IMG/VR virus record: IMGVR_UViG_3300009553_000019
Span: 62,001 to 126,000 of that record
DNA length: 64,000 nucleotides
From: a virus
Reading direction: 5' to 3' (one strand)
In this document: positions 1 through 64,000 of the stretch, piece after piece
Layout: each line of letters starts with the position of its first letter
Numbering within the stretch: the stretch's first letter is position 1
Notes under the pieces: generated by a model
What the model saw: the letters and a program-made list of their open reading frames with translations, nothing else
What the model was told of the DNA's origin: nothing
Databases searched by the model: none
Program-made: the position numbers and the translations under genes

Positions 1-29
1 AGCTTTGGCTAAGGTCAGGGTTTGCTAGA

Positions 30-707
30 TTGAATGTAGGTCACAAATTAGCGGCAGCTTTAGCCTTAACTGATGCCCCAGAGATTCCTCTTCATTCGCC
101 ATGGGACGCTTGGAGCCTGACTATCCCCGATGGATTCTTTTCAAACCTTAAGATTGAACCTGTAGCAAAAAATGGTAACCCAACTAAAAGTGAGGATGCT
201 ACAGTCTCTCTCAGAAGGGCATGGTTCATAGGAACAGAAATCGTTTGTCTTCTGGGTGATTGGGAAGGTGCTACTCGAGGTACTGCAATCACTTGGAATG
301 AACATATGGATCTGTGCTATGGTAAAGACATCGTCCAGATGGTTAAAAACCTTGGGATGGGAGCTATAGCAGCTATTGAGAATCACCCAGTTAAGCAGTC
401 AAGTAGCTGGGGATCTACTAGGTCAAAAACAAATGAGAAACGACTAGAAGCTCCAGCTGTTGGAGCAACTTACGAACTAGCAGCTCCTGTCACAATTGAT
501 CTCCGAGATGATTTAAAGCGAATTGTAGCTGGTGAAAGACGTGGCAAAGGTACTTCGCCAAAAGCTTACTGGATTGTCAAAGGGCATTGGAAGCAACAAG
601 TCCATGGTCCAAAACGAGGTCTTAGAAAGACGATCTGGATCGAACCTTACCCCAAGGGCGACCCCAGCTTAAAGGTTCTTATGAGAACGGTTGATGTAGA
701 TGAGTGA
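30..707 (+). CDS. Conserved phage protein of unknown function, possibly 5'-truncated by the window
   Basis: Reading frame of 225 residues from TTG 30. The frame stays open back to base 1, so the true start may lie outside the window. The C-terminal third carries GHWKQQ followed by GLRKTIWIEPYPKG. A similar Trp/His/Arg pattern (GHWR..., LRR..WI.P..KG) recurs at the C-terminus of many uncharacterised phage and actinobacterial proteins; I know of no assigned function. It overlaps the next gene by 8 bases, so the two are probably translated together. Confidence 0.7.
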   Translation: MNVGHKLAAALALTDAPEIPLHSPWDAWSLTIPDGFFSNLKIEPVAKNGNPTKSEDATVSLRRAWFIGTEIVCLLGDWEGATRGTAITWNEHMDLCYGKDIVQMVKNLGMGAIAAIENHPVKQSSSWGSTRSKTNEKRLEAPAVGATYELAAPVTIDLRDDLKRIVAGERRGKGTSPKAYWIVKGHWKQQVHGPKRGLRKTIWIEPYPKGDPSLKVLMRTVDVDE

Positions 708-1158
708 GCAAGAATTTATCGTGATGCTAACCTTAGGTTGGTGTCGGTCATTCTCTGCTAAACACTTAGGCCAAAGAGTTCAGGCATATAAGATATTCTC
801 TGATGGTTCAGAGGAGTTAATGACTGGTACATCGGTGGTAGGACAGTCATTAACCTCTCCCAAGGATAGAGGTTCCAAGTTCTGGTTTCTAGCTAAGGTT
901 CCATTCTGTAACCAAGACAAAATCAGGCTGGAAGTTTTTAGTGGTTACAAGACGAAAGGTGAAGATGAACGACTAACCTTTCGAAAACTATATATCGTTG
1001 TTGCTGATGCTCCAATTAGGGAGTTTTCAATACCTAATGTTGGTTACAGGGGTGTACCACTTTTGAAGGGTAGGCTACTTGAAGTTGCAAGTTTGTCCAA
1101 CGAAGAGGTTAAAAACCATGCTATTAACCAAATTCTAACCGATGAAGAAGGGATGTAG
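700..1158 (+). CDS. Hypothetical protein, 152 aa
   Basis: Not recognised. ATG 700 lies inside the end of the upstream gene, with GATGTAG just before it. The sequence is mixed alpha/beta with no membrane segment or Cys cluster. A 45-base gap follows. It holds a -10-like TAGAAT at 1166-1171 and a GGAG ribosome site for the helicase gene, so a promoter between the two genes is possible. Confidence 0.65.
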   Translation: MSEQEFIVMLTLGWCRSFSAKHLGQRVQAYKIFSDGSEELMTGTSVVGQSLTSPKDRGSKFWFLAKVPFCNQDKIRLEVFSGYKTKGEDERLTFRKLYIVVADAPIREFSIPNVGYRGVPLLKGRLLEVASLSNEEVKNHAINQILTDEEGM

Positions 1159-1203
1159 CAGTAGGTAGAATAACTTGAATACGTCCTAACGGAGTGATAA
1201 AGT

Positions 1204-3027
1204 TTGCCGATCGACATAGATGTTCTAGACGAAAAACACCTATCAATCAGTTTGGTTGACCAAAGACATGCACAGCAAGTAAATCTACTTTGTCAGTCTT
1301 TACTGAATAGTCAGTTTGAAAGGCTAAAAAATCACTGGAAAATAACATGGCACGATCTGGTTCATCTAAGATCAAAGATGGACAAGATGGGGTTGAATTC
1401 TGGTAGATCCGCTACTGATGAGGCTATTGCCTGGTTTAAAAATCAGGAAGCTGAGGATGCTAACATTGATCACATCAAGGCTGGATTACAGAATGATCAG
1501 CTGAATGGGATTCAGAAATTACTCAAAACCAATCCCTATGCAGATCAACTAAGCGGGATTAGGTTTTTAACCACTAGACCTAGAGCGGTTTTAGCAGACG
1601 AGATGGGGATTGGAAAGACTCTCCAACTATTGTCCGCTTATGCTTGGTTAAAAGAGACTGAAGGGGTTGGTCCATTTTTAGTGATCTGTCCTAATGCAGT
1701 CAAGCAAGGGTGGGTAAAAGAGGTTGCAAAGCATACCAATCTAACTGTGAAAGCTTTAGGGAATGGTTCAACCCAGCTTGCTCTAGACTTTGCAGAGTAC
1801 AGAAAGAACAGAACTGATGTTCTTGTCATCCACTTTGATGGGATGGTAACAGTCACTTCGAAGAACAATAAGCGAAAGAAGGCATGGTCAGAGCTAGTTG
1901 AAGATATGCTAAAGCTTCCATGGGGTGGCATTATTATCGATGAGGCTCATCAAGCTAAGAACCTAGAAGTAAAGAGAGCCAAAGCATCACTTTACTTCTG
2001 TCAGAATGCCAAGCCTATGAAGCGCGGCCAGCAGGTGAGGGTTTGGCTAGCAACAGGAACACCCATTAGCGAATCTCCAATGGATGCTTGGGCTGTTTTT
2101 AGCTTTCTTGAACCTACGATTGTACCTAAAGTTTTTAACCGCTTTGAGTCTTATTTCACAGTTAAGGCAAAACGAAATTATGGCAATTTTAGATTCACCG
2201 AAACTGTAGGTTATCGAAATCTTGGTGAGCTGAAGCAACTGCTGCATCGTCTAATGATTAGACGATTGAAGTCTGAAATTAAAGGGATGCCAGAAAAGGT
2301 TGGCGTTGTTCGCTACGTTCAGATGACTGGAAAGCAAAGGCAGCTTTATCAAGATATCAAGAAAGGTGTTTACGATTCAGTAATTCAGGAGCCTGAAAAC
2401 AAGTTAAGCATCGCCTTCGCAATGACAAAGTGTATCAGACTTCGTCAAGCTCTAAACCATCCCTCTATTGTCGATAAAGAGGGTGGAAGTGCAAAATACG
2501 AAGAGCTTGACTTGATTTTAGAAGAGGTCTTAGCAGATCCTATGGCTAAGATTCTGATCTGGACAGAGTACAGAGCTGCCGTAGATATGCTGTTTGAACG
2601 CTACAACGAAAAGTATGGCGCAATCAAATTAGTCGGTGGTGTTACCCAAGCAGAGATGGCAGAACTGTCAAAGAATTGGGACACTATGAAGCAACGAGTT
2701 GCAATAGCGATTCCCATGTTTGGTGGAACAGGGGTTGACTTCTTACAGCGTTGCCGTACTGCAGTATACGTTGAAGCTCCATACTCAACTATTATGTTTC
2801 GACAGTCGGCAGATCGAATTCATCGAAGAATTGGTGAGATTAAGACCGAGATCGATAAGATCAAATCCTCACCTTGTACGCTTATCTTCCTTCAGGTTGA
2901 AGACTCAATTGACGAGCTGGTTTATAAGGCGTTGGGTCAAAAAGGGGATATTGTTGATGCGTTGCTGACGACTGACGACACGCTGATCAAGTTAGGACGA
3001 GAAGAACTCTTATCGTATCTTAAGTAA
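1204..3027 (+). CDS. SNF2-family DNA helicase/translocase
   Basis: 607 residues from TTG 1204, preceded by GGAG about 8 bases upstream. Superfamily 2 motifs are visible in order: Walker A DEMGIGKT at about residues 132-139, DEAH at about 246, LATGTPI (motif III) near 281, and QSADRIHRRIG (motif VI, the family form being QAxxRxHRxGQ) near 535. This identifies a Swi2/Snf2-type ATPase that translocates on double-stranded DNA. The N-terminal 100 residues are unassigned. Related phage proteins are usually annotated as DEAD-like or SNF2 helicases and are thought to remodel nucleoprotein during replication, recombination or transcription; which one applies here cannot be read from the sequence. It lies upstream of the replisome operon, separated by 400 bases of non-coding DNA. 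Confidence 0.9.
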   Translation: MPIDIDVLDEKHLSISLVDQRHAQQVNLLCQSLLNSQFERLKNHWKITWHDLVHLRSKMDKMGLNSGRSATDEAIAWFKNQEAEDANIDHIKAGLQNDQLNGIQKLLKTNPYADQLSGIRFLTTRPRAVLADEMGIGKTLQLLSAYAWLKETEGVGPFLVICPNAVKQGWVKEVAKHTNLTVKALGNGSTQLALDFAEYRKNRTDVLVIHFDGMVTVTSKNNKRKKAWSELVEDMLKLPWGGIIIDEAHQAKNLEVKRAKASLYFCQNAKPMKRGQQVRVWLATGTPISESPMDAWAVFSFLEPTIVPKVFNRFESYFTVKAKRNYGNFRFTETVGYRNLGELKQLLHRLMIRRLKSEIKGMPEKVGVVRYVQMTGKQRQLYQDIKKGVYDSVIQEPENKLSIAFAMTKCIRLRQALNHPSIVDKEGGSAKYEELDLILEEVLADPMAKILIWTEYRAAVDMLFERYNEKYGAIKLVGGVTQAEMAELSKNWDTMKQRVAIAIPMFGGTGVDFLQRCRTAVYVEAPYSTIMFRQSADRIHRRIGEIKTEIDKIKSSPCTLIFLQVEDSIDELVYKALGQKGDIVDALLTTDDTLIKLGREELLSYLK

Positions 3028-3077
3028 TTGGTTAAATCAATGAAAACTATCAAAAATTTCAGAACCGATTTTCCTCC

Positions 3078-3086
3078 TGGTATAAT
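3078..3086 (+). promoter_or_regulatory. Extended -10 promoter TGG-TATAAT
   Basis: TGGTATAAT is a perfect extended -10 element (TGn then TATAAT) in the gap after the SNF2 gene. No convincing -35 is seen at the normal spacing, which suits an extended -10 promoter. Transcription would begin near 3093, giving a leader of roughly 330 bases before the GTG at 3428. The same word recurs ahead of several other genes in this window. Confidence 0.55.
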
Positions 3087-3276
3087 CCTTAAAAACGCTG
3101 AAATTTGCATTGCAGTTAATTTTATTACAAAGCTGTTTGTAGGTTGAAAAACCAAACGTTGCTTCTCATACGACATTTCTTGATGTTTTTGATCAACTCA
3201 ATGTTATCGAGACAGTTACATTCTTGGAATGACTCAAGTATTCGTCGATTTCAGCATAGGTTTTCTGTGGTGTATT

Positions 3277-3415
3277 TGATTGTTACTACAATCAGCTCCT
3301 ATATCTCTAATCCCTTAGAGATATATCTTAACTTTTCTTTCGAAAGAGAGATTTTAAGAAGAGATAGAGAGCTAAAGCTCTCTAGGGGAAATTTGGTGGA
3401 ACGTCGTCGTGACGT
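3277..3415 (+). promoter_or_regulatory. Structured leader: row of four or five consecutive hairpins
   Basis: Within the 3028-3427 gap, stem-loops follow each other: 3277-3283 with 3288-3294 (7 bp); 3300-3310 with 3315-3325 (11 bp perfect, TCCC loop); 3327-3358 (core CTTTCGAAAG, outer arms CTTAA/TTAAG); 3365-3373 with 3376-3384 (9 bp, almost no loop); and 3401-3405 with 3411-3415. None ends in a T-run like an intrinsic terminator. It sits between a promoter-like TATAAT and the first gene of the replisome operon, so it is either a structured 5' leader RNA or a DNA element such as an origin. No reading frame here is convincing, and bases 3087-3276 show nothing else. Confidence 0.5.
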
Positions 3416-3427
3416 GACGGAGGCGAC

Positions 3428-4759
3428 GTGGGCATAAGTAGATCGAATTCGGAGGTTCAAAACCTCCTGAAGAGGGGAGCAAAATGCTTCGTAATTCATG
3501 GTAGGAAGTTTTGGCCTGTTGTAGCTAAACAGGAAGAGATTCCTGTTTTCGAAAAACAAGAAAAACCAGTTGTTGAAAAACCAACCCCCTCAGTGAAACC
3601 AAAGATTCCAAAGCCTGCACTCCCGATTAAATCCTCGGTTGACGCATGGGAATCAATCCTAGATGATATAGCAGAAGATTGTAAGACAGTCTTTCTAGCT
3701 AGAGGAGGGGTTGGTACAAAACCATGGTTTATGCGTTGGAGTACTCAAAGACAAAAAATTCTTGATAGCTTGATTGGTATGCGCGTGATTGGCCTGACTG
3801 GATTTCGAGATTCGATAGATAGTGAACTTTCAGATAGAGAGCTTCTCAAGAGTGCTGGTAAAATGCTTTGCAGGTTGTTAGACATGCGAACTAGCGTTTT
3901 CCATTCTCCCCGAGCCTGGTTTTCAAAAGCAAAAGATGGTCCGTTCTGGTTCCACGGTCTACCTATTCTGACTAGAGCTAAGTGCAATAACCTAGTCTCA
4001 GATATGAATGCAGTGGATCTTTACAACCAGTTTGTTGTTAGAGTCTTGCATAAACCAGCAGAGAAAGTTGTAGAGCTGGTGCCTAGCACTGATGGGCATC
4101 TTGGTTTTGATCTCTACCCAATCAGCGAGATATTCTCCTTTGCAAACCAACATAAGATGCCTTTCGAAAGCCTGCTTCGATTGTTGTGGTTGAGAGAGGT
4201 TGATCATTGCGAACGCTTTGGTGGAATACCGTCGTATTTAGCTTGTAAACTTTCAAGACACTTACTAAGAACAACACCAGCAGAAATCAAACGAGCCTTA
4301 GCAAATAATGGTACGTCAGAGTTTCTGACTATTCTGCAAGTTCCTGGTGTTCCATACTTACCAAAGAAATTGCGATATGGTTTGGACTGTCGAAATATTG
4401 TGGTTCCAACTCTTGGAAGATTGACAGCAATTACAGATGGTGGTCAAGCAATTCTCGAAGACGAGAAGGGCAGGGTTTCAGCTGAGGGAAATCAGCTTCC
4501 AACTCTAGAGGTGGTTAAGGGGTGGGGGAAAGGTATTCAGATCTGGGCTACTGAAGAGAATTTCAAAGAGCTAGGAAAATTCTGGTATAATCCACCACCT
4601 AAATGCCCTTGGGAGTGGTACAAGAAGTGGGGAGACAAAGCATACTTGGAGTCAGGTAAAGCAATCCACCCAGATCCAAAGTTTCGACCTGATGTAGTCT
4701 GGCTAGAGCAGTCTGGTATAACTATCGAGGAGTGGGCTAAGCAAAATGCTGTGGGTTGA
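3428..4759 (+). CDS. Hypothetical phage protein, 443 aa, first gene of the replisome operon
   Basis: Starts at GTG 3428 after a strong GGAGG at about 3419-3423. Residues 35-65 are a Pro/Lys/Glu-rich linker (repeated VxKP and PKIPKP). After that comes a mostly helical body with GGIPSYLACKLSRHLLR and a Pro-rich C-terminal region ending WAKQNAVG. No catalytic motif is recognised. Its end overlaps the helicase-loader start by 14 bases, so coupled translation is likely. By position it could be an accessory replication or DNA-binding protein, but this rests on neighbours only. Confidence 0.75.
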   Translation: MGISRSNSEVQNLLKRGAKCFVIHGRKFWPVVAKQEEIPVFEKQEKPVVEKPTPSVKPKIPKPALPIKSSVDAWESILDDIAEDCKTVFLARGGVGTKPWFMRWSTQRQKILDSLIGMRVIGLTGFRDSIDSELSDRELLKSAGKMLCRLLDMRTSVFHSPRAWFSKAKDGPFWFHGLPILTRAKCNNLVSDMNAVDLYNQFVVRVLHKPAEKVVELVPSTDGHLGFDLYPISEIFSFANQHKMPFESLLRLLWLREVDHCERFGGIPSYLACKLSRHLLRTTPAEIKRALANNGTSEFLTILQVPGVPYLPKKLRYGLDCRNIVVPTLGRLTAITDGGQAILEDEKGRVSAEGNQLPTLEVVKGWGKGIQIWATEENFKELGKFWYNPPPKCPWEWYKKWGDKAYLESGKAIHPDPKFRPDVVWLEQSGITIEEWAKQNAVG

Positions 4760-5597
4760 GAGTTATGGTTCGTATTCAGAATGGTGTTCTGAGTGTCCAA
4801 TCTGCAAAGGGCAGAGATTTTTAAGCGAGAGTTCACCTCTTCAACTTGGTTTAGCATTTAGAGAAGCTAGTTCTGAAGCTTGTCCATGCTGGTTTTTATA
4901 CTGTGCTATGCAGAGGTTGTGGGCTCAAGAGTACCCCAAAGGTTACTTGGGTTGGAATTGGGATTCAACTTACCCCTTGTCAGAACTTCCACCGGAACAC
5001 CCGTGGTACACTAGACACCCTGAATCATTCGCCTGGAGCTTTTCCGAAGCTGATGAAGAGGCTTTACGATTTTGGGTTAACAATCCTCTGGCAGTGGTTT
5101 CCAAAGGACTTTCTCTGGTTATACATGGCGATAAAGGAGTTGGGAAGAGCTCTTTAGCTACTGTATTATCGAAAGAGTTAGTTAAGCGTAGGGGTGTTGA
5201 TGCAAGTGGTTACATAAGCGAGTTTGTTGTAAGATTTCTTGTTGGTGATGAACTCTATCAGTACCTGAACATGCGGGATCGAGCTGGTCACGAAGTGCTA
5301 AATACTGCACTAAGAGCAAGCTTGTTAGTAATAGATGATCTACGTTTAGCGTATACAGGGTTTGCAAATACTGAGTTAGTTGAACGCGTGCATTCTCTTC
5401 TCCAGCATAGAGCTGGTAATAATTTACCTACAATAGTGACTATGAATAAGTTGTCAAAGTCAGCAGACTTCAAGCCCAACAGCGTAACAGAGTTTTTGGG
5501 GATTGAAGCTACTGGCATTCCAGATAAGTTTGGCAAGTATCGATTCATTCAGGTAACCAATGAGCCTATGCGTCCAGCACCAGATTGGGAAATCTGA
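4746..5597 (+). CDS. DnaC/IstB-like AAA+ helicase loader with Cys-rich N-terminus
   Basis: 283 residues. The C-terminal half is a AAA+ ATPase: Walker A GDKGVGKSS at about 127-135, Walker B LLVIDDLR at about 193, a sensor-I-like PTIVTMNK near 230. This is the DnaC/DnaI/IstB helicase-loader family. Residues 10-60 hold CSECPICKG followed by CPCWFLYC, a likely zinc-binding domain as in DnaI-type loaders. It is followed 6 bases later by the DnaB-like gene, so loader and helicase are encoded side by side. Its role would be ATP-dependent loading of the phage helicase onto ssDNA. Confidence 0.85.
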   Translation: MLWVESYGSYSEWCSECPICKGQRFLSESSPLQLGLAFREASSEACPCWFLYCAMQRLWAQEYPKGYLGWNWDSTYPLSELPPEHPWYTRHPESFAWSFSEADEEALRFWVNNPLAVVSKGLSLVIHGDKGVGKSSLATVLSKELVKRRGVDASGYISEFVVRFLVGDELYQYLNMRDRAGHEVLNTALRASLLVIDDLRLAYTGFANTELVERVHSLLQHRAGNNLPTIVTMNKLSKSADFKPNSVTEFLGIEATGIPDKFGKYRFIQVTNEPMRPAPDWEI

Positions 5598-5603
5598 TAC
5601 AGA

Positions 5604-7016
5604 ATGTCTGCTGGCGAACAACAGAAACTTTACATCGATCCTGAGACCGAAGAACAGCTCATAGCTGGAGTTGTTCAAAACAATCCAGTAGTGATGGGTT
5701 CTGGTATCTATGAAGAGCTGGAAGATTGGCACTTTTCGATACCTGATTATCAATGGTTGATACGAGATTTGAGAGCTGAGGGTAGAGTTTTACCAAAACC
5801 TTTACTGATAGAGAAGATTCATCAAACGTTTCAGAAAGTTGACGATAGAGATCGAGCGTTGATGGTTCTGACAAGATTGTATGATCTACCGTTAACTTTT
5901 CCAGAAGATGCTGCTAGCTCTTTTAGAAAATTTCTAGCGTTTCAAACAGCTACAGCTGCTGTTCGTAAGTTTTTTGAGAAGTATCAGACAACCAAGAATG
6001 TAGAGCTTTCGATTAGAGACTTGACAGAAGGTCTTTCGAAATCTGCTTATCTTGTTGAAAAGAAGAACACAGCAGTATTTGATTACGCAGCTGGCTGGGA
6101 ACAAAGAGAAGCAGATCGTAAACACTTACGGGATAACCCAGACCTTAGCCCAAGATTGAGGTTGGGCATTGCAAGGTTTGATGCTCAGGTGAAGATGAAA
6201 GTTGGTACAGTAACCAACTTTTTAGCACCGATGAAGCGGTACAAATCCGTGATGCTAACCTCTGCAGCCTATGCAGGGATCTTGCAGGGATTCAACGTTT
6301 TTCTTGCAGTGCTTGAAAACACGCCAGAACTTACTATGAATAGGCTTGACTCTATGTTTACTCAGATCAACTACGATCGAATTGTAAACTACCTAAAGAG
6401 TCCCTCGGAGAAAAAGTTTGCAGATGATCTGTTTCGTCGAATTGATTCATGGCCACAGAGGCTGAAAATCATCAAAGGCGAGCCAAAGAGAACTGGTGTA
6501 GTTGAGCTGGATAGGGAGTTGAAATCTCTATCAAGAGACGGTTTTGTGGCGGAGTTGGGTGTTTATGATTATGCTAATCTGATGAAACCTTCAGTAGGTC
6601 AGTCAGATGATCACCTAGGTCAGACTCAAGTGATCTGGGATATGCAAAACTCTGCTAAACAAAATAACCGAATTATTGTAACCGCCTCTCAGGCAAACGT
6701 TGCCGGTGCTGGTGTTGATAAAGATGGCAAACCAATCAAACTTCGGGAAGATATGCAGGGCAAGGCTCTAGGTATCTCCCAAGCGGTTGACAATTCGATT
6801 GCAATCAATATCGAACTAGGTCAAGTTGATGAGCATGGCAGGGCAAATCCAGCTCAAATCATTCTCTCTATTTTGTTTATGAGGGATGGTAAGATTACGG
6901 AGCCTGATATTAGGCTCTTAAGTGAAGTTGACAGGATGTGCTTGGACCGAGGGATGAGAGAACTCTGGTCCGAAGCTCAAGAGTTTGATGGTGTGACAAT
7001 GACACTTCCGTCGTAG
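5604..7016 (+). CDS. DnaB-like replicative helicase with divergent P-loop
   Basis: 470 residues. The N-terminal 100 residues (EEQLIAGVVQNNPVVMG and following) fit the DnaB N-terminal helical domain. The C-terminal part has RecA-fold features: LGIARFDA as the usual lead-in to the P-loop, a Walker B-like YDYANLMKPS, and IIVTASQANVAG, matching the DnaB motif (xxxSQLNR). The P-loop itself reads LAPMKRYKS (about 207-215): the Lys-Ser pair is kept but the preceding Gly is Tyr. Placement directly after a helicase loader and before HU and primase supports a replicative helicase role; whether it hydrolyses ATP normally is open. Confidence 0.75.
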   Translation: MSAGEQQKLYIDPETEEQLIAGVVQNNPVVMGSGIYEELEDWHFSIPDYQWLIRDLRAEGRVLPKPLLIEKIHQTFQKVDDRDRALMVLTRLYDLPLTFPEDAASSFRKFLAFQTATAAVRKFFEKYQTTKNVELSIRDLTEGLSKSAYLVEKKNTAVFDYAAGWEQREADRKHLRDNPDLSPRLRLGIARFDAQVKMKVGTVTNFLAPMKRYKSVMLTSAAYAGILQGFNVFLAVLENTPELTMNRLDSMFTQINYDRIVNYLKSPSEKKFADDLFRRIDSWPQRLKIIKGEPKRTGVVELDRELKSLSRDGFVAELGVYDYANLMKPSVGQSDDHLGQTQVIWDMQNSAKQNNRIIVTASQANVAGAGVDKDGKPIKLREDMQGKALGISQAVDNSIAINIELGQVDEHGRANPAQIILSILFMRDGKITEPDIRLLSEVDRMCLDRGMRELWSEAQEFDGVTMTLPS

Positions 7017-7046
7017 TTGTATCATCGTTTATAGGAGAGAAGAACA

Positions 7047-7475
7047 ATGTCTGGTCGTGAAAATCTTCGTGTTGAAGCTAACAAAATTCTGAAGACTGCC
7101 AACCTGCCAACTCTGTCTAGTGAAGCCTGCGCAGCTGTTTTTGATGCATTGGTTGGCATGCTTAAGAACGGTGATCGGGTTATGATTCAGGAGTTTGGCA
7201 CCTTCTATCGAAAGCTCCAAGCTCCTCGAGTCGCTCGTAATCCCAAGACTGGTGAGCAGTTGTTGATTCCGGGGAAGGTCAAGGTTGGTTTTTGTTGTAC
7301 TGTTCCAGCTTTTGAAGTCAACGAAGCTGAAGGAAAGCAAATTGAGAAGTTGACTGCAGCAAATGCTAAATTTTCAGAGCAGGCAGCTAAGCCAGCCAAG
7401 CCTGCTCCAGCTCCAAAGCCTGCAAAAGCACCTAAAGCAGCCCCTGCTACTGCTCCTGAGGCTGAGAAGAAATGA
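7047..7475 (+). CDS. HU/IHF-family DNA-binding protein with Ala/Lys/Pro tail
   Basis: 142 residues after AGGAGAG. Residues 1-95 fit HU: GDRVMIQEFGTFYRK, then the arm ARNPKTGEQLLIPGK, then VGFCCTVPAFEVNEA. HU-type proteins bend and compact DNA as dimers. Residues 110-142 form a low-complexity tail of Lys, Pro and Ala (repeated KPAP, KAPKAAP), resembling histone H1-like tails on some bacterial HU variants. The next gene starts within its stop (ATGA). As a phage nucleoid protein it could organise replicating DNA. Confidence 0.92.
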   Translation: MSGRENLRVEANKILKTANLPTLSSEACAAVFDALVGMLKNGDRVMIQEFGTFYRKLQAPRVARNPKTGEQLLIPGKVKVGFCCTVPAFEVNEAEGKQIEKLTAANAKFSEQAAKPAKPAPAPKPAKAPKAAPATAPEAEKK

Positions 7476-7816
7476 GTGATTCTAAAGTAGCGATTTTAGA
7501 CTACGAGCCATTTCACCACTATTACTGGCTCAAGAAGGTCCTGCTAAAAGATATCACCTCTGCGGGTGGTATTGCCCTTACTACTGAACAATCTGCAAAA
7601 GCAGCTGTTTTTGAAGTGCTCAAAGCTGGCCCCGGGTATTTTGATCCAGTTGCTGGAAAACGTATGCCAATGTCAGCAGCAGTAGGCGATTACGTAGTAG
7701 TATCGCTTGAGTCTGTTGTTGATTTGATGTATGTTGGGTTGGGTCAAGGTGCGCTTTTGGTTTGCCCTGATACTGCAGTTTTGGGCAAAGTCAAAGTTAC
7801 GAGTCCACAGAACTGA
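7472..7816 (+). CDS. Hypothetical protein, 114 aa, coupled to HU
   Basis: Starts at ATG 7472, overlapping the HU stop by 4 bases, and is followed at once by a strong intrinsic terminator, so HU and this protein close a transcription unit. It is a compact beta-rich sequence (VAILDYEPFHHYYWLKK, VGDYVVVSLESVVDLMYVG) with no motif I recognise. By position it may act with HU or the helicase. Confidence 0.7.
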   Translation: MSDSKVAILDYEPFHHYYWLKKVLLKDITSAGGIALTTEQSAKAAVFEVLKAGPGYFDPVAGKRMPMSAAVGDYVVVSLESVVDLMYVGLGQGALLVCPDTAVLGKVKVTSPQN

Positions 7817-7823
7817 CCATTTT

Positions 7824-7862
7824 AAACCTGCTTTAGTTGAACGCTAAAGCAGGTTTTATTTT
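7824..7862 (+). terminator. Intrinsic terminator
   Basis: A 13-bp perfect stem (AAACCTGCTTTAG at 7824-7836 with CTAAAGCAGGTTT at 7844-7856), 7-base loop, then TATTTTAC. It lies 8 bases after the stop of the 114-aa gene and ends the leader/loader/helicase/HU unit. Primase begins right after it at 7868. Confidence 0.85.
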
Positions 7863-7867
7863 ACTTC

Positions 7868-8803
7868 ATGAATATTAGAACTTATGTAGAGACTCATAGC
7901 AAACTATCCCATCTAAAAGAAGGTGGCAACAGAGGTGAGTTTAGGGGTGAATGCCCCTTCCATTTCGGAGGATACCAAAACTTCGCGATTAATGTAAACA
8001 CTGGCTTCTTTATTTGTAGAGCAGGATCGTGTGGGTTACGTGGAGGATTTCCACTCTTCTACAAACTGCTTGAAGGGATTCTTGACTGGTCTGAAGTCAA
8101 GAAGAAGCTATCAACAACTCTCCCAATTAGAAACTGGGAAGAAGTCCTTAACTTTCAAGGAAGTTTCGGATCAAAATCGGCTGATATTGCTTATCAACCA
8201 TTACCCTCAGAAGACTTTCAGTATAAGCTGACAAAAGATAATTTCCCCGATTATTTGAGAAACACTCGAAAATATACAGAAGATCTATTAGACTTAGGAT
8301 TTGATATTCGTTATTGTTATGCTGGTGATTATCGAAATAGGTTGATAATCCCATTCATTGATCTTGATGGAAGACAGTGTACGTTTACCGCTAGATCTAT
8401 AGTCCCTTCAGAACAGATTCGATACAGGTTTCCAGAAGGCGCCACAACGACTCAATTTCTCTACGGTGTCCACAGGTTGAATGTTGCACTAAAAAGGTTT
8501 TTCATAGTTGAAGGTCAGTTTGACGTGTGGCGTTTAGCAACTTATGGTGAATACGCTGTTGGTGCTTCTACCGTAACTCTCTCCAGTAGGCAGCTGATGG
8601 ATATTGCAAAACTCGCAGAATTGAACCAGTGCCAGGTATACGTGATGTTTGATTCTGGCGCTTTTCACCAAGCACAAAAGATTTGGGCTTCTTTAAGATC
8701 GATGGGTTGCAAACGAAGTGATCCAGTCGATATTTCTGAGTATGCTAAAGATCCTGATGAGTTAAGCAAAGAGTCACTAATAACCCTAGTTGGAGAAAGC
8801 TAA
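7868..8803 (+). CDS. DnaG-type primase (zinc finger plus Toprim)
   Basis: 311 residues. The N-terminal CHC2-type zinc finger shows CPFHFGG (about 29-35) and CRAGSCGLRGG (about 51-61). The Toprim domain shows FIVEGQFDVWRLA near 212 and VYVMFDSG near 257, giving the catalytic Glu and Asp positions. It would make RNA primers at the fork. It is shorter than bacterial DnaG (about 580 residues) and lacks the C-terminal helicase-binding domain, like many phage primases. The next gene starts on its final bases. Confidence 0.88.
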   Translation: MNIRTYVETHSKLSHLKEGGNRGEFRGECPFHFGGYQNFAINVNTGFFICRAGSCGLRGGFPLFYKLLEGILDWSEVKKKLSTTLPIRNWEEVLNFQGSFGSKSADIAYQPLPSEDFQYKLTKDNFPDYLRNTRKYTEDLLDLGFDIRYCYAGDYRNRLIIPFIDLDGRQCTFTARSIVPSEQIRYRFPEGATTTQFLYGVHRLNVALKRFFIVEGQFDVWRLATYGEYAVGASTVTLSSRQLMDIAKLAELNQCQVYVMFDSGAFHQAQKIWASLRSMGCKRSDPVDISEYAKDPDELSKESLITLVGES

Positions 8804-9054
8804 TGAGTAATCCGCGTTTAAATGAGTTGTTTACTTTGAAAGAGGCTGCTGGTATCCTTGGTAGGAAGGAGTATGTTCTGTGGTACCATGCAAAGACTAA
8901 TGTCCATCACGAAGAGATGGGTTACAGAAAGTTTTTGACAAAAGAAGCGATGGTGAAAATTGCCAAAGAACATATGGTTCTCCGTGATGGCGAGAAACTT
9001 GAAGATATTTTGGCTAGAATCGAGGAAGCTGCAAAAGCAAAGAAGGCTGCATAA
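8803..9054 (+). CDS. Small MerR-like helix-turn-helix protein
   Basis: 83 residues. FTLKEAAGILGRKEYVLWYHAK is split here into FTLKEAAGILG and KEYVLWYHAK: this is the pattern of an excisionase/MerR winged HTH (LKEAAxxLG...VxYH). The C-terminal 30 residues are a charged helix (KLEDILARIEEAAKAKKAA), probably a dimer coiled coil. It is translated with primase and is followed by a promoter-containing gap, so it may regulate early genes. Confidence 0.7.
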   Translation: MSNPRLNELFTLKEAAGILGRKEYVLWYHAKTNVHHEEMGYRKFLTKEAMVKIAKEHMVLRDGEKLEDILARIEEAAKAKKAA

Positions 9055-9118
9055 TATGTTTTAGAGCTTTGTGAGTCTCCTGACAACAAAATATTAACAT
9101 AGCATTTCTGCTTACTAC

Positions 9119-9147
9119 TTGATTTCCGAACTTACCATCTTTATTAT
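9119..9147 (+). promoter_or_regulatory. Sigma-70-type promoter (TTGATT-N17-TATTAT)
   Basis: TTGATT at 9119-9124 and TATTAT at 9142-9147 with a 17-base spacer, in the 125-base gap after the HTH gene. Transcription would start near 9154 and lead into the sigma-like/clamp/NADAR operon with GAGGGA just before ATG 9180. This is the best -35/-10 pair I saw in the window. Confidence 0.6.
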
Positions 9148-9179
9148 GTTGTTTGTAGAGACTGACTTACTGAGGGAAG

Positions 9180-10133
9180 ATGATCACAGAGCAATTTCTA
9201 GAGCAGTTGCAAGTCCAGTCGCCCGAATTAGGGGCTCAAGTCAAGCGGTGGCTACCAAAATTACAAAACATTGCTAACGATCTCTCTAGGGTTACGGGAG
9301 AGTCTTATGAAGACTGTCTCATGGACGCTATGGAGAAAATGCTGGTAAATGTGGGAGATTGGAAACTCCCACAAGTCCGTCACAATAAGCGAATCTACGA
9401 GGTAGTTGAAGATGGGCCAAACATCACAATTCGTCGTTATGGTTCAACTGAAACTGCAGTCGTAGCAAAAATCGATTGCGAGCCAATTCAGAAAACAGCC
9501 CTTGGTACTTTTGTGTATCAGGGGCTGTTGCAATTTTGCGCTGATAAGTTCGCTAAGCATTATACAGAACGAAATGGTTATCGGCTAGACAAAGAAAATC
9601 CGATGATTGAGAAAAGCTTTCTCGATCGTTCAAAACATGCTGTGGTGAAGAAGAAGGTTAAGAACTACGCTAAGGTGTCAGGTGCCAGGCCAACAAAGAC
9701 TATTCGACGAGAAGATGGTAGTGAGTTTGACGAAATCGACCTAGCTGAAGGTTGGATTGAATCTGCTGAAGATCGACTGGTATTTCAAGGCTATGTCAAC
9801 TTTATTGAAAAGAACCTATCGGAACAAGCAAAGCTTCTGCTAGAGTTTTTGCTAAATGAGAATGGTGATTATCAAGCAAAAGCAGACCTACAAATTCTAG
9901 AAGCTCAGCAGCTAGGAACTCAAATTCCAACGTATAAAAACGACCTGACTAGTGCTGGGAAGTATTTTGGTTGGAACAGAGTACAGCTTAGAGCTTACTG
10001 GTGTGAGATCGTAATGGCGCTACCGTCTGACTTTTCGACAAGGCAGTCTACTGTTAAAAACAGTAATGGCAGGTATAATTCAGTGGTGTTGACGAAGGAA
10101 GTTGCTTTAGGGATTTTGGACTCCAATGACTGA
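9180..10133 (+). CDS. Sigma-factor-like protein
   Basis: 317 residues. The N-terminus (LPKLQNIANDLSRVTG, ESYEDCLMDAMEKML) looks like sigma region 2.1-2.2, where core RNA polymerase is bound. The C-terminal segment (LTSAGKYFGWNRVQLRAYW) looks like a region-4 helix-turn-helix, and NFIEKNLSEQAKLLLEFLL resembles the helix before it. Between these are about 130 residues of unassigned sequence. I rate this a divergent sigma-70-family protein; a recombination or replication protein with an HTH is the alternative. An 8-bp hairpin (9350-9357 with 9366-9373) sits near codon 57. It overlaps the clamp gene by 8 bases. Confidence 0.5.
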   Translation: MITEQFLEQLQVQSPELGAQVKRWLPKLQNIANDLSRVTGESYEDCLMDAMEKMLVNVGDWKLPQVRHNKRIYEVVEDGPNITIRRYGSTETAVVAKIDCEPIQKTALGTFVYQGLLQFCADKFAKHYTERNGYRLDKENPMIEKSFLDRSKHAVVKKKVKNYAKVSGARPTKTIRREDGSEFDEIDLAEGWIESAEDRLVFQGYVNFIEKNLSEQAKLLLEFLLNENGDYQAKADLQILEAQQLGTQIPTYKNDLTSAGKYFGWNRVQLRAYWCEIVMALPSDFSTRQSTVKNSNGRYNSVVLTKEVALGILDSND

Positions 10134-11358
10134 AAAAGAACCTGAATCGAATCTAAAATTTTCAATCCTCCCAGAAATACTTCGAGTACAATTAGCTAGG
10201 TGTAGTAAAGTAGCCTCAGATGGGGCGAAGTCAGGTCTTCGTCCAATCTATGGCTATCTGCTGCTGATTGTAGGCGATAGTCTGTTAACCCTTAGAGCTC
10301 ATGACCCTCATGTCACTTTTGAGGGAAGGTGTGTTTGTAGTGAGATTAAATCTGATGGTGAGGCTTTAGTTGAGTGTGAAAAGCTAACCAGTATTCTCAA
10401 GACAAGACCCGATGGATTTGCTATTGACTTTTGGGTAGAAAAAGAATTCTTAAATATCCGTCAAGGAGAGTTTAGAGCTAAACTACCTCTACTACGAAAA
10501 GAGACGATTCCAGCAGTCTCTTTCAAAGGACCATTTCAATTCGAGCTTGAACTAGAACCTCGAATGTTAGATGGGATGACTCGCTGTAGTAAGGTTATCG
10601 AAGAGAAGGCCGATTCTGCCTATGCAGGGCTTTTGGTGGATTTAACCACTGAAGGATTTTTCAGAATTTGTGGGTTTTCTAGAGCTCTTGTTCATGTGGC
10701 TCAGTTCCCTCTAGCTGAAAAGTCATCGCTATTTAGGATGGTGATTTCTCCAAAAGCGTTACCATTGATTGAGACACTTTCTAGGGTTAACCAAACACAT
10801 TTTGGGGTTGACGTTACAAATGCCAAGATTGTGATCAGCTCTCCAGAATGTTCGTTAAGAATCGCATGTGTTGAAGATACATACCCCAAAGCCTACATGG
10901 AGTTTTTGGGGTTGCACAAGATGCAAGACGAGCAGTATTTCTTGACTAAGCTAGACGCTGATGGTCGAGTTATTGATGAGAAGGGTCGAGAAACGATTAG
11001 GTTTAACAAGAACCAGTTCTTAGATGCCCTTGCTTCAGCTGCCAGTGTTCTTGGAAAAGAAGATTTGGCGGTAGAATGCAACATAGCTAAGAAACTAGCT
11101 GATGGTGGAGTGATCGTTGACTTAGTCGGGTTGAATCGATTTACTAAGGCAAAAGCGGAAGAGAAGATCTTAGCAGCTTCTAGTATCAGCTCAGTGTATC
11201 AGCTTGGAATTCACTACGCCAAGGTAAGAGAATGTCTTCGAGATTTTGAAGCAGAGGTAGTTACCTTTCACGTAGGTTCAGCACAGGATCCCTTTTTGAT
11301 GATCGAAGAGGGAAGGTCAGATTTTTGTAGCGTCGGAATCCCTCTAAAGGTATCGTGA
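10126..11358 (+). CDS. dnaN: DNA polymerase III beta subunit-like sliding clamp
   Basis: 410 residues, close to the 366-390 of bacterial DnaN. Tell-tale segments are ECEKLTSILKTRPDG, followed by LNIRQGEFRAKLPLL (the usual RSGRSRFKLPTLP region), and RMVISPKALPLIETLSR followed by VVIDV-like strands and LRIACVEDTYPKAY (usual V..EFP.Y). The clamp would tether the phage polymerase. With DnaX also in this window, the phage appears to carry its own clamp system together with a family A polymerase. The stop overlaps the NADAR start codon (GTGA). Confidence 0.85.
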   Translation: MTEKEPESNLKFSILPEILRVQLARCSKVASDGAKSGLRPIYGYLLLIVGDSLLTLRAHDPHVTFEGRCVCSEIKSDGEALVECEKLTSILKTRPDGFAIDFWVEKEFLNIRQGEFRAKLPLLRKETIPAVSFKGPFQFELELEPRMLDGMTRCSKVIEEKADSAYAGLLVDLTTEGFFRICGFSRALVHVAQFPLAEKSSLFRMVISPKALPLIETLSRVNQTHFGVDVTNAKIVISSPECSLRIACVEDTYPKAYMEFLGLHKMQDEQYFLTKLDADGRVIDEKGRETIRFNKNQFLDALASAASVLGKEDLAVECNIAKKLADGGVIVDLVGLNRFTKAKAEEKILAASSISSVYQLGIHYAKVRECLRDFEAEVVTFHVGSAQDPFLMIEEGRSDFCSVGIPLKVS

Positions 11359-11789
11359 TTAATAGTTTTTCTGGAGAGTACTCATTTCTGTCGAATTTTT
11401 ATCAGATCAATCTGAACGTGATTGATGTCCAGTTAGGACCAATTCTGGTAAGATCTGTTGAGCATGGTTTCCAAGCAGATAAGACGCTTATAGCCAGCCA
11501 ACGTAGACAAATTTTAGAATCGCCTTCAGCTAAGCTAGCCAAGGCTGGTGGAAGAAAAGCGACATTGAGGCCTGATTGGAAGCAAGTCAAAATTGCTTCG
11601 ATGTATAATTGGCTGAGTAAGAAGTTTGCTATTCCAGAGCTAAAAGAGAAGTTGTTAGCAACCGGAGTTCAAACTTTGGTTGAAGGCAACACTTGGGGAG
11701 ATACTTTCTGGGGTGTTTGTGATGGTAAAGGTCAAAACAATTTAGGTAAGCTGTTGATGGAACTACGGGAGCAGTTACGTGGAACCTGA
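11355..11789 (+). CDS. NADAR-family protein (YbiA-like), candidate DNA ADP-ribosyl-guanine hydrolase
   Basis: 144 residues from GTG 11355. Family hallmarks: FSGEYSFLSNFY near the start (family: F...y.fLSNFy), VEHGFQADK near residue 35 (family: EH.fQA.K), and WGDTFWGVCDGKGQNNLGKL near 115-134 (family: WG...G.G.N.LGklLm.iR). Known biology: NADAR proteins pair with DarT-type toxins and remove ADP-ribose from guanine in DNA. A solo phage copy could reverse such host attack or act in NAD metabolism; there is no DarT next to it. It is translationally coupled to the clamp gene. Confidence 0.85.
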   Translation: MINSFSGEYSFLSNFYQINLNVIDVQLGPILVRSVEHGFQADKTLIASQRRQILESPSAKLAKAGGRKATLRPDWKQVKIASMYNWLSKKFAIPELKEKLLATGVQTLVEGNTWGDTFWGVCDGKGQNNLGKLLMELREQLRGT

Positions 11790-12348
11790 AGAGAAAACGA
11801 AGAAGAAATACCCACCAGACTTAGTAAGAAAATTGGCCATGTTTTTGACTGGCCACAAAGGGAATGAAGCACTAAACCGATTGGCGAAACAATTGGTAAT
11901 TGGCGCTGTAAAAGATAAGGGGTTCACAGATCATCAGAACGATAATCTGCCAGAAGTCTATGAGCGCCCTTATGTAGTGTTAGGACATTTCAATGTCTTG
12001 ACAAGATTTTCTATTGCTTCAGATGCTGGAAGGTTCAGCTGGGATTTTGCTTCAGGAATTTCTGATGGGCAGCGTCTAGCGGGTTTTGCCTCAGCAAAGG
12101 GACGATCATCTCATTGGGTTGGAGATGGAGCAGAGAAACTCTGGAAAGAGTTAAACATAGCAGGGGCTGTGTTAGTAGGTCTTTACGATGGGGATATCCG
12201 GTTCTTTTACATAGATAAAGAAGAGTTTTTTAGTCTAGGTACAGACAGGATTAACCCAAAAACAGATTCTGAGAATTTGGTAGTTTGGGAAGAGAATTGG
12301 AATAGATTGACGTTTCAACAGACTTTTGCTGGCATATTTGGGAGCTAA
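11779..12348 (+). CDS. Hypothetical protein, 189 aa
   Basis: Starts at GTG 11779, 11 bases inside the NADAR gene, and ends 1 base before the QueD start. The sequence is mixed alpha/beta: NVLTRFSIASDAGRFSWDF, then GLYDGDIRFFYIDKEEFF. That last piece resembles strands of restriction-endonuclease-like or MutH-like folds, but I see no certain catalytic PD-(D/E)xK motif. Function unknown. It sits between NADAR and the deazaguanine genes. Confidence 0.65.
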   Translation: MEPEEKTKKKYPPDLVRKLAMFLTGHKGNEALNRLAKQLVIGAVKDKGFTDHQNDNLPEVYERPYVVLGHFNVLTRFSIASDAGRFSWDFASGISDGQRLAGFASAKGRSSHWVGDGAEKLWKELNIAGAVLVGLYDGDIRFFYIDKEEFFSLGTDRINPKTDSENLVVWEENWNRLTFQQTFAGIFGS

Positions 12349-12349
12349 A

Positions 12350-13093
12350 ATGGGAATTACTGATTCGGTTAGTCGCACAGAAGCTTTAGAATTATTGCAT
12401 GCAGATTATCTAGTCGACCTAGAGTCATCTAAGAAAATTCTTGAGATTAGAAAAACAGCTCTTGCAAAAACTCCAAAACATGATCCTGTATATCCAAATT
12501 TGGAAGAAGATGTTGTTGCACAACAGGCCTTTATTGAAGGGTTGCCACTACGTCATTTAGAGGCAAAGGTTAAAATCGAAAGAGATTTCCTAGCCATTGA
12601 ATCCAGCAAAGCTTCGTTAGGAAGTAAGTTGCAGGGTTATCGATATCTGTCTACCAAGACGTTTAAAGTTGGCTCAGTAGCATTTAGACAATGGCGTGCG
12701 AAAAGCCATTGCTCGTTTGTCCACGGTTACCACCTGTCATTTAAGGTTTGGTTTGCTGCAAAAACCTTAGATGACAAGAATTGGGTGGCGGATTTTGGTA
12801 GCTTTAAAGATAATGGTATCAAAAGTTTTCTAGCGGAAACTTTTGATCATAAGACCTGTGTTGCAGGTGACGATCCACTCCTCGAATGGTTTAAAAATGG
12901 AGAATCAGCTTTTGGCTTAGTCCTTAGAGTTTTTGAGGGAGGGGTGGGTTGCGAGAAGTTTGCTGAATTTGTATTCAAGCAGATCGGTGGTAGAGTTTTG
13001 ATAGATTCTTTGAATAGGGTTAGAGTTGTTAAAGTAGAGTGTTTTGAAGATGGTACTGATAATTCAGCAATTTATGAAGAGCAATCTCTATGA
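12350..13093 (+). CDS. queD: QueD-like 6-carboxytetrahydropterin synthase with N-terminal extension
   Basis: ATG 12350 is chosen over the in-frame TTG 12326 because GGGAG lies 5 bases before it. About 110 N-terminal residues are an unassigned helical extension. The remainder fits the QueD/PTPS fold: catalytic-Cys segment CSFVHGYHLSF (about 121-131), NWVADFGSFK (usual GmV.DF..lK), and FDHKTC then DDPLLEWF (usual DH..L). HGYH replaces the common HGH, as in a QueD subfamily I recall from phages and proteobacteria. It would turn dihydroneopterin triphosphate into 6-carboxytetrahydropterin. It overlaps QueE by 4 bases. Confidence 0.8.
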   Translation: MGITDSVSRTEALELLHADYLVDLESSKKILEIRKTALAKTPKHDPVYPNLEEDVVAQQAFIEGLPLRHLEAKVKIERDFLAIESSKASLGSKLQGYRYLSTKTFKVGSVAFRQWRAKSHCSFVHGYHLSFKVWFAAKTLDDKNWVADFGSFKDNGIKSFLAETFDHKTCVAGDDPLLEWFKNGESAFGLVLRVFEGGVGCEKFAEFVFKQIGGRVLIDSLNRVRVVKVECFEDGTDNSAIYEEQSL

Positions 13094-13845
13094 CTGATTT
13101 GAGTAGTCTAAAAGCCCCGATTACTGAAATTTATACAGATACACTTCAGGGAGAAGGATCAACTGTAGGCAAGCTCTGCTCTTTTATCCGTTACACTGGA
13201 TGTCATCGAGAATGTTCATGGTGTGACTCCAAGCAGACTTGGAAACCGGGTATGATTGAGACTAGGAAAATGTCTGTTCAAGAGCAGGTAGATTTCTTAG
13301 TTGCTGGTAAAGCAAGAAGACTTATCATAACTGGTGGGGAGCCATTGTTGCATCAAGATAAACCTTACTTTCAAGAGCTGATAAAAGCTCTGTTTAGTGA
13401 AGGGTTCTGTTTTGAAGTGGAGACAGAAGGTACTCATGCTCCCAATCGATTTTTAGCTATGGCTGCTCATAGCGGGTTGCAGTTTAACTGCTCTCCTAAA
13501 CTTAAGTTAGCAGGGATGGGAGATCTTTCCGATGAGTATGCAAAGAAGCTACCTTTTTATGTATCAGCAACCTCCTTGTCAATGCTGTACGGATTAGGTG
13601 CGATCTTTAAGTTTGTAGTGGTTTCTGCTGATGATGTGGTTGAAGCGCTAGCTTTACTGCATAAGGCAATCCCAGACTCGGATACTAACCAACTGAGGAA
13701 ACGGATGTACATTATGCCAGAAGGTGTTACTAGAGAAGTTCAGCTAGAACGAATGCTAGCTGTGATTGATCTAGCAATCGAGTATGGTGTAAACTTTAGT
13801 CCCCGTCTTCATGTACTTCGCTGGAATGATAAGAAGGGCGTTTAA
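13090..13845 (+). CDS. queE: QueE, 7-carboxy-7-deazaguanine synthase (radical SAM)
   Basis: 251 residues. ITEIYTDTLQGEGSTVGKL followed by FIRYTGCHRECSWCDS gives the QueE opening with the cluster motif CX3CX2C (about 36-43). IITGGEPLLHQ (about 80-90) is the SAM-binding GGEP motif. FEVETEGTHAP and FNCSPKLK are family blocks. It converts 6-carboxytetrahydropterin to 7-carboxy-7-deazaguanine using a 4Fe-4S cluster and SAM. It overlaps QueD by 4 bases. Confidence 0.93.
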   Translation: MTDLSSLKAPITEIYTDTLQGEGSTVGKLCSFIRYTGCHRECSWCDSKQTWKPGMIETRKMSVQEQVDFLVAGKARRLIITGGEPLLHQDKPYFQELIKALFSEGFCFEVETEGTHAPNRFLAMAAHSGLQFNCSPKLKLAGMGDLSDEYAKKLPFYVSATSLSMLYGLGAIFKFVVVSADDVVEALALLHKAIPDSDTNQLRKRMYIMPEGVTREVQLERMLAVIDLAIEYGVNFSPRLHVLRWNDKKGV

Positions 13846-13847
13846 AT

Positions 13848-14252
13848 ATGTCTGAGTATAAACCCAATGAGAAGCTACGTGAATTAGCTCTTAGCATGGC
13901 TTCATTTATTGCAGCTATTGATTCTTCTAGCTCTGACGTAGCAGAATATATCGAACGAAGGCTATCACCTTTAATCGAGTTGATGGAAATCGATGCTAAA
14001 GTTGAAGAAGTTATAGATCGTTGTGGTTGGGATGGAAGAACATTGGAAGCAATGCGAATTGGAGCTCCAGTTAGAAAGTTGAAACACTGTCCAGCTGGTC
14101 TAGAAGAGAAATCACGAGAACTCCACCGTGAGTACCAATTGTTAGCTAAAGCTCAAGAAGCTGGAGCTGATAATAGAGCTGACGTTATTAGGGTGACTGA
14201 TGAATGCAACAGACTTGGAATCATACTAGTCCCAAACGGAGAGAATCTTTAA
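13848..14252 (+). CDS. Hypothetical protein, 134 aa
   Basis: Unrecognised helical, charged protein (KLRELALSMASFIAAIDS; then KSRELHREYQLLAKAQEAG). It starts 2 bases after QueE and is followed by a 24-base gap with an extended -10 element. It could be a small regulator or structural subunit; nothing in it decides. Confidence 0.65.
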   Translation: MSEYKPNEKLRELALSMASFIAAIDSSSSDVAEYIERRLSPLIELMEIDAKVEEVIDRCGWDGRTLEAMRIGAPVRKLKHCPAGLEEKSRELHREYQLLAKAQEAGADNRADVIRVTDECNRLGIILVPNGENL

Positions 14253-14261
14253 CTCTAGCTC

Positions 14262-14270
14262 TGGTAGAAT
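14262..14270 (+). promoter_or_regulatory. Extended -10 promoter TGG-TAGAAT, probably giving a leaderless mRNA
   Basis: TGGTAGAAT ends 6 bases before the GTG at 14277. At normal distance, transcription would begin at or next to the first base of that GTG, so the message would have no ribosome site. There is indeed no SD-like sequence in front of the GTG. Confidence 0.55.
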
Positions 14271-14276
14271 TGATTA

Positions 14277-14657
14277 GTGCTAAATCCAGTTATTCCTGAC
14301 GAATCTGAAATTGTTAAGTACGAACCACATAAGGTATTTCCAGTAAATGCAGAGCTATCAGAAACAAGTTCAGTAGTAGGTTTGCCCTGCGAGTTTTGTA
14401 ATCGATACTGCAAAACAGTAGGTAAGGCAAAAGACGAAGTTCTACAGGTTCAAGTTACACCAACTGGCTTTGAGTATAAGCGTTGGGGTGGTGGTGAGCT
14501 TGTTTGGCGTTGTGGAAGATGTGAATCGTTGAAACGTACAGTGACTTTAAAGGGAATGATTGTCGTTCCTGGGAAAATTCCGGAAAACAATCCAGAGGAT
14601 GTTAAGAAAATGGTTGGAGATAGGGTCTTTTCAGAAGTAAACGGGAAGAAATGGTGA
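14277..14657 (+). CDS. Small zinc-ribbon protein
   Basis: 126 residues from GTG 14277. Cys pairs are CEFCNRYC (about 37-44) and WRCGRCESL (about 78-86), a four-Cys zinc-ribbon arrangement. It overlaps the next gene by 7 bases. A nucleic-acid or protein-binding adaptor is likely; the target is unknown. Probably translated from a leaderless message (see the -10 box at 14262). Confidence 0.7.
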   Translation: MLNPVIPDESEIVKYEPHKVFPVNAELSETSSVVGLPCEFCNRYCKTVGKAKDEVLQVQVTPTGFEYKRWGGGELVWRCGRCESLKRTVTLKGMIVVPGKIPENNPEDVKKMVGDRVFSEVNGKKW

Positions 14658-15367
14658 ATCTGATGGAAATTGCGCCTAAAGTAAAACTGACGTTACCAAT
14701 TCTAGATGAGGTAAACCAATTCTCTCGATTGAATTTAAACCCTGAGAGGTTAAATCAGGTGCCTTGCTTTTCTGATGCATTGTTAAACGTGCATATGTGC
14801 AACCCTGACGTTCCTCCAGAGGGTAGCGAGCCAGTCTGCTCTATTCATTGGATTTGTAAATGCTTCCTCGGTGCTAGAATGGGGGTTGGACTAGCTCCAG
14901 ACGAACCCTATAATTTCGAGAAATCTAAGGCTTTTTGTAAACAGCTTACATATGCTAAGCTAATGGAAGCAATTAAAGCTAAGCAGGGTCTATTGGTGGA
15001 AAAAGATGCTCCAACATTGGTTGAAGAGAGTATCTCAGAAGAAAAGCTAAAAGAGGCTGAATTGGCTAAACCTCTTACTGAATCAGTAGAGGTTAAAGCC
15101 CCAAAGAATGCCACAGTAGTAGTTGCTAAAGAGCCAAAAGAGCAAGTCTCTAAAGAAGCTATAGGCAGTTATAAGCCTGGTTCTCAGGGTCATTACATTC
15201 TCTCCAATCTTCAGGTATCGGTAGAAACTCCCAAAAATGATATTTGGGTTAAAGTTGCAGCTAAGGGTTGGAGTTCAGAAAAGACATTCGAAAAGACGTT
15301 AGCTAAGTTGATTGAAGAGAAGCTACTTGAAATGCCAACTGCAGATACGCTTGTTCGAAAGGCTTGA
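14651..15367 (+). CDS. Hypothetical protein with possible C-terminal winged helix
   Basis: 238 residues. The N-terminal half has scattered Cys (CFSD, HMCNPD, CSIHWICKCF). A Lys/Glu/Pro-rich linker spans about 110-170. The C-terminal 60 residues (GSQGHYILSNL, DIWVKVAAKGWSSEKTFEKT, LIEEKLLEM) resemble a winged helix with a wing-like hairpin. No enzyme motif is seen. Next comes the KH-domain gene, 3 bases downstream. Confidence 0.65.
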   Translation: MVNLMEIAPKVKLTLPILDEVNQFSRLNLNPERLNQVPCFSDALLNVHMCNPDVPPEGSEPVCSIHWICKCFLGARMGVGLAPDEPYNFEKSKAFCKQLTYAKLMEAIKAKQGLLVEKDAPTLVEESISEEKLKEAELAKPLTESVEVKAPKNATVVVAKEPKEQVSKEAIGSYKPGSQGHYILSNLQVSVETPKNDIWVKVAAKGWSSEKTFEKTLAKLIEEKLLEMPTADTLVRKA

Positions 15368-15370
15368 TTT

Positions 15371-15655
15371 ATGGCTGATACTCGTGTTGATTCGATTCGT
15401 GAGATTCTTGAAGATTTGGTTATGCTGTTGGTGGACTTTCCAGATGAGGTAAAGGTTGAGATTGCTGGAACTGCGGATACTGTGGTATTTACTCTGAAGG
15501 TTCATGATGACGATATTGGTAAGGTCATTGGCCGACAAGGAGTAGTTGCACATAGCTTGAGAACCTTAGTAATCAGCTGCTGTGGTAGGTTGAAGAAGCA
15601 GGCTATCCTTGAGATTCCAGCTAAACCTAAAGATGGAGTTGAGAGAGGGAAATAA
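15371..15655 (+). CDS. KhpA-like single-KH-domain RNA-binding protein
   Basis: 94 residues, the size of bacterial KhpA (about 75-85). The pattern fits throughout: ILEDLVMLLVDFPDEVKVEI, then TLKVHDDDIGKVIGRQG with the GxxG loop GRQG (about 54-57), then AHSLRTLV. KhpA proteins bind RNA and ribosomes, often with KhpB. A phage copy could bind its own structured transcripts or redirect host RNA. It overlaps the radical SAM gene by 1 base. Confidence 0.8.
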   Translation: MADTRVDSIREILEDLVMLLVDFPDEVKVEIAGTADTVVFTLKVHDDDIGKVIGRQGVVAHSLRTLVISCCGRLKKQAILEIPAKPKDGVERGK

Positions 15656-16866
15656 TGTCTCAACGTTTGATTGAGAGTGGACCTCATAAGGGTAAGCCAG
15701 CGCTAACAAAAGCAGAGGTTCTTTTTACCAGAAGATGCCCTCTTAGATGTTCCGGGTGCTCTATTTTCAGAGTTGACGAAAATGGGGTTACCGACAACAA
15801 TCAAGCTGATGCTGAAGAAGCAACAATGGATGAGTGGTTCAGAACTCTTGATAATTTATCAGAGTTGGGAACGCAGTTCATAGCTTTGTATGGTGCAGAG
15901 CCTGCCCAAGTACCTAACAGAGTTGCTAGTTTTCTTCATTATGCAGAGAATATCGTTAAGATTCCAACATCTGTGATTACGTCTGGTGTTGGGCTTACGA
16001 CAGACATTCTAGATTTATGGTGGAATTCTGGTCTTAGATCATTGACGATGTCGGTTGATGGCCTGGCTGATGATCAGACTTCATCTGTTTCAAGTAAGGT
16101 TAAGACGAACAAAGCCTGGCAGTTTTTGAAGTACTGGGTTGAGAAGTATGGTTCTCAGATGCGGGATGCTGAGGGCTGTATGACCTTAACCAGGAAGAAT
16201 GTAGCAGTTCTTCCAGAGCTAATTAAGGTCATGACAGATAAAAATGTCTGGCTGCATTTCGATATGATTCACTCAAATCGAGGTCAACCTTATAGTAAGG
16301 TTGAACGTCATGTAGATTTGACTGGTCTTATGTTTGAGTCTGATGAAGACGTTCAGATTTTGAACGAAGCAATTGACCAAGTCATAGCGATGAAGTCTGG
16401 GGGTTATTTGATTCATCCATCGGTTGAATCATTGATTGGTATGAAAAAGCATGGACCAAAGATGGATTGGCAGTGCTGTCAAGGGGAAAGTGGCTTTTTA
16501 GGGTTTGTTACGGTGGATCCAAATTGTGTGATTCGACCATGCGATGATTTTCTTCCACCAGAGATGGATACACCAAAGGACCATGCTAGAGTTAGTCCTG
16601 AACGACTTGGAAAGCAAGTAGTAAGGGATGGTAACAAAAAGGTGTTAAGACTGCTTCCACAGTCGTATGACTTGGATGTGCCTAGTACTCCAGTCTTTGG
16701 TTGGGAACTATCTGCCAGGTTTGAAGAGTACAAGAAACGTACTAAAGAAATGGTTGAGAAGCACAATTGTCGTTGCTATTGGGCTACTCATGCTGACGCT
16801 CAATCCATCTATGAAGGTAGAGTTTCGATCGAGCATTACATCCATCGACAAATTTCTGACACGTGA
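15655..16866 (+). CDS. Radical SAM protein with SPASM-like C-terminus
   Basis: 403 residues. CPLRCSGC (about 28-35) is the CX3CX2C cluster site in AEVLFTRRCPLRCSGC. A GAEP (ALYGAEPAQ) takes the place of GGEP. C-terminal Cys residues (CC near 273, CVIRPCDD near 295, CRCYW near 372) fit an auxiliary-cluster SPASM/twitch region. Such enzymes modify peptides, sugars or nucleobases; the substrate here is unknown. Lying between QueE and Gat-QueC, beside an FkbM methyltransferase, it is a candidate for tailoring the deazaguanine base or a protein. Confidence 0.82.
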   Translation: MSQRLIESGPHKGKPALTKAEVLFTRRCPLRCSGCSIFRVDENGVTDNNQADAEEATMDEWFRTLDNLSELGTQFIALYGAEPAQVPNRVASFLHYAENIVKIPTSVITSGVGLTTDILDLWWNSGLRSLTMSVDGLADDQTSSVSSKVKTNKAWQFLKYWVEKYGSQMRDAEGCMTLTRKNVAVLPELIKVMTDKNVWLHFDMIHSNRGQPYSKVERHVDLTGLMFESDEDVQILNEAIDQVIAMKSGGYLIHPSVESLIGMKKHGPKMDWQCCQGESGFLGFVTVDPNCVIRPCDDFLPPEMDTPKDHARVSPERLGKQVVRDGNKKVLRLLPQSYDLDVPSTPVFGWELSARFEEYKKRTKEMVEKHNCRCYWATHADAQSIYEGRVSIEHYIHRQISDT

Positions 16867-16881
16867 AACCAATTGAAACAA

Positions 16882-17622
16882 ATGGAAAACAGACTAAAAG
16901 TTGTCAAGAATTCTGTAGTAGAATACCAGTATCAGTTTAGGTGTTACACTGAGCCAACGGTATTGTCTTCTTTGCACCCCAGTTGGTATACTCACGACGA
17001 TGAACAAGAAGTTAGAGATCGTGTCTGGCATATTGAGAATGGTGCATGGATTTTTGATGTTGGGGCTGCCTATGGAAGCTATACTCTAGCAGCGTTGGCA
17101 CAAGGTGCAGAAAAAACTTTTAGTTGGTCTCTAGAAGGTGGGATCGATGAGTTAACTGAAGTTGAGCTCCTCAAAGAGTCATTAGCTTTAAATGGTTGGC
17201 AAGACAGAGCTAGGTTATTTAATACAGGACTGTATAGCAGGGATGGGTGGCTAGATGTGATGTCACAGCAGTTCTACTCTATAGCACCTAGCTTAGAAGA
17301 AAGAGTTGGGAAGCCAATTTTTAAGGTTAGTAAGCTTGACACCTGGCTAGAAGATTTCATTGCGGAAGGTTTTGATTTTTCTGTTAGTCGACCCTATTGG
17401 TTGAAGCTGGATGTAGAGGGTGCTGAGGTAGAGGTTCTAAAAGGTGCTGAAAACCTCATTAAAACTCTTCGTCCAAAAATTTCAGTAGAAAACCACACGT
17501 TTAAAGACACTTCGATTCCAGAACGTGTTAGGCAATTAGTTGAAAGCCACGGTTATCAACACATTGAAACTGTACCACATGGTGTCGTAAGCCACAGCTT
17601 TTACCTACCTTTGAAGCTATGA
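16882..17622 (+). CDS. FkbM-family SAM-dependent methyltransferase
   Basis: Start taken as ATG 16882 (TTG 16873 is also in frame; neither has an SD). SAM site FDVGAAYGSYTLAAL at about 57-71. The FkbM signature KLDTWLEDF and WLKLDVEGAEVEVLKGAE follows at about 150-185, then RPKISVENH. FkbM enzymes O-methylate small molecules and glycans. In this cluster it may act with the radical SAM protein, but the substrate is not known. It overlaps the next small gene by 4 bases. Confidence 0.88.
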   Translation: MENRLKVVKNSVVEYQYQFRCYTEPTVLSSLHPSWYTHDDEQEVRDRVWHIENGAWIFDVGAAYGSYTLAALAQGAEKTFSWSLEGGIDELTEVELLKESLALNGWQDRARLFNTGLYSRDGWLDVMSQQFYSIAPSLEERVGKPIFKVSKLDTWLEDFIAEGFDFSVSRPYWLKLDVEGAEVEVLKGAENLIKTLRPKISVENHTFKDTSIPERVRQLVESHGYQHIETVPHGVVSHSFYLPLKL

Positions 17623-17804
17623 GTTGTCAACATACGAAAACAGTTCGAGGCGAAGACATACCAAGAAGGTATGGTTCATATCGATCTGAAGTATGCAAAG
17701 ATTGCGGTAAGTTTCGTAGGCTAAATCACCATGATGAAGTTGTGGGAGATTGGCAACCAGCTGAAGAGTATGCCTCAGCTATAGAGAAAGACGAAGAGCT
17801 ATGA
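17619..17804 (+). CDS. Small Cys/His protein, 61 aa
   Basis: CQHTKTVRGE and SEVCKDCGKFRRLNHH give Cys and His residues typical of a small zinc-binding protein. It is coupled on both sides by 4-base overlaps. Function unknown. Confidence 0.6.
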   Translation: MSCQHTKTVRGEDIPRRYGSYRSEVCKDCGKFRRLNHHDEVVGDWQPAEEYASAIEKDEEL

Positions 17805-17998
17805 AAGTAAAATGGCTAACCGTATCTTCTGTCGAAGATATTCCCGGTGGAGTTGCGGTTAAGTTTTCAGCCCTCACCAATTCGAAATTAGTGGAAGTGA
17901 TGATACTGAATATGGATAAAACAGACTACAAAGTTGGGGAACGGATTTACTTGGTTAGCGAACTTTCTTTACGCTCATTGGGCTTTGTGATTGATTGA
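17801..17998 (+). CDS. Hypothetical protein, 65 aa
   Basis: Beta-rich (VKWLTVSSVEDIPGGVAVKF; VGERIYLVSELSLRSLGF), perhaps a small barrel. 4-base overlap with the upstream gene. Unrecognised. Confidence 0.55.
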   Translation: MKVKWLTVSSVEDIPGGVAVKFSALTNSKLVEVMILNMDKTDYKVGERIYLVSELSLRSLGFVID

Positions 17999-18014
17999 GA
18001 TTTGTCGAAACACT

Positions 18015-18311
18015 ATGAATCATACTTGCCATGCTATTGATTGCACTAAGCAAGTTCCACCAAAGATGTTTATGTGTCTAAAGCATTGGAGAATGGTTCC
18101 TAAAAAGCTTCAGATCACAGTTTGGAATCAGTATCGACCTGGCCAAGAAATTGATAAACAACCTTCACTGTATTACCTGTCAGTACAGCAAATGGCAGTG
18201 GCAGAAGTAGCAAGATTAGAAGGTAAAATAGAACAAGCTAGTGTCTGTTTTCAAGACAGTTTAAAGTATGGTACAGCAGCAAAAGAAGCTGGAGAAGTTT
18301 GGAGAGGTTGA
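18015..18311 (+). CDS. Conserved small Cys-rich phage protein
   Basis: MNHTCHAIDCTKQVPPKMF, then MCLKHWRMVPKKL and VWNQYRPGQEIDKQPS. I recognise this pattern (CHA..C...VPP.m..C..HW...P..l...vw..yrpGQe) as a widespread small phage/bacterial hypothetical, which favours ATG 18015 over TTG 17991. C-x4-C and C-x2-H suggest zinc binding. Function unknown. Confidence 0.7.
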   Translation: MNHTCHAIDCTKQVPPKMFMCLKHWRMVPKKLQITVWNQYRPGQEIDKQPSLYYLSVQQMAVAEVARLEGKIEQASVCFQDSLKYGTAAKEAGEVWRG

Positions 18312-18638
18312 ATGTCCAGTTATCACTACAACGACGATTTACGAAAGCATCTTAAGAAGCCTTCTGAGATTCCTTCAACCCCGCACTATGCGATATTGAT
18401 TTTTGAAGATCGGACTTATTGTGAAGCTGGGTGGGATGCCAATGATCCACCAACTACAGGTACTTATAGTGCTGCTAATTACTACGCATTTGAAGACCAG
18501 CAACTAGCAGAAAAAGTAGTAAAAGATCTTTATCAAGAAAATCAACATAATCTTCCCACTCACAAAGAAACAATTGTATTCTTCAAATCTAGTGGTAAAG
18601 CAGTAGTCGACATTTCTTTTAAGATTGGGTTTAAGTGA
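18312..18638 (+). CDS. Hypothetical protein, 108 aa
   Basis: Soluble, aromatic-rich protein (HYNDDLRKHL, YAILIFEDRTYCEAGW, YYAFEDQQLAEKVVKDLY). Starts at the stop of the preceding gene and ends one base before Gat-QueC. No motif recognised. Confidence 0.6.
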   Translation: MSSYHYNDDLRKHLKKPSEIPSTPHYAILIFEDRTYCEAGWDANDPPTTGTYSAANYYAFEDQQLAEKVVKDLYQENQHNLPTHKETIVFFKSSGKAVVDISFKIGFK

Positions 18639-18639
18639 C

Positions 18640-20355
18640 ATGTGTTGCATATTTGGAGCTAAGGTTAATCGTTGTTCTGATATTGACCAGCTAGCTAAGA
18701 AAATCACCAGAATGGCCATTTCTGGTGAGGATAGGGGTCGAGATGGTACTGGCGTAATTATCATCCACCCAACCCCTACTCCCAGGGTTGATGTCTTCAG
18801 ATCTCCTGAAAGAGCTTCAATTTGTGAAGAATCTCTTTATGCTTTTTTAGCAACGCATCTCTCTGAGAATTGCATTGTCGTAGGCAATAACCGATATCAG
18901 CCTCTTCAACAGCCAGATTCAGTAAATGAGTTAGCAAGACAACCCATTTATGTTGATGGTGTAATTCTAACCCACAACGGAACGTTTCCAGAAGATGATC
19001 TTCTGCAGGAGAAGTTTCATCTTAAGAATGAAACTGGGATTGATAGTGAAGTTTTAGCCAGGTTGTACCGACATTATCAGACGTTTGGTCAACGATTGCA
19101 GACTTCGGTTAAGATGTCGATATCGACTATTCAACATTTATTGCATGAGGTTGCTGGTGGTTTCGCTTGTGCTTTAGTTGATTCAAGGTCCCCAGGCACA
19201 CTACATCTTTTTCGTAACTTTAAACCACTCACCTTAGCATGGGTTCATTCTGATGAGGATGAAGAAGATCCAGATCTTAAGGTAAACGATTATCTTCTTT
19301 ACAATAGCGAAGCAAAGAACATTGAGGTTGCTGATGGTCGAAGAGATTGGCTAGACCCTCATATTCGATGGTTTGATATGCCCGCATATAGTGGCTTTAG
19401 TCTAGATGGTGGAGGGGTCGAACACTACTGGAAACTTGAAAACAAGATCTTAGCAAGTTTGCCAGCTAGATCTTCTAAGAGGTCGCTAGTTATCTGCTCT
19501 GGTGGTTTGGATAGTTCATTAGCAGCCTTCGTTTCAGCTAAGCTGGAAGGAAATGAAGTAACTCTTCTTCATATGGACTATGGGCAACGAGCTGTTGAAA
19601 GAGAAAAAGAAGCTGTAAATGTAGTTGCTGAAGAACTACAATGTAAAGCAGTTTTCGTTGATGCCAGCTATATTGGAAAATGGCATTCAACTAGTCCACT
19701 GATCAAGAATGGTGATGAGATCCCTCAAGGGTTTAGAAGCTCTGAATCTACACTTTGTTGGACTGCAGCTAGGAATATGGTGTTTCTAACCTTAGCTGCT
19801 GCATTTGCTGAAGGGCAAGGTTATTCAAGTATCTATTCTGGGTTTAACCTTGAAGAATCTGGTTCTTATAGTGACAATACTATAGAGTTTTTTAAGCGAT
19901 TTGATGCTTTTGCTGAGTTTGGAACGCAGACAAGGGTTACGAGTAGGTTGTCAATTGCCAGGTTGATGAAGACTGACAACATTCGTTTAGCTCACCACCT
20001 GAAGGTTCCGATGCAAGCAACTTGGAGCTGCGATACTTCAGGGGTTTTTGTTAAGGATCGCTACCCTAACAATGAATTTTACGAAAACTCTGTGAAGAGC
20101 TTAGACTTTTATGTTAATGCAGAGTGGAATAAAGATCACGATAGAGAAAAGGTTAACCATCAAAGAGCCCACATTCCTTGTGGAACCTGCGGATGTTGCC
20201 ATACCCGTAGGATTGCCTATAAGCGGGCTGGTTTACTAGACCCACAGCTTTATGCAGCACCTTTAAAAGATCTTCCACCATGGTGGAACGATGCTATCAA
20301 ACCTAGTCCTTATAGCATTGAAGAGTTGGTGATGGAAGTTCAAAAGGTTCGATAG
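18640..20355 (+). CDS. queC: Gat-QueC: glutamine amidotransferase (class II) fused to QueC
   Basis: ATG 18640 is chosen because it places Cys at residue 2 (MCCIFGAK), the N-terminal nucleophile of class II amidotransferases (canonical MCGIFG); in-frame TTG 18625 would bury it. Residues 1-265 are the amidotransferase (LTHNGTFPED near 110, AGGFACALVDS near 175). From about 280 the QueC domain begins: PP-loop CSGGLDSS (about 286), MDYGQRAVEREKEA, and zinc site PCGTCGCCHTRR near 512-522. QueC makes preQ0 from 7-carboxy-7-deazaguanine with ATP and ammonia. Gat-QueC fusions are linked in archaea and phage 9g to archaeosine. A 9-bp hairpin lies near codon 21. Confidence 0.9.
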   Translation: MCCIFGAKVNRCSDIDQLAKKITRMAISGEDRGRDGTGVIIIHPTPTPRVDVFRSPERASICEESLYAFLATHLSENCIVVGNNRYQPLQQPDSVNELARQPIYVDGVILTHNGTFPEDDLLQEKFHLKNETGIDSEVLARLYRHYQTFGQRLQTSVKMSISTIQHLLHEVAGGFACALVDSRSPGTLHLFRNFKPLTLAWVHSDEDEEDPDLKVNDYLLYNSEAKNIEVADGRRDWLDPHIRWFDMPAYSGFSLDGGGVEHYWKLENKILASLPARSSKRSLVICSGGLDSSLAAFVSAKLEGNEVTLLHMDYGQRAVEREKEAVNVVAEELQCKAVFVDASYIGKWHSTSPLIKNGDEIPQGFRSSESTLCWTAARNMVFLTLAAAFAEGQGYSSIYSGFNLEESGSYSDNTIEFFKRFDAFAEFGTQTRVTSRLSIARLMKTDNIRLAHHLKVPMQATWSCDTSGVFVKDRYPNNEFYENSVKSLDFYVNAEWNKDHDREKVNHQRAHIPCGTCGCCHTRRIAYKRAGLLDPQLYAAPLKDLPPWWNDAIKPSPYSIEELVMEVQKVR

Positions 20356-20358
20356 ACT

Positions 20359-20631
20359 ATGCCAAACCTTTATTACAACGACTGTGATTATGTTATTGCT
20401 GATTCTGTTGATGCTGCTAACAAAGTTCTATCTGAAACTTTAGGCCTCGATGTTGTAGAAGAGGACTGTGCTTTCACCGAAGCTGATATGGTAAAATTAG
20501 AGAAGATGGTTAGCATCTGGCTAAACGAAGAAGGTGAAGTATCGGAACCCGGTGATGGTTTGCTTACAACTTTTTCAGTAGCAGAGTGGTGTAAGCTAAG
20601 GTCTGGTTATCTTGGTTCAACGGAGCATTAA
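20359..20631 (+). CDS. Hypothetical acidic protein, 90 aa
   Basis: Acidic, ending in a helical part (ADMVKLEKMVSIWLNEEG; FSVAEWCKLRSGYLG). It sits between the two QueC genes, 3 bases after the first. Not recognised. Confidence 0.55.
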   Translation: MPNLYYNDCDYVIADSVDAANKVLSETLGLDVVEEDCAFTEADMVKLEKMVSIWLNEEGEVSEPGDGLLTTFSVAEWCKLRSGYLGSTEH

Positions 20632-21048
20632 ATGCAAAGACGATCGTTTTTAACTGGGCTAGTAGCAGTTGCTAGTCAATTAGTAGTTGATCCAAATGAG
20701 GTAAGACGAGTCTATTCTTTTGGTAAGCATTACCCGTCAATCTGGATCCAAAACATAGGTCTTTTACCATCGAGAACACCAACCAGTGAAAGGTATAAAC
20801 TATTCGCTGATCATGATGGGGTTTATAGGCTGCCAAATTATGTTGCAGTTGAAAATCAACATGTACCAGGAAAGTTGATTACTGGTATAGGTTGCAGAGT
20901 TGTTGATAGTGTTGTTGAGGATGGCGTACTAGTTAGAACTGGTTCCTATGTCTGCGGTAACCTCATTAAGGGAATCTTGGACTTGGACGTCTCAGGCTCA
21001 CCACTCACGCCTATCCAAAACTTAGTAGTGGAAGGTTTGCTAACTTGA
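20632..21048 (+). CDS. Hypothetical protein with RRSFLTG N-terminus, 138 aa
   Basis: Begins MQRRSFLTGLVAVAS, a twin-arginine-like motif followed by a short hydrophobic stretch. Similar RRSFLTG starts occur in small proteins of many phages, apparently not exported. The rest is beta-rich (YKLFADHDGVYRLPNYVA; GIGCRVVDSVVEDGVLVRT). I do not call it a Tat substrate with confidence because the hydrophobic part is short. It overlaps QueC2 by 4 bases. Confidence 0.6.
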   Translation: MQRRSFLTGLVAVASQLVVDPNEVRRVYSFGKHYPSIWIQNIGLLPSRTPTSERYKLFADHDGVYRLPNYVAVENQHVPGKLITGIGCRVVDSVVEDGVLVRTGSYVCGNLIKGILDLDVSGSPLTPIQNLVVEGLLT

Positions 21049-21779
21049 CAAACTGCATTCTTTTTTCTGGTGGAGTTGATTCACTTATTGGTTGGTTTAG
21101 GATGGGTAAGCCAGCTGCTCTGTACTGTTCTTTGGGACATCGCTACGAAGGACTAGAACTTAATGCTACAAAAAACCTTGAAGATGTTACTCCTGAACTG
21201 AAAGTAACTGATATTGATTTGCTTTCAAACTTAGGTCAGTTTGAAAAGGAAGATGCGGAAATTCCTGGTAGAAACTTCCAGCTAGCTTTCGCTGCAGCCA
21301 TCAATGGTTATGATCATATTGGGGTGGTCTGCCAAAAAGATGAGAGATCTATACCTGACCGTTCTATCTACTTTTTTGGACTAGCAGAAAAAACTCTGAG
21401 CTACCTGTTTAATCGAAAAATAATCTTAGATCCTGTCTTTCCAGAGCATGATAAAACAGAGATGATCAAGTGGTTCCTAGACACAGAGCTAGGTATCGAG
21501 CGTGGACACAAGATAGAGATTCTAAAAGCTACTGTTGCTTGCTATCAACCACGATCAAACAGACAATGTGGCAACTGCCCAGCATGCTTTCGTAGAGCGG
21601 TAGCGTTTTGTAATAATGGTATTTTCGAAGTTTATGCTCAAGATGTATGGTGCTCGCCAATCGCAAAAGAGTACCTAAGAAAAGCAAAGAATGGTAGTTA
21701 CAGTGAAGATAGAAACAATCGAATATTGAATGCTTTCGTAGAGGCTGGAGTTTTGTTATCAGCAGATCCTGAAGTTTGA
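21045..21779 (+). CDS. Second QueC-like enzyme (free-standing)
   Basis: 244 residues from TTG 21045. PP-loop FSGGVDSL (about 7-14), then a QueC-type zinc site RQCGNCPACFRR (about 172-183) at the right place. Middle segments (EIPGRNFQLAFAAAINGYDHIG) fit QueC blocks (PGRN). It is clearly divergent from the Gat-QueC domain. Known biology: QueC adenylates a carboxylate and amidates it; QueC-like proteins also occur in defence systems (QatC, Cap9). Two QueC genes with one DpdA suggests the copies run different steps. It ends 10 bases before the tRNA gene. Confidence 0.82.
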   Translation: MTNCILFSGGVDSLIGWFRMGKPAALYCSLGHRYEGLELNATKNLEDVTPELKVTDIDLLSNLGQFEKEDAEIPGRNFQLAFAAAINGYDHIGVVCQKDERSIPDRSIYFFGLAEKTLSYLFNRKIILDPVFPEHDKTEMIKWFLDTELGIERGHKIEILKATVACYQPRSNRQCGNCPACFRRAVAFCNNGIFEVYAQDVWCSPIAKEYLRKAKNGSYSEDRNNRILNAFVEAGVLLSADPEV

Positions 21780-21789
21780 TTGATTGATT

Positions 21790-21863
21790 GGGACTGTAAT
21801 TCAATTGGTTAGAATTCCCGGCTCATAACCGGGCGGTTGTCGGTTCGAACCCGACCGGTCCCA
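21790..21863 (+). tRNA. tRNA with CAU anticodon (Met, elongator-like or Ile2)
   Basis: 74 bases forming a full cloverleaf: acceptor GGGACTG/CGGTCCC (one G-T pair), D stem ATTC/GAAT, anticodon stem CCCGG/CCGGG with loop CTCATAA, variable loop of 5, T stem GTCGG/CCGAC with TTCGAAC loop, discriminator A. The 3' CCA is not encoded. CAU could decode Met, or Ile (AUA) after lysidine modification; the sequence alone does not settle it. The D loop AATTGGTTA has GG. It sits in the deazaguanine cluster between QueC2 and a methyltransferase. Confidence 0.93.
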
Positions 21864-21883
21864 CGATAGGAGTTTAAAAAGAG

Positions 21884-22669
21884 ATGAAATTGCATTTGGG
21901 TGCTGGAACTTGTCTTAAAGATGGTTGGACGAATGCTGATGTTTGGGTTCCAGATTGTGTCAAGCTGTTTTGGAATCGTTTGAGTAGAGAAGATGAACTT
22001 GGTGAGGCTAGAGTTTGGGTTAAGCCTGGACAAGAATCCGACGTTGCTAATGCTACAAAGTTCGTAAAGCTCAGATCAGCTCAAGATCTCTCAGCTTTTG
22101 AAGCTGGAAGTTGTGATGAGATATATTCAGCGCATTGGATGGAACATTTTCATCCAGCAGTTGCCTACGAATTATTTGGAGAGTTTCAAAGACTACTGAA
22201 GCCAGGGGTTGGAACTATGCTTCATGTGGTCCCAGATTTTGATAGGTTGGTCTACATGTGGCAAGCCATGCACAGTGAATGGGATCTTGAATTTCCTGTT
22301 CAAGCATGGAGAACCGTAGAAGATAATGCCCAAAGGAGGGTGAAAGTGGACACTTATGTTAATCCCTCTACTTTGATGCAGGAGAAATCTGATGAAGAGA
22401 TTAGAGCAGAATCAGCCAAAGAAAAGGCTGAACATCAATCTCGATTAGTCTATGACTATGAACGCTATAATACGATTGTCAACGGTACTTTGTGCCCGTT
22501 CTTATTCTCAAGTGATTATCCACAGCATAAGAGCCTATGGGGAAAGCATCTCGCAACTTTCCTGATGAAACGGTGGGGTTTTGATGATGTCAAAGCTGAA
22601 GTTGTAGGAACTGATTTACACTTTTCAGCTAAGTCTCCTACTGGTATTTATAACACAATCAGACTATGA
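21884..22669 (+). CDS. SAM-dependent methyltransferase-like protein
   Basis: 261 residues after AGGAG. Class I SAM-site LHLGAGTCLKDGWTNADVW (residues 3-21) and the later CDEIYSAHWMEHF, then FQRLLKPG and LHVVPDFDRLV match the methyltransferase type 11 style (hlGaG..l.gwiNvD, ...s.hvleHf...eW.RvLkpGG). The C-terminal half is unassigned. Which substrate it methylates is unknown; its position between QueC2 and DpdA makes a nucleobase or its precursor possible. Confidence 0.75.
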   Translation: MKLHLGAGTCLKDGWTNADVWVPDCVKLFWNRLSREDELGEARVWVKPGQESDVANATKFVKLRSAQDLSAFEAGSCDEIYSAHWMEHFHPAVAYELFGEFQRLLKPGVGTMLHVVPDFDRLVYMWQAMHSEWDLEFPVQAWRTVEDNAQRRVKVDTYVNPSTLMQEKSDEEIRAESAKEKAEHQSRLVYDYERYNTIVNGTLCPFLFSSDYPQHKSLWGKHLATFLMKRWGFDDVKAEVVGTDLHFSAKSPTGIYNTIRL

Positions 22670-22890
22670 AACCAAAGCATTTAGATCCAGTAACCCTGCT
22701 AAGACTTCGACCGATTGATAGAATGGTTTTAACTGATTTGATAGTCGATATGGAACTGACTCCAGAACAGGTAGTTGCTGAGGCGTTACACCAGTTGATC
22801 ATTAAACGATCAAAAGATAAGGCAAAAGAAATTCGAAAAGTTGTTAAACGTATTAAGCCTAACGTTTCTTACTTGAGTCTGGTTAAGTAA
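22666..22890 (+). CDS. Small DNA-binding-like protein, 74 aa
   Basis: LLRLRPIDRMVLTDLIVDM and TPEQVVAEALHQLIIKRS resemble a ribbon-helix-helix or short HTH pattern, followed by a basic tail (KAKEIRKVVKRIK). Overlaps its left neighbour by 4 bases and DpdA by 1. Probably a regulator; target unknown. Confidence 0.6.
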   Translation: MKPKHLDPVTLLRLRPIDRMVLTDLIVDMELTPEQVVAEALHQLIIKRSKDKAKEIRKVVKRIKPNVSYLSLVK

Positions 22891-24653
22891 TGGCTAGCAA
22901 CTCGTCGTATTATCCTGTCATCTTCGTAGATGCTAAGCTTTTGAAGTGTGAGGATATTCTAGGAAAACCTGGAAAATGGTGGTGTTGGTATCACCCGGAC
23001 TCAATCTTTTATCACCCTCATTTGCTTAGTAACGCCTTCACATCTAAAGACCAGCCAGAGCATAGGAAACATTTAGGTATTCCAGAAGAAACCTATGTTC
23101 TGGCGGATTCAGGTGGATTTCAAATTCACCAGAATATGAAGGCTGGTAAGAAGATTGATATCGAGCCATTGGAAATCTTGCGATGGCAGGAACGAAATGG
23201 CGATTGTGCTTTCATCATCGATACCCCAATTGGTGCTGAACACGATGATGCAACTTACGAACAGGGCTTAAAAGATACGATTGACAATGCTCAGTTCTTT
23301 CAGGACAATATGGTTTCTGATAAGCTGAGGATGTTAAACGTTTTGCATGGTCATACTTACGACCGAACTGTTCGGTGGTATGAAGAACTGTCGAAGTTTA
23401 CCTACCGCGGTAAGAATGGTTGGTCAGTAGGTTTTCATCCTTCTGGCGATGTAATGGGGCAGGCTAGGATGATGGGGTTCTTGATGCACATGGGGCATAC
23501 AGGATATACCCACTTTCTAGGAACGTCTGGTTGGAATGTTCAACCCCTGCTAGTATATGGGGCACAGTTCTTTGATCGACTGGTGTATGATAGTTCTTCG
23601 TATGCTTCTGGTTATACCACGAGAACGTATATCATGCCCTATGATGTAGCTAAGGGTGAAGAGCTAACGTTTGGTGATAGGTTACAATCATGGCATGGGT
23701 TGAAGAAACCACCTTGTTCATGTCCAGTCTGTACCCACATTCTGGAGAATGGTTATGACTTTAGCACTGCGATGAGACACCCTCAAGCGGGTGGTCATGT
23801 CATTTCTATGCACAACCTGTGTTTAATGATTGAGCGCCACAAGAAGTTAGAAGCTCTTCGTGACGACAAGCATAGGTATTTCAAGTATGTTCAAGATCAT
23901 TGCAGTAAGGCATCGTTTATGGCTTTGCATTACATCGATGATTGTCGATCAATGGGTTATTTAGCTGCTACTGAACGTTATGCAAAGTTGTTTCAAAGGA
24001 CTGTTGTCAGCCAAGTTCAAGCAGAGTTTGACTCACTTTTTGTTCAACCAAGCAAGTTAAAAGAGCAGGCTGCAATTAGAGATGATACCCCAGCACCACC
24101 AAAGATCAGTAAAAAGACAGGCTTACCACGTAAGGTGAAGGTTAAGCCACCAAAAGGGCCAAAGCTGGTGGGCTCGATTTCTTTTTCAGACATTCCTGCG
24201 ATTCAAGCTCTGGCAACTCAACTTAATACTGATCTTATCAATGGTTCATCAGAAGTTACTGATCAGGAAGTTGTTAGCGGACTTAGTCCTGTCGTACCAG
24301 CTCCAGAAGAGCTGCAAGAAGAAAGTCTAACTCTCCCTTGCCCAACGTCAGATACTGTAGAAACAAAAGATGTTGATACTGAGCCAGTAAAAGATAATTC
24401 AGCAATCTTCGATCACCATTTAATCGAGATTCCCAAGGCTCCAAAGGTCCCGAAAGTATTATTAACTGAGCCAAAACAACCTAAGGTAAAGAAGACGTCT
24501 AAGCCTCAGATGTTGGATTTATCTGGTATGCAAGAAGTTCATTTAGATGTAGTAGTAGAGAAACCAGAATGTTTTGGAACTCATGAACCTGGAATCTGTA
24601 CAGGTGAGTTTTGTCAGACAGTTTACGAAGAATGTAAGGGAATCAATCAGTGA
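22890..24653 (+). CDS. dpdA: DpdA-family DNA guanine transglycosylase with C-terminal extension
   Basis: 587 residues. The TGT barrel shows LADSGGFQI near 71 (general-acid Asp region), HGHTYDRT, GWSVGFHPSG, THFLGTSG and FDSSSY-type VYDSSSYASG near 232 (nucleophile Asp region), and zinc ligands CSCPVC near 275-281. DpdA swaps guanine in DNA for preQ0 or its derivatives. Beyond about 380 comes a Pro/Lys-rich linker (repeated KxPKxPK) and a final Cys cluster (CFGTHEPGICTGEFCQ) near 567-585. TGTs and DpdA proteins are usually about 370-450 residues, so the last 180 are unusual. It overlaps FolE by 4 bases, so synthesis and insertion genes are coupled. Confidence 0.88.
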   Translation: MASNSSYYPVIFVDAKLLKCEDILGKPGKWWCWYHPDSIFYHPHLLSNAFTSKDQPEHRKHLGIPEETYVLADSGGFQIHQNMKAGKKIDIEPLEILRWQERNGDCAFIIDTPIGAEHDDATYEQGLKDTIDNAQFFQDNMVSDKLRMLNVLHGHTYDRTVRWYEELSKFTYRGKNGWSVGFHPSGDVMGQARMMGFLMHMGHTGYTHFLGTSGWNVQPLLVYGAQFFDRLVYDSSSYASGYTTRTYIMPYDVAKGEELTFGDRLQSWHGLKKPPCSCPVCTHILENGYDFSTAMRHPQAGGHVISMHNLCLMIERHKKLEALRDDKHRYFKYVQDHCSKASFMALHYIDDCRSMGYLAATERYAKLFQRTVVSQVQAEFDSLFVQPSKLKEQAAIRDDTPAPPKISKKTGLPRKVKVKPPKGPKLVGSISFSDIPAIQALATQLNTDLINGSSEVTDQEVVSGLSPVVPAPEELQEESLTLPCPTSDTVETKDVDTEPVKDNSAIFDHHLIEIPKAPKVPKVLLTEPKQPKVKKTSKPQMLDLSGMQEVHLDVVVEKPECFGTHEPGICTGEFCQTVYEECKGINQ

Positions 24654-25237
24654 AACACGTTTACAATAAAGCGCAATGTGAAGCAGGTATCGATCTTCTC
24701 CTAAAGGGGCTGGGGGTGGATCTAGAAGATGATAATTTCACTGAAACTCCCGCTAGAGTTGCTAGAGCTTTTAGGGAGCTTTGTTCGGGACTGTATATAG
24801 AGACTGATGATATTGCAAAAATCTTTGGAAAGACTTTTGATTCACCCTACAAGGGCATTATCCAGGTCGGTCCTGTAATTGCTCATGGTGTTTGTCCACA
24901 TCATCTTTTGCCTGTAGAAATTGAAGCCGTTTTGGCTTATCTACCAAGGGATAAGAAACTTGGACTCTCAAAGTTAGCCCGAGCAATTAAAATGTTTGCT
25001 GCTAGACCAGCTATGCAGGAAACTGTTTCGCATGATCTGGTAGAAGCATTCGTTAAGTATGTCGATCCTTTGGGTGTAGCTCTTTACATGAATGGTAAGC
25101 ATAACTGTATGACTTGCCGAGGTATTTTGCAGACTCAAAGCACTGCGATTACCTTAGATGTCAGAGGTCTGTTTGAGACTGATCCAGGTGTGAAGACTGA
25201 ATTTCAACGACTTCTTAGCCAACAGTTGAGGAAGTGA
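24650..25237 (+). CDS. folE: GTP cyclohydrolase I (FolE)
   Basis: 195 residues. Family blocks: NFTETPARVARAFREL, CPHHLLPVEIEA (zinc Cys and catalytic His region), LGLSKLARAIKMFAARP, and HNCMTCRGI. It hydrolyses GTP to dihydroneopterin triphosphate, the first step to preQ0. Length is close to the usual 190-220. A phage copy would raise flux into deazaguanine and it is coupled to DpdA by a 4-base overlap. Start TTG or GTG is not needed: the ORF begins at GTG 24650. Confidence 0.93.
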   Translation: MKHVYNKAQCEAGIDLLLKGLGVDLEDDNFTETPARVARAFRELCSGLYIETDDIAKIFGKTFDSPYKGIIQVGPVIAHGVCPHHLLPVEIEAVLAYLPRDKKLGLSKLARAIKMFAARPAMQETVSHDLVEAFVKYVDPLGVALYMNGKHNCMTCRGILQTQSTAITLDVRGLFETDPGVKTEFQRLLSQQLRK

Positions 25238-25500
25238 TGCCTGATCTATCTGATGGTTTTAAACCTTACGAGACTACTGTTCTTTGTCCTACTTGTGAGA
25301 AGCAACCAATGATGTGTCGAGCTCAGTATCGACATGGTACTGCGGTTGAAAGACAGTTAGTTTGTAAAAACCCTGACTGTGGAGCTGTGTCACAAGATCT
25401 TTATGATCCAGCTTCAAAAAGGGTTGTATTCAACAAGCAGATGGATAGTGATGCAAACTTTCCCAATCGAACTCAACCTAAGAAGTCGAAGTCTGAGTAA
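25237..25500 (+). CDS. Small zinc-ribbon protein, 87 aa
   Basis: ATG 25237 preferred over GTG 25234 because GAGGA precedes it at 4 bases. CPTCEKQPMMC and CKNPDCGA carry four Cys in a zinc-ribbon-like order. Its stop is shared with the polymerase start. It may be a small accessory of DNA synthesis or of the deazaguanine enzymes. Confidence 0.65.
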   Translation: MPDLSDGFKPYETTVLCPTCEKQPMMCRAQYRHGTAVERQLVCKNPDCGAVSQDLYDPASKRVVFNKQMDSDANFPNRTQPKKSKSE

Positions 25501-27686
25501 TGCAGCAAGATCATAAATGGTTGAATGCTGGAGCTACTAAGAAGTTCACCTTAGTTGATTCCCCAAAGAAGCTTCATTGGTTGTTTTCAGTATTAGGGAA
25601 CTCATCTGACACCTCAGTAGATATTGAAACCAACCACCCCACTTCGGATAGTGCTCCCAAGTTTCCCCGATCTGATGTAGTAATTGGTGGTATGTCGTTT
25701 AGTTGGGCAACCAATGAAGCTGCATACCTACCATTGTATACTGGTATCGATAAGAACACTACCTGGAAGGATCCCAGGGTTTTCAATCTTGTCAAAGAGA
25801 AGCTGAGGAATTTTTTAGAAGACGACAATAGCGAGAAGAGTGGTCAGAATTTTAAGTTCGATATGACCTGGATTTGGGAGGTTTTGAAGATAAAGGTAAG
25901 AGGTTTTACCTTTGACACCATGCTGGCTCATCATCTTTTGGATGAGGAAGGCATTCTGACTTGTCGTCATGGCTTAAAACCCATGGCTGCGTATTACCTA
26001 GATCCAAAAGCAAATCAGTACGAGCAAGATCTACAAAAAGCTCTTGAGTATTACGACCCAAAGTATAGACGGTATACAGCAATCCCCACTGATATTCTGT
26101 ATCCCTACGCTTGTGGCGACGCTGATTACACTAGACAGCTTAAACCAATCTTCTATCAGCAGATGGAGGAACAGGGGTTATTAGATCTATTTTACGATTA
26201 TACGATGCAAATCCAGCAATCAACGATGCTGGCAGAAATTGCTGGATTGCCAATCGATTTGTCACGTTTGGATGAACTTGACAAGTTTTACATCAATCGT
26301 AAAGCTGAGCTTGAGCTTCAAATTCATGAAGCTGCTGGTCAGAAATTTGATGTTACTAGCCCACAGCAACTTGCAGACATTCTCTACAACAAACTAGGGT
26401 TACCAATACAGAAGAGTAAGAAAAACACTATCACCACAGATAAGGAAGCTCTTCAAAATCTAAAGGGGCAGCATCCAATCATTGAGTTGATGATTGAGTC
26501 TAGATCCGTTGAGAAGCTTCATGGGAGCTATGTCATTGGTATCAGAGATCGGTATGATGAGAAGACTGTCAGAATTCATCCTCGATTTTTGATTCATGGT
26601 ACAAAGACTGGTCGACTTGCATCTGAGGATCCTAACGTTCAGAATATGCCACGACCAGAAAATGGCGGAACTCTTATTAAGAGTATGTTTATACCACCGG
26701 CTGGGTTCAAGCTTATAACTGCAGATTATTCTCAGATCGAGCTTAGAATAGCTGCACATGTTAGTAAAGAACCTGCCTGGATCTTAGCATTTAAAAATGA
26801 CGAAGATTTGCATTCAGCGACTGCTAAAACCTGTTTTAAGCTTGATTGTGATGTTGACGATGTAAAGAAGTTACATGCGCCAATTAGGACAAAAGCGAAG
26901 GGAGTTAACTTTGGGGTACTATACGGTAGTACGGAGTATGGTCTAGCAGAAAGCCTTGGTATTTCTGTTGATGAGGCAAGGGAGTTCTTAGCCAACTACT
27001 TTAAAGGCTTGCCGACTCTAGCAAACTGGATTGACAGTACCCACAAGATGTCAGTCGAGTTGGGTTATGTTGTTAGCCCTATTGGTAGAAGAAGGCGATT
27101 GCCAGATGCACAGTTGTGGGTACCACCTAAGGTTTACAAACCACAAGGTGCCCCAAAGTGTTTTGGGGATACTAAAGAGAGTCCTTCAGTTCCATTGTTC
27201 AAAGAGCATTACAATCGTATTGATCTTAAAGAGTCTCTACCAATGTTTCAAGAGACTTCGATATTTCAGCAGCAGACTAGCTCTTTAAGAAACAGGAAGT
27301 TTGAGAAGTGTCAAACCTGTCCATTGATTGGTCAGTGCATATTAGCAGTAGAGCAGAATCGACGGAAGAGAAAAGTCGATGAAGCTATGCGGCAGGGACC
27401 AAATGCAATCATCCAAGGTTTTGCTTCTGACCTTGCCTGTAAAGCGTTTACTGACGTCATTGTTGAAGCTAAGCGTCATGAGATACCTTTGGTATTGAAA
27501 TCTGAGGATGGTGATGGTATTCAACCTGCATTGTTGGTTCATGACGACATAGGATTTTTCGCGGCAGATAGATATGTAGAACCAGCAACCAGGCTAATTA
27601 AAGACACCATGGAAAACGCATACCCAGAATGTCTCGTACCCTTGATAGCAGAACCAGCAGTATCTGAAAGATGGTCAGACAAATGA
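25500..27686 (+). CDS. Family A DNA polymerase with Cys-rich insertion in the fingers
   Basis: 728 residues. Proofreading domain of the DEDDy type: SVDIETN (near 40), NFKFDMTW (near 120), YACGDADYT (near 203). Polymerase motifs: DYSQIELR (A, near 410), KAKGVNFGVLYG (B, near 465), VHDDIGFF (C, near 679; usual VHDE). The 5' nuclease domain is absent. Between GRRRRLPDA (near 530) and QGPNAIIQG (near 632) lie about 100 residues where E. coli Pol I has about 25; they hold KCF and CQTCPLIGQC, a possible metal or Fe-S site. It overlaps the RHH-like gene by 4 bases. Confidence 0.93.
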   Translation: MQQDHKWLNAGATKKFTLVDSPKKLHWLFSVLGNSSDTSVDIETNHPTSDSAPKFPRSDVVIGGMSFSWATNEAAYLPLYTGIDKNTTWKDPRVFNLVKEKLRNFLEDDNSEKSGQNFKFDMTWIWEVLKIKVRGFTFDTMLAHHLLDEEGILTCRHGLKPMAAYYLDPKANQYEQDLQKALEYYDPKYRRYTAIPTDILYPYACGDADYTRQLKPIFYQQMEEQGLLDLFYDYTMQIQQSTMLAEIAGLPIDLSRLDELDKFYINRKAELELQIHEAAGQKFDVTSPQQLADILYNKLGLPIQKSKKNTITTDKEALQNLKGQHPIIELMIESRSVEKLHGSYVIGIRDRYDEKTVRIHPRFLIHGTKTGRLASEDPNVQNMPRPENGGTLIKSMFIPPAGFKLITADYSQIELRIAAHVSKEPAWILAFKNDEDLHSATAKTCFKLDCDVDDVKKLHAPIRTKAKGVNFGVLYGSTEYGLAESLGISVDEAREFLANYFKGLPTLANWIDSTHKMSVELGYVVSPIGRRRRLPDAQLWVPPKVYKPQGAPKCFGDTKESPSVPLFKEHYNRIDLKESLPMFQETSIFQQQTSSLRNRKFEKCQTCPLIGQCILAVEQNRRKRKVDEAMRQGPNAIIQGFASDLACKAFTDVIVEAKRHEIPLVLKSEDGDGIQPALLVHDDIGFFAADRYVEPATRLIKDTMENAYPECLVPLIAEPAVSERWSDK

Positions 27687-27847
27687 TTAGAATGACTAGA
27701 GTTCGTTTAGAAGATTCAGTGATAAAGAAGCTTGATGCTCTGGTAAAGAAGCAAAATTTGTCATCGAATCTTGTCCAGAAATACCGCAAGCTAAAGATAA
27801 CTCGATCAGATGTGACTAGATATTTGATTGAATCAGGTTTAAAATGA
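27683..27847 (+). CDS. Very small RHH-like DNA-binding protein, 54 aa
   Basis: ATG 27683 sits in the polymerase stop (ATGA), and its own stop contains the start of the next gene (ATGA). The sequence VRLEDSVIKKLDALVKK, then ITRSDVTRYLIESGL, is the beta-strand/helix/helix of a ribbon-helix-helix repressor (Arc/CopG/MetJ type). The two exact ATGA junctions make it a convincing gene. It may repress its own operon. Confidence 0.75.
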   Translation: MIRMTRVRLEDSVIKKLDALVKKQNLSSNLVQKYRKLKITRSDVTRYLIESGLK

Positions 27848-28245
27848 TTGTTGGTATTACAGCTTCAAGACGGTTTAAATCAATTGACAGTCAATTGATT
27901 GATTCGAAAATTCTTGATTTGGTTATTGCTCCTAACGTAAATGAGATAGTTTTTGGTGGTGCTAAAGGTGGGGATACAATAGCGCTTAAAGCAGCTTTGT
28001 TACATCGAGCTGGTTTATATCGACCTGGAGCTAAGCCATCGATACCAAAATTAGTGGTTATTGTCCCTGACGTGGTCAGGTCTCAACCACCAGAGACGTG
28101 GGCAATAACTGAACGAGCTGACGAGGTTGTTGAACTGCATTTGCCAATTATAAAAGATGATGGTTGGCTAGCATATCGTAAGCGTAATGAAGCTATAGTT
28201 GATCGCTGCAATCGGATGGTTGCATTTTGGACCGGTAGTTATTAA
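27844..28245 (+). CDS. SLOG/DprA-like Rossmann protein
   Basis: 133 residues. MIVGITASRRFKS, then EIVFGGAKGGDTIALKAA with a GGAxGxD nucleotide-binding loop (about 37-45), VPDVVRSQP, and RNEAIVDRCNRMVAFW. This matches small SLOG-superfamily proteins of the YpsA/DprA-like type, thought to bind nucleotides or their derivatives. Free-standing phage SLOG proteins have been suggested as sensors or sequesterers of nucleotide signals. A 63-base gap follows. Confidence 0.75.
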   Translation: MIVGITASRRFKSIDSQLIDSKILDLVIAPNVNEIVFGGAKGGDTIALKAALLHRAGLYRPGAKPSIPKLVVIVPDVVRSQPPETWAITERADEVVELHLPIIKDDGWLAYRKRNEAIVDRCNRMVAFWTGSY

Positions 28246-28308
28246 TTCAGGTACTTACCAATGCATCCGTTACACAGAGAAACAGAACAAACCTGTTGAG
28301 GTGGTTCG

Positions 28309-28992
28309 ATTACAACCCTGAAGCCAAAACTTCGAAAAAAGTCTCGTAAGTGGCCAAAATCTACAGTAGCGAAGATTATCTATCTTTGGCTACAAAGAGT
28401 AGAACTAGCTGGTGAACCATTTCCGCTTACTTATGCCGAGTTGTCAAATAGGATTAAACTTGGACTACCATTAGTTTTCTCAACAATTATTGAACTTGAA
28501 ACTGACGGGTTGGTTGGTAGGCGTCCTGATGGTGGGATCTATCCAATTAAAACACCTATTGGAGCAGTAATACCAATAGTTGAATTTCGTTGTCGTATTT
28601 GCGATTCACCAGAACATAATATTCTTACCTGTCCAAAAGTTGTTGATAAGAAAAAAGCTAAGCAAGCCAGGCTCGAGGCAAAAGAGAAGGCTAAAGCAGA
28701 AGCTGATAGATTGAAGCAACAAAAGCTAGCAGATCGATTAGCAGCGAAGCAAGCTAAAGCAGAAGCTGATAGATTGAAGCAACAAAAGCTAGCAGATAGA
28801 TTTGTGATTAAGGTAGACGACCAAAATCCTGTTTTCCAGAAGAGCGGTAAGTATTGTGGTTACTGCGCAGGCCTCTGTGATAGGCGATCAAAGCCTTTTT
28901 GTAAAGGTTGTAAAGAACCTTACGCTGAACGTGGTAAAGAAGAGCTTGAAGTTTACAAAATGTCGAATATTGCATATTCAGCAGAGTCATGA
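28309..28992 (+). CDS. Winged-helix protein with coiled coil and zinc ribbon; start not ATG/GTG/TTG
   Basis: The first in-frame usual start is TTG 28441, but the winged helix begins about 40 codons earlier: TVAKIIYLWLQRV, LTYAELSNRIKLG, VFSTIIELETDGLVGRR. The frame is open from the TGA at 28297-28299. Candidate starts are ATT 28309, 4 bases after AGGTGG, or CTG 28318. C-terminal parts: CRICDSPEHNILTC zinc knuckle, a coiled coil with a tandem repeat, and CGYCAGLCDRRSKPFCKGC. An ATG at 28261 gives 12 codons in the same frame and stops at that TGA. The gene is real; its start is unresolved. Confidence 0.7.
   Translation: MTTLKPKLRKKSRKWPKSTVAKIIYLWLQRVELAGEPFPLTYAELSNRIKLGLPLVFSTIIELETDGLVGRRPDGGIYPIKTPIGAVIPIVEFRCRICDSPEHNILTCPKVVDKKKAKQARLEAKEKAKAEADRLKQQKLADRLAAKQAKAEADRLKQQKLADRFVIKVDDQNPVFQKSGKYCGYCAGLCDRRSKPFCKGCKEPYAERGKEELEVYKMSNIAYSAES
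28690..28797 (+). repeat. Tandem 63-base repeat inside the coiled-coil region
   Basis: 45 bases beginning GCTAAAGCAGAAGCTGAT at 28690 recur at 28753 with 21-codon spacing, giving two copies of KAEADRLKQQKLAD. Exact duplication suggests recent slippage or recombination that lengthens a helical rod. Confidence 0.8.
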
Positions 28993-29075
28993 AATCTACT
29001 GCTTTACAAGATTGAATTTGTTGTTGTTAATAAGATAGCAGATGAATCTGAACCTAAGGTAAAGACAGGTTAATA

Positions 29076-29687
29076 ATGCATTTTCACTATGATTCAGTGA
29101 TAGTTGATATCGATGGGACACTAACTATTGGAGAGAGGTTGGCAAGGAATGAACATTATGGCCAACACTCTGACTGCCCAGCTTGCCAGACAAATCTTTG
29201 TCTTAGAGGTTGTGGGAGAAACTTAGGGCCTTACGAAGAATGTTCATGTGACTTAGAACCCACTGATGCTTATGTAACTCAATCCAGGATTAGGTGGGAT
29301 GAGTTTTACAAAGCAGCATCAGCTGATAAACCACAAACAAAAGCTTTAGACTTTGTTACGACCCTACATGAAAATATTCGTAACTTTTACTATCTTACAG
29401 GTAGGCCAAGTGCTCAAGGTAGTGTGAATGTTCGACAGCTAACAGTGGATTGGCTAATTCAGCATGGTTTTCCTTTTGTTGGTGAGGATCGACTGTTGAT
29501 GCGGCCAGTTGATTCGTATGGCAAATCAAGTGAGGTTAAGAGGGAGATTTTAGTTCCCCTATTACCTCAACTTGGAAAGCATGTTTTAGCTATTGATGAC
29601 GAGGATAACAACCTCAAGATGTTTCACGAACTTGGCTTCACTACTATGAAGAGTCCTTATTGCTGGGAAAGAATTAGCTTGGTATAA
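29076..29687 (+). CDS. PNKP-type HAD phosphatase with Cys-rich insertion
   Basis: 203 residues. HAD motifs: VDIDGTLT (7-14), YLTGRP near 108, SEVKREIL near 151 (Lys), and AIDDEDNN near 176. TVDWLIQHGF, then RLLMRPVDS, match the 3'-phosphatase domain of T4-type polynucleotide kinase. The family removes 3' phosphates from nucleic acids. Residues 33-60 hold an unusual cluster, CPACQTN, CLRGCGR, ECSCDL, probably zinc-binding. No kinase domain is attached. An RNA- or DNA-end repair role fits. Confidence 0.72.
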   Translation: MHFHYDSVIVDIDGTLTIGERLARNEHYGQHSDCPACQTNLCLRGCGRNLGPYEECSCDLEPTDAYVTQSRIRWDEFYKAASADKPQTKALDFVTTLHENIRNFYYLTGRPSAQGSVNVRQLTVDWLIQHGFPFVGEDRLLMRPVDSYGKSSEVKREILVPLLPQLGKHVLAIDDEDNNLKMFHELGFTTMKSPYCWERISLV

Positions 29688-29688
29688 T
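29680..29688 (+). promoter_or_regulatory. Extended -10 promoter TGG-TATAAT before dnaX
   Basis: TGGTATAAT ends 12 bases before ATG 29701, overlapping the end of the phosphatase gene. The message would start about 5-6 bases before the ATG, with no room for a ribosome site, and none is seen. Confidence 0.6.
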
Positions 29689-29700
29689 AGCTAAGCTAGA

Positions 29701-30843
29701 ATGTTCCAAGCATCAGCAATTCGGTACAGACCACAGAGATTTTCAGAAGTTTTAGGTCAAGCGGCTACTGTCAGAATACTACAAAACGCTGTTTGTGAAA
29801 ACAGAATTGCAAACGCTTTTTTATTCTGTGGTCCTAGAGGGACTGGTAAAACATCTCTAGCTAGGTTGTTAGCTAAGGTTCTCAACTGCGACGATCTTCC
29901 AAGGCAGTTGAAAGAAGGGGTTAAAAAACCTGAGCCTTGTGGAACTTGCGGAGAATGTCAAGATCTAGTAAAGGGTGCCAGCACTGAAACGATTGAGATG
30001 GATGCAGCATCTCATCGAGGCATTGACGATGCTAAGGCACTTCGTTCAATAGCTGATCAGATGCCAAAGCCAGGCAAGTGGCGTATTGTCATATTGGACG
30101 AATGTCACATGCTTACGAACGAAGCACAAAACGCTTTACTAGCTCTATTTGAATCTCCACCAACTAGTTTTTTACCAATTCTTTGCACTACGGATCCACA
30201 ACAGGTAAAACCTACAATTAAGTCTAGGTGTCAGACTTACAATATCAAACCCCTTCCACCAATCAATGTAGAAGAAAGTTTGAAGAGGATTTTTGCTGAT
30301 GCTAAGCAACCTGTACAACAAGAGGTTGTAACATCGTTAGCAATTAGTTCTGAGGGTTCTTTAAGAGATGTGCAACAGGTAGCGGACCAGTTAATTGCTT
30401 GTGCTAATGGTGAGCTAATAGATTCTGAACTGTTTGAGGCAGTAACAGGTTACCCATCAATTCTGCTCTATAAACGAGTAGCTGGTGCTTTGATTGAGGG
30501 GATGTCTGATCCAGCCATCTGGTATGAAAGCGTTGATGAGTGGTGGAGAGAAGGGGTAAACTTCCACTCACTTTTCTATACAGTACTGACAACCTTAACT
30601 AGAGATTTTCGGATAGCTCTGGTCAGTAAGGGTAAATCAGCTCCGTGTGTACCTTATTGGAGTGGGATTCCCCACCAGGTGTTTGAAGATCGAATGACGT
30701 TGACTCATAACCATCTCGATGCTATGATTCAATCTTGGGACGAGACTGTTAAGATGTTTGGAAAGGTTTCTGAACGAGCGGATATAGAGGGTTGGTTTAT
30801 TAGAGCTTGGGATCAATGTAGATGGGAACAGAAACATGGATAA
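29701..30843 (+). CDS. dnaX: DnaX-like clamp loader subunit (gamma/tau)
   Basis: 380 residues. YRPQRFSEVLGQ, Walker A GPRGTGKTS (about 44-52), zinc site CGTCGEC (about 80-86), EMDAASHRGIDD, Walker B ILDECH (about 131), and FESPP are classic DnaX. It matches domains I-III; the tau tail that binds polymerase and helicase is absent, so it is gamma-like. With DnaN, the phage can load its own clamp; no delta or delta' gene is seen here, so the host may supply them or homologues lie outside. The stop overlaps the next gene by 8 bases. Confidence 0.93.
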   Translation: MFQASAIRYRPQRFSEVLGQAATVRILQNAVCENRIANAFLFCGPRGTGKTSLARLLAKVLNCDDLPRQLKEGVKKPEPCGTCGECQDLVKGASTETIEMDAASHRGIDDAKALRSIADQMPKPGKWRIVILDECHMLTNEAQNALLALFESPPTSFLPILCTTDPQQVKPTIKSRCQTYNIKPLPPINVEESLKRIFADAKQPVQQEVVTSLAISSEGSLRDVQQVADQLIACANGELIDSELFEAVTGYPSILLYKRVAGALIEGMSDPAIWYESVDEWWREGVNFHSLFYTVLTTLTRDFRIALVSKGKSAPCVPYWSGIPHQVFEDRMTLTHNHLDAMIQSWDETVKMFGKVSERADIEGWFIRAWDQCRWEQKHG

Positions 30844-31147
30844 GCGGGATAAAGAGATTGTAATTCATTCAATTGGTGGGTTGGTTTTTGGGGTGTTTAT
30901 TTCAAGTATCATATGGCATGGGTACGTTAGCAGTAACCAAATCACTCTGAATGGGAAAATCGATAGACAGAATTGGGAAATCGATTACTTGAAGGCGGAA
31001 CTGACTTTCAAAAATGAAATTAAGTTTGCTCTTGACAACAACATTCTAGGGTTTTCATGTCACGTAAATGAATGCTCTGGTATTCTTAACGATAAGCCAG
31101 TAGCATGGAAATGTACTTCCGAATCTTGCAAATTTGAGTGCAAGTGA
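30836..31147 (+). CDS. Small single-pass membrane protein, 103 aa
   Basis: After MDKRDKEIVI comes a hydrophobic segment (SIGGLVFGVFISSIIW) that would span the membrane, then a predicted coiled coil and a C-terminal Cys set (CHVNEC, WKCTSESCKFEC). One TM helix with an outward or inward zinc-like knob; topology uncertain. No function recognised. Confidence 0.65.
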   Translation: MDKRDKEIVIHSIGGLVFGVFISSIIWHGYVSSNQITLNGKIDRQNWEIDYLKAELTFKNEIKFALDNNILGFSCHVNECSGILNDKPVAWKCTSESCKFECK

Positions 31148-31336
31148 GTGCGTCTTCCAACCCCGCTTCAGATACGTTGCCCAGTCCCAGTTTGTCGATT
31201 TGAGTGGATGAGATGCAGGGGTGGGACTCTGAAGAAATCTGGTGAGTTGGTCAGGAAGTACGTATGTCCTGCTTGTGGAGAAACAGAAATTGTGAAACGA
31301 TTCGAAGCAGTTCCAAACTTTAAAAAGAGGTTGTGA
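31148..31336 (+). CDS. Small zinc-ribbon protein, 62 aa
   Basis: GTG start right after the previous stop. RCPVPVCRFEWMRC and YVCPACGETEIV give two Cys pairs. It resembles the zinc-ribbon fold of transcription or replication accessory proteins; target unknown. Confidence 0.65.
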   Translation: MRLPTPLQIRCPVPVCRFEWMRCRGGTLKKSGELVRKYVCPACGETEIVKRFEAVPNFKKRL

Positions 31337-31584
31337 TGTCAGATCAGAAACCAACTAGTTTAGATGATTACAAGGCGAAAAAAGAGCAGGAGCATGCTAA
31401 TCGAGTCATTCAGCTGTTCAAGGATCATCCTGAGCTAGCTAAAGAAGCTATCGTAGTATATGCACCAGAAGGTGGTGAAGGTGTAGTGTTAGCACCAGAG
31501 CATCTTGGTACAACTTTTGTTGTGGGTCTGCTAGAAGCAGCTAAGTTTGGTATTCTAGCATCTTCAATGCAAGATCCTACATGA
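31333..31584 (+). CDS. Hypothetical protein, 83 aa
   Basis: Soluble, alpha/beta (YKAKKEQEHANRVIQLFKDH; AIVVYAPEGGEGVVLAPEHL; VGLLEAAKFGILASS). 4-base overlaps on both sides. Unrecognised. Confidence 0.6.
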   Translation: MMSDQKPTSLDDYKAKKEQEHANRVIQLFKDHPELAKEAIVVYAPEGGEGVVLAPEHLGTTFVVGLLEAAKFGILASSMQDPT

Positions 31585-32561
31585 GCATTACTCAAATCAA
31601 GATGGATATCTCCTCTCCAGAGGAGCAGACTTTAACCATTCTTCAGAATGGTGTTGAGATCCAATACAACATGGTTCAGCTTCTTAGGTTTAGGGAAAAC
31701 CTAGTAGAAGAGATGGCCATGCATGCTTCTAATCAATCGTATTGGGAGCAATCCGCTATTGATCTTGAATTCAAGCGGATGGAGTTTGAGGAGAGTGGTT
31801 ATGCAATCTGGTGGACGCATGCTAGAAGATATGCTAAGTATTATGCTACTGCAGCCAATCTAAAAGAAACGCTGGAATCAGTAAAAGACTGTGTCATCTC
31901 GTTGTTTAGCGAGAATGTTCCTGAAGACGAGCGGCTAGTCCTAATTGAGGAATCGTTTCGAGGTTTCTTACTGGGAAAGCATGGCACACAAAAGAAGGTA
32001 GATGATTTTTACAGTGATGCTGAGAATAGGCAAGTCTATGCTGATGACTTAGCAAAGTTTACTCAGCACGCTTTGATGTTTCAGAAAGAGGGTTGGAGTT
32101 ACGAAAAGATCGAGGCTACAAAACGGAACCTGATGGAGATGGCTAAGCGGATGGGTAGGTTTGCATCAACCTACGGAGAGCGAGCTTTCAAGATGAAAGA
32201 AGTCGCTGATCATGACTTAGCTAAGTATGGAAACATCAGTTCTCAGAATCAGTTGAGTAGGTACAATACTCAAGAGAGTAGGCCACCAAGTAGGGCTAGT
32301 CAGCCTCCAGCGGATTATAGCCCATTACAACCTCTAGTAAATACCCCAACTGTAGTTTCAACACCATCTCAGAAAACTTTTTGTAACCTATGTGGTCAGC
32401 TTCAGTTTATGACCCCAGCTGGAATTACATGCCCTAATGGTCATGGTGGGGCTGACTCTTATCCTGATCCTTTTCAACCAGACGAAAAAGCTACGAATAA
32501 ACAAACCCCTCTTACGACAACTTCTAAACGTCGTATGAATATGCCAAAAGAAAACAAATAA
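31581..32561 (+). CDS. Hypothetical helical protein upstream of SSB, 326 aa
   Basis: Helical through residue 220 (AWWTH-type aromatic helices, VDDFYSDAENRQVYADDLAK, TKRNLMEMAKRMGRFAST), then a Ser/Pro linker and a zinc-ribbon-like CNLCGQLQFMTPAGITCPNG, then a basic end. Its place directly before the ssDNA-binding protein and RecA suggests a recombination mediator like UvsY, but I see no sequence proof; position is the only basis. Confidence 0.65.
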   Translation: MSITQIKMDISSPEEQTLTILQNGVEIQYNMVQLLRFRENLVEEMAMHASNQSYWEQSAIDLEFKRMEFEESGYAIWWTHARRYAKYYATAANLKETLESVKDCVISLFSENVPEDERLVLIEESFRGFLLGKHGTQKKVDDFYSDAENRQVYADDLAKFTQHALMFQKEGWSYEKIEATKRNLMEMAKRMGRFASTYGERAFKMKEVADHDLAKYGNISSQNQLSRYNTQESRPPSRASQPPADYSPLQPLVNTPTVVSTPSQKTFCNLCGQLQFMTPAGITCPNGHGGADSYPDPFQPDEKATNKQTPLTTTSKRRMNMPKENK

Positions 32562-32591
32562 GCCCAATAAGGCGAAAAGAGAGAAGAGACA

Positions 32592-33722
32592 ATGGGACGA
32601 ACTATGAATATGCCTATCAAGGCAGACGTTGAAGATCTTAACAAGCAAGGTGGGGGTGGAAGCCGTTCAGCTAGCATTCTTTACGCGCCTTTGCCAGTTG
32701 GGCAGCATGCCACCACCAAGGTTGGTAACAAAATCTTCTTTGGACTTTTTAGCCCAGCAAAGTGGAGTCTGTTTCAACAGGACAACCACATCCTAAAGAA
32801 GGGCGCATTACCCGATGGGCTATGGACTTTTTATTTCAAGTTGGTGGGTCACTATGTAGATAGTACTGACTCACTCGGTAAGAATCGTTCACAGTTTATT
32901 CTCTGCCCTACAGAGACTAATAAGTATTTGGTTGATGTTTTGAAGTATCAACCACTCTTTAAAGATGGTCGATGTCGCTATTGTGAAGAAAATAAAGCCT
33001 GGTGGGCAAAGTTCGAAAATCGTTGGGCAACATCAAAACTTGATGGTTCCGCTCTCAATCCTGATCGTTGGGGTTATGATAAAGACACCTATAAGAAGAT
33101 TTTGTCACAAAATCCTGATTTGAATCAAATCAAGGATGAAGCAGGAAAGTGGCAAGCTGGACCACGATGGGTTTTCCAGGTTTTTGATATGGCTAAGTTA
33201 GCTCTTGAGCGCCCTTTTGATGAGGGTGAGAATCAAGTCGACTATCAGTTCTATCTTGGACCAAAGACTGTTTTTGAAGGGTTGAATAACCTAGCTGAAA
33301 ACGGAATTGCATTTTACGATGCAGATAAGCCTCAGCAAATACTTTTGACAAAAGACTGTACTGAAGGTGGTCCACGCCAGGCAAAGTATACTGTTTTGAA
33401 TCTTGGTCCATTGCCAGTTAATCCTGAAGAAATGGCTTATCTTCAGGATGATAACTCACTACCAGACATGCCCTGGGGAGCTCCATTTTCTGAAGGCACT
33501 GTTCTTTGTGTTCAAAGCTATGATGAGATGGTGTCATTCAAGTTTGGGGTTCCAACTTCAAGTCATCTCACTGCTCCAACCCCTACACAGACAGTTCAAG
33601 GTAATTCGAATGTTCAAGTAGGTGGTTCAGTAACTGCAGTTGATCAACCAGCTGTTCAACCAGTGGCTAGTACAACTGCAGGTGCTCAACCAACTCGTCG
33701 TCGTGGTAACAATTCTTGGTGA
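32592..33722 (+). CDS. Probable gp32-like ssDNA-binding protein
   Basis: 376 residues after GAGAGAAGAG. The N-terminal half is basic and aromatic (FFGLFSPAKWSLFQQ; LPDGLWTFYFKL), with CRYCEENKAWW near 130, suggesting a zinc element as in gp32, and FVLCPTE-like strands. The C-terminal 70 residues are low-complexity (Thr/Gln/Val) and end RRRGNNSW, unlike the acidic tail of gp32. It lies 15 bases before recA, a common SSB setting. I regard gp32-like SSB as likely but unproven. Confidence 0.6.
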   Translation: MGRTMNMPIKADVEDLNKQGGGGSRSASILYAPLPVGQHATTKVGNKIFFGLFSPAKWSLFQQDNHILKKGALPDGLWTFYFKLVGHYVDSTDSLGKNRSQFILCPTETNKYLVDVLKYQPLFKDGRCRYCEENKAWWAKFENRWATSKLDGSALNPDRWGYDKDTYKKILSQNPDLNQIKDEAGKWQAGPRWVFQVFDMAKLALERPFDEGENQVDYQFYLGPKTVFEGLNNLAENGIAFYDADKPQQILLTKDCTEGGPRQAKYTVLNLGPLPVNPEEMAYLQDDNSLPDMPWGAPFSEGTVLCVQSYDEMVSFKFGVPTSSHLTAPTPTQTVQGNSNVQVGGSVTAVDQPAVQPVASTTAGAQPTRRRGNNSW

Positions 33723-33736
33723 GTTGAGGTAATAAC

Positions 33737-34852
33737 ATGGCTGCAGCTAAAGCTCCTATCATTAAGGTTCCAGATTTTCATGAACGTATTCTATCGATTA
33801 CTAAGCATGTAGAATCTCAGGTGGAGGGAGCTTCGCTGCAGACTATGCACGGAGAGATCCCGAAGATTCCAGTGCTATCTTCGGGATCTCTTACTCTTGA
33901 TAGATGTCTTGGAGTAGGTGGGTATCCGTTAGGCAGAATCGTAGAAGTGTTTGGTCCTTACAGTGCAGGTAAAACCACACTTACATTGCATGCTATAGCC
34001 TCAGCTATGAAGAGTGGTGGAATTGCTGCCTTCATTGATGCAGAGCATGCATTGGACATGACATATGCAAAAGCTCTAGGAGTTGATCCAGAGAAGTTGA
34101 TTCTATGTCAACCTGACTTTGGTGAGCAGGGGTTGGCAGTCGTAGATCACCTTCTTGACACTGGAATGTTTAAGAAGGGTGACATCATTGTAGTAGATTC
34201 TGTGGCGGCTTTGACACCTAAAACCATCATAGAGGGTGAGATTGATAAGCAAACGATGGCAGTAGCTGCTAGGATGATGTCCACTGCTATGGGTAAGCTT
34301 AAAGGAAAAGTAAGTCAGTCCGGTGTACTACTTTACTTTACGAATCAAATTCGAGAAACTTTGAGCCAGTATGGCCCTGCTACTGATACTCCTGGTGGTG
34401 GTGCGCTGAAGTTCTATTCGTCGATTAGGGTAGAAATCAAGAAAGTCTCTACTGTAATGGTTGGTGTTCCTGGAACGAGTGAGCAGAAAGCGATCGCCAA
34501 CATCACCAAGGTTAAAGTGGTAAAGAATAAGGTAGCACCACCATTCATGGAAGCGGAACTCACTATTCGATATGGTGAAGGTGTTTCTAGATTCGATGAG
34601 ATTATTGATGTTGGTTCCAAGTTTAACGTGATTCAGAAGAATGGTAGCTTCTATAAGTTTGCAGGGCAAACTCTTGGACAAGGAAAAGAGACTGCTATGA
34701 GAAACTTGAAGAATGATCCTACACTAGCTGATGAACTTTTCAATCTGATTTCACATCGATCAGTAACAGGTGAATGTGATGACATCCCACCTAGAGCTAA
34801 GATCTGGACAAAAGATGTTGTGATTGATACTACAGCGGAGTTACCATCATGA
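33737..34852 (+). CDS. recA: RecA recombinase
   Basis: 371 residues. IPVLSSGSLTLDRCLGVGG, Walker A GPYSAGKTT (about 73-81), FIDAEHALDMTYAKALGVD, and FTNQIRET then PGGGALKFYSSIRVE identify RecA. It forms ATP-dependent filaments on ssDNA and catalyses strand exchange. Its message has a 15-bp perfect hairpin at 33853-33891 near codons 39-52. SSB is upstream and SbcD/SbcC follow, so this is a recombination block. The Acb2/Tad1-like gene overlaps its stop. Confidence 0.95.
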   Translation: MAAAKAPIIKVPDFHERILSITKHVESQVEGASLQTMHGEIPKIPVLSSGSLTLDRCLGVGGYPLGRIVEVFGPYSAGKTTLTLHAIASAMKSGGIAAFIDAEHALDMTYAKALGVDPEKLILCQPDFGEQGLAVVDHLLDTGMFKKGDIIVVDSVAALTPKTIIEGEIDKQTMAVAARMMSTAMGKLKGKVSQSGVLLYFTNQIRETLSQYGPATDTPGGGALKFYSSIRVEIKKVSTVMVGVPGTSEQKAIANITKVKVVKNKVAPPFMEAELTIRYGEGVSRFDEIIDVGSKFNVIQKNGSFYKFAGQTLGQGKETAMRNLKNDPTLADELFNLISHRSVTGECDDIPPRAKIWTKDVVIDTTAELPS

Positions 34853-35169
34853 AACAACCAATTGAGAACGACTTTTATAAAGATGACGATGGTAATCCAG
34901 CTGGTGGAACATCACATGCTTTTGGTATCGCTATTGATTGGCAAGATGGCCCAGTAGCCGATTATCGACCTGAATCTGCTAATGGTGCTTTTGTGGAGAC
35001 TTTGATTCAGATGGCAGTAGACAGGTTAACCTTCTACCAAACCTCAAAATTTTCGTGTGAAGAGAATGCCACTGCTATTTTGAATCTAAAGCTGGCGTTG
35101 GAAGCTTTAGATAAGCGTACTGCTAATAATAGAAAAGCTAGGGGTGTAGAAGGAACACACATACCGTGA
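34849..35169 (+). CDS. Acb2/Tad1-like protein, candidate cyclic-nucleotide sponge
   Basis: 106 residues. The sequence IAIDWQDGPVAD, then NGAFVETLIQMAVDRLTFYQ, then SCEENATAILNLKLALEALD and RTANNRKARGVEGTH matches my memory of the helical hairpin in Acb2/Tad1-domain phage proteins (family: .QNGP....NGv..E.ll..a.dRL..fQ.s.faC.EN..Al..l..AL..L..RT..R..RGVEGTh). Acb2 and Tad1 bind CBASS and Thoeris second messengers. It lies between recA and sbcD with 4-base overlaps. Recognition is by eye, so treat the function as probable. Confidence 0.65.
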   Translation: MKQPIENDFYKDDDGNPAGGTSHAFGIAIDWQDGPVADYRPESANGAFVETLIQMAVDRLTFYQTSKFSCEENATAILNLKLALEALDKRTANNRKARGVEGTHIP

Positions 35170-36335
35170 AGCAGATCTCGTTTGGGGTATTCACAGATAT
35201 CCACTACGCGAATCCCTACGGAAGCGGGGTTACAGTAGAAGACGTAGCATCTGTTGAAAGACAGTTTACAAATCTCTGCATCGAGCGTAAGGTAGATTTC
35301 GCCATCTTTGCAGGTGATAGATTTTTAAGTCATACACCAGATGATGTTAGCCGTTTGCATGCGGATCGTGAGCAACGATATCGAAATGATTCTGGTATTG
35401 TAACATTTTCTGAGTTGGGCAATCATGACTGGCAAGGAAAAACAGCCCATACTGGCCATAGCAATAGATTTGCAAAAGAATTGTGGCCAGATATCCATCA
35501 GAATTTGGTGATTATGGACACCCCTGGAACCTATACGCACGATAAAGTTCCAGACGTTCGAATACATGCACTGCCGGCTGGTTCAGAGTTTACTTGGGAT
35601 TGTTACAAGATTCCAGGGCAACATAGCAAAACTGGCTGGGATATTTTGGTGTTTCATGATTTGTTAGCTGGCACTATCATTGATGTTCAGTCTCAGTTTA
35701 AGATGAACACTGGTATGAACAGGGACTCACTTGACCATCCAGAGTTTGATTTGGTGTTGGGAGGAGATGTACACATTCCTCAAAAGATTGAATTCAAGTT
35801 TACTCGAGGTGGTTACATTGGTTCCTGCATTCAACAAAGCAGACGGGATAGAGGTGATAGTAGGGGTTTTGTTTTCTTTACTTTGGGTGAACGTGTTGAC
35901 CATGTTGCTAGTATCACTAGTGAATTCGTTCCGAGTATCTGCCCACATTTTGTAGATGTTGAATGGGATGTTGGACTTAACAACCGATTTCCAACCTCTC
36001 AAGAAATTGAAGCAATAGTCCAAGCATCTTATGGTGAGGGTTGTAAGGGGAATATTGTAGATTTGGTTTTTACAGGTCCTAGACTAGCTTTAGAGAAGAT
36101 CCCAACCAACTACGCAAAGACTATGGAACTAGAGTTGCAAGCTAGACGAGTTAATCCACCGACTAAGGTTCAACCTGTTGTTCTAACAATGGGGTCTAAT
36201 CTGACATTAACAAAAACCACATCACCGGAGCAAGATTTAGATGCTTTTGTCAAGTCTGGAAAGCAGAACTTGAACGGTTTAGATCTTGAGCGTGTGCTAG
36301 AAAAAGGCAACAAAGTATTGGAGCAGCTTCGATGA
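35166..36335 (+). CDS. sbcD: SbcD/Mre11-type metallophosphoesterase nuclease
   Basis: 389 residues from GTG 35166. Metal-binding motifs in order: TDIHYA (D10, H12), FAGDRF near 47, GNHDWQ near 85, FHDL near 163, GGDVHIP near 197. The partner SbcC-like ATPase is encoded 3 genes later. SbcCD/Mre11-Rad50 opens hairpins and blocked DNA ends with ATP help; in T4 the pair gp47/gp46 serves replication and recombination. Confidence 0.88.
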   Translation: MKQISFGVFTDIHYANPYGSGVTVEDVASVERQFTNLCIERKVDFAIFAGDRFLSHTPDDVSRLHADREQRYRNDSGIVTFSELGNHDWQGKTAHTGHSNRFAKELWPDIHQNLVIMDTPGTYTHDKVPDVRIHALPAGSEFTWDCYKIPGQHSKTGWDILVFHDLLAGTIIDVQSQFKMNTGMNRDSLDHPEFDLVLGGDVHIPQKIEFKFTRGGYIGSCIQQSRRDRGDSRGFVFFTLGERVDHVASITSEFVPSICPHFVDVEWDVGLNNRFPTSQEIEAIVQASYGEGCKGNIVDLVFTGPRLALEKIPTNYAKTMELELQARRVNPPTKVQPVVLTMGSNLTLTKTTSPEQDLDAFVKSGKQNLNGLDLERVLEKGNKVLEQLR

Positions 36336-36601
36336 GTAATGAAGGTTCTGTGATGTTGATTTCTGATGGAACCCCACGTGGTACTAAGCTGATTGTCAAT
36401 GGTGTTTTAGTACCACTAATTCAAAAGATTGAATGGAAGGTTGAAGTTGATGGTCTAGCAACAGCAGTAGTAACCTTACTGAAGGTTCCTGTTGAGCTAC
36501 AGCTTAGTCTAGATCAGGTTAAGTTGGTCGAATCTAGATCAGAGAATCCTCCAGACATTTCTCAACCAGATGCAACAACCAATAGGGATGATCGAACATG
36601 A
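36332..36601 (+). CDS. Hypothetical protein, 89 aa
   Basis: Beta-rich (TKLIVNGVLVPLIQKIEWKV; GLATAVVTLLKVPVEL), then a disordered tail. 4-base overlaps both sides. Unrecognised; placed between SbcD and SbcC genes. Confidence 0.6.
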   Translation: MSNEGSVMLISDGTPRGTKLIVNGVLVPLIQKIEWKVEVDGLATAVVTLLKVPVELQLSLDQVKLVESRSENPPDISQPDATTNRDDRT

Positions 36602-36930
36602 CACCTGAAATGATACGAGAGGAGTATCTAGACGAGCACAGGCGATGGCGTTGGGTGATGGCGAAACTTGCCTTTAAAGTTGAGACTTTCATTGCTAGAA
36701 ACAACTTTGTTCGACATGCTGAACGATCTAATAACCCTATAACTGCTCAAGAGCAGTTGAGTCATTTACTGTGGATGGGTTCAGAAGAGGGGTTAGCAGC
36801 TGCCGATAAGCCAACCAAAGCTATGAGATGGGCTTGCTGGATGCAGGGAGCGATGTGTATCTTGCGGGTCACCAATCTAGAAGAATGTAAACGATTGAAC
36901 ATGAGAAAGACGTGGGAGGAAAACCGATGA
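36598..36930 (+). CDS. Hypothetical helical protein, 110 aa
   Basis: All-helix and aromatic/Arg-rich (EHRRWRWVMAKLAFKVETF; ALRWACW-type segment AMRWACWMQGAMC). Overlaps the next start by 4 bases. Unrecognised. Confidence 0.6.
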   Translation: MTPEMIREEYLDEHRRWRWVMAKLAFKVETFIARNNFVRHAERSNNPITAQEQLSHLLWMGSEEGLAAADKPTKAMRWACWMQGAMCILRVTNLEECKRLNMRKTWEENR

Positions 36931-37124
36931 AATGTTGGGATTATATTTGTTTGAAGGGTCATCAAAACGAAGTTTGCTTTGGTGAGCTAGATCCAAAACG
37001 GTATGAAGATACCATTCCTTGCCCTGAAGTAGGTGGCTGTGACGAGCTAGCCTCTAAGGTAAAAGTTTACAGCACACCTGCTGTAGGAACTACGGATGGT
37101 AAAGGCACTTATAAGGTTGATTGA
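36927..37124 (+). CDS. Small zinc-ribbon-like protein, 65 aa
   Basis: ATG 36927 is preferred over GTG 36912 because GGGAGGA lies 6 bases before it. CWDYICLKGH, VCFGELD and CPEVGGCDEL give Cys residues fit for metal binding. It precedes SbcC immediately; function unknown. Confidence 0.65.
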   Translation: MKCWDYICLKGHQNEVCFGELDPKRYEDTIPCPEVGGCDELASKVKVYSTPAVGTTDGKGTYKVD

Positions 37125-39140
37125 GTGCTACAAATACATTCAGTAAATCCAACCGGGGTTGGCCCATATGGGTTTCATGAAACCATCTCATTAGATGATG
37201 GCGGATTGATCTGGCTTGAGGGTCAAAACCAAGACAAGGGTGGGTCTAACGGATCAGGAAAGACCTGGCTGTTAAACACCATTTCGATCTGTCTTTTTGG
37301 AAAGGTTGAAACTCAGGTTGGAACCGAAGTCTTAAAAGATGATGCCATCAACAACGTTTGGGGATCCGGTTGTTGTGCTAGAGTGGTTTTTACTAACAAA
37401 AATCAACAAATATGGAGAGTGACATTCTCTAGAAAGTGGAAGCAAGATCCACCGTATGAGAATGATTCACAATGTTACCCCTTTCATGGCAGTGATATTT
37501 ATCTTGAGTGCTTCAATGGTGAAGAGTGGTTGGATAAACGTGAAGCTGAAATGCCAAAAACTGCAGCCAAGCTTCGCAATATTGTTGGTTGCAGTTATGA
37601 GCAGTATCTAACCACCACTTACCTGGCACAGGGTAAAGGGAAGCAGTTTATACAGGGATCACATGCACAGCGCATGGCGATCATGACTGATGTAACTGGG
37701 ATAGATATCTGGGATAAGGCCGAAGCTCAGTATAAACTGGAAGCAGCTTCTTTAGAGAAGCAAATTCGAGATTTAGAACTGCAGATTGCATCGGTTAATG
37801 GTAAGATTTCTAGCACTTCAATACTTGAGGAAGGGGTATTGGCTAGCTTAAAATCTGGTCAAACTCAGCTAAAAGCCAATTTAGATGAACTTCTGTTAAA
37901 CCAAACCTCGTTAGAAGCTGAACGTGTAACTAATCAGAAATGGTTGTACGAAAATCAGCTAGCTCAAAACCCGTACCCACAGCAGATTCAAAATCTACGT
38001 CAGTCAGGCAACGCTATAGCAAATGCTAGATCAGTTATTGAAGCCAGAATTAGAAACCACCCTTTGATCGAGCAGATCACCCACTCTGCAGTTTTGGGGT
38101 GGTTGGCAGCTAAGTCAGCTTATGACAGCGCTTTAAATCAACCTGACAACTGCCCAGCCTGTAAACAACCTGTTCCTAAAATAGTCAATCTAGAAGAGCT
38201 AGAATTTTCGTTTTTAAAGGCTGAACGGCTAGCTACTGCTTTTAGAATTAGGGATGGGGTTTGTGATGGCCTTGAACTTGCTGAAGCAAATGAAAAATGC
38301 ATTCATGATCAAAAAGAAGTAGCTAGGCTAATTGCTGAGGCTGAAGCTAATAGTGTTAAGCATGATCAAGATCAAGAATCTCTGATAAAGAAAAGAGCAG
38401 AGATTGATGCACGAACCCTAGCTATTAACACGATTGTTAGCGAGATATCAAACAAGCGTGTAACTTTATCGAATCAATTAAATGAGATAGGCTTTAAAAT
38501 ATCACAGAATGATGTTCAGGTTAAACAACTAGCTGAGTGGAATAACCAGTCATTAACATTGGTTAACCAACTGAATGACCTAAGGATGCATCGTGCTGAA
38601 TGGGATTGGTTAAGCAAGGCATGCAGGTTAATCAAGAGCTACAAACTGGTTGGTGCAGTAGAGCGTCTTAACGAGTTGCTAGCAGAATCGTTAAAAGATC
38701 TTGATGGTAGCTTTAGTGTATACTGTAAGCCTTGGAGACCTAAACCTCAAGCTCTGAAGAAACCTGAACTGGATTGGCAACCTGACGACGTAATCCAGGA
38801 TTTCACCGTGTTTGTCTCAGAAGGAGATAAGAAAGAAGTCCCTCTGGGTCTGTACAGTGGTGGGGAAGTTAGTATCATAGCTCTCGCTTTTCTTGTAGCG
38901 TTTTGGAGATTGTCAAGTGAACTGGGATCAGGTAGTAATCTACTAGCTCTAGACGAGACCTTTGGTGCTTTAGATTCGAGAAACTCTCAGATTGTTGCAA
39001 ACTTCTTAGAGACGTTAAGAGGGACTGGAAAGACGGTTTTGGTGATTTCTCACGCACAAGTTATCGATCAAGTTAATTGGGATCAGCGTTGGGTAGTAAA
39101 GAAGCAAAATGGTATGTCGAATCTGGAGAAGGTTGTATGA
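37125..39140 (+). CDS. sbcC: SbcC/Rad50-type ATPase (gp46-like)
   Basis: 671 residues from GTG 37125. Walker A GSNGSGKT (about 40-47), a central coiled-coil region with zinc hook CPACKQP near 342, signature YSGGEV near 577, Walker B LLALDETFG near 605, and His-loop ISHAQ near 640. Partner of the SbcD-type nuclease. Shorter than bacterial SbcC (about 1050) but in the range of phage gp46 proteins. Confidence 0.9.
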   Translation: MLQIHSVNPTGVGPYGFHETISLDDGGLIWLEGQNQDKGGSNGSGKTWLLNTISICLFGKVETQVGTEVLKDDAINNVWGSGCCARVVFTNKNQQIWRVTFSRKWKQDPPYENDSQCYPFHGSDIYLECFNGEEWLDKREAEMPKTAAKLRNIVGCSYEQYLTTTYLAQGKGKQFIQGSHAQRMAIMTDVTGIDIWDKAEAQYKLEAASLEKQIRDLELQIASVNGKISSTSILEEGVLASLKSGQTQLKANLDELLLNQTSLEAERVTNQKWLYENQLAQNPYPQQIQNLRQSGNAIANARSVIEARIRNHPLIEQITHSAVLGWLAAKSAYDSALNQPDNCPACKQPVPKIVNLEELEFSFLKAERLATAFRIRDGVCDGLELAEANEKCIHDQKEVARLIAEAEANSVKHDQDQESLIKKRAEIDARTLAINTIVSEISNKRVTLSNQLNEIGFKISQNDVQVKQLAEWNNQSLTLVNQLNDLRMHRAEWDWLSKACRLIKSYKLVGAVERLNELLAESLKDLDGSFSVYCKPWRPKPQALKKPELDWQPDDVIQDFTVFVSEGDKKEVPLGLYSGGEVSIIALAFLVAFWRLSSELGSGSNLLALDETFGALDSRNSQIVANFLETLRGTGKTVLVISHAQVIDQVNWDQRWVVKKQNGMSNLEKVV

Positions 39141-39928
39141 CTGAAGAAGAAATCAAAAAGTTTTTTAAGTTTGTAGGTTTGCCTTGTGGTCCTCAATGTG
39201 AACGTTGCACGACAGAGTATGCATTCGAATACCTAGATGGTCCTGATGGCACTTCTTTTGCTTTCTCTAAGGTTACCGGTTCAAAAGTAATTCCTGATGT
39301 TCAAAAGACGATGATGTTGGCATGTATCCAACTCAACTCAGAATACCCCTTTTCGTATTTATGTGAGTCTTGTGGATCATCGATACAATCTGGCATTGAA
39401 CCTTCAAGTGAAGTACTAGAGAAGGTTCGAGTGTTTAAGCAAACATTACGAGAACAGGTTTCCGAGTTTCACAGATTAGGTGAACACCTTATCGCTAAGT
39501 CGCCTAGCATCCCTAATCAAGAAACAATCTTGCTTAGAGCGGCCTTAGTCGCTGAAGAGGCTTTTGAATTACTAGATGCTTTGTTGCCAGGGCAAACGGG
39601 GTTACAAGGTAGGTTATCCAAGGCTAAAGCTAATCTTGATTTGCTTTTTAGCGAAATACGAGATGGTTTTGTAAGACAAACTGAACCACCAAACTTGATC
39701 GAGCTAGCAGATGCTTGTGCTGATTTAGATTATGTGGTCGAAGGTACTCGATTAACATTCGGCATCAATGGTAAACCAATTGCAGATGCAGTTCACTTAG
39801 CAAACTTAGCGAAGTTTGGACCCGGATCATATAAGAAACCAAATGGTAAGATTGGCAAACCACCTGACTGGAAACCACCGGATATTGAAGCAGAGTTGAT
39901 TAAGCAAGGTTGGGTAAAAGTATCATGA
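39137..39928 (+). CDS. MazG-like NTP pyrophosphohydrolase with Cys-rich N-terminus
   Basis: ATG 39137 follows GGAGAAGG; the longer GTG/TTG forms upstream lie inside SbcC. The N-terminal 100 residues carry CGPQCERC and CESCGS pairs, probably a zinc ribbon. From about 115 to 245: ETILLRAALVAEEAFELLDAL, LADACADLDYVVEGTRLTFG, and KPDW-like PPDWKPPDIEAEL, the standard phage MazG-like block (E..EE..E, D..D). Such proteins hydrolyse noncanonical or excess NTPs. It overlaps dcd by 4 bases. Confidence 0.8.
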   Translation: MTEEEIKKFFKFVGLPCGPQCERCTTEYAFEYLDGPDGTSFAFSKVTGSKVIPDVQKTMMLACIQLNSEYPFSYLCESCGSSIQSGIEPSSEVLEKVRVFKQTLREQVSEFHRLGEHLIAKSPSIPNQETILLRAALVAEEAFELLDALLPGQTGLQGRLSKAKANLDLLFSEIRDGFVRQTEPPNLIELADACADLDYVVEGTRLTFGINGKPIADAVHLANLAKFGPGSYKKPNGKIGKPPDWKPPDIEAELIKQGWVKVS

Positions 39929-40509
39929 TTCTTAGTGATATCGATCTTAAGAATGAGCTGGAGTTAGTTAACTATGAGAACAACACTTACACGCAGTCTT
40001 TCATTGTAGGTGTTTTTAATGGGGTTGGCGAACCATTGATGCCAGAACAGATTCAGCCAGCGTCAATAGATCTTCGACTAGGCAAGACGTTTTTGGTTCC
40101 AAAACCTGATGCAACAACACATTTAGACTTGAGAGAAGGAGTTCCAAACGATTACTATCAGCAAGTAGAATTAGCTGAAGGTGATTGTTTTGTTCTTCAT
40201 CCTAACGAATTCGTGTTGGGAACGACTCTAGAGTGGGTGAGAATGCCTAAGCATCTAGCAGCTTCTGTTGATGGTAGAAGCTCTATTGGAAGGTTAGGTG
40301 TTTGCGCACATGTAACCGCAGGATTCATAGACCCAGGCTTCGAAGGGCAGATAACACTAGAGATGGTCAACTTTGGCAAAGTTGCAGTAAAACTTTGGCC
40401 TGGTTTCAGAGTTTGTCAGTTGGTCGTAAGTATGCTTTACACTGAGTGTTCAAAAGGCTATCAGGGAAGGTACCAAGGCCAAGTTGGTGCTACAGGAAGT
40501 AGAGTATGA
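39925..40509 (+). CDS. dcd: dCTP deaminase (Dcd/DUT family)
   Basis: ATG 39925 gives the usual MILSDIDLKNE start. QIQPASIDLRLGKTF, VDGRSSIGRLG and HVTAGFIDPGFEGQITLE are the family motifs; the Glu in the last is the catalytic one in Dcd. It makes dUTP (and possibly dUMP) from dCTP, supplying ThyX with dUMP. It overlaps the MazG-like gene and the next gene by 4 bases each. Confidence 0.9.
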   Translation: MILSDIDLKNELELVNYENNTYTQSFIVGVFNGVGEPLMPEQIQPASIDLRLGKTFLVPKPDATTHLDLREGVPNDYYQQVELAEGDCFVLHPNEFVLGTTLEWVRMPKHLAASVDGRSSIGRLGVCAHVTAGFIDPGFEGQITLEMVNFGKVAVKLWPGFRVCQLVVSMLYTECSKGYQGRYQGQVGATGSRV

Positions 40510-40757
40510 GAAGGACTACTAACGCTAGCATGCTAGCTGCAGATAAAGCAGAAGCTGAGAAACCAGCTGTTAAACGATCTGGCTTAGTTCAGTTCTGTTT
40601 AGTCGGTATAGATGATGCAGTTTTACTAGATGGCAGATTTAAAGATAAGCGAGTTTCAGAGCTTATCAATTCTGTTGAAGGTCGAGATTACTTAGGGGAT
40701 ATTTGGAATAGTTCCTCAGAAGAGCTTAGAGTTGTTTTGAGAAAGGTTTTTGCATGA
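40506..40757 (+). CDS. Hypothetical protein, 83 aa
   Basis: Small basic protein with a plausible helix-strand pattern (VQFCLVGIDDAVLLDGRFKD; VSELINSVEGRDYL). 4-base overlaps with dcd and the kinase. Unrecognised. Confidence 0.6.
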   Translation: MRRTTNASMLAADKAEAEKPAVKRSGLVQFCLVGIDDAVLLDGRFKDKRVSELINSVEGRDYLGDIWNSSSEELRVVLRKVFA

Positions 40758-41461
40758 AGCTTATAGGGATTAGTGGCTTAGCTGGTAGTGGAAAAGATAC
40801 CGTAGCAGATATCTTAGTCAAAGATTATGGTTTTGTCAAGATTAGCCTTTCCGATGAGTTGAAACGAATTTGTAAATCTGTCTACGACTTTACTGACGAA
40901 CAGCTATGGGGATCTTCTGAAAAACGAAGTGAGCCAGATCAGAGATATCCTCGAAAATGTTCAATGTTTGAGAATCAAAATGGTCGAGTTGTGCCATGTG
41001 AGTTATGTTCAGGTACTGGTGTTGTTTATTTAACCGCTAGACATGCACTTCAAACTTTAGGTACCGAATGGGGAAGGGATCTCTGTTTCCCAAAAACCTG
41101 GACAGAATTTTTATTTCGACAGGTTAGACAGCTTGAAGAAAATCCCCACCTAACCTATAATCAAAAGAAGGGTTTAATTGGTAAGACAAATCCTTTTACT
41201 GATCCGGTGAAGGGTGTAGTAGTTCCAGACCTGCGTTTTAAAAATGAAATCAATGAATTTGTTGCATATCCTGGAACATCACTGATACGAATTACGAGAC
41301 CTGGTTCTGGTCTTCAAGGTGCTGCTGGATTGCATATTTCAGAACAACAAATGTCAGAGATACCCAACTCAGCTTTTTCATGTGTGTTGGACAATTCTGG
41401 TTCATTAGATGATCTCAAAGCAAAAGTTTACACCCTTTTAACGGAATCTTATGGAGATTAG
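40754..41461 (+). CDS. Deoxynucleoside monophosphate kinase (T4 gp1-like)
   Basis: 235 residues. P-loop ISGLAGSGKDT (5-15), SLSDELKRICKSVY, RHALQTLGTEWGRDL near 100 and VVVPDLRFKNE near 158 match phage dNMP kinase and gp1-like dephospho-CoA-kinase-fold enzymes. An insertion with CSMF and VPCELCSGTG near 75-90 may bind metal. It would phosphorylate dNMPs, a supply step for replication. Confidence 0.82.
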   Translation: MKLIGISGLAGSGKDTVADILVKDYGFVKISLSDELKRICKSVYDFTDEQLWGSSEKRSEPDQRYPRKCSMFENQNGRVVPCELCSGTGVVYLTARHALQTLGTEWGRDLCFPKTWTEFLFRQVRQLEENPHLTYNQKKGLIGKTNPFTDPVKGVVVPDLRFKNEINEFVAYPGTSLIRITRPGSGLQGAAGLHISEQQMSEIPNSAFSCVLDNSGSLDDLKAKVYTLLTESYGD

Positions 41462-42539
41462 GGTTAAGCAAGGAGTTACGAATTGGTTTGAATTTGCTAT
41501 CGAACCTTTTCCTTATACCCGTCTTGTAAAGAATAGTCGCTGGACTTCTGGACCAGATAGCCAAGAGCAGAAGTATATCCAGTGGAAAGAAGACTTTAGA
41601 AACCTTTATGGAGCTCTTGATTACAATGGTTATGAGTTTATCCCTTATCACGAACCATTATCGATTGGGGCCCTTTTTAGAGTAAGTACGAACTGGGCTG
41701 GTAAAGATGTCGACAATCTGGTCAAAGCAGTCTCGGACTGTCTCAACCCATCTCGTAGAAAAGACTACAGTGATTTAGCTACATTTGCTTGGGTTGACGA
41801 TAAACAGATCAAATGCATCAACCAAGTAAAGAGTTATCAAGGCGATGGCTTGATCCAGTTTGGTATCACACCAATGTGGGGTCGAATAGATCCCATGATC
41901 AATTTTGTTGAAGGGCATGCAAACTGGGACGCAGATGGTTTGTGTAGCTTACAGACCTATATCTGCGAAAGCACTTTAAGCTATACCTGGCAGCTGCAGT
42001 TACAAGCTGGAGATAGACAGGTTCTTAATGAAAATTGGGACCCTACCTGTAGTGATCTTTACACCTTCTATGTCTGGCCACAACTGTATAAAGACCGTTA
42101 CCAAGCCTTTTTAAGGCCTGAATCGATCATCTTGTTACGATTGATTCAGTCAATCCCAAGAATGACTTTTGAGACTGGATTGAAGGTTTTACAAAACAGG
42201 TGGGGTCAAGTTCAAGAGGGTTGGGAAACTGGAAACGGTGCTCTCTGGAAATCTGATGGGCTTTCACAGGTTAAAGCCCAAGCGGTTTTGGATGCAGTGA
42301 GATCAGTAACTAAGGATCCGGTATCATATTTCCAAGTTCTTCAATCAAATTTTAATCAGGTCATGTTCAACAAAACTGCGGAAGATATTTCACAGCAGTT
42401 CTCAATTCCGTGGGGTAGCGTTAGAGTAACTTTACGCGATATGAACCTTGACTGGAAATCTAAGAAATCTCCTGACATTATCCTGAACCTGTTTGAAGAG
42501 AGAGCTAATAAACGTGAGCAAGTCAAATCTAAAGCCTGA
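41451..42539 (+). CDS. RusA-type Holliday junction resolvase fused to a C-terminal domain
   Basis: 362 residues. GKDVDNLVKAVSDCLN (about 83-98) and FAWVDDKQIKCINQVK (about 112-127) are the RusA catalytic signature (DxDN and DD...K). RusA proteins are usually 120-140 residues; here about 220 more follow, helical with HhH-like or HTH-like pieces (QVKAQAVLDAVRSV; DISQQFSIPWGSVRVTLRDM). The C-terminus contains an HTH pattern. It overlaps the kinase by 11 bases. Confidence 0.75.
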   Translation: MEIRVKQGVTNWFEFAIEPFPYTRLVKNSRWTSGPDSQEQKYIQWKEDFRNLYGALDYNGYEFIPYHEPLSIGALFRVSTNWAGKDVDNLVKAVSDCLNPSRRKDYSDLATFAWVDDKQIKCINQVKSYQGDGLIQFGITPMWGRIDPMINFVEGHANWDADGLCSLQTYICESTLSYTWQLQLQAGDRQVLNENWDPTCSDLYTFYVWPQLYKDRYQAFLRPESIILLRLIQSIPRMTFETGLKVLQNRWGQVQEGWETGNGALWKSDGLSQVKAQAVLDAVRSVTKDPVSYFQVLQSNFNQVMFNKTAEDISQQFSIPWGSVRVTLRDMNLDWKSKKSPDIILNLFEERANKREQVKSKA

Positions 42540-43743
42540 TGCTATCCCATTCAACTTTGAAACTGTTTTCGAGATTTCAGAGATCCAGGCTTACTGCAAC
42601 GACTTTTGGATAGCTCAAGATGCAGCCAATAAAGAGCAAGGGCTGACTGTTACTCGTGAAGAGTTTGAAAGAGGGCCTAGCTCAAAACCCCACGATACTA
42701 AGTGGCATGCTTATCGTCAGTTGTTAGAAGATCTGTATCGACGAGAAATAGTCGAATCGACATATCCAGATACAGATGTTATCATGCTTGGAGATTTTTC
42801 GATTGAAGAGGCTGGAACTGAATTGTTAATGTTTGGTCAAGCTTACTTGATACCAGACTTTAAGTTTTCTGAGAGAGTGATACAGAAACTCTCATCTAGG
42901 GAAATGTCTGTCAAACATCGGACTGTTTCTCAGCAAGAGATCGATCAATCAGTTAACAAGGTTCTTGAATCTTTGTTAGCAAATCATAGTCTTGAACGAG
43001 AAAAGATTCACCCATTTGGCGCTGAAGTCCAAATTGAGGAAGGGGATTTGGTATTAGCAACTATTCGACCAACCATCAACGGCGAGATTTGGAAGGTGGG
43101 GGTTTTAGATCGCGGAAAGATGCGTATCGTTCGAGGTGGTTTGCATCCAGAAGCTTTTAGAGAACAGTTGATTGGAAAGACAGTTGGCTCTCATAATGTA
43201 TCATTTGTCCTGGATTCAAAGTTTGGCAGTGACGAAGGATCTACGGTTGAAACTACTGTAACTATCCATGCAATTCTATCGTACGTTTTGCCAGACTGGA
43301 CTAATGATTTAGCTCAGAAATTTGGTAGTGAGACTGTTGATCAGTTAAAAGCCACAGTTAGAGCAAAGTGCGAATCTAATCTTAAGCAGCATTGGGAAGC
43401 TTCGGTGGTTACTGAGCTGTTTCCCCAGATTATGGATAACTCTGAATGTGGGGTTATTCCGATGGCTATGATTCTGACAAAAACTAAGGAATTATTAGAT
43501 AATTGGTTAAAACGGTCTAAAGTAGAGGATCTCTACAAGGCATATAATGTAGCTTCTGAAAGAGAACTCATTGCTAGGCTGAAGTTAGAGGTTCAAGATG
43601 AGCTTTCTCATTACGTTTTGATGTGGAATTTAGGTAAAGTTCTTGGAGTCGAACGTAAGAAAGAAGAGAGCTTAGGAAACTCGAAAGCCTACATGCAGAG
43701 GGTTACAAGTAAGGTGGCTTCTTTGGTAGAGGTTGTTTCTTGA
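42514..43743 (+). CDS. Trigger-factor-like chaperone without obvious ribosome-binding domain
   Basis: GTG 42514 is preferred over TTG 42493 because of the AAGAGAGAG just upstream. Residues about 175-270 follow the trigger-factor PPIase layout: IEEGDLVLATIRPTINGE, FREQLIGKTVGSHNVSF, then VTIHAILSYVLPDWTNDLAQ (usual v..v....lPel.deFa..fg), then VDQLKATVRAKCESNL. The C-terminal 130 residues fit the TF helical arms. The GFRxGK ribosome-binding signature is not seen. Known TF assists folding at the ribosome; a phage copy could fold its own long proteins. Confidence 0.6.
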   Translation: MSKSNLKPDAIPFNFETVFEISEIQAYCNDFWIAQDAANKEQGLTVTREEFERGPSSKPHDTKWHAYRQLLEDLYRREIVESTYPDTDVIMLGDFSIEEAGTELLMFGQAYLIPDFKFSERVIQKLSSREMSVKHRTVSQQEIDQSVNKVLESLLANHSLEREKIHPFGAEVQIEEGDLVLATIRPTINGEIWKVGVLDRGKMRIVRGGLHPEAFREQLIGKTVGSHNVSFVLDSKFGSDEGSTVETTVTIHAILSYVLPDWTNDLAQKFGSETVDQLKATVRAKCESNLKQHWEASVVTELFPQIMDNSECGVIPMAMILTKTKELLDNWLKRSKVEDLYKAYNVASERELIARLKLEVQDELSHYVLMWNLGKVLGVERKKEESLGNSKAYMQRVTSKVASLVEVVS

Positions 43744-43976
43744 CAATTCAAGACGATGCTGCTAATGTTTTAGCAAAGACTGAAACTACGATGAAAGATC
43801 GGGTAGCTGCAATAAAACAGCACTTGCATTCATTGGTTGATAAGATTGAGCTTAGCAATTTTCATCTTGTAGTGAATGGTGAACATTTACACGTTCAGTG
43901 GGATGCTAATATCCCACCAACCCTATACACCCTAACCAACCAGCTGGAAGCCCATCTCAAACCTCAAATCTGGTGA
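43740..43976 (+). CDS. Hypothetical protein, 78 aa
   Basis: TTG start overlapping the chaperone stop by 4 bases. Helical first half (VLAKTETTMKDRVAAIKQHL), beta second half (FHLVVNGEHLHVQWDANIPP). Unrecognised. The next gene reads in the +1 frame straight across its stop (see 43954). Confidence 0.6.
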   Translation: MTIQDDAANVLAKTETTMKDRVAAIKQHLHSLVDKIELSNFHLVVNGEHLHVQWDANIPPTLYTLTNQLEAHLKPQIW

Positions 43977-44583
43977 GCTTTCACCTGTAGTTCTTAAGCC
44001 AGGGGAATCACGGTTAGAGAGTGATTTATTCTGTCACACTTATGACTGTAAAACTCCGATCTGTTTTGATGGGGATGATTGCTTAACTCTGTACTGCCAC
44101 CCCTGCAGAGCAGACCTTTCTTCGAAATCTGTTCAAATTATTACTGAGTTTGGTCAACCACTTAATGAGATCTTAGAAGAGTCTTCTAACAGATTTTTTA
44201 CTGCTCAGCAAATTGCTGATTATCTTTGTGTTAGCCAACCCACGCTATATGCGTGGATTAGAAAACACCTAGGCCTATCTTTTCGACAATTTAAGCGTAA
44301 ATTTATCTGTGCAAAAAACGTTTGCATAGTTGTTGATCATGGAGCTAACGACTATAGTTGGAAGTATACGATGGCAGATCGCATACATCAACAAAAAGGT
44401 TGTGTATGCTTTATAGAAGAATCAACAACTTTAATGATGACTACGTTACCAGTATCAGAGTTGTCTGAAGTTTTAAAAGCTGAGGTTCCACTTGATAAAG
44501 AAACGGGTCTTAGACATATTCGATACCCGGTTCGACTCCCCATCGTTAGAGGAACATCTGGTGGTTCCGGTAGTCGCTACTGA
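43954..44583 (+). CDS. Zinc-finger/HTH protein lacking a usual start codon
   Basis: The frame is open from the TAA at 43933 and no ATG, GTG or TTG occurs before ATG 44371, yet clear protein lies in between: LFCHTYDCKTPIC, DCLTLYCHPCRADL (Cys/His zinc domain), and FTAQQIADYLCVSQPTLYAW, a textbook helix-turn-helix. Starting at 44371 would discard both. Options: a rare start such as ATC 43954 (used here only as a placeholder), or a +1 shift from the gene ending at 43976. The HTH suggests a DNA-binding regulator. It ends 23 bases inside the next gene. Confidence 0.65.
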   Translation: MSNLKSGELSPVVLKPGESRLESDLFCHTYDCKTPICFDGDDCLTLYCHPCRADLSSKSVQIITEFGQPLNEILEESSNRFFTAQQIADYLCVSQPTLYAWIRKHLGLSFRQFKRKFICAKNVCIVVDHGANDYSWKYTMADRIHQQKGCVCFIEESTTLMMTTLPVSELSEVLKAEVPLDKETGLRHIRYPVRLPIVRGTSGGSGSRY

Positions 44584-44920
44584 TTCTGAACAGGTTGCAA
44601 AACCCTCAACTAGGGGCGAATGTGCTAACATTATTCGCCCCTGTCCTTATGTTAGCTGCAGACATAATCTTTACCTTGAGGTTGACAAGAAAGGAGGGAT
44701 TGTCGAAAGATTCTCTGACCCAAGCGAAGTGCCACCTAATCAAAGTTGTACGTTAGATATTGTAGATGAGTTTGGCATGTTAGACCCACCAGAAATAGGA
44801 AGGGTGATGGGTCTAACGCCCCACGCAGTTGGAGCTATTGAGGCTGCAGGATTAAGAAATTTACGAAGCTATCGAACTGCAACGAAGCTTTATAGGATAA
44901 GACGCAGCTGGGATAGTTAG
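44561..44920 (+). CDS. Sigma-region-4-like DNA-binding protein
   Basis: GTG 44561 lies 7 bases after AGAGGA; TTG 44492 is a poorer start. RPCPYVSCRHNLYLEV near 30-45, SCTLDIVDEFGMLDPPEIGR and VMGLTPHAVGAIEAAGLRNLR near 75-110 follow the region-4 pattern (tLeevG..lgvt..rvrqiE..AL..L). It lacks region 2, so it would be a sigma-like accessory or repressor. Proteins of this shape, with CP.vSC.yh, are familiar to me from Myxococcota and related bacteria. A 10-bp hairpin covers codons 18-28. Confidence 0.72.
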   Translation: MVPVVATDSEQVAKPSTRGECANIIRPCPYVSCRHNLYLEVDKKGGIVERFSDPSEVPPNQSCTLDIVDEFGMLDPPEIGRVMGLTPHAVGAIEAAGLRNLRSYRTATKLYRIRRSWDS

Positions 44921-45016
44921 AAATTTTCTCATAACTTCAGTTCTTCAGAGCTTACAACAATAGTCTAGAGTGTAGGGAAGATCATCCCTGTCTCTTTTCT
45001 TGTATCTGGAGTTAAG

Positions 45017-46696
45017 TTGAAGATGCGTCCGCTGAAACCCGTAGACGGAAATCCATCTCTGAGTGATGATGCGATTAAGCGAATCGCTGATCGTAAAAAA
45101 GTAGCTCAAGAAGAGGTACACTCTCCAGAAATGGATCAGGCTGTCGAAGCTCAAGCTGATGAACCAGTAGAGATTGAAGCTGAGACTGTCGTTGAGGCTA
45201 AGAAACTTGCTAAGAAGGCAGGTTTTGAACCAGTAGGGAGTGGGGTTTATAAAAAGGCTCACGACCTTTGGAACATGCACAAGAGTTCCGATGGTAAGTA
45301 TGCTTTAGTGAGGTTGGCTGCTGAACCTGATGTCTTTCCTGAAGATGAGGTTAAGGAAGCTCCAAACCCAATGGAAGGAAAGACTGCGAGTCGCCATCCA
45401 GTTGAGACCTCTTATAAAGAGACTCTTATTGCTACTGCTGGAGCTGAAACTGGCCTGACTGACCGATATGGGATTACAGTCAAGGTTGGGGATGTTGTTA
45501 GCTACACTTTAGGTGGCGAAGATGTTTCTGGCAGGGTGGCTAGTTACATGGGCAATGGGTTGAATATCCAGCTTGAAGGTCAGTTGGATAGTGGCGTTCC
45601 TGCCGACTTCGTTAGTGTTAATCGACAGGCTAGGAAATTTGCTCAAGAAGATCCAGGCCATGATTCTTTAATCGATGATGCTCATTCCATCGATATGGTC
45701 AAGCCACGTCCTAACAAAGATGATAAAATGGCTGCCAAATTTGCAGAGCTTTTTTGGTCGTCTTACGGAGCTGAACTGGCCGATACAGTGGTTAGAAACC
45801 CACTTCCAGCTAGGACTATCGAAGGTCTTAATAAGTTAGCAACAGTTGATCTTAGCAAGATCGCATCCAGAGTCTCCAAGACTGCTAGTTGGGAAGCTCT
45901 CAACGAGTATGCAGGACAGGCTAAGACTTCATCTGTTAAAGATCTGATTGTCAGTGGTCTAGCCATTCGACAAGCTTCGGTTGAGTTGAATCTTCCATTT
46001 AATGTTGCTTGGGAATGTAGAGACGTCATCTCGACTTTAAATAAGAAGGCTGCGAAAAGCTTATTTGATGGTTTGAGAGAAGCTGAAGCGTTGCATCCAT
46101 CTGATCCAGTTGTAGCTCTTATGGTTAGAGAAGCTGGTTGGAAGAATGTTAAGAAAGCTTGCTTAGCCATTCAGAGCTTTAGGGATGGGTCTCTTGATGC
46201 AATGATTAAGAAAGCTGTTGATAGCTCTGCCAAGAGTTATTGGCAAGACTACTTTGGTGATTATGGGAATGCTTGGGTTCGTGACATCAAGAGAAAAGTT
46301 AAAGCTGATCTTAGCAGGGCTGTATTGAAGAAGCAAGGTCTTGATGATGCAGCTACAAAGTACTGGGAAGAGTACTTTGGCGATTATGGTAAGAACTTGG
46401 TTGACAATGTCGATAGAGCAGTTACTAAGACCAAGTCAGTAACTCCTGAGGGTCGTAAGGCAAGTGTTGATATGCCACTGCCCCAGCCAGTTCAGCGAAT
46501 TGATATCTTCGCTAATGTGATTCCACTTCTTGATGAGCAGGTAGGGAACAATAGAGTAGCGATGGTCGTTACTCCATCCGGTGTTCATCAGGTTTTGATT
46601 CGGAGAGGTTCTGCTCAGAAACGACAGTCTCACGAATCTAAGGCAAAAGCAATTGAAGCTTACCAGAAGGCAGTGTTTGCTTTCTGTGGACTTTAA
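45017..46696 (+). CDS. Large repeat-bearing phage protein, probable virion-associated
   Basis: 559 residues from TTG 45017 (ATG 45023 also possible; GGAG is at 45008). Acidic/Ala-rich N-terminus, then a helical core. A 42-residue repeat begins YWQDYFGDYGNAW near 408 and YWEEYFGDYGKNL near 450. It is followed by smaller genes of structural type. KTAS and KTASW linkers resemble those in the large proteins downstream. A 96-base gap with a weak hairpin (AGGGA/TCCCT) precedes it. Function not recognised. Confidence 0.65.
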   Translation: MKMRPLKPVDGNPSLSDDAIKRIADRKKVAQEEVHSPEMDQAVEAQADEPVEIEAETVVEAKKLAKKAGFEPVGSGVYKKAHDLWNMHKSSDGKYALVRLAAEPDVFPEDEVKEAPNPMEGKTASRHPVETSYKETLIATAGAETGLTDRYGITVKVGDVVSYTLGGEDVSGRVASYMGNGLNIQLEGQLDSGVPADFVSVNRQARKFAQEDPGHDSLIDDAHSIDMVKPRPNKDDKMAAKFAELFWSSYGAELADTVVRNPLPARTIEGLNKLATVDLSKIASRVSKTASWEALNEYAGQAKTSSVKDLIVSGLAIRQASVELNLPFNVAWECRDVISTLNKKAAKSLFDGLREAEALHPSDPVVALMVREAGWKNVKKACLAIQSFRDGSLDAMIKKAVDSSAKSYWQDYFGDYGNAWVRDIKRKVKADLSRAVLKKQGLDDAATKYWEEYFGDYGKNLVDNVDRAVTKTKSVTPEGRKASVDMPLPQPVQRIDIFANVIPLLDEQVGNNRVAMVVTPSGVHQVLIRRGSAQKRQSHESKAKAIEAYQKAVFAFCGL

Positions 46697-46712
46697 ACTA
46701 AGGGTTAGATAA

Positions 46713-47333
46713 ATGGGACTCAATATCCAAAACCTCACCAATCAAAACATATCATTTGAGGCAACCTCCTTTTCTGCTCAGGGTCATCATCTCACTGCTA
46801 GAGCTTTGATCCCTGCAGGACAGACTGTTGATGTTGCAACTTTCTTGCCAAAGGGGATGACTCATCAGCAACTTGCTCAATCACGACAAGTATTGGATGA
46901 GTTCAACCGAGTGGGTGGTCCTCGTTATAACCTTGTACCAACTGGTGTTACAGCTGCTAAGCTTTTGAGCCAGTTAACTGCAAACTACAACTTGGGTGTT
47001 ACCCAAACAACTGGTGCTGCAGTAACAACCCCAGGTCTTTTCTTTGGTGCTGCGACCAGAGCTGGTCAAGCTACCAAGCTTCGAATCACTACAGTTAAGG
47101 CTATTGCTGTTGGTGAGTCCTTGAATGTTACTACACTGAATCAAAACGGTGTTAACATTCTCCCATCGACCTTGACACTGCCAGCCTCTTCAACTGCTAG
47201 AAGTTTCGTTGAAGCTGTTTTGAACTCACCAGTATCTGATGGTGATGTGTTTGAAGGCATAATTACATACACTGCTGGTGGTGGTCCAACTATCGGTGCA
47301 GTTCGCTATGAGGTTATCATAGCTACTCAGTAA
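46713..47333 (+). CDS. Hypothetical beta-rich protein, possible capsid decoration or tail protein
   Basis: 206 residues. Small, Thr/Val/Gly-rich, beta-type (NISFEATSFSAQGHHLTARA; GVTQTTGAAVTTPGLFFGA; VRYEVIIATQ). This composition is typical of decoration or fibre proteins. No firm family match. A strong hairpin begins 22 bases after its stop, which may end or process its message. Confidence 0.6.
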   Translation: MGLNIQNLTNQNISFEATSFSAQGHHLTARALIPAGQTVDVATFLPKGMTHQQLAQSRQVLDEFNRVGGPRYNLVPTGVTAAKLLSQLTANYNLGVTQTTGAAVTTPGLFFGAATRAGQATKLRITTVKAIAVGESLNVTTLNQNGVNILPSTLTLPASSTARSFVEAVLNSPVSDGDVFEGIITYTAGGGPTIGAVRYEVIIATQ

Positions 47334-47343
47334 TGGATCTCTG

Positions 47344-47550
47344 ATGAGTTCTAATCAAATAGCGGAGGCTGGACGAGGGTCTGCAGCCTCCGCTATTTGT
47401 AAAGATTGTGGTCCAGCCAGTTGCTTAGATGAAAACTGCTCTGGAACCTTGAAGCAAGTTTTAGGTTTGAAACCGATACAGTATCGGTGTACAAGTTGTA
47501 AGCAAGAGTTTTTACTCTCTAAGATTCTACGCGAAAGAAAGTTTCTGTAA
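47344..47550 (+). CDS. Small zinc-ribbon protein with hairpin in its start region
   Basis: ICKDCGPASCLDENC then YRCTSCKQEF give Cys residues for a zinc ribbon. The first 19 codons are covered by a 16-bp perfect hairpin (47356-47371 with 47384-47399), so the N-terminus is low-information and the real start may be further downstream, though no good start is seen there. It precedes the 1125-aa protein by 1 base. Confidence 0.6.
   Translation: MSSNQIAEAGRGSAASAICKDCGPASCLDENCSGTLKQVLGLKPIQYRCTSCKQEFLLSKILRERKFL
47356..47399 (+). repeat. 16-bp perfect inverted repeat (hairpin)
   Basis: CAAATAGCGGAGGCTG at 47356-47371 pairs perfectly with 47384-47399 around a 12-base loop, 23 bases after the stop of the upstream gene. 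Not followed by a T-run, so it is not a textbook intrinsic terminator. It may stabilise the upstream message, attenuate, or be bound by a protein. Confidence 0.85.
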
Positions 47551-47551
47551 T

Positions 47552-50500
47552 ATGCAAACCCGCAAGGCGCTGAAAAGACTTGGTGGAAAAGACACCGATC
47601 TGTTCATCTCAAATCCGGCAGCTTTGGAAAAGTTTAAAGCGGTAGCTGAAGCAGATGCTAGCAGAATCGAAGAACGTAAGGCTCAGAAATCGATCTCTCA
47701 GCCACATTTAGATGTATTGAAGAATCGAGTCTTAGCAACCATTGATAATGACTTCAATCCTAGTCTGCCAGTTGTTGGACGGTTTGATGCCTATCAGTCC
47801 GTTAAAAAACTAGTCAATGCAAGCTCTGATCATGGCGTTAAAGCCCTAGGTTATCAGCTTAGATCACTGTGGGAAGCTGATCCTACTGGTGTTTTAACTG
47901 CTGGTCAACTTACCAATTTGAAGAAGCATTATGCTCAGTCTTATGGTAAGACAGCAGCTGTTGACATTATCTCCAACGCTCTTCCAAAAGTTGGATTTGT
48001 TGAATTACCAGTTCAGAGATTAGCTGTGATGGCTAGTCGAATTAAAACTCAAGCTGATTTTGATGAAGCTTGCAGAATTGCTGGACTTGCTGGAAACCGT
48101 CCAGACCAGATCCGAAGCCGCCAATACATCCTCGCCTTATTAAAGATGGGTGAGAATGTTCCAGAAGCTGGAGAGGTTACTGAGGGGAATCCAATGGAGG
48201 TTGAAGTGTCAGGTCAGCCTGAAGGTCAAGTTCCAGGAATTACCGAATCGAATGCTGCTGAACAACTCTCTAACAAGAGTGCTATGGACAGCAGAGTTAG
48301 AACCTCTAGGTTACCTTCTGCTAACCAGGTTGTCGAAGCTGCTCTTGATGCTCAAACGGTTAAGATCGCTGGTTGGACGTTAAGGGTTAATGACCAAGAT
48401 ATGGTTGTTATCCAATCACCAACAGGTGGGCAACGCCAAGCTCGCCTTAGCCTGATTGATAAGGTTGCTAGTGACTTTTTGAAGATGGCTCAGAGTGATC
48501 CAAACTTTGATCCAAAGGTTAATCAGCAACAGCCAGATGCGGTCAAAGGCATCGGAACTGGTGATGCAGAGTTAGGACCTGATTCTGACACTGAAGAGGG
48601 TTTTAAAGAGCCAAAGCCAATTCAGAAGCATCCAGCTCAAAGCCAGGCTGGAACGTCTACTGGAGTTGTTGGTAAGACTAGTCGTAAGACAGCTGCAGCT
48701 AGGCTTGAAGCTAGTTCAACTGCTCCAAAGTGGGCTGCCACGCCTCATCTTTGGACAATGGTTTATAACAAGCTGAAGTCTGCTGGAAAGCGGACTGACT
48801 ATGTTTCAGTGTCTGCTAACTATAAGCTAGCATGCCAGTTTAATGCTAAGCCTTATAAGACTGCTGGTGGTGGGGAAACCTTAGGCCCAGACAGTGGACA
48901 GGAAGAGGGGTTTTCAGTTCCATCGGTAAGCCCGCAGAACATCAATCAGCCAAAGAATCAATCAGGTACTTCGTTACCTGATAAAGCTGATGCTGAAGAG
49001 CCTGATCATGGACAGGATCCAGTGCCTTGGGAGAATGTTAAGCCAAATCCCAAGCTGTCACAGTTGATGCCTGAAGCTGACATGCAGGAGACTGCTGGTG
49101 GTCCCGGTTCTGGGCGTAAAAAAGAGAGTCCAGGTGAACACCCAGCCATTGCTAAAGAGAAAAAGCTTGAACAGCAGAGAAACCATATCTGGAACAATCA
49201 GGTTGGAAATGGTACTCCATCTCAAGCTCTTTTTAAAGCAAATGATGCTTTGCGAGACCACCAAAAGATGATGCATGATCAGGGTATTAAGCAACACCCA
49301 GATCATCCTGCGGAAACTTTTGGTAAGGGAAAGTCAGAAGGGGTTCCAGGTCTCTCTAGTACTGCTCCATTTAGTCATCAACCAAGTCCCGATCTAGGTA
49401 AGCCTAAGCCATCGACTGGACCAGTCGGGCCTCAACTGCCTACGCCAAACATTGATGAGATGCTTCAGGGTGATCCACCTAAGCCATCGACTGGGGTTCC
49501 AGGACTATCTAGTACTGCTCCATTTAGTCCTGGAGTTCAGAAACCTGGGTTGGGAATGCCATCTGATCCTGGTGCACAAAGTTTAGTAAATCCTGATCAT
49601 CAATGGGATCCAGAAAAAGGTCAGTATGCTCCAAAACCTGATATGGAGCCTGAAGCTGACAAGCATGATGACATCGAGAACCTGGAAGATCAAGCTATCA
49701 ACCAGCTCCAAACAACTCAGAGCTTGGAGAAGGAAGTCAATGCGGACATTGTTGATAGCTTCGTGGCATCTCTTGATCCAGCTGAAGGTTATCGTCAAGC
49801 AAAAGCTAATCGTCCAAGTCGAGATCTTTTAGCAGGGATTGGCGATGAGAATGGCTGGTTAATGCGTCAGGCTCAGAGCTTGATTGATAACAAGCAAGTC
49901 TTCACTTCTGATCGAAACGACATCGACCAAGATGGGGAAGCTGAAGTTCGTGAAGATGGCAAGATGGCATTTACTTTTAAGTTTGATGCCAATCTGAACC
50001 CACCAACTCAGAGAGAGCTTCAAACATATGTTAACAGCTTTACGGGTAATCGCTCTGCTTTTATTGTTGAAGCACATCAGATCGAAGGAAACCACGCCTT
50101 CGCATTAATTCGTCAAGCTGAAGACGATGAGATGGAACCTGATGATGATGAAAAAAGAGCTGCAATTCGTTGGGCTGCTGGTAAACAATCTCAAGAGATG
50201 AACATCCCACAGGCTGTACCAAGTTCTGGTGCAGATAATTCTGGAGGGATGTCTAACTCAGTTGAAAGCCAAATGGGAGCTAACGCCTGCATGGCTTGCA
50301 ACGGATCAAACCTACAAGATGTCGGATCTGGAATTCAATGCCAAGATTGTGGAATGATGCATGATGCTCCAGAGCAACTTCCTCAGTTAGACGTTGGCAA
50401 CAACCCACAGGGAATGGGTGCTGACTATAATGGGGCCATCCTGAATCGTGAGAGTCAAGAGAATGATAATGCAGGTCCACAACAGGATAACCCATTATCA

Positions 50501-50929
50501 AATGAGTTGCAGCCATACGAAGAAGATGAGTTAGAGCAGCGTATGCAAACAACTCCTCCCAACAATCAAACCTACGCTTCAAAGACAGCAGCTACTCTGT
50601 CTGAAGAATGGGGAGATGGTGGGAACTATGGCCGTCATTTAGAAGCAGATGATGCTCAAGATGTTCATCAACTCCATCGTTACATGAATGGAGAAGTCCC
50701 TGATTGGAGCCATCGCCAAATGACTCCAACAGCTCCAGGTATGACTCCACCACCGGCTCCAATGGAAACTGAATCACAAGTTCAGCCTGGAGCTGTTGGT
50801 AATCCGATGAAAGCCCCAGAACCTGTTCCTCCCAAGCTGGAACCAGAACCTGAAGTTCAGACAGCTCAAAGCCAAACTGGTGGACAGTACCTAGATCAAG
50901 ACCTTGCTGCTTCTGTTGGAGGAATGTGA
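47552..50929 (+). CDS. 1125-aa low-complexity modular protein, probable virion or scaffold protein
   Basis: The largest gene in the window. Helical modules alternate with Pro/Gln/Gly-rich linkers. Internal repeats: LGPDSDTEEGF near 342 and LGPDSGQEEGF near 445; GVPGLSSTAPFS near 596 and 647. GGPGSGRKKES near 515 recurs in the 54187 protein. A zinc pair (CMACNGS, CQDCG) lies near 912-933. KTA-type linkers mark several module boundaries. Low-complexity repeats and the GGPGSGR motif are common in phage structural-module proteins; the exact role is unknown. Confidence 0.65.
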   Translation: MQTRKALKRLGGKDTDLFISNPAALEKFKAVAEADASRIEERKAQKSISQPHLDVLKNRVLATIDNDFNPSLPVVGRFDAYQSVKKLVNASSDHGVKALGYQLRSLWEADPTGVLTAGQLTNLKKHYAQSYGKTAAVDIISNALPKVGFVELPVQRLAVMASRIKTQADFDEACRIAGLAGNRPDQIRSRQYILALLKMGENVPEAGEVTEGNPMEVEVSGQPEGQVPGITESNAAEQLSNKSAMDSRVRTSRLPSANQVVEAALDAQTVKIAGWTLRVNDQDMVVIQSPTGGQRQARLSLIDKVASDFLKMAQSDPNFDPKVNQQQPDAVKGIGTGDAELGPDSDTEEGFKEPKPIQKHPAQSQAGTSTGVVGKTSRKTAAARLEASSTAPKWAATPHLWTMVYNKLKSAGKRTDYVSVSANYKLACQFNAKPYKTAGGGETLGPDSGQEEGFSVPSVSPQNINQPKNQSGTSLPDKADAEEPDHGQDPVPWENVKPNPKLSQLMPEADMQETAGGPGSGRKKESPGEHPAIAKEKKLEQQRNHIWNNQVGNGTPSQALFKANDALRDHQKMMHDQGIKQHPDHPAETFGKGKSEGVPGLSSTAPFSHQPSPDLGKPKPSTGPVGPQLPTPNIDEMLQGDPPKPSTGVPGLSSTAPFSPGVQKPGLGMPSDPGAQSLVNPDHQWDPEKGQYAPKPDMEPEADKHDDIENLEDQAINQLQTTQSLEKEVNADIVDSFVASLDPAEGYRQAKANRPSRDLLAGIGDENGWLMRQAQSLIDNKQVFTSDRNDIDQDGEAEVREDGKMAFTFKFDANLNPPTQRELQTYVNSFTGNRSAFIVEAHQIEGNHAFALIRQAEDDEMEPDDDEKRAAIRWAAGKQSQEMNIPQAVPSSGADNSGGMSNSVESQMGANACMACNGSNLQDVGSGIQCQDCGMMHDAPEQLPQLDVGNNPQGMGADYNGAILNRESQENDNAGPQQDNPLSNELQPYEEDELEQRMQTTPPNNQTYASKTAATLSEEWGDGGNYGRHLEADDAQDVHQLHRYMNGEVPDWSHRQMTPTAPGMTPPPAPMETESQVQPGAVGNPMKAPEPVPPKLEPEPEVQTAQSQTGGQYLDQDLAASVGGM

Positions 50930-51687
50930 TGAGCGAAACTAGTTTCAAAATTCGAAATCTGTCAGGAGGGATCCTTACCTTCGAACTTATGCCAATGGAG
51001 CCAGTTCCTGAAGGTACTCCACAGTGGAGAGTTAAACGCTTAGCCAGATCAGGCATCCATTTCAAGATGGGAGTTGGGGCTGTCGTTGATCTGATGGCTC
51101 CTCCTTGGAATCTTGAATGGGAAAATGCTGTCAACCAACCTAACGTTCAGTCATACATGAATCGTGGATGGCTGAAGCACGAACCAGACGAGGTTGAGAC
51201 TGAATCAGGTGAAGAGAATCAAGAGTATCTTCCAACACTTGAGGAGTTTGTAGCTGCTGGATACAAGGCTGAAAATTACGAAACCTTTATTCAGAATCGG
51301 TCTAAACCTTCTTCAGAAGAGCCAAGCAATACTATTAACAGTGAGGTTGAACCTATTGTTAATGACGGGTCTACAGAGACTACTGAAGAAGATTCTGATG
51401 AGGATGCAGATCAGGTAGGATCTAGCCAGACTGAGTCGATTAGCTCTGATCCCGTTGAGAAATCTTCAGAAGAGATCTCTAATGAACCTGAAGATGAATC
51501 AAATGACCCATCTCCAGAAGCAGATCCAGAAGAGTTGCTTTCCATAAAAGGAATCGGAAAAGCAATGAAAGCTAAGATTCAGAAGAAGTACAATATCGAC
51601 ACTGTCTCAGCTCTTAAGGCTGCTATTGCTGATGGGACAGTTACAGAGACTTCTTTAATCTCTTTGTTCCCTCCTTCTGAAGGTTGA
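50929..51687 (+). CDS. Protein with beta N-terminus, acidic linker and C-terminal helix-hairpin-helix
   Basis: ATG 50929 after GGAGGA. Residues 1-85 (SFKIRNLSGGILTFEL; GIHFKMGVGAVVDL) are beta-rich. About 90 residues of Glu/Ser/Asp-rich linker follow. The last 55 (ELLSIKGIGKAMKAKIQKK, SALKAAIADG) are an HhH module like those at the ends of phage head or tail proteins and DNA repair proteins. It may bind DNA or partner proteins in the particle. The exported-protein cassette starts 80 bases downstream. Confidence 0.65.
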   Translation: MSETSFKIRNLSGGILTFELMPMEPVPEGTPQWRVKRLARSGIHFKMGVGAVVDLMAPPWNLEWENAVNQPNVQSYMNRGWLKHEPDEVETESGEENQEYLPTLEEFVAAGYKAENYETFIQNRSKPSSEEPSNTINSEVEPIVNDGSTETTEEDSDEDADQVGSSQTESISSDPVEKSSEEISNEPEDESNDPSPEADPEELLSIKGIGKAMKAKIQKKYNIDTVSALKAAIADGTVTETSLISLFPPSEG

Positions 51688-51691
51688 TGGA

Positions 51692-51743
51692 TTTACAACG
51701 TAATAGTTGAGGCGGTAAACTATATTGAGAGACTGACTCTCAA
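51692..51743 (+). promoter_or_regulatory. Promoter-like region with operator-type palindrome before the exported-protein cassette
   Basis: TTTACA (51692-51697) and TAAACT (51716-51721) are a weak -35/-10 pair with an 18-base spacer. Immediately after is TTGAGAG-N5-CTCTCAA (51725-51731 with 51737-51743), a dyad at the transcription start where a repressor could bind. AAAGGAAAAAA follows before ATG 51768. Confidence 0.4.
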
Positions 51744-51767
51744 AACCTGCAAAGGAAAAAATCTACC

Positions 51768-52388
51768 ATGAAAACGACGATAAAAACTCTTCTTCCAATC
51801 CTGCTGCTACTTGCTCTGTTCTGCACACCACGAACTGCCTCCGCCCAAACGTGGTGTTTCCGATACATGTCCAGCGAGTATTTCGAGTTCCATACGCTGA
51901 ACCAATGGTCGGTTTGGAACAACTCATTTGGTAGCGTAGCGGAAAGCACTCGGATGAGTTACCCGGCTGGAGGAACGTCGGCGTCTTTTTACATCTCTCA
52001 GTTTGATCCACCAGAAGCGTTCATCGTGATCGACCACCCGTACGATGCTCATTTTGGTGCCCCACAACAAGCTTCCCACCAGGTTGGATGTCCATTCGAT
52101 TTCATCAAGCCAGTTGGTAAACCTAAATACTGCGCGATGGCAGCTTACGTCCATGCTGACTCCCATGTGAAGGGAAGCATCCAGATGTTGGACTCGAACT
52201 ACTTCTATCAGTATGTAGAGAGTTTCGATATACCACCAACCCCAGCCGGTCAGTGGCACTTCGTTGGGACACCAGCGATACAAAACTGCACTCAGAATAT
52301 GATCGCTCGAGTCGAATTGGACAAGCCAGGCGAATATCAGGAAAACCGCGCGTACGTCGATTTCGTCTCCGTCACTTGGTGGTATTGA
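51768..52388 (+). CDS. Exported protein with carbohydrate-binding-like fold, moron candidate
   Basis: 206 residues. Signal peptide MKTTIKTLLPILLLLALF with ASA|Q cleavage near residue 26. The mature part is aromatic and beta-rich (EYFEFHTLNQWSVWNNSFG; AAYVHADSHVKGSIQMLD; HFVGTPAIQNC), resembling jelly-roll carbohydrate-binding modules, with paired Cys. Codons use far more GC-ending forms (CCG, GTC, ACG) than neighbours, suggesting recent transfer. It would reach the periplasm or surface. Possible roles are receptor masking, superinfection exclusion or host surface change; not proven. Confidence 0.75.
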   Translation: MKTTIKTLLPILLLLALFCTPRTASAQTWCFRYMSSEYFEFHTLNQWSVWNNSFGSVAESTRMSYPAGGTSASFYISQFDPPEAFIVIDHPYDAHFGAPQQASHQVGCPFDFIKPVGKPKYCAMAAYVHADSHVKGSIQMLDSNYFYQYVESFDIPPTPAGQWHFVGTPAIQNCTQNMIARVELDKPGEYQENRAYVDFVSVTWWY

Positions 52389-52409
52389 GTTCAGATTACT
52401 CTTTCAATT

Positions 52410-52685
52410 ATGAAACTCATACCAACACTACTGTTGCTAGTTGGCTGCTCTGGTTCAATCGACGAAACCAGATCCTACGCTGGCAGCCCATTTGAATCTA
52501 GCAACCATTCTACTCCCATTGAAAACATCACGTGTACCACTTCCGTTTTGGACGATGACTGCTCGATAGAACAAAGCGTCGTCCGTTGTACTAGCGAGAT
52601 CGAACGACCCGACACTCAGTACTGCACTGGACCGATCGATCGACCTAACCAAATAATTGGTCGTGTTTGGTGCTGTGATCGATGA
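52410..52685 (+). CDS. Cys-rich lipoprotein, moron candidate
   Basis: 91 residues. MKLIPTLLLLVGC is a short signal peptide with lipobox LVGC (acylated Cys at 13). The mature part is small and Cys-rich (CTTSVLDDDC, CTSEIERP, CTGPIDRP, CCDR), with likely disulphides. It lies 21 bases after the exported protein and shares its GC-rich codon style. The stop overlaps the DUF192 gene by 4 bases. Lipoproteins of this size can block phage receptors, as in superinfection exclusion. Confidence 0.75.
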   Translation: MKLIPTLLLLVGCSGSIDETRSYAGSPFESSNHSTPIENITCTTSVLDDDCSIEQSVVRCTSEIERPDTQYCTGPIDRPNQIIGRVWCCDR

Positions 52686-54187
52686 TTGAAGATCACTTCT
52701 CAAACCGTTCACTGAAGATTCTAGCATTTAAGACTAGAGTTTCAGTGAGGATTGGAAGTGGCAAGCTTTACTGTGAAGTAGCTAACAGCCCAGTGGAATC
52801 GACCATCGGGCTGCAAAAGCATGCCTTGCTTAAGGATGGGCAAGGCATGCTTTTTCCCTTTACACCACCAAGGTACACAGAGTTTCATATGGGAAAGGTT
52901 GCATTTCCCATTGATATTGTGTTTATTGGTGCTGATCGTAAAGTTGCAAAGATTGTTGCTAACATCCAACCTGGAACAAAAGGGCATTGGGGCTGTAATA
53001 ACACTGCCTTTGTAGTTGAAGCTAAGGGTGGTTGGGCTGCTAACCACTCAGTAACTGAAGGTTTAATGGTAGAGCTTAACCCTTTTGAAGATGAAGATAA
53101 AGAGGGAGCTGCTACCTCCGATGTATTAAGAACCATCACTGAAGCATCAGTTAAAGCAGAGATCAATAGAGCTATCAGACTTGGTCAGATTCCTGCTTTA
53201 GATCGCTTTGCAAACTTATCAGATATTGATAAGAAGGTTGTAGCTGTTCATAGTCTTGATTCGGCTAAAAGCTTACTCTCTAAGTATGATGAGAACCCAG
53301 GTTTCTATAGGGTGATAATCTCTCGTATGATTCGAGAAGCTAGCAAGCACAGTCAGATCAAGCTAGATGATGTAATTCTGCCAATCCAGACTGGATATGA
53401 ATGTCCTTGCTGCAAGCATCCTAACTGTGACTTACATGGTAGAAGCCAAAAGGCAGCCCAACAGATTGTCTTGATGTTGACACCTGAACTCATGCAACAG
53501 CTTCAGTTAGGGATGGATCCCTTTCAGAGCATGAGTCCAAATGTTCAGTCTGCTTTTGAACGAATTAGCAAGCTGCTTGAAGCCAATGTGGATGATTCCA
53601 AGCTTGCTTCTGCTTGGAAAGAAGCTCAGGGAAGCTTAGATTTTTGGGAGCGTGATGCTCTTGTTAGATCTTTGCATGATAGCGGGTTTAAGAGAGCTAT
53701 TGGTTTGCTAAAGATTGCTCAAGAGCATGGAAAAGTTACTCTTACAGATCGTAGAAACCCTGGGGCAGTAAACCATATCTCTCCAGAGACTAAGTACAGT
53801 AGCAACCAGATTCCCGCAGATATTCCAGGTGTTGGAGATGCTGCTGACTTTTCTAACTGGGATCAATCAACTGGTTACGATCAGTCTAATCCACAGTTCT
53901 TAAATGAGGATGGGCCTGGATACCGGCCTGGTTCAAAGCAGGCTGGTGGCGGGATTCATCCAGGCGACCGAGTAAAAGTTACCCAAGCTGTTGATGGGTT
54001 ACAGGATGATGATGCTGGAGTCGCAGAAGAAGTCCAAGAAGGGGTTATCCTCGTTCGTTTAGACGGTGGAGAAACTCGATGGATTTCTGATAAAGTTCTT
54101 AGTGTTGAAAAGAGTAAAGATGACATCCTTTCGGACGATAAAGAAAAAGGCAAGTCGTCTGGTGGATGGCATGGGTGGGGTCATTAA
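52682..54187 (+). CDS. DUF192 domain fused to a phage structural-type protein
   Basis: 501 residues from ATG 52682 (GTG 52745 also in frame). Residues about 28-125 follow DUF192: EVANSPVESTIGLQKHAL, GMLFPFTPPRY, EFHMGKVAFPIDIVFIG, AKIVANIQPGT, VVEAKGGWA. DUF192 is a small beta fold of unknown role, usually periplasmic and unfused. The remainder has CPCCKHPNCDLHG near 240, helices, and a C-terminal small barrel (HPGDRVKVTQAVDGLQ). A terminator-like hairpin lies inside codons 45-58. Confidence 0.7.
   Translation: MIEDHFSNRSLKILAFKTRVSVRIGSGKLYCEVANSPVESTIGLQKHALLKDGQGMLFPFTPPRYTEFHMGKVAFPIDIVFIGADRKVAKIVANIQPGTKGHWGCNNTAFVVEAKGGWAANHSVTEGLMVELNPFEDEDKEGAATSDVLRTITEASVKAEINRAIRLGQIPALDRFANLSDIDKKVVAVHSLDSAKSLLSKYDENPGFYRVIISRMIREASKHSQIKLDDVILPIQTGYECPCCKHPNCDLHGRSQKAAQQIVLMLTPELMQQLQLGMDPFQSMSPNVQSAFERISKLLEANVDDSKLASAWKEAQGSLDFWERDALVRSLHDSGFKRAIGLLKIAQEHGKVTLTDRRNPGAVNHISPETKYSSNQIPADIPGVGDAADFSNWDQSTGYDQSNPQFLNEDGPGYRPGSKQAGGGIHPGDRVKVTQAVDGLQDDDAGVAEEVQEGVILVRLDGGETRWISDKVLSVEKSKDDILSDDKEKGKSSGGWHGWGH
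52815..52855 (+). terminator. Terminator-like hairpin inside a coding region
   Basis: AAAAGCATGCCTTGC (52815-52829) pairs perfectly (15 bp) with 52840-52854 around a 10-base loop, and the right arm runs into TTTTT at 52851-52855. This has all features of an intrinsic terminator yet lies about 45 codons into the DUF192 reading frame, 130 bases past the lipoprotein stop. It may end cassette transcription or attenuate the gene it sits in. Confidence 0.65.
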
Positions 54188-56796
54188 TGTCAACCAAAGC
54201 TAATGAAGCTGCTAGACAAGCTATTAGCAGATCAGCTAACAGTGCATGGGATTTCTCTAAAAATCAACTAGAGTCTTCTCAACCAAAGACGTTGAGAGCT
54301 GTAGTTGCAACTGCTATTGACAAGACTAGGAAGTTGTTAGCAACGTTTGAGATTCCAATTCCTCCAGATATACGCTATGCAAATATCAAGAGTACCAAAG
54401 TTGCTAACAAAGGCGGGCAACAGGTAGTAGAAGATGGTTGCGTAATGCTTGTAGCTAACTTCACAACTCTCAGTGGCGTTAGAAACAGTATAGATATCCC
54501 CGTTGAGATTCGTAATGGCCAGGTTGTAGATCCTGGTGTGATGATTCATGATGGCAGTCTAAAAGTGATTAGCCCCTCATCAATTTTGGACATAGTGAAG
54601 GCTGGAACCTTCAAGCAGTTTACAAGTCCTCGACATACTTTTTCAGCCCCAATGACTCATGATGAGCTACAGCGTTACCATCAGGTAGAGAAAAAGATGA
54701 ACATTCAGCCTAGAATCAACCCAGGTTTATTTTCTGCCTCTAAAAACGCTAGCTTACTAAGAGCTGCAGTAAAGGGTGAGGGAGCTCTTGAGCTTGCAAA
54801 ACAAGCTGATGAACAGCCCAGCGATTTTAGAGATATTGAAGACGGTGTTAGAGCTCTGCCAGATACTGAGACTCCACCTAAATGTCCAGATTGTGATTCG
54901 TTAACAGTTTTTGCTGACTATGACGATGATCAGTTCGAATGTGCTACCTGTGGTAAGGTTGGTAACATGGAGTCATTCTGTAAGCAAGCTAACCAGCCAG
55001 CTTCAGCATCACTCAAGCTAAAGAGTAGCCCACCAACTACTAAAGGTGATCGAATCTGGCTTGAAATTTCTTGGGATCCAGAACAGACTGAAGATATGTC
55101 TGTTGGCAATATCAAACAGCAGATTCGAAGCTATGTTTTGAGGCTTGCTAACAACAAAGAACATCGGGATCTAGGAACGATTTCTGGTAACAGCATCTTT
55201 GAAGAGCTTGATGTTACAAAGGGCAAGGCTACTGTCAGCTTCAAATCATCTGAAGTTGCTTCGCCACAAGATTCGAGTGCTAGGGTTGAAGGTTCAAAGC
55301 AAGCTAAGGCTCAGCCAATCACTCCACAAGAGATAAAGCCTGGGATGGACATCCTCATTGATGAGATGGGGCTGGGTGGGTATTGGACTCCACTTCATGT
55401 TACATCGATTGAACCCTACGGTGGTAGCTGGATTCTCAACCATGGCGAAACAATCATTGACGAACAAAGCTTGATTGTTAAGGACGCTAACAAAAAGGTT
55501 GCTGAAAGTTCAACTTGCGATTGTGGCGATGCTAAGTCTGAACATGAAAATGGCACTGACCATTGCAATGTTCCTGGTTGTGCTTGTCCAACGTTCAAAG
55601 CTGATGACGGTCCACATCATGAAGGTGCTAAGCAAGCTGCAATTGCCCCTAGCAATGATGATATGATCGACCCAGCCGAGAGAGATATTTCAGACGATTT
55701 CAAAGTTGGTGATGAAGTAAAGCTGGAAAAAGGGCAGTTGTTGAGAACTAGAGGTGGTGGTCAATCACAGCTAGAAAAGGGTGAAAAAGGTAAGGTTGTT
55801 GGAGATGTCTACGGAGATGGTGTCTCTCTAGAAGTTGAGTTTGAAGCTGGTACCTTCATTATTCCTAAGCAACACCTGAAGACTGCTGGTGGACCTGGTA
55901 GTGGCCGTAAGAAGAAAAATTCACCTGTTCAAGGCCCTGTTCAGAAAGATAAAGTACCTCAGAGTGATCCACCCCAGTCATCACCTGGTGTTTCGGATAA
56001 AGCATCTTTGAGTCCAGATTCTGCATATATGTTACAATGTATTAAGAACGTTAATTTTAGGGTTCCAGCTGATTCTAACTCACCAAGAATAAAAGAACTT
56101 GCAGCTAAAGGTCTCATTGAAGTAGACGATGATGGTTATTATAAAGCAGTGAGTGGTAACCAACCTTGGTGGGGAGTTGAACCAAGTGGTCCTGAAAAGT
56201 CTGATGAACCTTCTAATACTGTCCACCCACCTGATCCTGATTTTGTTCCAACACCTGCCAACCAAGGTGTGGACATGGGCGAGGCCTCTAGAGCTCATAG
56301 TGACGATGAGGGAGATGCATCCTATAATTTCTTTTCTAAGCATTTTCCTGTCGGGACACAAATTAGCCATCCAGATTATGGCACAGGTGTTGTTACAGAT
56401 ACAAAGCATAGGGGTCCAATCATTGATTGGAATGGTAGTGGTGAGCCAGAAACGCATGATTTAAATAGTCATGAAACACCTGAAGATATGGTAAACGAAA
56501 TGGGCGAATTTACTCTGCATCGTCCCCCACAAAACGGTGGTAATCCTAAACAAAGTAAAAAAACTGCCAGTAATGAGGCTGACGAAGCTGACGAGTACAA
56601 TCTGCCTGTAATGCCAGCTCCAGAAGAGCCAGAATTAAAACAGGCTGCCAGTATCCCTCAAATCATCAACGAACTGAAGAACTTGAGAGAAGCTGGCTAT
56701 CCCGTAATTGATGTTGTTATACGCGCTAAACACCAGTATGGCAAACTAGGTGAGCAGGCTTTGAAGATCGCGAAAGCTCAGGGAGTTTTACAATAA
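54187..56796 (+). CDS. 870-aa modular protein, probable virion-associated
   Basis: ATG 54187 shares its first base with the previous stop. Modules: an N-terminal helical/beta part, a zinc ribbon CPDCDS with CATCGK near 232-258, a second Cys cluster CDCGDA with CNVPGCACP near 443-468, a small barrel, GGPGSGRKKK near 567, a wHTH-like piece (IKELAAKGLIEVDDDGYYKA), and a KOW/Tudor-like HPDYGTGVV. KQA-type linkers recur (AKQADEQ, CKQANQP, SKQAKAQ, AKQAAIA, LKQAAS). Shares style with the 47552 protein; role unknown. Confidence 0.65.
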   Translation: MSTKANEAARQAISRSANSAWDFSKNQLESSQPKTLRAVVATAIDKTRKLLATFEIPIPPDIRYANIKSTKVANKGGQQVVEDGCVMLVANFTTLSGVRNSIDIPVEIRNGQVVDPGVMIHDGSLKVISPSSILDIVKAGTFKQFTSPRHTFSAPMTHDELQRYHQVEKKMNIQPRINPGLFSASKNASLLRAAVKGEGALELAKQADEQPSDFRDIEDGVRALPDTETPPKCPDCDSLTVFADYDDDQFECATCGKVGNMESFCKQANQPASASLKLKSSPPTTKGDRIWLEISWDPEQTEDMSVGNIKQQIRSYVLRLANNKEHRDLGTISGNSIFEELDVTKGKATVSFKSSEVASPQDSSARVEGSKQAKAQPITPQEIKPGMDILIDEMGLGGYWTPLHVTSIEPYGGSWILNHGETIIDEQSLIVKDANKKVAESSTCDCGDAKSEHENGTDHCNVPGCACPTFKADDGPHHEGAKQAAIAPSNDDMIDPAERDISDDFKVGDEVKLEKGQLLRTRGGGQSQLEKGEKGKVVGDVYGDGVSLEVEFEAGTFIIPKQHLKTAGGPGSGRKKKNSPVQGPVQKDKVPQSDPPQSSPGVSDKASLSPDSAYMLQCIKNVNFRVPADSNSPRIKELAAKGLIEVDDDGYYKAVSGNQPWWGVEPSGPEKSDEPSNTVHPPDPDFVPTPANQGVDMGEASRAHSDDEGDASYNFFSKHFPVGTQISHPDYGTGVVTDTKHRGPIIDWNGSGEPETHDLNSHETPEDMVNEMGEFTLHRPPQNGGNPKQSKKTASNEADEADEYNLPVMPAPEEPELKQAASIPQIINELKNLREAGYPVIDVVIRAKHQYGKLGEQALKIAKAQGVLQ

Positions 56797-56802
56797 AGGT
56801 TC

Positions 56803-56818
56803 TTCTTTCTGCGTGGCA
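56803..56818 (+). repeat. Left copy of a 16-bp inverted repeat flanking one gene
   Basis: TTCTTTCTGCGTGGCA is the exact reverse complement of 57207-57222. It also pairs locally with GCCACAGAAAG just downstream to make a hairpin before ATG 56843. Confidence 0.8.
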
Positions 56819-56842
56819 ACGTAGCCACAGAAAGAGCATCAA

Positions 56843-57151
56843 ATGGAGATTAACGAAAGAGTTCTCAAGGTTGGAGATCTGGTCATCTTTATCGATGAAC
56901 ACAGGCAATTTCATAACGCTTTAGTTACGATTTGGCATGGTTCAAAAGATGGGGACACTATCGGAGGTTATCGTGAGAAATGGACTGCCGCTGACGCAAT
57001 TCCATGTATCAATTTAGTCTTTACAACTGGATCAGAAGACAAGACTGATCCTTATGGAAGACAAATCGAACGAAAAACCTCTGTAGGTCATGGTTCAAAA
57101 CAAACTCCAGCAAACCTTGGAAACTGCTTCATCTGGCCTGATGAAGTTTAG
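56843..57151 (+). CDS. Hypothetical protein, 102 aa, flanked by inverted repeats
   Basis: Beta-rich (VLKVGDLVIFIDEHRQFHNALV; DTIGGYREKW; PCINLVFTTG), a KOW-like or small-barrel look at the start. It is the only gene between the inverted repeats at 56803-56818 and 57207-57222. Not recognised. Bases 57152-57206 have no other feature. Confidence 0.65.
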   Translation: MEINERVLKVGDLVIFIDEHRQFHNALVTIWHGSKDGDTIGGYREKWTAADAIPCINLVFTTGSEDKTDPYGRQIERKTSVGHGSKQTPANLGNCFIWPDEV

Positions 57152-57206
57152 TTAAAATCAACTTGGTCTTGATACCGATGAGGCGTCAATAAGGCTGAGG
57201 TTTCGA

Positions 57207-57222
57207 TGCCACGCAGAAAGAA
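57207..57222 (+). repeat. Right copy of the 16-bp inverted repeat
   Basis: TGCCACGCAGAAAGAA, exact reverse complement of 56803-56818, 6 bases before ATG 57229 where an SD would be, so pairing of the two copies could hide or expose the next ribosome site. Confidence 0.8.
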
Positions 57223-57228
57223 AAAACA

Positions 57229-57468
57229 ATGAAAACTGTTAGAGCAAAGTTTATCTGTACTAAGTCTGAAGATCCTGGTCCTGCAGGACATAAGACAGTT
57301 ATCCTTCATCCTGTATACAGTACAGATCCAGAGTCAGAGAACAAGAGATTTTGGGATGCAACGCCAAATGGTGAATTGCGCATGTACCTGACAAACCCAA
57401 GTCTCAAAGATCATTTTCAGATTGGCAAACAGTACTACCTAGACATTATCGAGGCTGATAATGAATAA
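57229..57468 (+). CDS. Conserved small phage protein, 79 aa
   Basis: KRFWDATPNGELRMYL, LTNPSL and FQIGKQYYLDI follow a pattern I have seen in small proteins of diverse phages (Fw.aTP.G...m.i.Np.a...F..G..Yyvd). Function not established. It overlaps the next gene by 8 bases. Confidence 0.7.
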   Translation: MKTVRAKFICTKSEDPGPAGHKTVILHPVYSTDPESENKRFWDATPNGELRMYLTNPSLKDHFQIGKQYYLDIIEADNE

Positions 57469-58312
57469 GAAAGGTCCTGGAAAAGGTTCTGGCCAAGGGC
57501 AGCCACCAGCTAACCCATTGGGAGTCGGACTCAACGATCTCAAGATGATCAAGTCTGACTATCGTTGTAAGGTATGTCAGCTGGCGCATTGGGATTGGCC
57601 AATGTTTGTCAAAATCCACGAGATGCGGATTCTTGAGAAGAAGAGCTTTGAGGCTTTACGTTTGTACGTTTGGGAACGCATTGATAAGTACAATAGCGAT
57701 CCATCAAATGCTATTAAACGCGACAAGATGTCCGATACCTCGTTCACTGGACATTTCAAGAATCACGTTCCAGCCTCAGTTGAGGCTGCTAGCGCTATTC
57801 AAAAAGTGTTAGGAACTGGTAACCAAAACGGTGCTGATTCTGGTAACATGTTGGTTACCACTCTTCAGTATGCATTAAATGCTAACGTTGATGACTTTCA
57901 AGCATTCCATGGAATTGCTGAACGTCTGCTAGCTAGATTTAATCAGCTAGACAAGCAATTTGGTGTTGATAAGCCTCTTGAAGGAAAAGAGGTTCAAGAG
58001 TTTAAAGGCATTGCAGAATCAGCTGCCAAGCTTTATGAGGCATCAATTAAGATGCGAAATCAAGAGCGTTTGATGGCAACTGCAATCAGCTCTTGTCTTG
58101 ATGTCTATACAATGGGAGCATTGCAAGACATACTCAAGGGATTCGACGAGATTATGCTAGACATCAAGAGCGCTATTGCTAAGGGTGGAGCTGGCAATCC
58201 TGGTATGCCTGCAATTATTGAGCATCGATTCAAAACCATACTAGCTAATGCTATGACGGGTAATGCAAAAGTTGCACTTGATTCTGTGAAGCTTCAGTTT
58301 AAGATGGCGTAA
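57461..58312 (+). CDS. Hypothetical protein, possible terminase-small-like DNA-binding protein
   Basis: 283 residues. After a Gly/Pro/Gln tail: YRCKVCQLAHWDWPMFVK, then MRILEKKSFEALRLYVW and MSDTSFTGHFKNHVP. A Cys pair, a helix and a terminal HxxxH fit the broad style of phage small-terminase or DNA-binding proteins (C..C...I...l..G.S...ia..fgvs..s...H...H). The rest is helical. No firm match, and no large terminase is near; treat as weak. It abuts the sigma gene. Confidence 0.6.
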   Translation: MNKKGPGKGSGQGQPPANPLGVGLNDLKMIKSDYRCKVCQLAHWDWPMFVKIHEMRILEKKSFEALRLYVWERIDKYNSDPSNAIKRDKMSDTSFTGHFKNHVPASVEAASAIQKVLGTGNQNGADSGNMLVTTLQYALNANVDDFQAFHGIAERLLARFNQLDKQFGVDKPLEGKEVQEFKGIAESAAKLYEASIKMRNQERLMATAISSCLDVYTMGALQDILKGFDEIMLDIKSAIAKGGAGNPGMPAIIEHRFKTILANAMTGNAKVALDSVKLQFKMA

Positions 58313-58921
58313 ATGACACGTGAACAGAAGCTACTCTTGTTTAAAGAGTATGCTCCAATGGCTAAGAGATTAGCCAAATCTTGGATGAAGCGACTTCCAA
58401 GTTCAATACAGATAGAAGATCTTGAATCAGCTGCTATGATGGGGCTTTGGGACGCTATCAATCGAAAAGGTGGCGTTGATTACCTAGAAAACCTAATAGC
58501 TGTCAGAATTAGGGGTTCAATTATCGATGAACTTAGACGGCAAGATTGGCTAAAAAGAAGACAGCGAACTTCTTACTTGAAGGGGAAGGGGATAAGATCT
58601 CTAACCCAGGTTGGTATATACGACCCAGCAGCGTTTGAAGACTTTGAAATAAATTCGAATCTTCAACTGTATCGTTTAGAATTTGAGCCTGACGCTGATG
58701 ACTTTAGTGAAGAGGTTAGGTTTCTATTTAGAGAAGCTGTCAAAGAGTTGCCAAAAAGAGAACAGCTTATCATTGGTGGTATTTTACAAGGTGATACACT
58801 AAAAACAATCTCAAAGAGATTGAAATTATCAGAACCAAGAATCTGCCAGCTAAAAACAAAGATACTAAAAAAGCTTCGAGATAGTCGACATCTCAAGACA
58901 TTGGTTAGAGACGATTTATAG
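58313..58921 (+). CDS. Sigma-28 (FliA/WhiG)-like RNA polymerase sigma factor
   Basis: 202 residues. Region 2: YAPMAKRLAKSWMKRLPSS, IEDLESAAMMGLWDAI, VRIRGSIIDELRRQDWLKRR. Region 4: LPKREQLIIGGILQGDTLKT, ISKRLKLSEPRICQLKTK. This matches the FliA/sigma-28 branch (RGaildeLR..DWvpR). It would redirect host RNA polymerase to phage promoters, perhaps late ones. A strong terminator overlaps its stop. Confidence 0.88.
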   Translation: MTREQKLLLFKEYAPMAKRLAKSWMKRLPSSIQIEDLESAAMMGLWDAINRKGGVDYLENLIAVRIRGSIIDELRRQDWLKRRQRTSYLKGKGIRSLTQVGIYDPAAFEDFEINSNLQLYRLEFEPDADDFSEEVRFLFREAVKELPKREQLIIGGILQGDTLKTISKRLKLSEPRICQLKTKILKKLRDSRHLKTLVRDDL

Positions 58922-58970
58922 CGTCTAAGGTTGCTTTTTTTAGAAACCTTAGACGCTATTGTTTTGTTTG
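58920..58970 (+). terminator. Intrinsic terminator after the sigma gene
   Basis: GCGTCTAAGGTT (58921-58932) pairs with 58945-58956 (12 bp, 13 with the flanking A-T), loop 12, then TATTGTTTTGTTTG. The stem starts right at the sigma stop codon. Confidence 0.85.
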
Positions 58971-58972
58971 AT

Positions 58973-58981
58973 TGGTAGAAT
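58973..58981 (+). promoter_or_regulatory. Extended -10 promoter TGG-TAGAAT, leaderless
   Basis: TGGTAGAAT ends 7 bases before GTG 58989 and follows a terminator, so it must restart transcription. The message would begin at the GTG, as at 14262. Confidence 0.55.
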
Positions 58982-58988
58982 CTGATAA

Positions 58989-59102
58989 GTGGTTAACATT
59001 AAGCGACTAGTCACTATCATCGTTAATGACCCAATCAACCCAGTGCTAATTGGACTGGTATTGGGAGCATTGTTTATGGTTTGTCTAGAGACGTTTCGTT
59101 GA
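58989..59102 (+). CDS. Small membrane protein, 37 aa
   Basis: GTG 58989 to TGA 59100. VNIKRLVTIIVND is followed by PINPVLIGLVLGALFMVCLETF, whose core is one hydrophobic helix of about 18 residues. It stands alone between a terminator and a downstream gene, with its own extended -10 box 7 bases upstream. Small single-helix phage proteins of this size are often lysis-related or inhibitory, but the function is unknown. Bases 59103-59182 hold a weak GACTTT/AAAGTC stem and no gene. Confidence 0.55.
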   Translation: MVNIKRLVTIIVNDPINPVLIGLVLGALFMVCLETFR

Positions 59103-59182
59103 CCTTCTAAAGCTAAGTATCAAGCAGACTTTCAACTCTTTTTAAAGTCGGTTTTACCATGACTACGAAGTTGGGTATCTAA

Positions 59183-59476
59183 ATGTCTGAAGCAAGAAAA
59201 TCAACTGCAAGACTTTTTGGCTATGATGGAGAATCTGGTGATCCAGTCATCATGAGAAATCAAGATGGGGTTGAGTCGTTACAGATTGTTCAGGCAGTAG
59301 TTGACGGAGAGCCACTAACAAAAGAGTTTGTTAGCATCAAAGAAAGGGAAGGTGACCCTGATCTTTATGATGTAGAGACTATTTACGACCCAGCAAGAGA
59401 TGGACCAGCTATGGTTAATAGCCCTAGTTTTAAGTCTGGCTGGGATCGTACCTTTGGAAGGAATCAGTCTAACTGA
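59183..59476 (+). CDS. Hypothetical protein, 97 aa
   Basis: Alpha/beta, acidic (LFGYDGESGDPVIMRNQDG; VDGEPLTKEFVSIKEREGDP). Shares its last base with the next start. Unrecognised. Confidence 0.6.
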   Translation: MSEARKSTARLFGYDGESGDPVIMRNQDGVESLQIVQAVVDGEPLTKEFVSIKEREGDPDLYDVETIYDPARDGPAMVNSPSFKSGWDRTFGRNQSN

Positions 59477-59730
59477 TGGCTCACAATCAAGTTAGACATG
59501 TAGCCGTTTATCCCTGCGTTGTTTGTTCAACGATGCTTGAAGCTAGGGATGGAAACCAATGCTATGAATGTGGTGAGTGGTTGTGTCAAGAATGCAGAGA
59601 TTCTAAAAAGCATGTTTGTGAGCCAAAAGGTTTAACACCGAAATACTGGGATGGTCTTATGAAGCTTCTCAGAGAATCTCCAACTATAGTTGATACTACA
59701 TCTGATTTTGAAATAAAGGAACTGCCATGA
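59476..59730 (+). CDS. Small zinc-finger (B-box/AN1-like) protein, 84 aa
   Basis: PCVVCSTMLEARDGNQCYECGEW (split here: PCVVCSTML, QCYECGEW, LCQECRD, KHVCEPK) gives seven Cys and a His in a cross-brace-like order. It resembles B-box or ZZ-type fingers by spacing only. 4-base overlap downstream. Confidence 0.65.
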   Translation: MAHNQVRHVAVYPCVVCSTMLEARDGNQCYECGEWLCQECRDSKKHVCEPKGLTPKYWDGLMKLLRESPTIVDTTSDFEIKELP

Positions 59731-60215
59731 AATATGAGAAAGATTCGTTTTTAATCGTTAAGAAGCAAGTTGTCAGTGCTGGAATTTACACTGAAAGAAA
59801 GCTTTTGTATGCTAAGATTGGGGAGGATTTCGTTAGAGTAAATTTTGCTGAAATTTTGTCTACAAAAGTTGCAGCTGAACAGCGGCTTAAAGCCTCAACT
59901 GCAGGAAAATCTCTGGAAGAACGTTGGAAGGTTAGCTACCACTCCAATAGTATGGAGCCCATACTTGTCAAGTATAGACCATCCACTCGGAGATTTGTAG
60001 ACAGTAGGGGGTTTAAGGTAGCTTCTCAGTTGTTTCAAACAGAAGTTGAAGCTGCTCAAGCGCTACTGAACTATCAAGTTAGTAAATTCGATGAAGCACG
60101 ATACGAGATTAAGAAGTACTCAAAAGGTGTTACTGTTGCAAAAAGGAAATTAGATGTCGCAAAAAAGAAAGCTGCGAAAGTCAGTAATAAAGTCGTCAAA
60201 TCAGAGTCAGCTTAA
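59727..60215 (+). CDS. Hypothetical protein, 162 aa, basic C-terminus
   Basis: Residues 1-110 are alpha/beta (SFLIVKKQVVSAGIYTERKL; DFVRVNFAEILSTKV); the last 45 are Lys-rich (VTVAKRKLDVAKKKAAKVS) and likely bind nucleic acid. Its final 62 bases are also read by the next gene in another frame. Unrecognised. Confidence 0.6.
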   Translation: MKYEKDSFLIVKKQVVSAGIYTERKLLYAKIGEDFVRVNFAEILSTKVAAEQRLKASTAGKSLEERWKVSYHSNSMEPILVKYRPSTRRFVDSRGFKVASQLFQTEVEAAQALLNYQVSKFDEARYEIKKYSKGVTVAKRKLDVAKKKAAKVSNKVVKSESA

Positions 60216-60414
60216 GTCAGGAAAGCTGCCAATAACCATCACAACAGCTAAAGGGATCTACAAAGCTTGCGTATGCTTGATCAAGAACAGAGATGAAAAT
60301 GGTAGGCCTAAAGATCTACACTTCATCGCTGACGATAAGACGATTACCCTAGAAGGTGGGGAAGAGTTTGTGATTGGTTATTTCCCTGAAGATGTCATCT
60401 CAAAGAAAGATTGA
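60154..60414 (+). CDS. Hypothetical protein, 86 aa, out-of-frame overlap
   Basis: ATG 60154 is the only good start; it overlaps the preceding gene by 62 bases in a different frame. The first 20 residues are basic (MSQKRKLRKSVIKSSNQ), the rest beta-rich (ITITTAKGIYKACVCLI; TITLEGGEEFVIGYF). A later, non-ATG start cannot be excluded. Not recognised. Confidence 0.55.
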   Translation: MSQKRKLRKSVIKSSNQSQLKSGKLPITITTAKGIYKACVCLIKNRDENGRPKDLHFIADDKTITLEGGEEFVIGYFPEDVISKKD

Positions 60415-60669
60415 ATGATGGCAGGACTTAAGTCGATCTCTCTAAACGTTGAGGCTGCTGAGGAGCTAGCACTCATCAGTTCAGTAGATGATTCGGTTTG
60501 GTTGGTTATCTCCTTCAAGTGGTATGACTTGGCTACCTTAGTTTGGTGGATTCTGACACCCTCTACTAAGCGTGCAACGATTGTATTGACTCTTCATGGT
60601 GGAGAGAAAATTCGTGCCAAATGTGTTCGAATTGCTAATAGACATGCTCGTATTCGTGGGTTTGTGTAA
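60415..60669 (+). CDS. Hypothetical protein, 84 aa
   Basis: ISLNVEAAEELALISSVDD, then VWLVISFKWYDLATLVWWIL, then IRAKCVRIANRHARIRGF. The middle is hydrophobic enough for a short membrane segment or a buried strand pair. 10 bases before ThyX. Unrecognised. Confidence 0.55.
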   Translation: MMAGLKSISLNVEAAEELALISSVDDSVWLVISFKWYDLATLVWWILTPSTKRATIVLTLHGGEKIRAKCVRIANRHARIRGFV

Positions 60670-60684
60670 AAAGAAAGATTGATA

Positions 60685-61677
60685 ATGCCTCAACGACCAA
60701 ATGTAGAAGCTGCTGACGAAATCCTTAACCTGTACTTCCCTGTTCTTGACCATGGTTTCGTAGCCTTGGTTGACTACATGGGTGGCGATGCTTCTGTAAT
60801 CAGAGCAGCTAGAACCAGCTATGGAGCAGGGACAAAACGATCTACAGAAGATCGAGCTCTTGCTAGATATTTGCAACGACATCGCCATACGACTCCATCA
60901 GAAATGACTGAGATTGTTGTTCACATGGGGCTGCCAATTTTCGTTGCTAGGCAGCTGGTTAGGCATCGAACAGCATCGCTTAACGAATACTCAGGTCGCT
61001 ACAGCAAAATGCCTATGCTGTTCTATCGTCCTGATCAAGAGCATCTTCAGCTTCAGTCAAAGACTAACAAGCAAGGAAGGGCTGGTGTAGTTGATGATGG
61101 GACATTTCATCGATGTGAATCTCAGTGGAAATCGAACGAAGAAAATGCTAAGAGCTACTATTCAAACCAACTAAGTTATGATGTTTCTCGTGAGTTGGCG
61201 AGAATTGATCTTCCACTTTCAACCTACACTTACTGGTATTGGAAGATGGATTTGCACAACCTGCTTCACTTTCTAGGCTTACGGTTAGATAGTCATGCCC
61301 AGTATGAGATTAGAGCTTTTTCGAATGTTCTAGCAGGAATCGTTCAAAGGATTGCTCCTGATACCTTCGAAGCCTGGCTGGAGTATGAGTTTTGTGGCGA
61401 GCGTATGAGCTACACTGAAATGGAGATGCTTCGACAGATGCTTGTTGTATCAGTCCCTGATCAATTTCCTAACGCCCAACAACTAGTACAAATGTCAACA
61501 AACAAAGATCTAGTTTCGGTTATGCCTGGATTATCTAATCGAGAAGTAGGGGAGTTTTTGAAGAAGTTCCAGCCCCGGACAAAGCCTGATTTTAGCCTAG
61601 ACTTGAGTACTGGTAAAGATGCCTCATTCTTTGAAGAGAAGATCCTTGCTGCAGTTCCAGCAGAAGATCTGACTTAG
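60685..61677 (+). CDS. thyX: ThyX, flavin-dependent thymidylate synthase
   Basis: ATG 60685 is preferred over TTG 60679. 330 residues. The ThyX motif RHRTASLNEYSGRYS (about 92-106) is intact, with LRLDSHAQYEIRAFS near 208. It methylates dUMP to dTMP with FAD and folate. A C-terminal extension of about 60 residues is beyond the common 250. Together with Dcd, dNMP kinase and the MazG-like protein it feeds dNTPs for replication. Confidence 0.93.
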   Translation: MPQRPNVEAADEILNLYFPVLDHGFVALVDYMGGDASVIRAARTSYGAGTKRSTEDRALARYLQRHRHTTPSEMTEIVVHMGLPIFVARQLVRHRTASLNEYSGRYSKMPMLFYRPDQEHLQLQSKTNKQGRAGVVDDGTFHRCESQWKSNEENAKSYYSNQLSYDVSRELARIDLPLSTYTYWYWKMDLHNLLHFLGLRLDSHAQYEIRAFSNVLAGIVQRIAPDTFEAWLEYEFCGERMSYTEMEMLRQMLVVSVPDQFPNAQQLVQMSTNKDLVSVMPGLSNREVGEFLKKFQPRTKPDFSLDLSTGKDASFFEEKILAAVPAEDLT

Positions 61678-61689
61678 CATTCAATCGTC

Positions 61690-61698
61690 TGGTATTCT
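61690..61698 (+). promoter_or_regulatory. Extended -10-like TGG-TATTCT before the sigma gene
   Basis: TGGTATTCT ends 11 bases before ATG 61710. Same TGG spacing as the other boxes, with a weaker -10. The message would have about 5 untranslated bases. Confidence 0.4.
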
Positions 61699-61709
61699 TA
61701 AACCTAACA

Positions 61710-62354
61710 ATGCTTGATTATCGTCAACGTGCTAAGACCCCACTCAATAAAATAGCTAAGACGATTGAACGTCTTTCAAAAGACGAAGAGCAAGTGTTGT
61801 TAGCAAAATGGCAGATAAAGAAGGATATCAAGGCTAGGAACGATTTGATCACAGCTCACTTACCACAGATTTTGCAGATCTGTGGTAAGTACGTTTCTAA
61901 GAGTCGTCTATCAATGGACGCTCTTGTTGGAGCTGCCACTGAGGGTTATATCGTTGCTTGTGATAAGTTTGATCGAAGCAGAGATGTTAGGTTTGTAACC
62001 TACGCTTCTCTCTGGGCAAAAGCCAAGATTATCGTAGTTATTCGAGACTTCAAGTTTCAAGGCTTGAATGGTAAACATGTTAATAACCATTTCTTCTTAG
62101 ATTTTGATCATGAAGACTTCCAGTTTGAAGCCAAGTCTCAACCCTCTTATGAGGATCTGGAATCTTTGGCTTCGATTAAAGATGCTATTCCAAAATTGCC
62201 TGCAAGAGAGCGTTTTGTAATTGAGAAGCTTTATTACGATGATAGTATCAAAACCAACGAGGACCTAGCTGCCGTGATGGGGATTAGTAGAGAACGCGTT
62301 AGGCAGTTGAAGGAACGAGCTCTAAACTCTCTGTCAGTTCTTTTAGATACATGA
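61710..62354 (+). CDS. Sigma-70-family factor (RpoH/SigA-like group)
   Basis: 214 residues. Region 2: KARNDLITAHLPQILQICGKYV, LSMDALVGAATEGYIVACDKF, RFVTYASLWAKAKIIVVIRDF. Region 4: LPARERFVIEKLYYDDS, LAAVMGISRERVRQLKERALNSL. Between them region 3 is short. It is a second complete sigma factor in the window, different in type from the FliA-like one. A 13-bp hairpin covers codons 50-60. It overlaps the next gene by 4 bases. Confidence 0.88.
   Translation: MLDYRQRAKTPLNKIAKTIERLSKDEEQVLLAKWQIKKDIKARNDLITAHLPQILQICGKYVSKSRLSMDALVGAATEGYIVACDKFDRSRDVRFVTYASLWAKAKIIVVIRDFKFQGLNGKHVNNHFFLDFDHEDFQFEAKSQPSYEDLESLASIKDAIPKLPARERFVIEKLYYDDSIKTNEDLAAVMGISRERVRQLKERALNSLSVLLDT
61858..61890 (+). repeat. 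13-bp perfect inverted repeat inside the sigma gene
   Basis: ACTTACCACAGAT (61858-61870) pairs perfectly with 61878-61890 around a 7-base loop, within codons 50-60. No T-run follows. Confidence 0.8.
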
Positions 62355-62608
62355 CCAACGATCATGTTCCAGTCTTGCTAGAAGTTGGCGACGTAGTAAA
62401 GTACAAGTATCGACATGTGGTAGCCATGTCTCCACATGGAGGAGCATTAAGGAAAGTGCTTCATACTCAGCATGGTGAGATTATTCAAACATTTGGAAAT
62501 GTCACCGTTAAGGTTCAATGGACGACTGGAGAACCTCGCTACGAGAAGGTTGCTAACTTACGTTTGTTTAAACGAAATCATGTTGTGCTAGCAATGAAGG
62601 ATTGGTAA
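62351..62608 (+). CDS. Hypothetical small-barrel protein, 85 aa
   Basis: Beta-rich with VGDVVKYKYRHVVAMSPHGG and GNVTVKVQWTTGEPRYEKV, a KOW/SH3-like barrel look. 4-base overlap upstream. Unrecognised. Confidence 0.6.
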   Translation: MTNDHVPVLLEVGDVVKYKYRHVVAMSPHGGALRKVLHTQHGEIIQTFGNVTVKVQWTTGEPRYEKVANLRLFKRNHVVLAMKDW

Positions 62609-63040
62609 ATGACGAAACCTGCGGAAATATGGGTTAATTTCGACAGTAATGGAGCGCCACTCTATGCATATGCTTCAGAGAAAGAGGGGGTCGATGGAGC
62701 AGGGCCAAGCTTTCCTGTTACACGATATATACTTCCTGTCATACCAGCTGGAGCTGTAGAGGACGCTCTGAAGTTCTTCAATCGACTCGTGAAGGATCAA
62801 AAGAGAATAGGGCTAGGGGTCGTCTATGCCATCGAAGCTAGAGACTACACCGTAGCTTCAGCTGCGACCAGAGCTGGTAGGTTAGCACTTTGGGCAGAAT
62901 TTGAAGCTGAACTGGATGGGTTCCATGCTCAAAGCATCGAGGCTAAGTATGCGATCCTGTGTGACGTGATCAAGAAATTCCGCGCCAAGTTTAGCACTAC
63001 AGTGGGGAAGTTTGAACAGTGCGATGGAAGGGTGAGGTAG
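62609..63040 (+). CDS. Hypothetical protein, 143 aa
   Basis: Alpha/beta (AEIWVNFDSNGAPLYAYAS; ILPVIPAGAVEDALKFFNRL). Immediately follows the small barrel gene. Unrecognised. Confidence 0.6.
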   Translation: MTKPAEIWVNFDSNGAPLYAYASEKEGVDGAGPSFPVTRYILPVIPAGAVEDALKFFNRLVKDQKRIGLGVVYAIEARDYTVASAATRAGRLALWAEFEAELDGFHAQSIEAKYAILCDVIKKFRAKFSTTVGKFEQCDGRVR

Positions 63041-63041
63041 G

Positions 63042-63257
63042 GTGATGGCCTGGGTATTTTACACCGGATTTGTGGGTGGATTCTTGATTGGGTTCTTGGT
63101 AGCATGGGTTGGAAAAATGAAATCAACTCAGTATACAGTAATCGCTGCTGATAGTGTTGTTAGAGGACAGTTAGATCAAGAGATTAGAAGAGCGAATATC
63201 GCTGAGGAACGGGTTCGGTTAGCTCGCAAAGCGCTAGACGACTTTCCAAAAGCGTAA
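63042..63257 (+). CDS. Small membrane protein with coiled coil, 71 aa
   Basis: GTG 63042 or ATG 63045. MAWVFYTGFVGGFLIGFLVAW is the membrane helix, then a charged helix (LDQEIRRANIAEERVRLARK). A spanin- or holin-partner-like look, but no cognate lysis gene is near, so I do not call it. Confidence 0.6.
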   Translation: MMAWVFYTGFVGGFLIGFLVAWVGKMKSTQYTVIAADSVVRGQLDQEIRRANIAEERVRLARKALDDFPKA

Positions 63258-63277
63258 ATTACGAAGAAAGTTTGGAA

Positions 63278-63535
63278 ATGAACAACGACGAACTACAGGA
63301 CTTGAAAGACACTTTAGAGTTGGTGGAAGCTGAGCTTTACCTCATCAATGCAAGACTTCGATTGGTAGGTAGTGGTTTGGTAATCGGAGATGCTGTAGTT
63401 GATGTCATATCAGTTGAAAAACGGTTTTTAACCCTCAGAGAGAAATACCTGTATAAGCAGAAAGAGAAGATAGAGAAACAACTCAAAGCAGAGACAGAAC
63501 GAAGAGATTGGGAACTTAGGACTCAACAAAGGTAA
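63278..63535 (+). CDS. Coiled-coil protein, 85 aa
   Basis: ATG 63278, with GAAGAAAG 8 bases before, over TTG 63272. ELQDLKDTLELVEAELYLINARL and KYLYKQKEKIEKQLKAETE are two helical halves separated by a short beta pair. Unrecognised. Confidence 0.6.
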   Translation: MNNDELQDLKDTLELVEAELYLINARLRLVGSGLVIGDAVVDVISVEKRFLTLREKYLYKQKEKIEKQLKAETERRDWELRTQQR

Positions 63536-63541
63536 AAGACA

Positions 63542-64000
63542 ATGCAAGACTTAGAACAAAAAATCAAATCGTTAGCAGCTAGAGGTAATGGTCGAAAGTC
63601 AATCGCCAACTTCCTAGGAATTACGGAGTACCAAGTCAGGAAGGTTTTGAAGGCAAAGACCTCACAAAGACAACCTAAGAAAAAGAGAGCTTTCAAGAGG
63701 AAACCACTAGAGCAGATGACCCATGCTTTCTTAGTGGTTGATGGTTCTGGATCAATGTCAGGGTTGAGAAATGCAGCTTTGAAAGCTCTCAATACTACCA
63801 TCTATTCGATAAAAGAAAACGCCAAGAAGACAAAGCAGAAGACAACTATCAGTCTTCTATGGTTTGGTGTAGGGGCAGGAGGGATCAGACCAGAATTCTT
63901 TAGAGTTCCTAGTGACGAGGTCGGTGTAGTTCTTTACTACCCGACTGAAGGAATGACTCCGCTTTATGATGGGATTGGAGAAGCAATCACCCAGCTGAAA
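63542..64000 (+). CDS. HTH plus von Willebrand factor A protein (partial, runs off the window)
   Basis: 153 residues visible, no stop before 64000. Residues 5-45 are an HTH (IKSLAARGNGRKSIANFLG, TEYQVRKVLKAKT). From about 60 the vWA domain starts: LVVDGSGSMSGLR gives the MIDAS D67-x-S69-x-S71, and GMTPLYDGIG carries the MIDAS Thr. vWA proteins bind metal-dependent ligands and in phages accompany particle or regulatory functions. The DNA-binding and vWA pairing in one protein is unusual. Confidence 0.75.
   Translation, partial: MQDLEQKIKSLAARGNGRKSIANFLGITEYQVRKVLKAKTSQRQPKKKRAFKRKPLEQMTHAFLVVDGSGSMSGLRNAALKALNTTIYSIKENAKKTKQKTTISLLWFGVGAGGIRPEFFRVPSDEVGVVLYYPTEGMTPLYDGIGEAITQLK

Follow-up and report, generated by a model that had tools for sequence, protein, structure and literature searches.

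A viral 7-deazaguanine gene cluster with a Gat-QueC fusion, a divergent QueC-family protein and a linked radical-SAM protein

Genes of the 7-deazaguanine cluster

Between positions 12350 and 25237 of the window (the whole stretch of 64,000 nucleotides analysed here, from a virus record of 152.6 kb), genes for FolE, QueD, QueE, a Gat-QueC fusion and a TGT-fold transglycosylase all lie in the same direction on the plus strand, as do the other protein-coding genes described below. A sequence-only reading had named these five genes, with the transglycosylase as DpdA, and all five were indeed recovered, the transglycosylase through a structure model and the others through Pfam, PHROGs and NCBIfam. 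Two further genes inside the interval had been overlooked: one encodes a stand-alone, divergent QueC-family PP-loop protein, here called QueC2 (positions 21045 to 21779; PF06508, 3e-13), and the other a radical-SAM protein distinct from QueE (rSAM; positions 15655 to 16866). A tRNA-Met also sits within the cluster.

The genes for synthesis of 7-carboxy-7-deazaguanine (CDG) that characterise DpdA systems, folE, queD and queE, are all present. FolE, a GTP cyclohydrolase I (24650 to 25237), matches PF01227 (7e-44), and QueE, the CDG synthase (13090 to 13845; phrog_2076, 1e-49; TIGR03365, 4e-23), keeps the radical-SAM motif CX3CX2C. The zinc motif of QueD is non-standard: this QueD-like 6-carboxytetrahydropterin synthase of 247 amino acids (12350 to 13093, with its ATG at 12350; PF01242, 5e-14; phrog_2389, 3e-32) carries an N-terminal extension of about 100 amino acids and has neither of the canonical zinc-histidine motifs, HGH and AAH. 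Alteromonas phage R7M has a similar variant, as do about 30 further viral QueD matches in our survey. Neither QueF nor a further Pfam-recognised TGT copy was found in the virus record. The earlier claim that the phage could complete the pathway without host help is plausible, with the QueD step less certain on account of the variant zinc histidines. Phages with 7-deazaguanine in their DNA are already known (9g, CAjan and nt-1), and the view that this phage, too, has 7-deazaguanine DNA, made largely by its own enzymes, is well supported.

A DpdA-type transglycosylase of the TGT fold

The DpdA-type guanine transglycosylase (22890 to 24653) was recognised by neither Pfam nor PHROGs, and its NCBIfam match (TIGR00432, 8e-10) was weak, lying far under the cut-off. 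Because PDB sequence searches with this protein, alone or as a two-row profile, gave no TGT match, the fold was tested by structure. With an AlphaFold2 model built together with 16 relatives as the Foldseek query, all 50 of the 50 listed PDB matches were tRNA-guanine transglycosylases, the best being 1j2b and 1iq8 (E about 1e-9). In the alignment of the window protein and its relatives, D73, D111, D234 and H308 are invariant; D73 and D234 form the catalytic pair that characterises DpdA systems, and a CxCxxC...H zinc site is present as well.

The archaeal enzyme TgtA provides the nearest folds, and both the DSSSY motif and the zinc site look arcTGT-like; together with the tRNA-Met in the cluster, this might suggest that the enzyme acts on host or phage tRNA rather than on DNA. 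We regard such a target as highly improbable, since the model shows no PUA-type C-terminal domain (residues past about 400 are disordered, with the tail starting at about 406), and since most QueC2- and rSAM-containing clusters of other viruses carry a 9g-type DpdA, a member of a DNA-acting family (PMC6884629).

Among phage enzymes, the window DpdA cannot be classed as 9g-type (DpdA1), there being no BLAST match to 9g DpdA at E ≤ 1; at the same threshold it had no direct match to DpdA2 of nt-1, although both proteins touch that of Vibrio phage GR7B, and its match to Kpn2 DpdA was a 29-residue, chance-level one. Its closest named relatives are the TGT-domain proteins of the jumbo phages GR7B, Pseudomonas phage Illi-2 and Erwinia phage Ep032, which have the same catalytic and zinc residues at 20 to 28% identity; unlike in the window, no 7-deazaguanine synthesis genes are annotated in the flanks viewed.

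QueC2 and its radical-SAM partner

QueC2 retains the ATP loop (SGGxDS) and the C(x)8CxxCxxC zinc site of canonical QueC, along with PxRN and the base-reading aspartate D133, but not the canonical motifs YxQxHxxE and YPDC, in place of which the window protein has L-G-H-R-Y and IPDR. This loss extends to the whole clade: the 98 QueC2 proteins group together, apart from canonical QueC and Gat-QueC (SH-aLRT 100), with D133 in 100%, Y131 in essentially none, Y35 mostly lost and C134 replaced by K or R in more than 90%. In Escherichia coli QueC, both Y35 and Y131 are essential (PMC13329287). In the dPreQ0 pathways of CAjan and nt-1, FolE, QueD and QueE are likewise joined by a transglycosylase and an unfused QueC-family protein, but the QueC of both phages is canonical, that of CAjan scoring 207 bits on the canonical model (nt-1 included) versus 26 on the QueC2 model. 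We also considered whether QueC2 corresponds to the QueC of dADG type found in Campylobacter phage CPt10, which has full dADG (PMC8306585), and rejected this, as CPt10 QueC groups with the canonical family and not with QueC2. CPt10 QueC carries Y131F and Q37S, in line, though for QueC2 by analogy only, with the idea that these residue positions may bear on how far the reaction goes.

The rSAM protein (403 amino acids; PF04055, 3e-13) has, in addition to C28, C32 and C35, conserved cysteines at C274, C296 and C374, and its C terminus resembles that of auxiliary-cluster proteins. Foldseek placed its AlphaFold2 model (pLDDT 78) among PqqE-, viperin- and MoaA-like structures. With PqqE, viperin, MoaA and SuiB it has the radical-SAM fold and CX3CX2C in common, at only 10 to 20% identity and a query-normalised TM score of about 0.45, and its NCBIfam scores as MoaA, PqqE or viperin fell far under the curated cut-offs.

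When IMG/VR was queried with rSAM alone, 42 contigs were found, 41 of which encode QueC2, usually in an adjacent gene; DpdA1 was present in 37, FolE in 36, QueE in 32, QueD in 28 and Gat-QueC in only 4, and canonical QueC was seen in none. QueC2 occurred in only 5 of 80 Gat-QueC loci (Fisher 1e-25, not corrected for relatedness). Throughout the four search sets, every rSAM scoring above 200 was accompanied by QueC2, and nearly all of 20 whole records with rSAM have QueC2 as their sole QueC-family protein or QueC2 plus Gat-QueC. At 60% identity, the rSAMs of all loci fall into 35 clusters. (Single-protein scans of IMG/VR with the window DpdA and QueC2 gave no match; profile alignments did.) By linkage only, we assigned rSAM to DNA modification. 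Judged from sequence, QueC2 and rSAM appear to constitute a conserved, novel module, apparently undescribed, although QueC2 or a neighbour could conceivably correspond to DpdL, DpdM or DpdN of Cui et al. 2023.

Cellular scans returned no rSAM relative and three weak QueC2 matches, two of them canonical or Gat-like and one in a Ruminococcus MAG contig with no pathway genes. No rSAM of the window family was found in named phages, which may reflect under-sampling in the collections searched; two Acinetobacter phage records weakly match the rSAM of one locus, L217 (28% over 47%), and are annotated as MoaA-like. Bacteroides phage BS162P1 and two uncultured gut phages encode a QueC2-family protein beside a 9g-type DpdA and QueE, and in their flanks, unlike in the window, neither rSAM nor Gat-QueC was seen.

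Type IV CBASS includes QueC-family proteins that deazaguanylate protein N termini, and SPASM/twitch peptide enzymes are among the relatives of rSAM. QueC2 could accordingly be imagined as a Cap9-like enzyme that conjugates CDG to a protein or peptide amine, with rSAM modifying the conjugate; the pair would then serve counter-defence or signalling and have nothing but CDG in common with the DNA pathway. Several observations make this improbable: QueC2 lacks the Y/FxQ and YxDC motifs of Cap9 and scored 17.5 bits on the QatC model against a cut-off of 280, the linkage to DpdA, FolE and QueE is strong, and neither a conserved partner protein nor a precursor peptide stood out on unsystematic inspection.

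Gat-QueC and the predicted base

The Gat-QueC fusion (18640 to 20355; 571 amino acids; PF06508, 7e-39, plus GATase_6/7) begins, from the ATG at 18640, with MCCIFGAK, so that Cys2 of the Gat domain is intact, as had been proposed. An N-terminal cysteine is likewise found in the Gat-QueC of phage 9g, for which dG+ has been shown and whose pathway also comprises FolE, QueD, QueE and DpdA (PMC6884629). Compared with 9g (56.7 kb, versus 152.6 kb for the present record), the window adds QueC2 and rSAM, and its transglycosylase is not 9g-type. Its Gat-QueC, moreover, belongs to a clade of 13 of the 80 proteins that is separate from the 9g clade (SH-aLRT 99) and always occurs together with QueC2. The equivalent of Y189, a residue whose alanine mutant is inactive in E. 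coli QueC (PMC13329287), is lost in 11 of these 13 proteins versus 0 of the 67 others; the window protein has an aspartate there and an insert in its zinc motif. This pattern is confined to one clade, i.e., it represents about one event.

The sequence-only reading had predicted 2'-deoxyarchaeosine. While the 7-deazaguanine route, the TGT-fold transglycosylase and the intact Gat cysteine all stand, this product is not secured, given the separate Gat-QueC clade, the lost Tyr189, the accompanying QueC2 and a DpdA that is neither 9g- nor nt-1-type; a Gat-QueC fusion is not by itself a reliable sign of dG+. In a plain 9g-like pathway, Gat-QueC would convert CDG via preQ0 to G+ for insertion by DpdA, QueC2 would redundantly synthesise preQ0 and pass it to Gat-QueC, and rSAM would be unrelated. 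The Gat-QueC architecture with Cys2 agrees with this, as do the ATP loop, zinc site, PxRN and D133 kept in QueC2, and the loss of Y189 could be explained by division of labour. We nevertheless consider such a pathway rather unlikely: QueC2 lacks both tyrosines essential in E. coli QueC, rSAM always comes with QueC2, and Gat-QueC, here of a separate clade, is missing from most of these clusters.

We favour, with a probability of roughly 0.55, the reading that QueC2 and rSAM contribute steps downstream of CDG, either additional ones or substitutes, and that the end product may thus be a base other than preQ0 and G+. FolE, QueD and QueE would convert GTP to CDG, the C7 carboxylate of which QueC2 would activate with ATP. 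Lacking tyrosines on which E. coli QueC depends to form preQ0, QueC2 would most likely not reach the nitrile but halt at a product of amide type, either ADG or an N-substituted amide, although a remodelled pocket could still allow it to form preQ0. rSAM would then tailor the QueC2 product, and the specialised Gat-QueC would supply glutamine-derived nitrogen, used either to form preQ0/G+ or to amidate the tailored base. DpdA would put the finished base into DNA in exchange for guanine; alternatively, Gat-QueC and rSAM might act after insertion. More tentatively, at slightly less than even odds, QueC2 and its obligate rSAM may make a 7-deazaguanine derivative new to DNA in about 35 diverse lineages of uncultured phages, through a branch that bypasses preQ0 and to which the phage of the window adds a Gat-QueC step.

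Restriction enzymes are blocked by phage DNA modification, and the base predicted here would probably confer such protection; each new base counts both as a counter-defence and as a source of enzymes. From a branch of the QueC family without the preQ0-forming tyrosines, in part tied to rSAM, two predictions follow: a 7-deazaguanine base not seen before, and new chemistry on CDG. A possible further tailoring enzyme is a class I SAM-dependent methyltransferase-like protein (21884 to 22669; weak Methyltransf_11 match), encoded in 6 of the 42 rSAM clusters, among them L102, L105 and a few others with rSAM and QueC2.

Gene content of the cluster

All five genes that the sequence-only reading had placed at 12350-25237, encoding QueD, QueE, a Gat-QueC fusion, a transglycosylase (DpdA, 22890-24653), and FolE, are present, on the plus strand throughout; the virus record is 152,626 bases long, and the window covers its bases 62001-126000. 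Since the fusion begins at ATG 18640 as MCCIFGAK, the Gat nucleophile Cys2 is intact, as had been claimed. The transglycosylase had no match in Pfam or PHROG and a weak match in NCBIfam (TIGR00432, 8e-10). Structure comparison, which had been proposed as a check on DpdA, gave a TGT-like result: its AlphaFold2 model, confident to about residue 380, matched tRNA-guanine transglycosylases throughout among the PDB matches listed, with archaeal TgtA on top. D73, D111, D234, and zinc ligand His308 are invariant across 17 aligned transglycosylase proteins and, judged by position and motif, D73 and D234 would form the catalytic pair. With gene set, Cys2, transglycosylase fold, and invariant residues confirmed, the original observation stands. 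Elsewhere, two or three DpdA-like genes stand in tandem in one phage contig (L022, 8787-12267; L023, 1045-3328).

Two genes inside the interval were absent from that reading: one for a non-QueE radical-SAM protein (here rSAM, 15655-16866) and one for a stand-alone, divergent QueC-family protein (QueC2, 21045-21779). The closest relative, of 183 kb (L102), retains the whole set, with identities to the window of 51% (Gat-QueC), 55% (rSAM), and 44% (QueC2), and its QueD is of the standard zinc-histidine form. The window QueD (12350-13093), with an N-terminal extension of ~100 amino acids, carries FRQW and HGYH where the standard AAH and HGH zinc motifs stand, and is one weak spot in the gene set; this variant resembles the phage R7M form and some 30 other viral QueD matches. 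The FRQW form is also common in QueC2 contigs without rSAM.

Pairing of rSAM with QueC2

A profile of rSAM alone retrieved 42 contigs from IMG/VR, of which 41 contained QueC2, usually no more than a few hundred bases away; the extracted stretch of the remaining contig had only a partial rSAM, at its end. In none of four search sets did an rSAM scoring >200 occur without QueC2. By comparison with rSAM loci, only 5 of 80 Gat-QueC loci contained QueC2 (Fisher 1e-25, with no correction for relatedness). Across all loci, the rSAMs form 35-36 groups at 60-90% identity, and the combination is therefore not a single lineage. The pairing is real and one-way, with many QueC2 clusters lacking such an rSAM. 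The 42 contigs further encoded 9g-type DpdA (37), FolE (36), QueE (32), QueD (28), and Gat-QueC (4), and in nearly all of 20 whole records tested, QueC2 was either the sole QueC-family protein or accompanied by Gat-QueC. A small HAD-like protein occurs in 30 of the 42 loci; it has ~100 amino acids, is weakly PNKP-phosphatase-like, and lies near QueC2 and DpdA (e.g., L217, 10660-10959).

The rSAM protein contains CX3CX2C and three further invariant cysteines, which suggest an auxiliary cluster; its model (pLDDT 78) shows likeness, at low identity, to PqqE, viperin, MoaA, and SPASM enzymes. A search of 50,697 named phage records gave zero matches with the window rSAM and two weak partial ones with its relative from L217, while a pattern-based scan of limited sensitivity found no relative in cellular genomes. 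A different, second radical-SAM protein adjoins Gat-QueC in clusters that share the window's clade (L104, 8901-9851; L105, 11052-12071; L192, 5989-6951); in L103, L196, L208, and L218, similar weak matches are the only extra radical-SAM proteins. Outside the window, a radical-SAM protein in G000:C1 (L002, about 10932-12461; PF04055, 3.7e-23; 511-amino-acid frame) adjoins glycosyltransferase-like genes.

QueC2, Gat-QueC, and the predicted base

A 114-protein tree gathers 98 QueC2s into a single clade (SH-aLRT 100), separate from both canonical QueC and Gat-QueC. Members of this clade retain the zinc site, SGGxDS, PxRN, and the Asp that recognizes the deazaguanine's Watson-Crick edge in Cap9/QueC (PMC13279940). 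Tyr131 is lost, Tyr35 is mostly lost, and Lys or Arg occupies the Cys134 position; E. coli QueC mutants Y35A, R99A, Y131A, and Y189A are inactive (PMC13329287). We infer QueC2 to be an ATP-using protein that binds a 7-deazaguanine, for example CDG, but does not follow the normal course to preQ0. The QueC of CPt10, a phage with full dADG (PMC8306585), carries Y131F and Q37S, yet is of the canonical family, a hint, short of proof, that the extent of the reaction depends on these positions.

Among 80 distinct Gat-QueCs (tree without archaeal members), the 13 that co-occur with QueC2 make up a single clade (SH-aLRT 99). The Y189 equivalent, kept in all 67 others, is lost in 11 of these 13, and eight, including that of the window, have Asp there. 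Because this represents about one evolutionary event, the apparent association of Y189 loss with QueC2 is suggestive only. The 9g Gat-QueC does produce dG+ in E. coli without need of host queC (PMC6884629); this finding is not simply transferable to the window's clade.

That FolE, QueD, and QueE lead to CDG is well established for this pathway; every step thereafter is one we infer. QueC2 would probably form an amide-type product, which rSAM would tailor; in the window phage, Gat-QueC would add nitrogen, and DpdA would place the base in DNA. The chief alternative to this scheme is a plain dG+ pathway in which QueC2 would supply Gat-QueC. Phages with 7-deazaguanine DNA and Gat-QueC are already known. 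No description of the rSAM-QueC2 module was found in the literature searched, with Cui et al. 2023, on further 7-deazaguanines, lying outside that search. The latter reportedly names DpdL as a CDG decarboxylase, DpdN as a formyltransferase, and DpdM as a methyltransferase, and novelty would drop were QueC2 or rSAM one of these.

Neighboring genes

Just upstream of the cluster lies a gene for a NADAR-domain protein (11355-11789; PF08719, 7e-23), which scores below cut-off for the NCBIfam NADAR anti-phage family and may have a link to NAD/ADP-ribose metabolism. The rSAM gene is flanked immediately 5' by that of a KH-domain protein of KhpA/KhpB type (15371-15655; PF13083, 1e-17) and immediately 3' by that of an FkbM-family methyltransferase (16873-17622; PF05050, 1e-15), which had no counterpart in the related loci examined. 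A single tRNA-Met (CAT) gene (21790-21864) sits between the QueC2 and class I methyltransferase genes.
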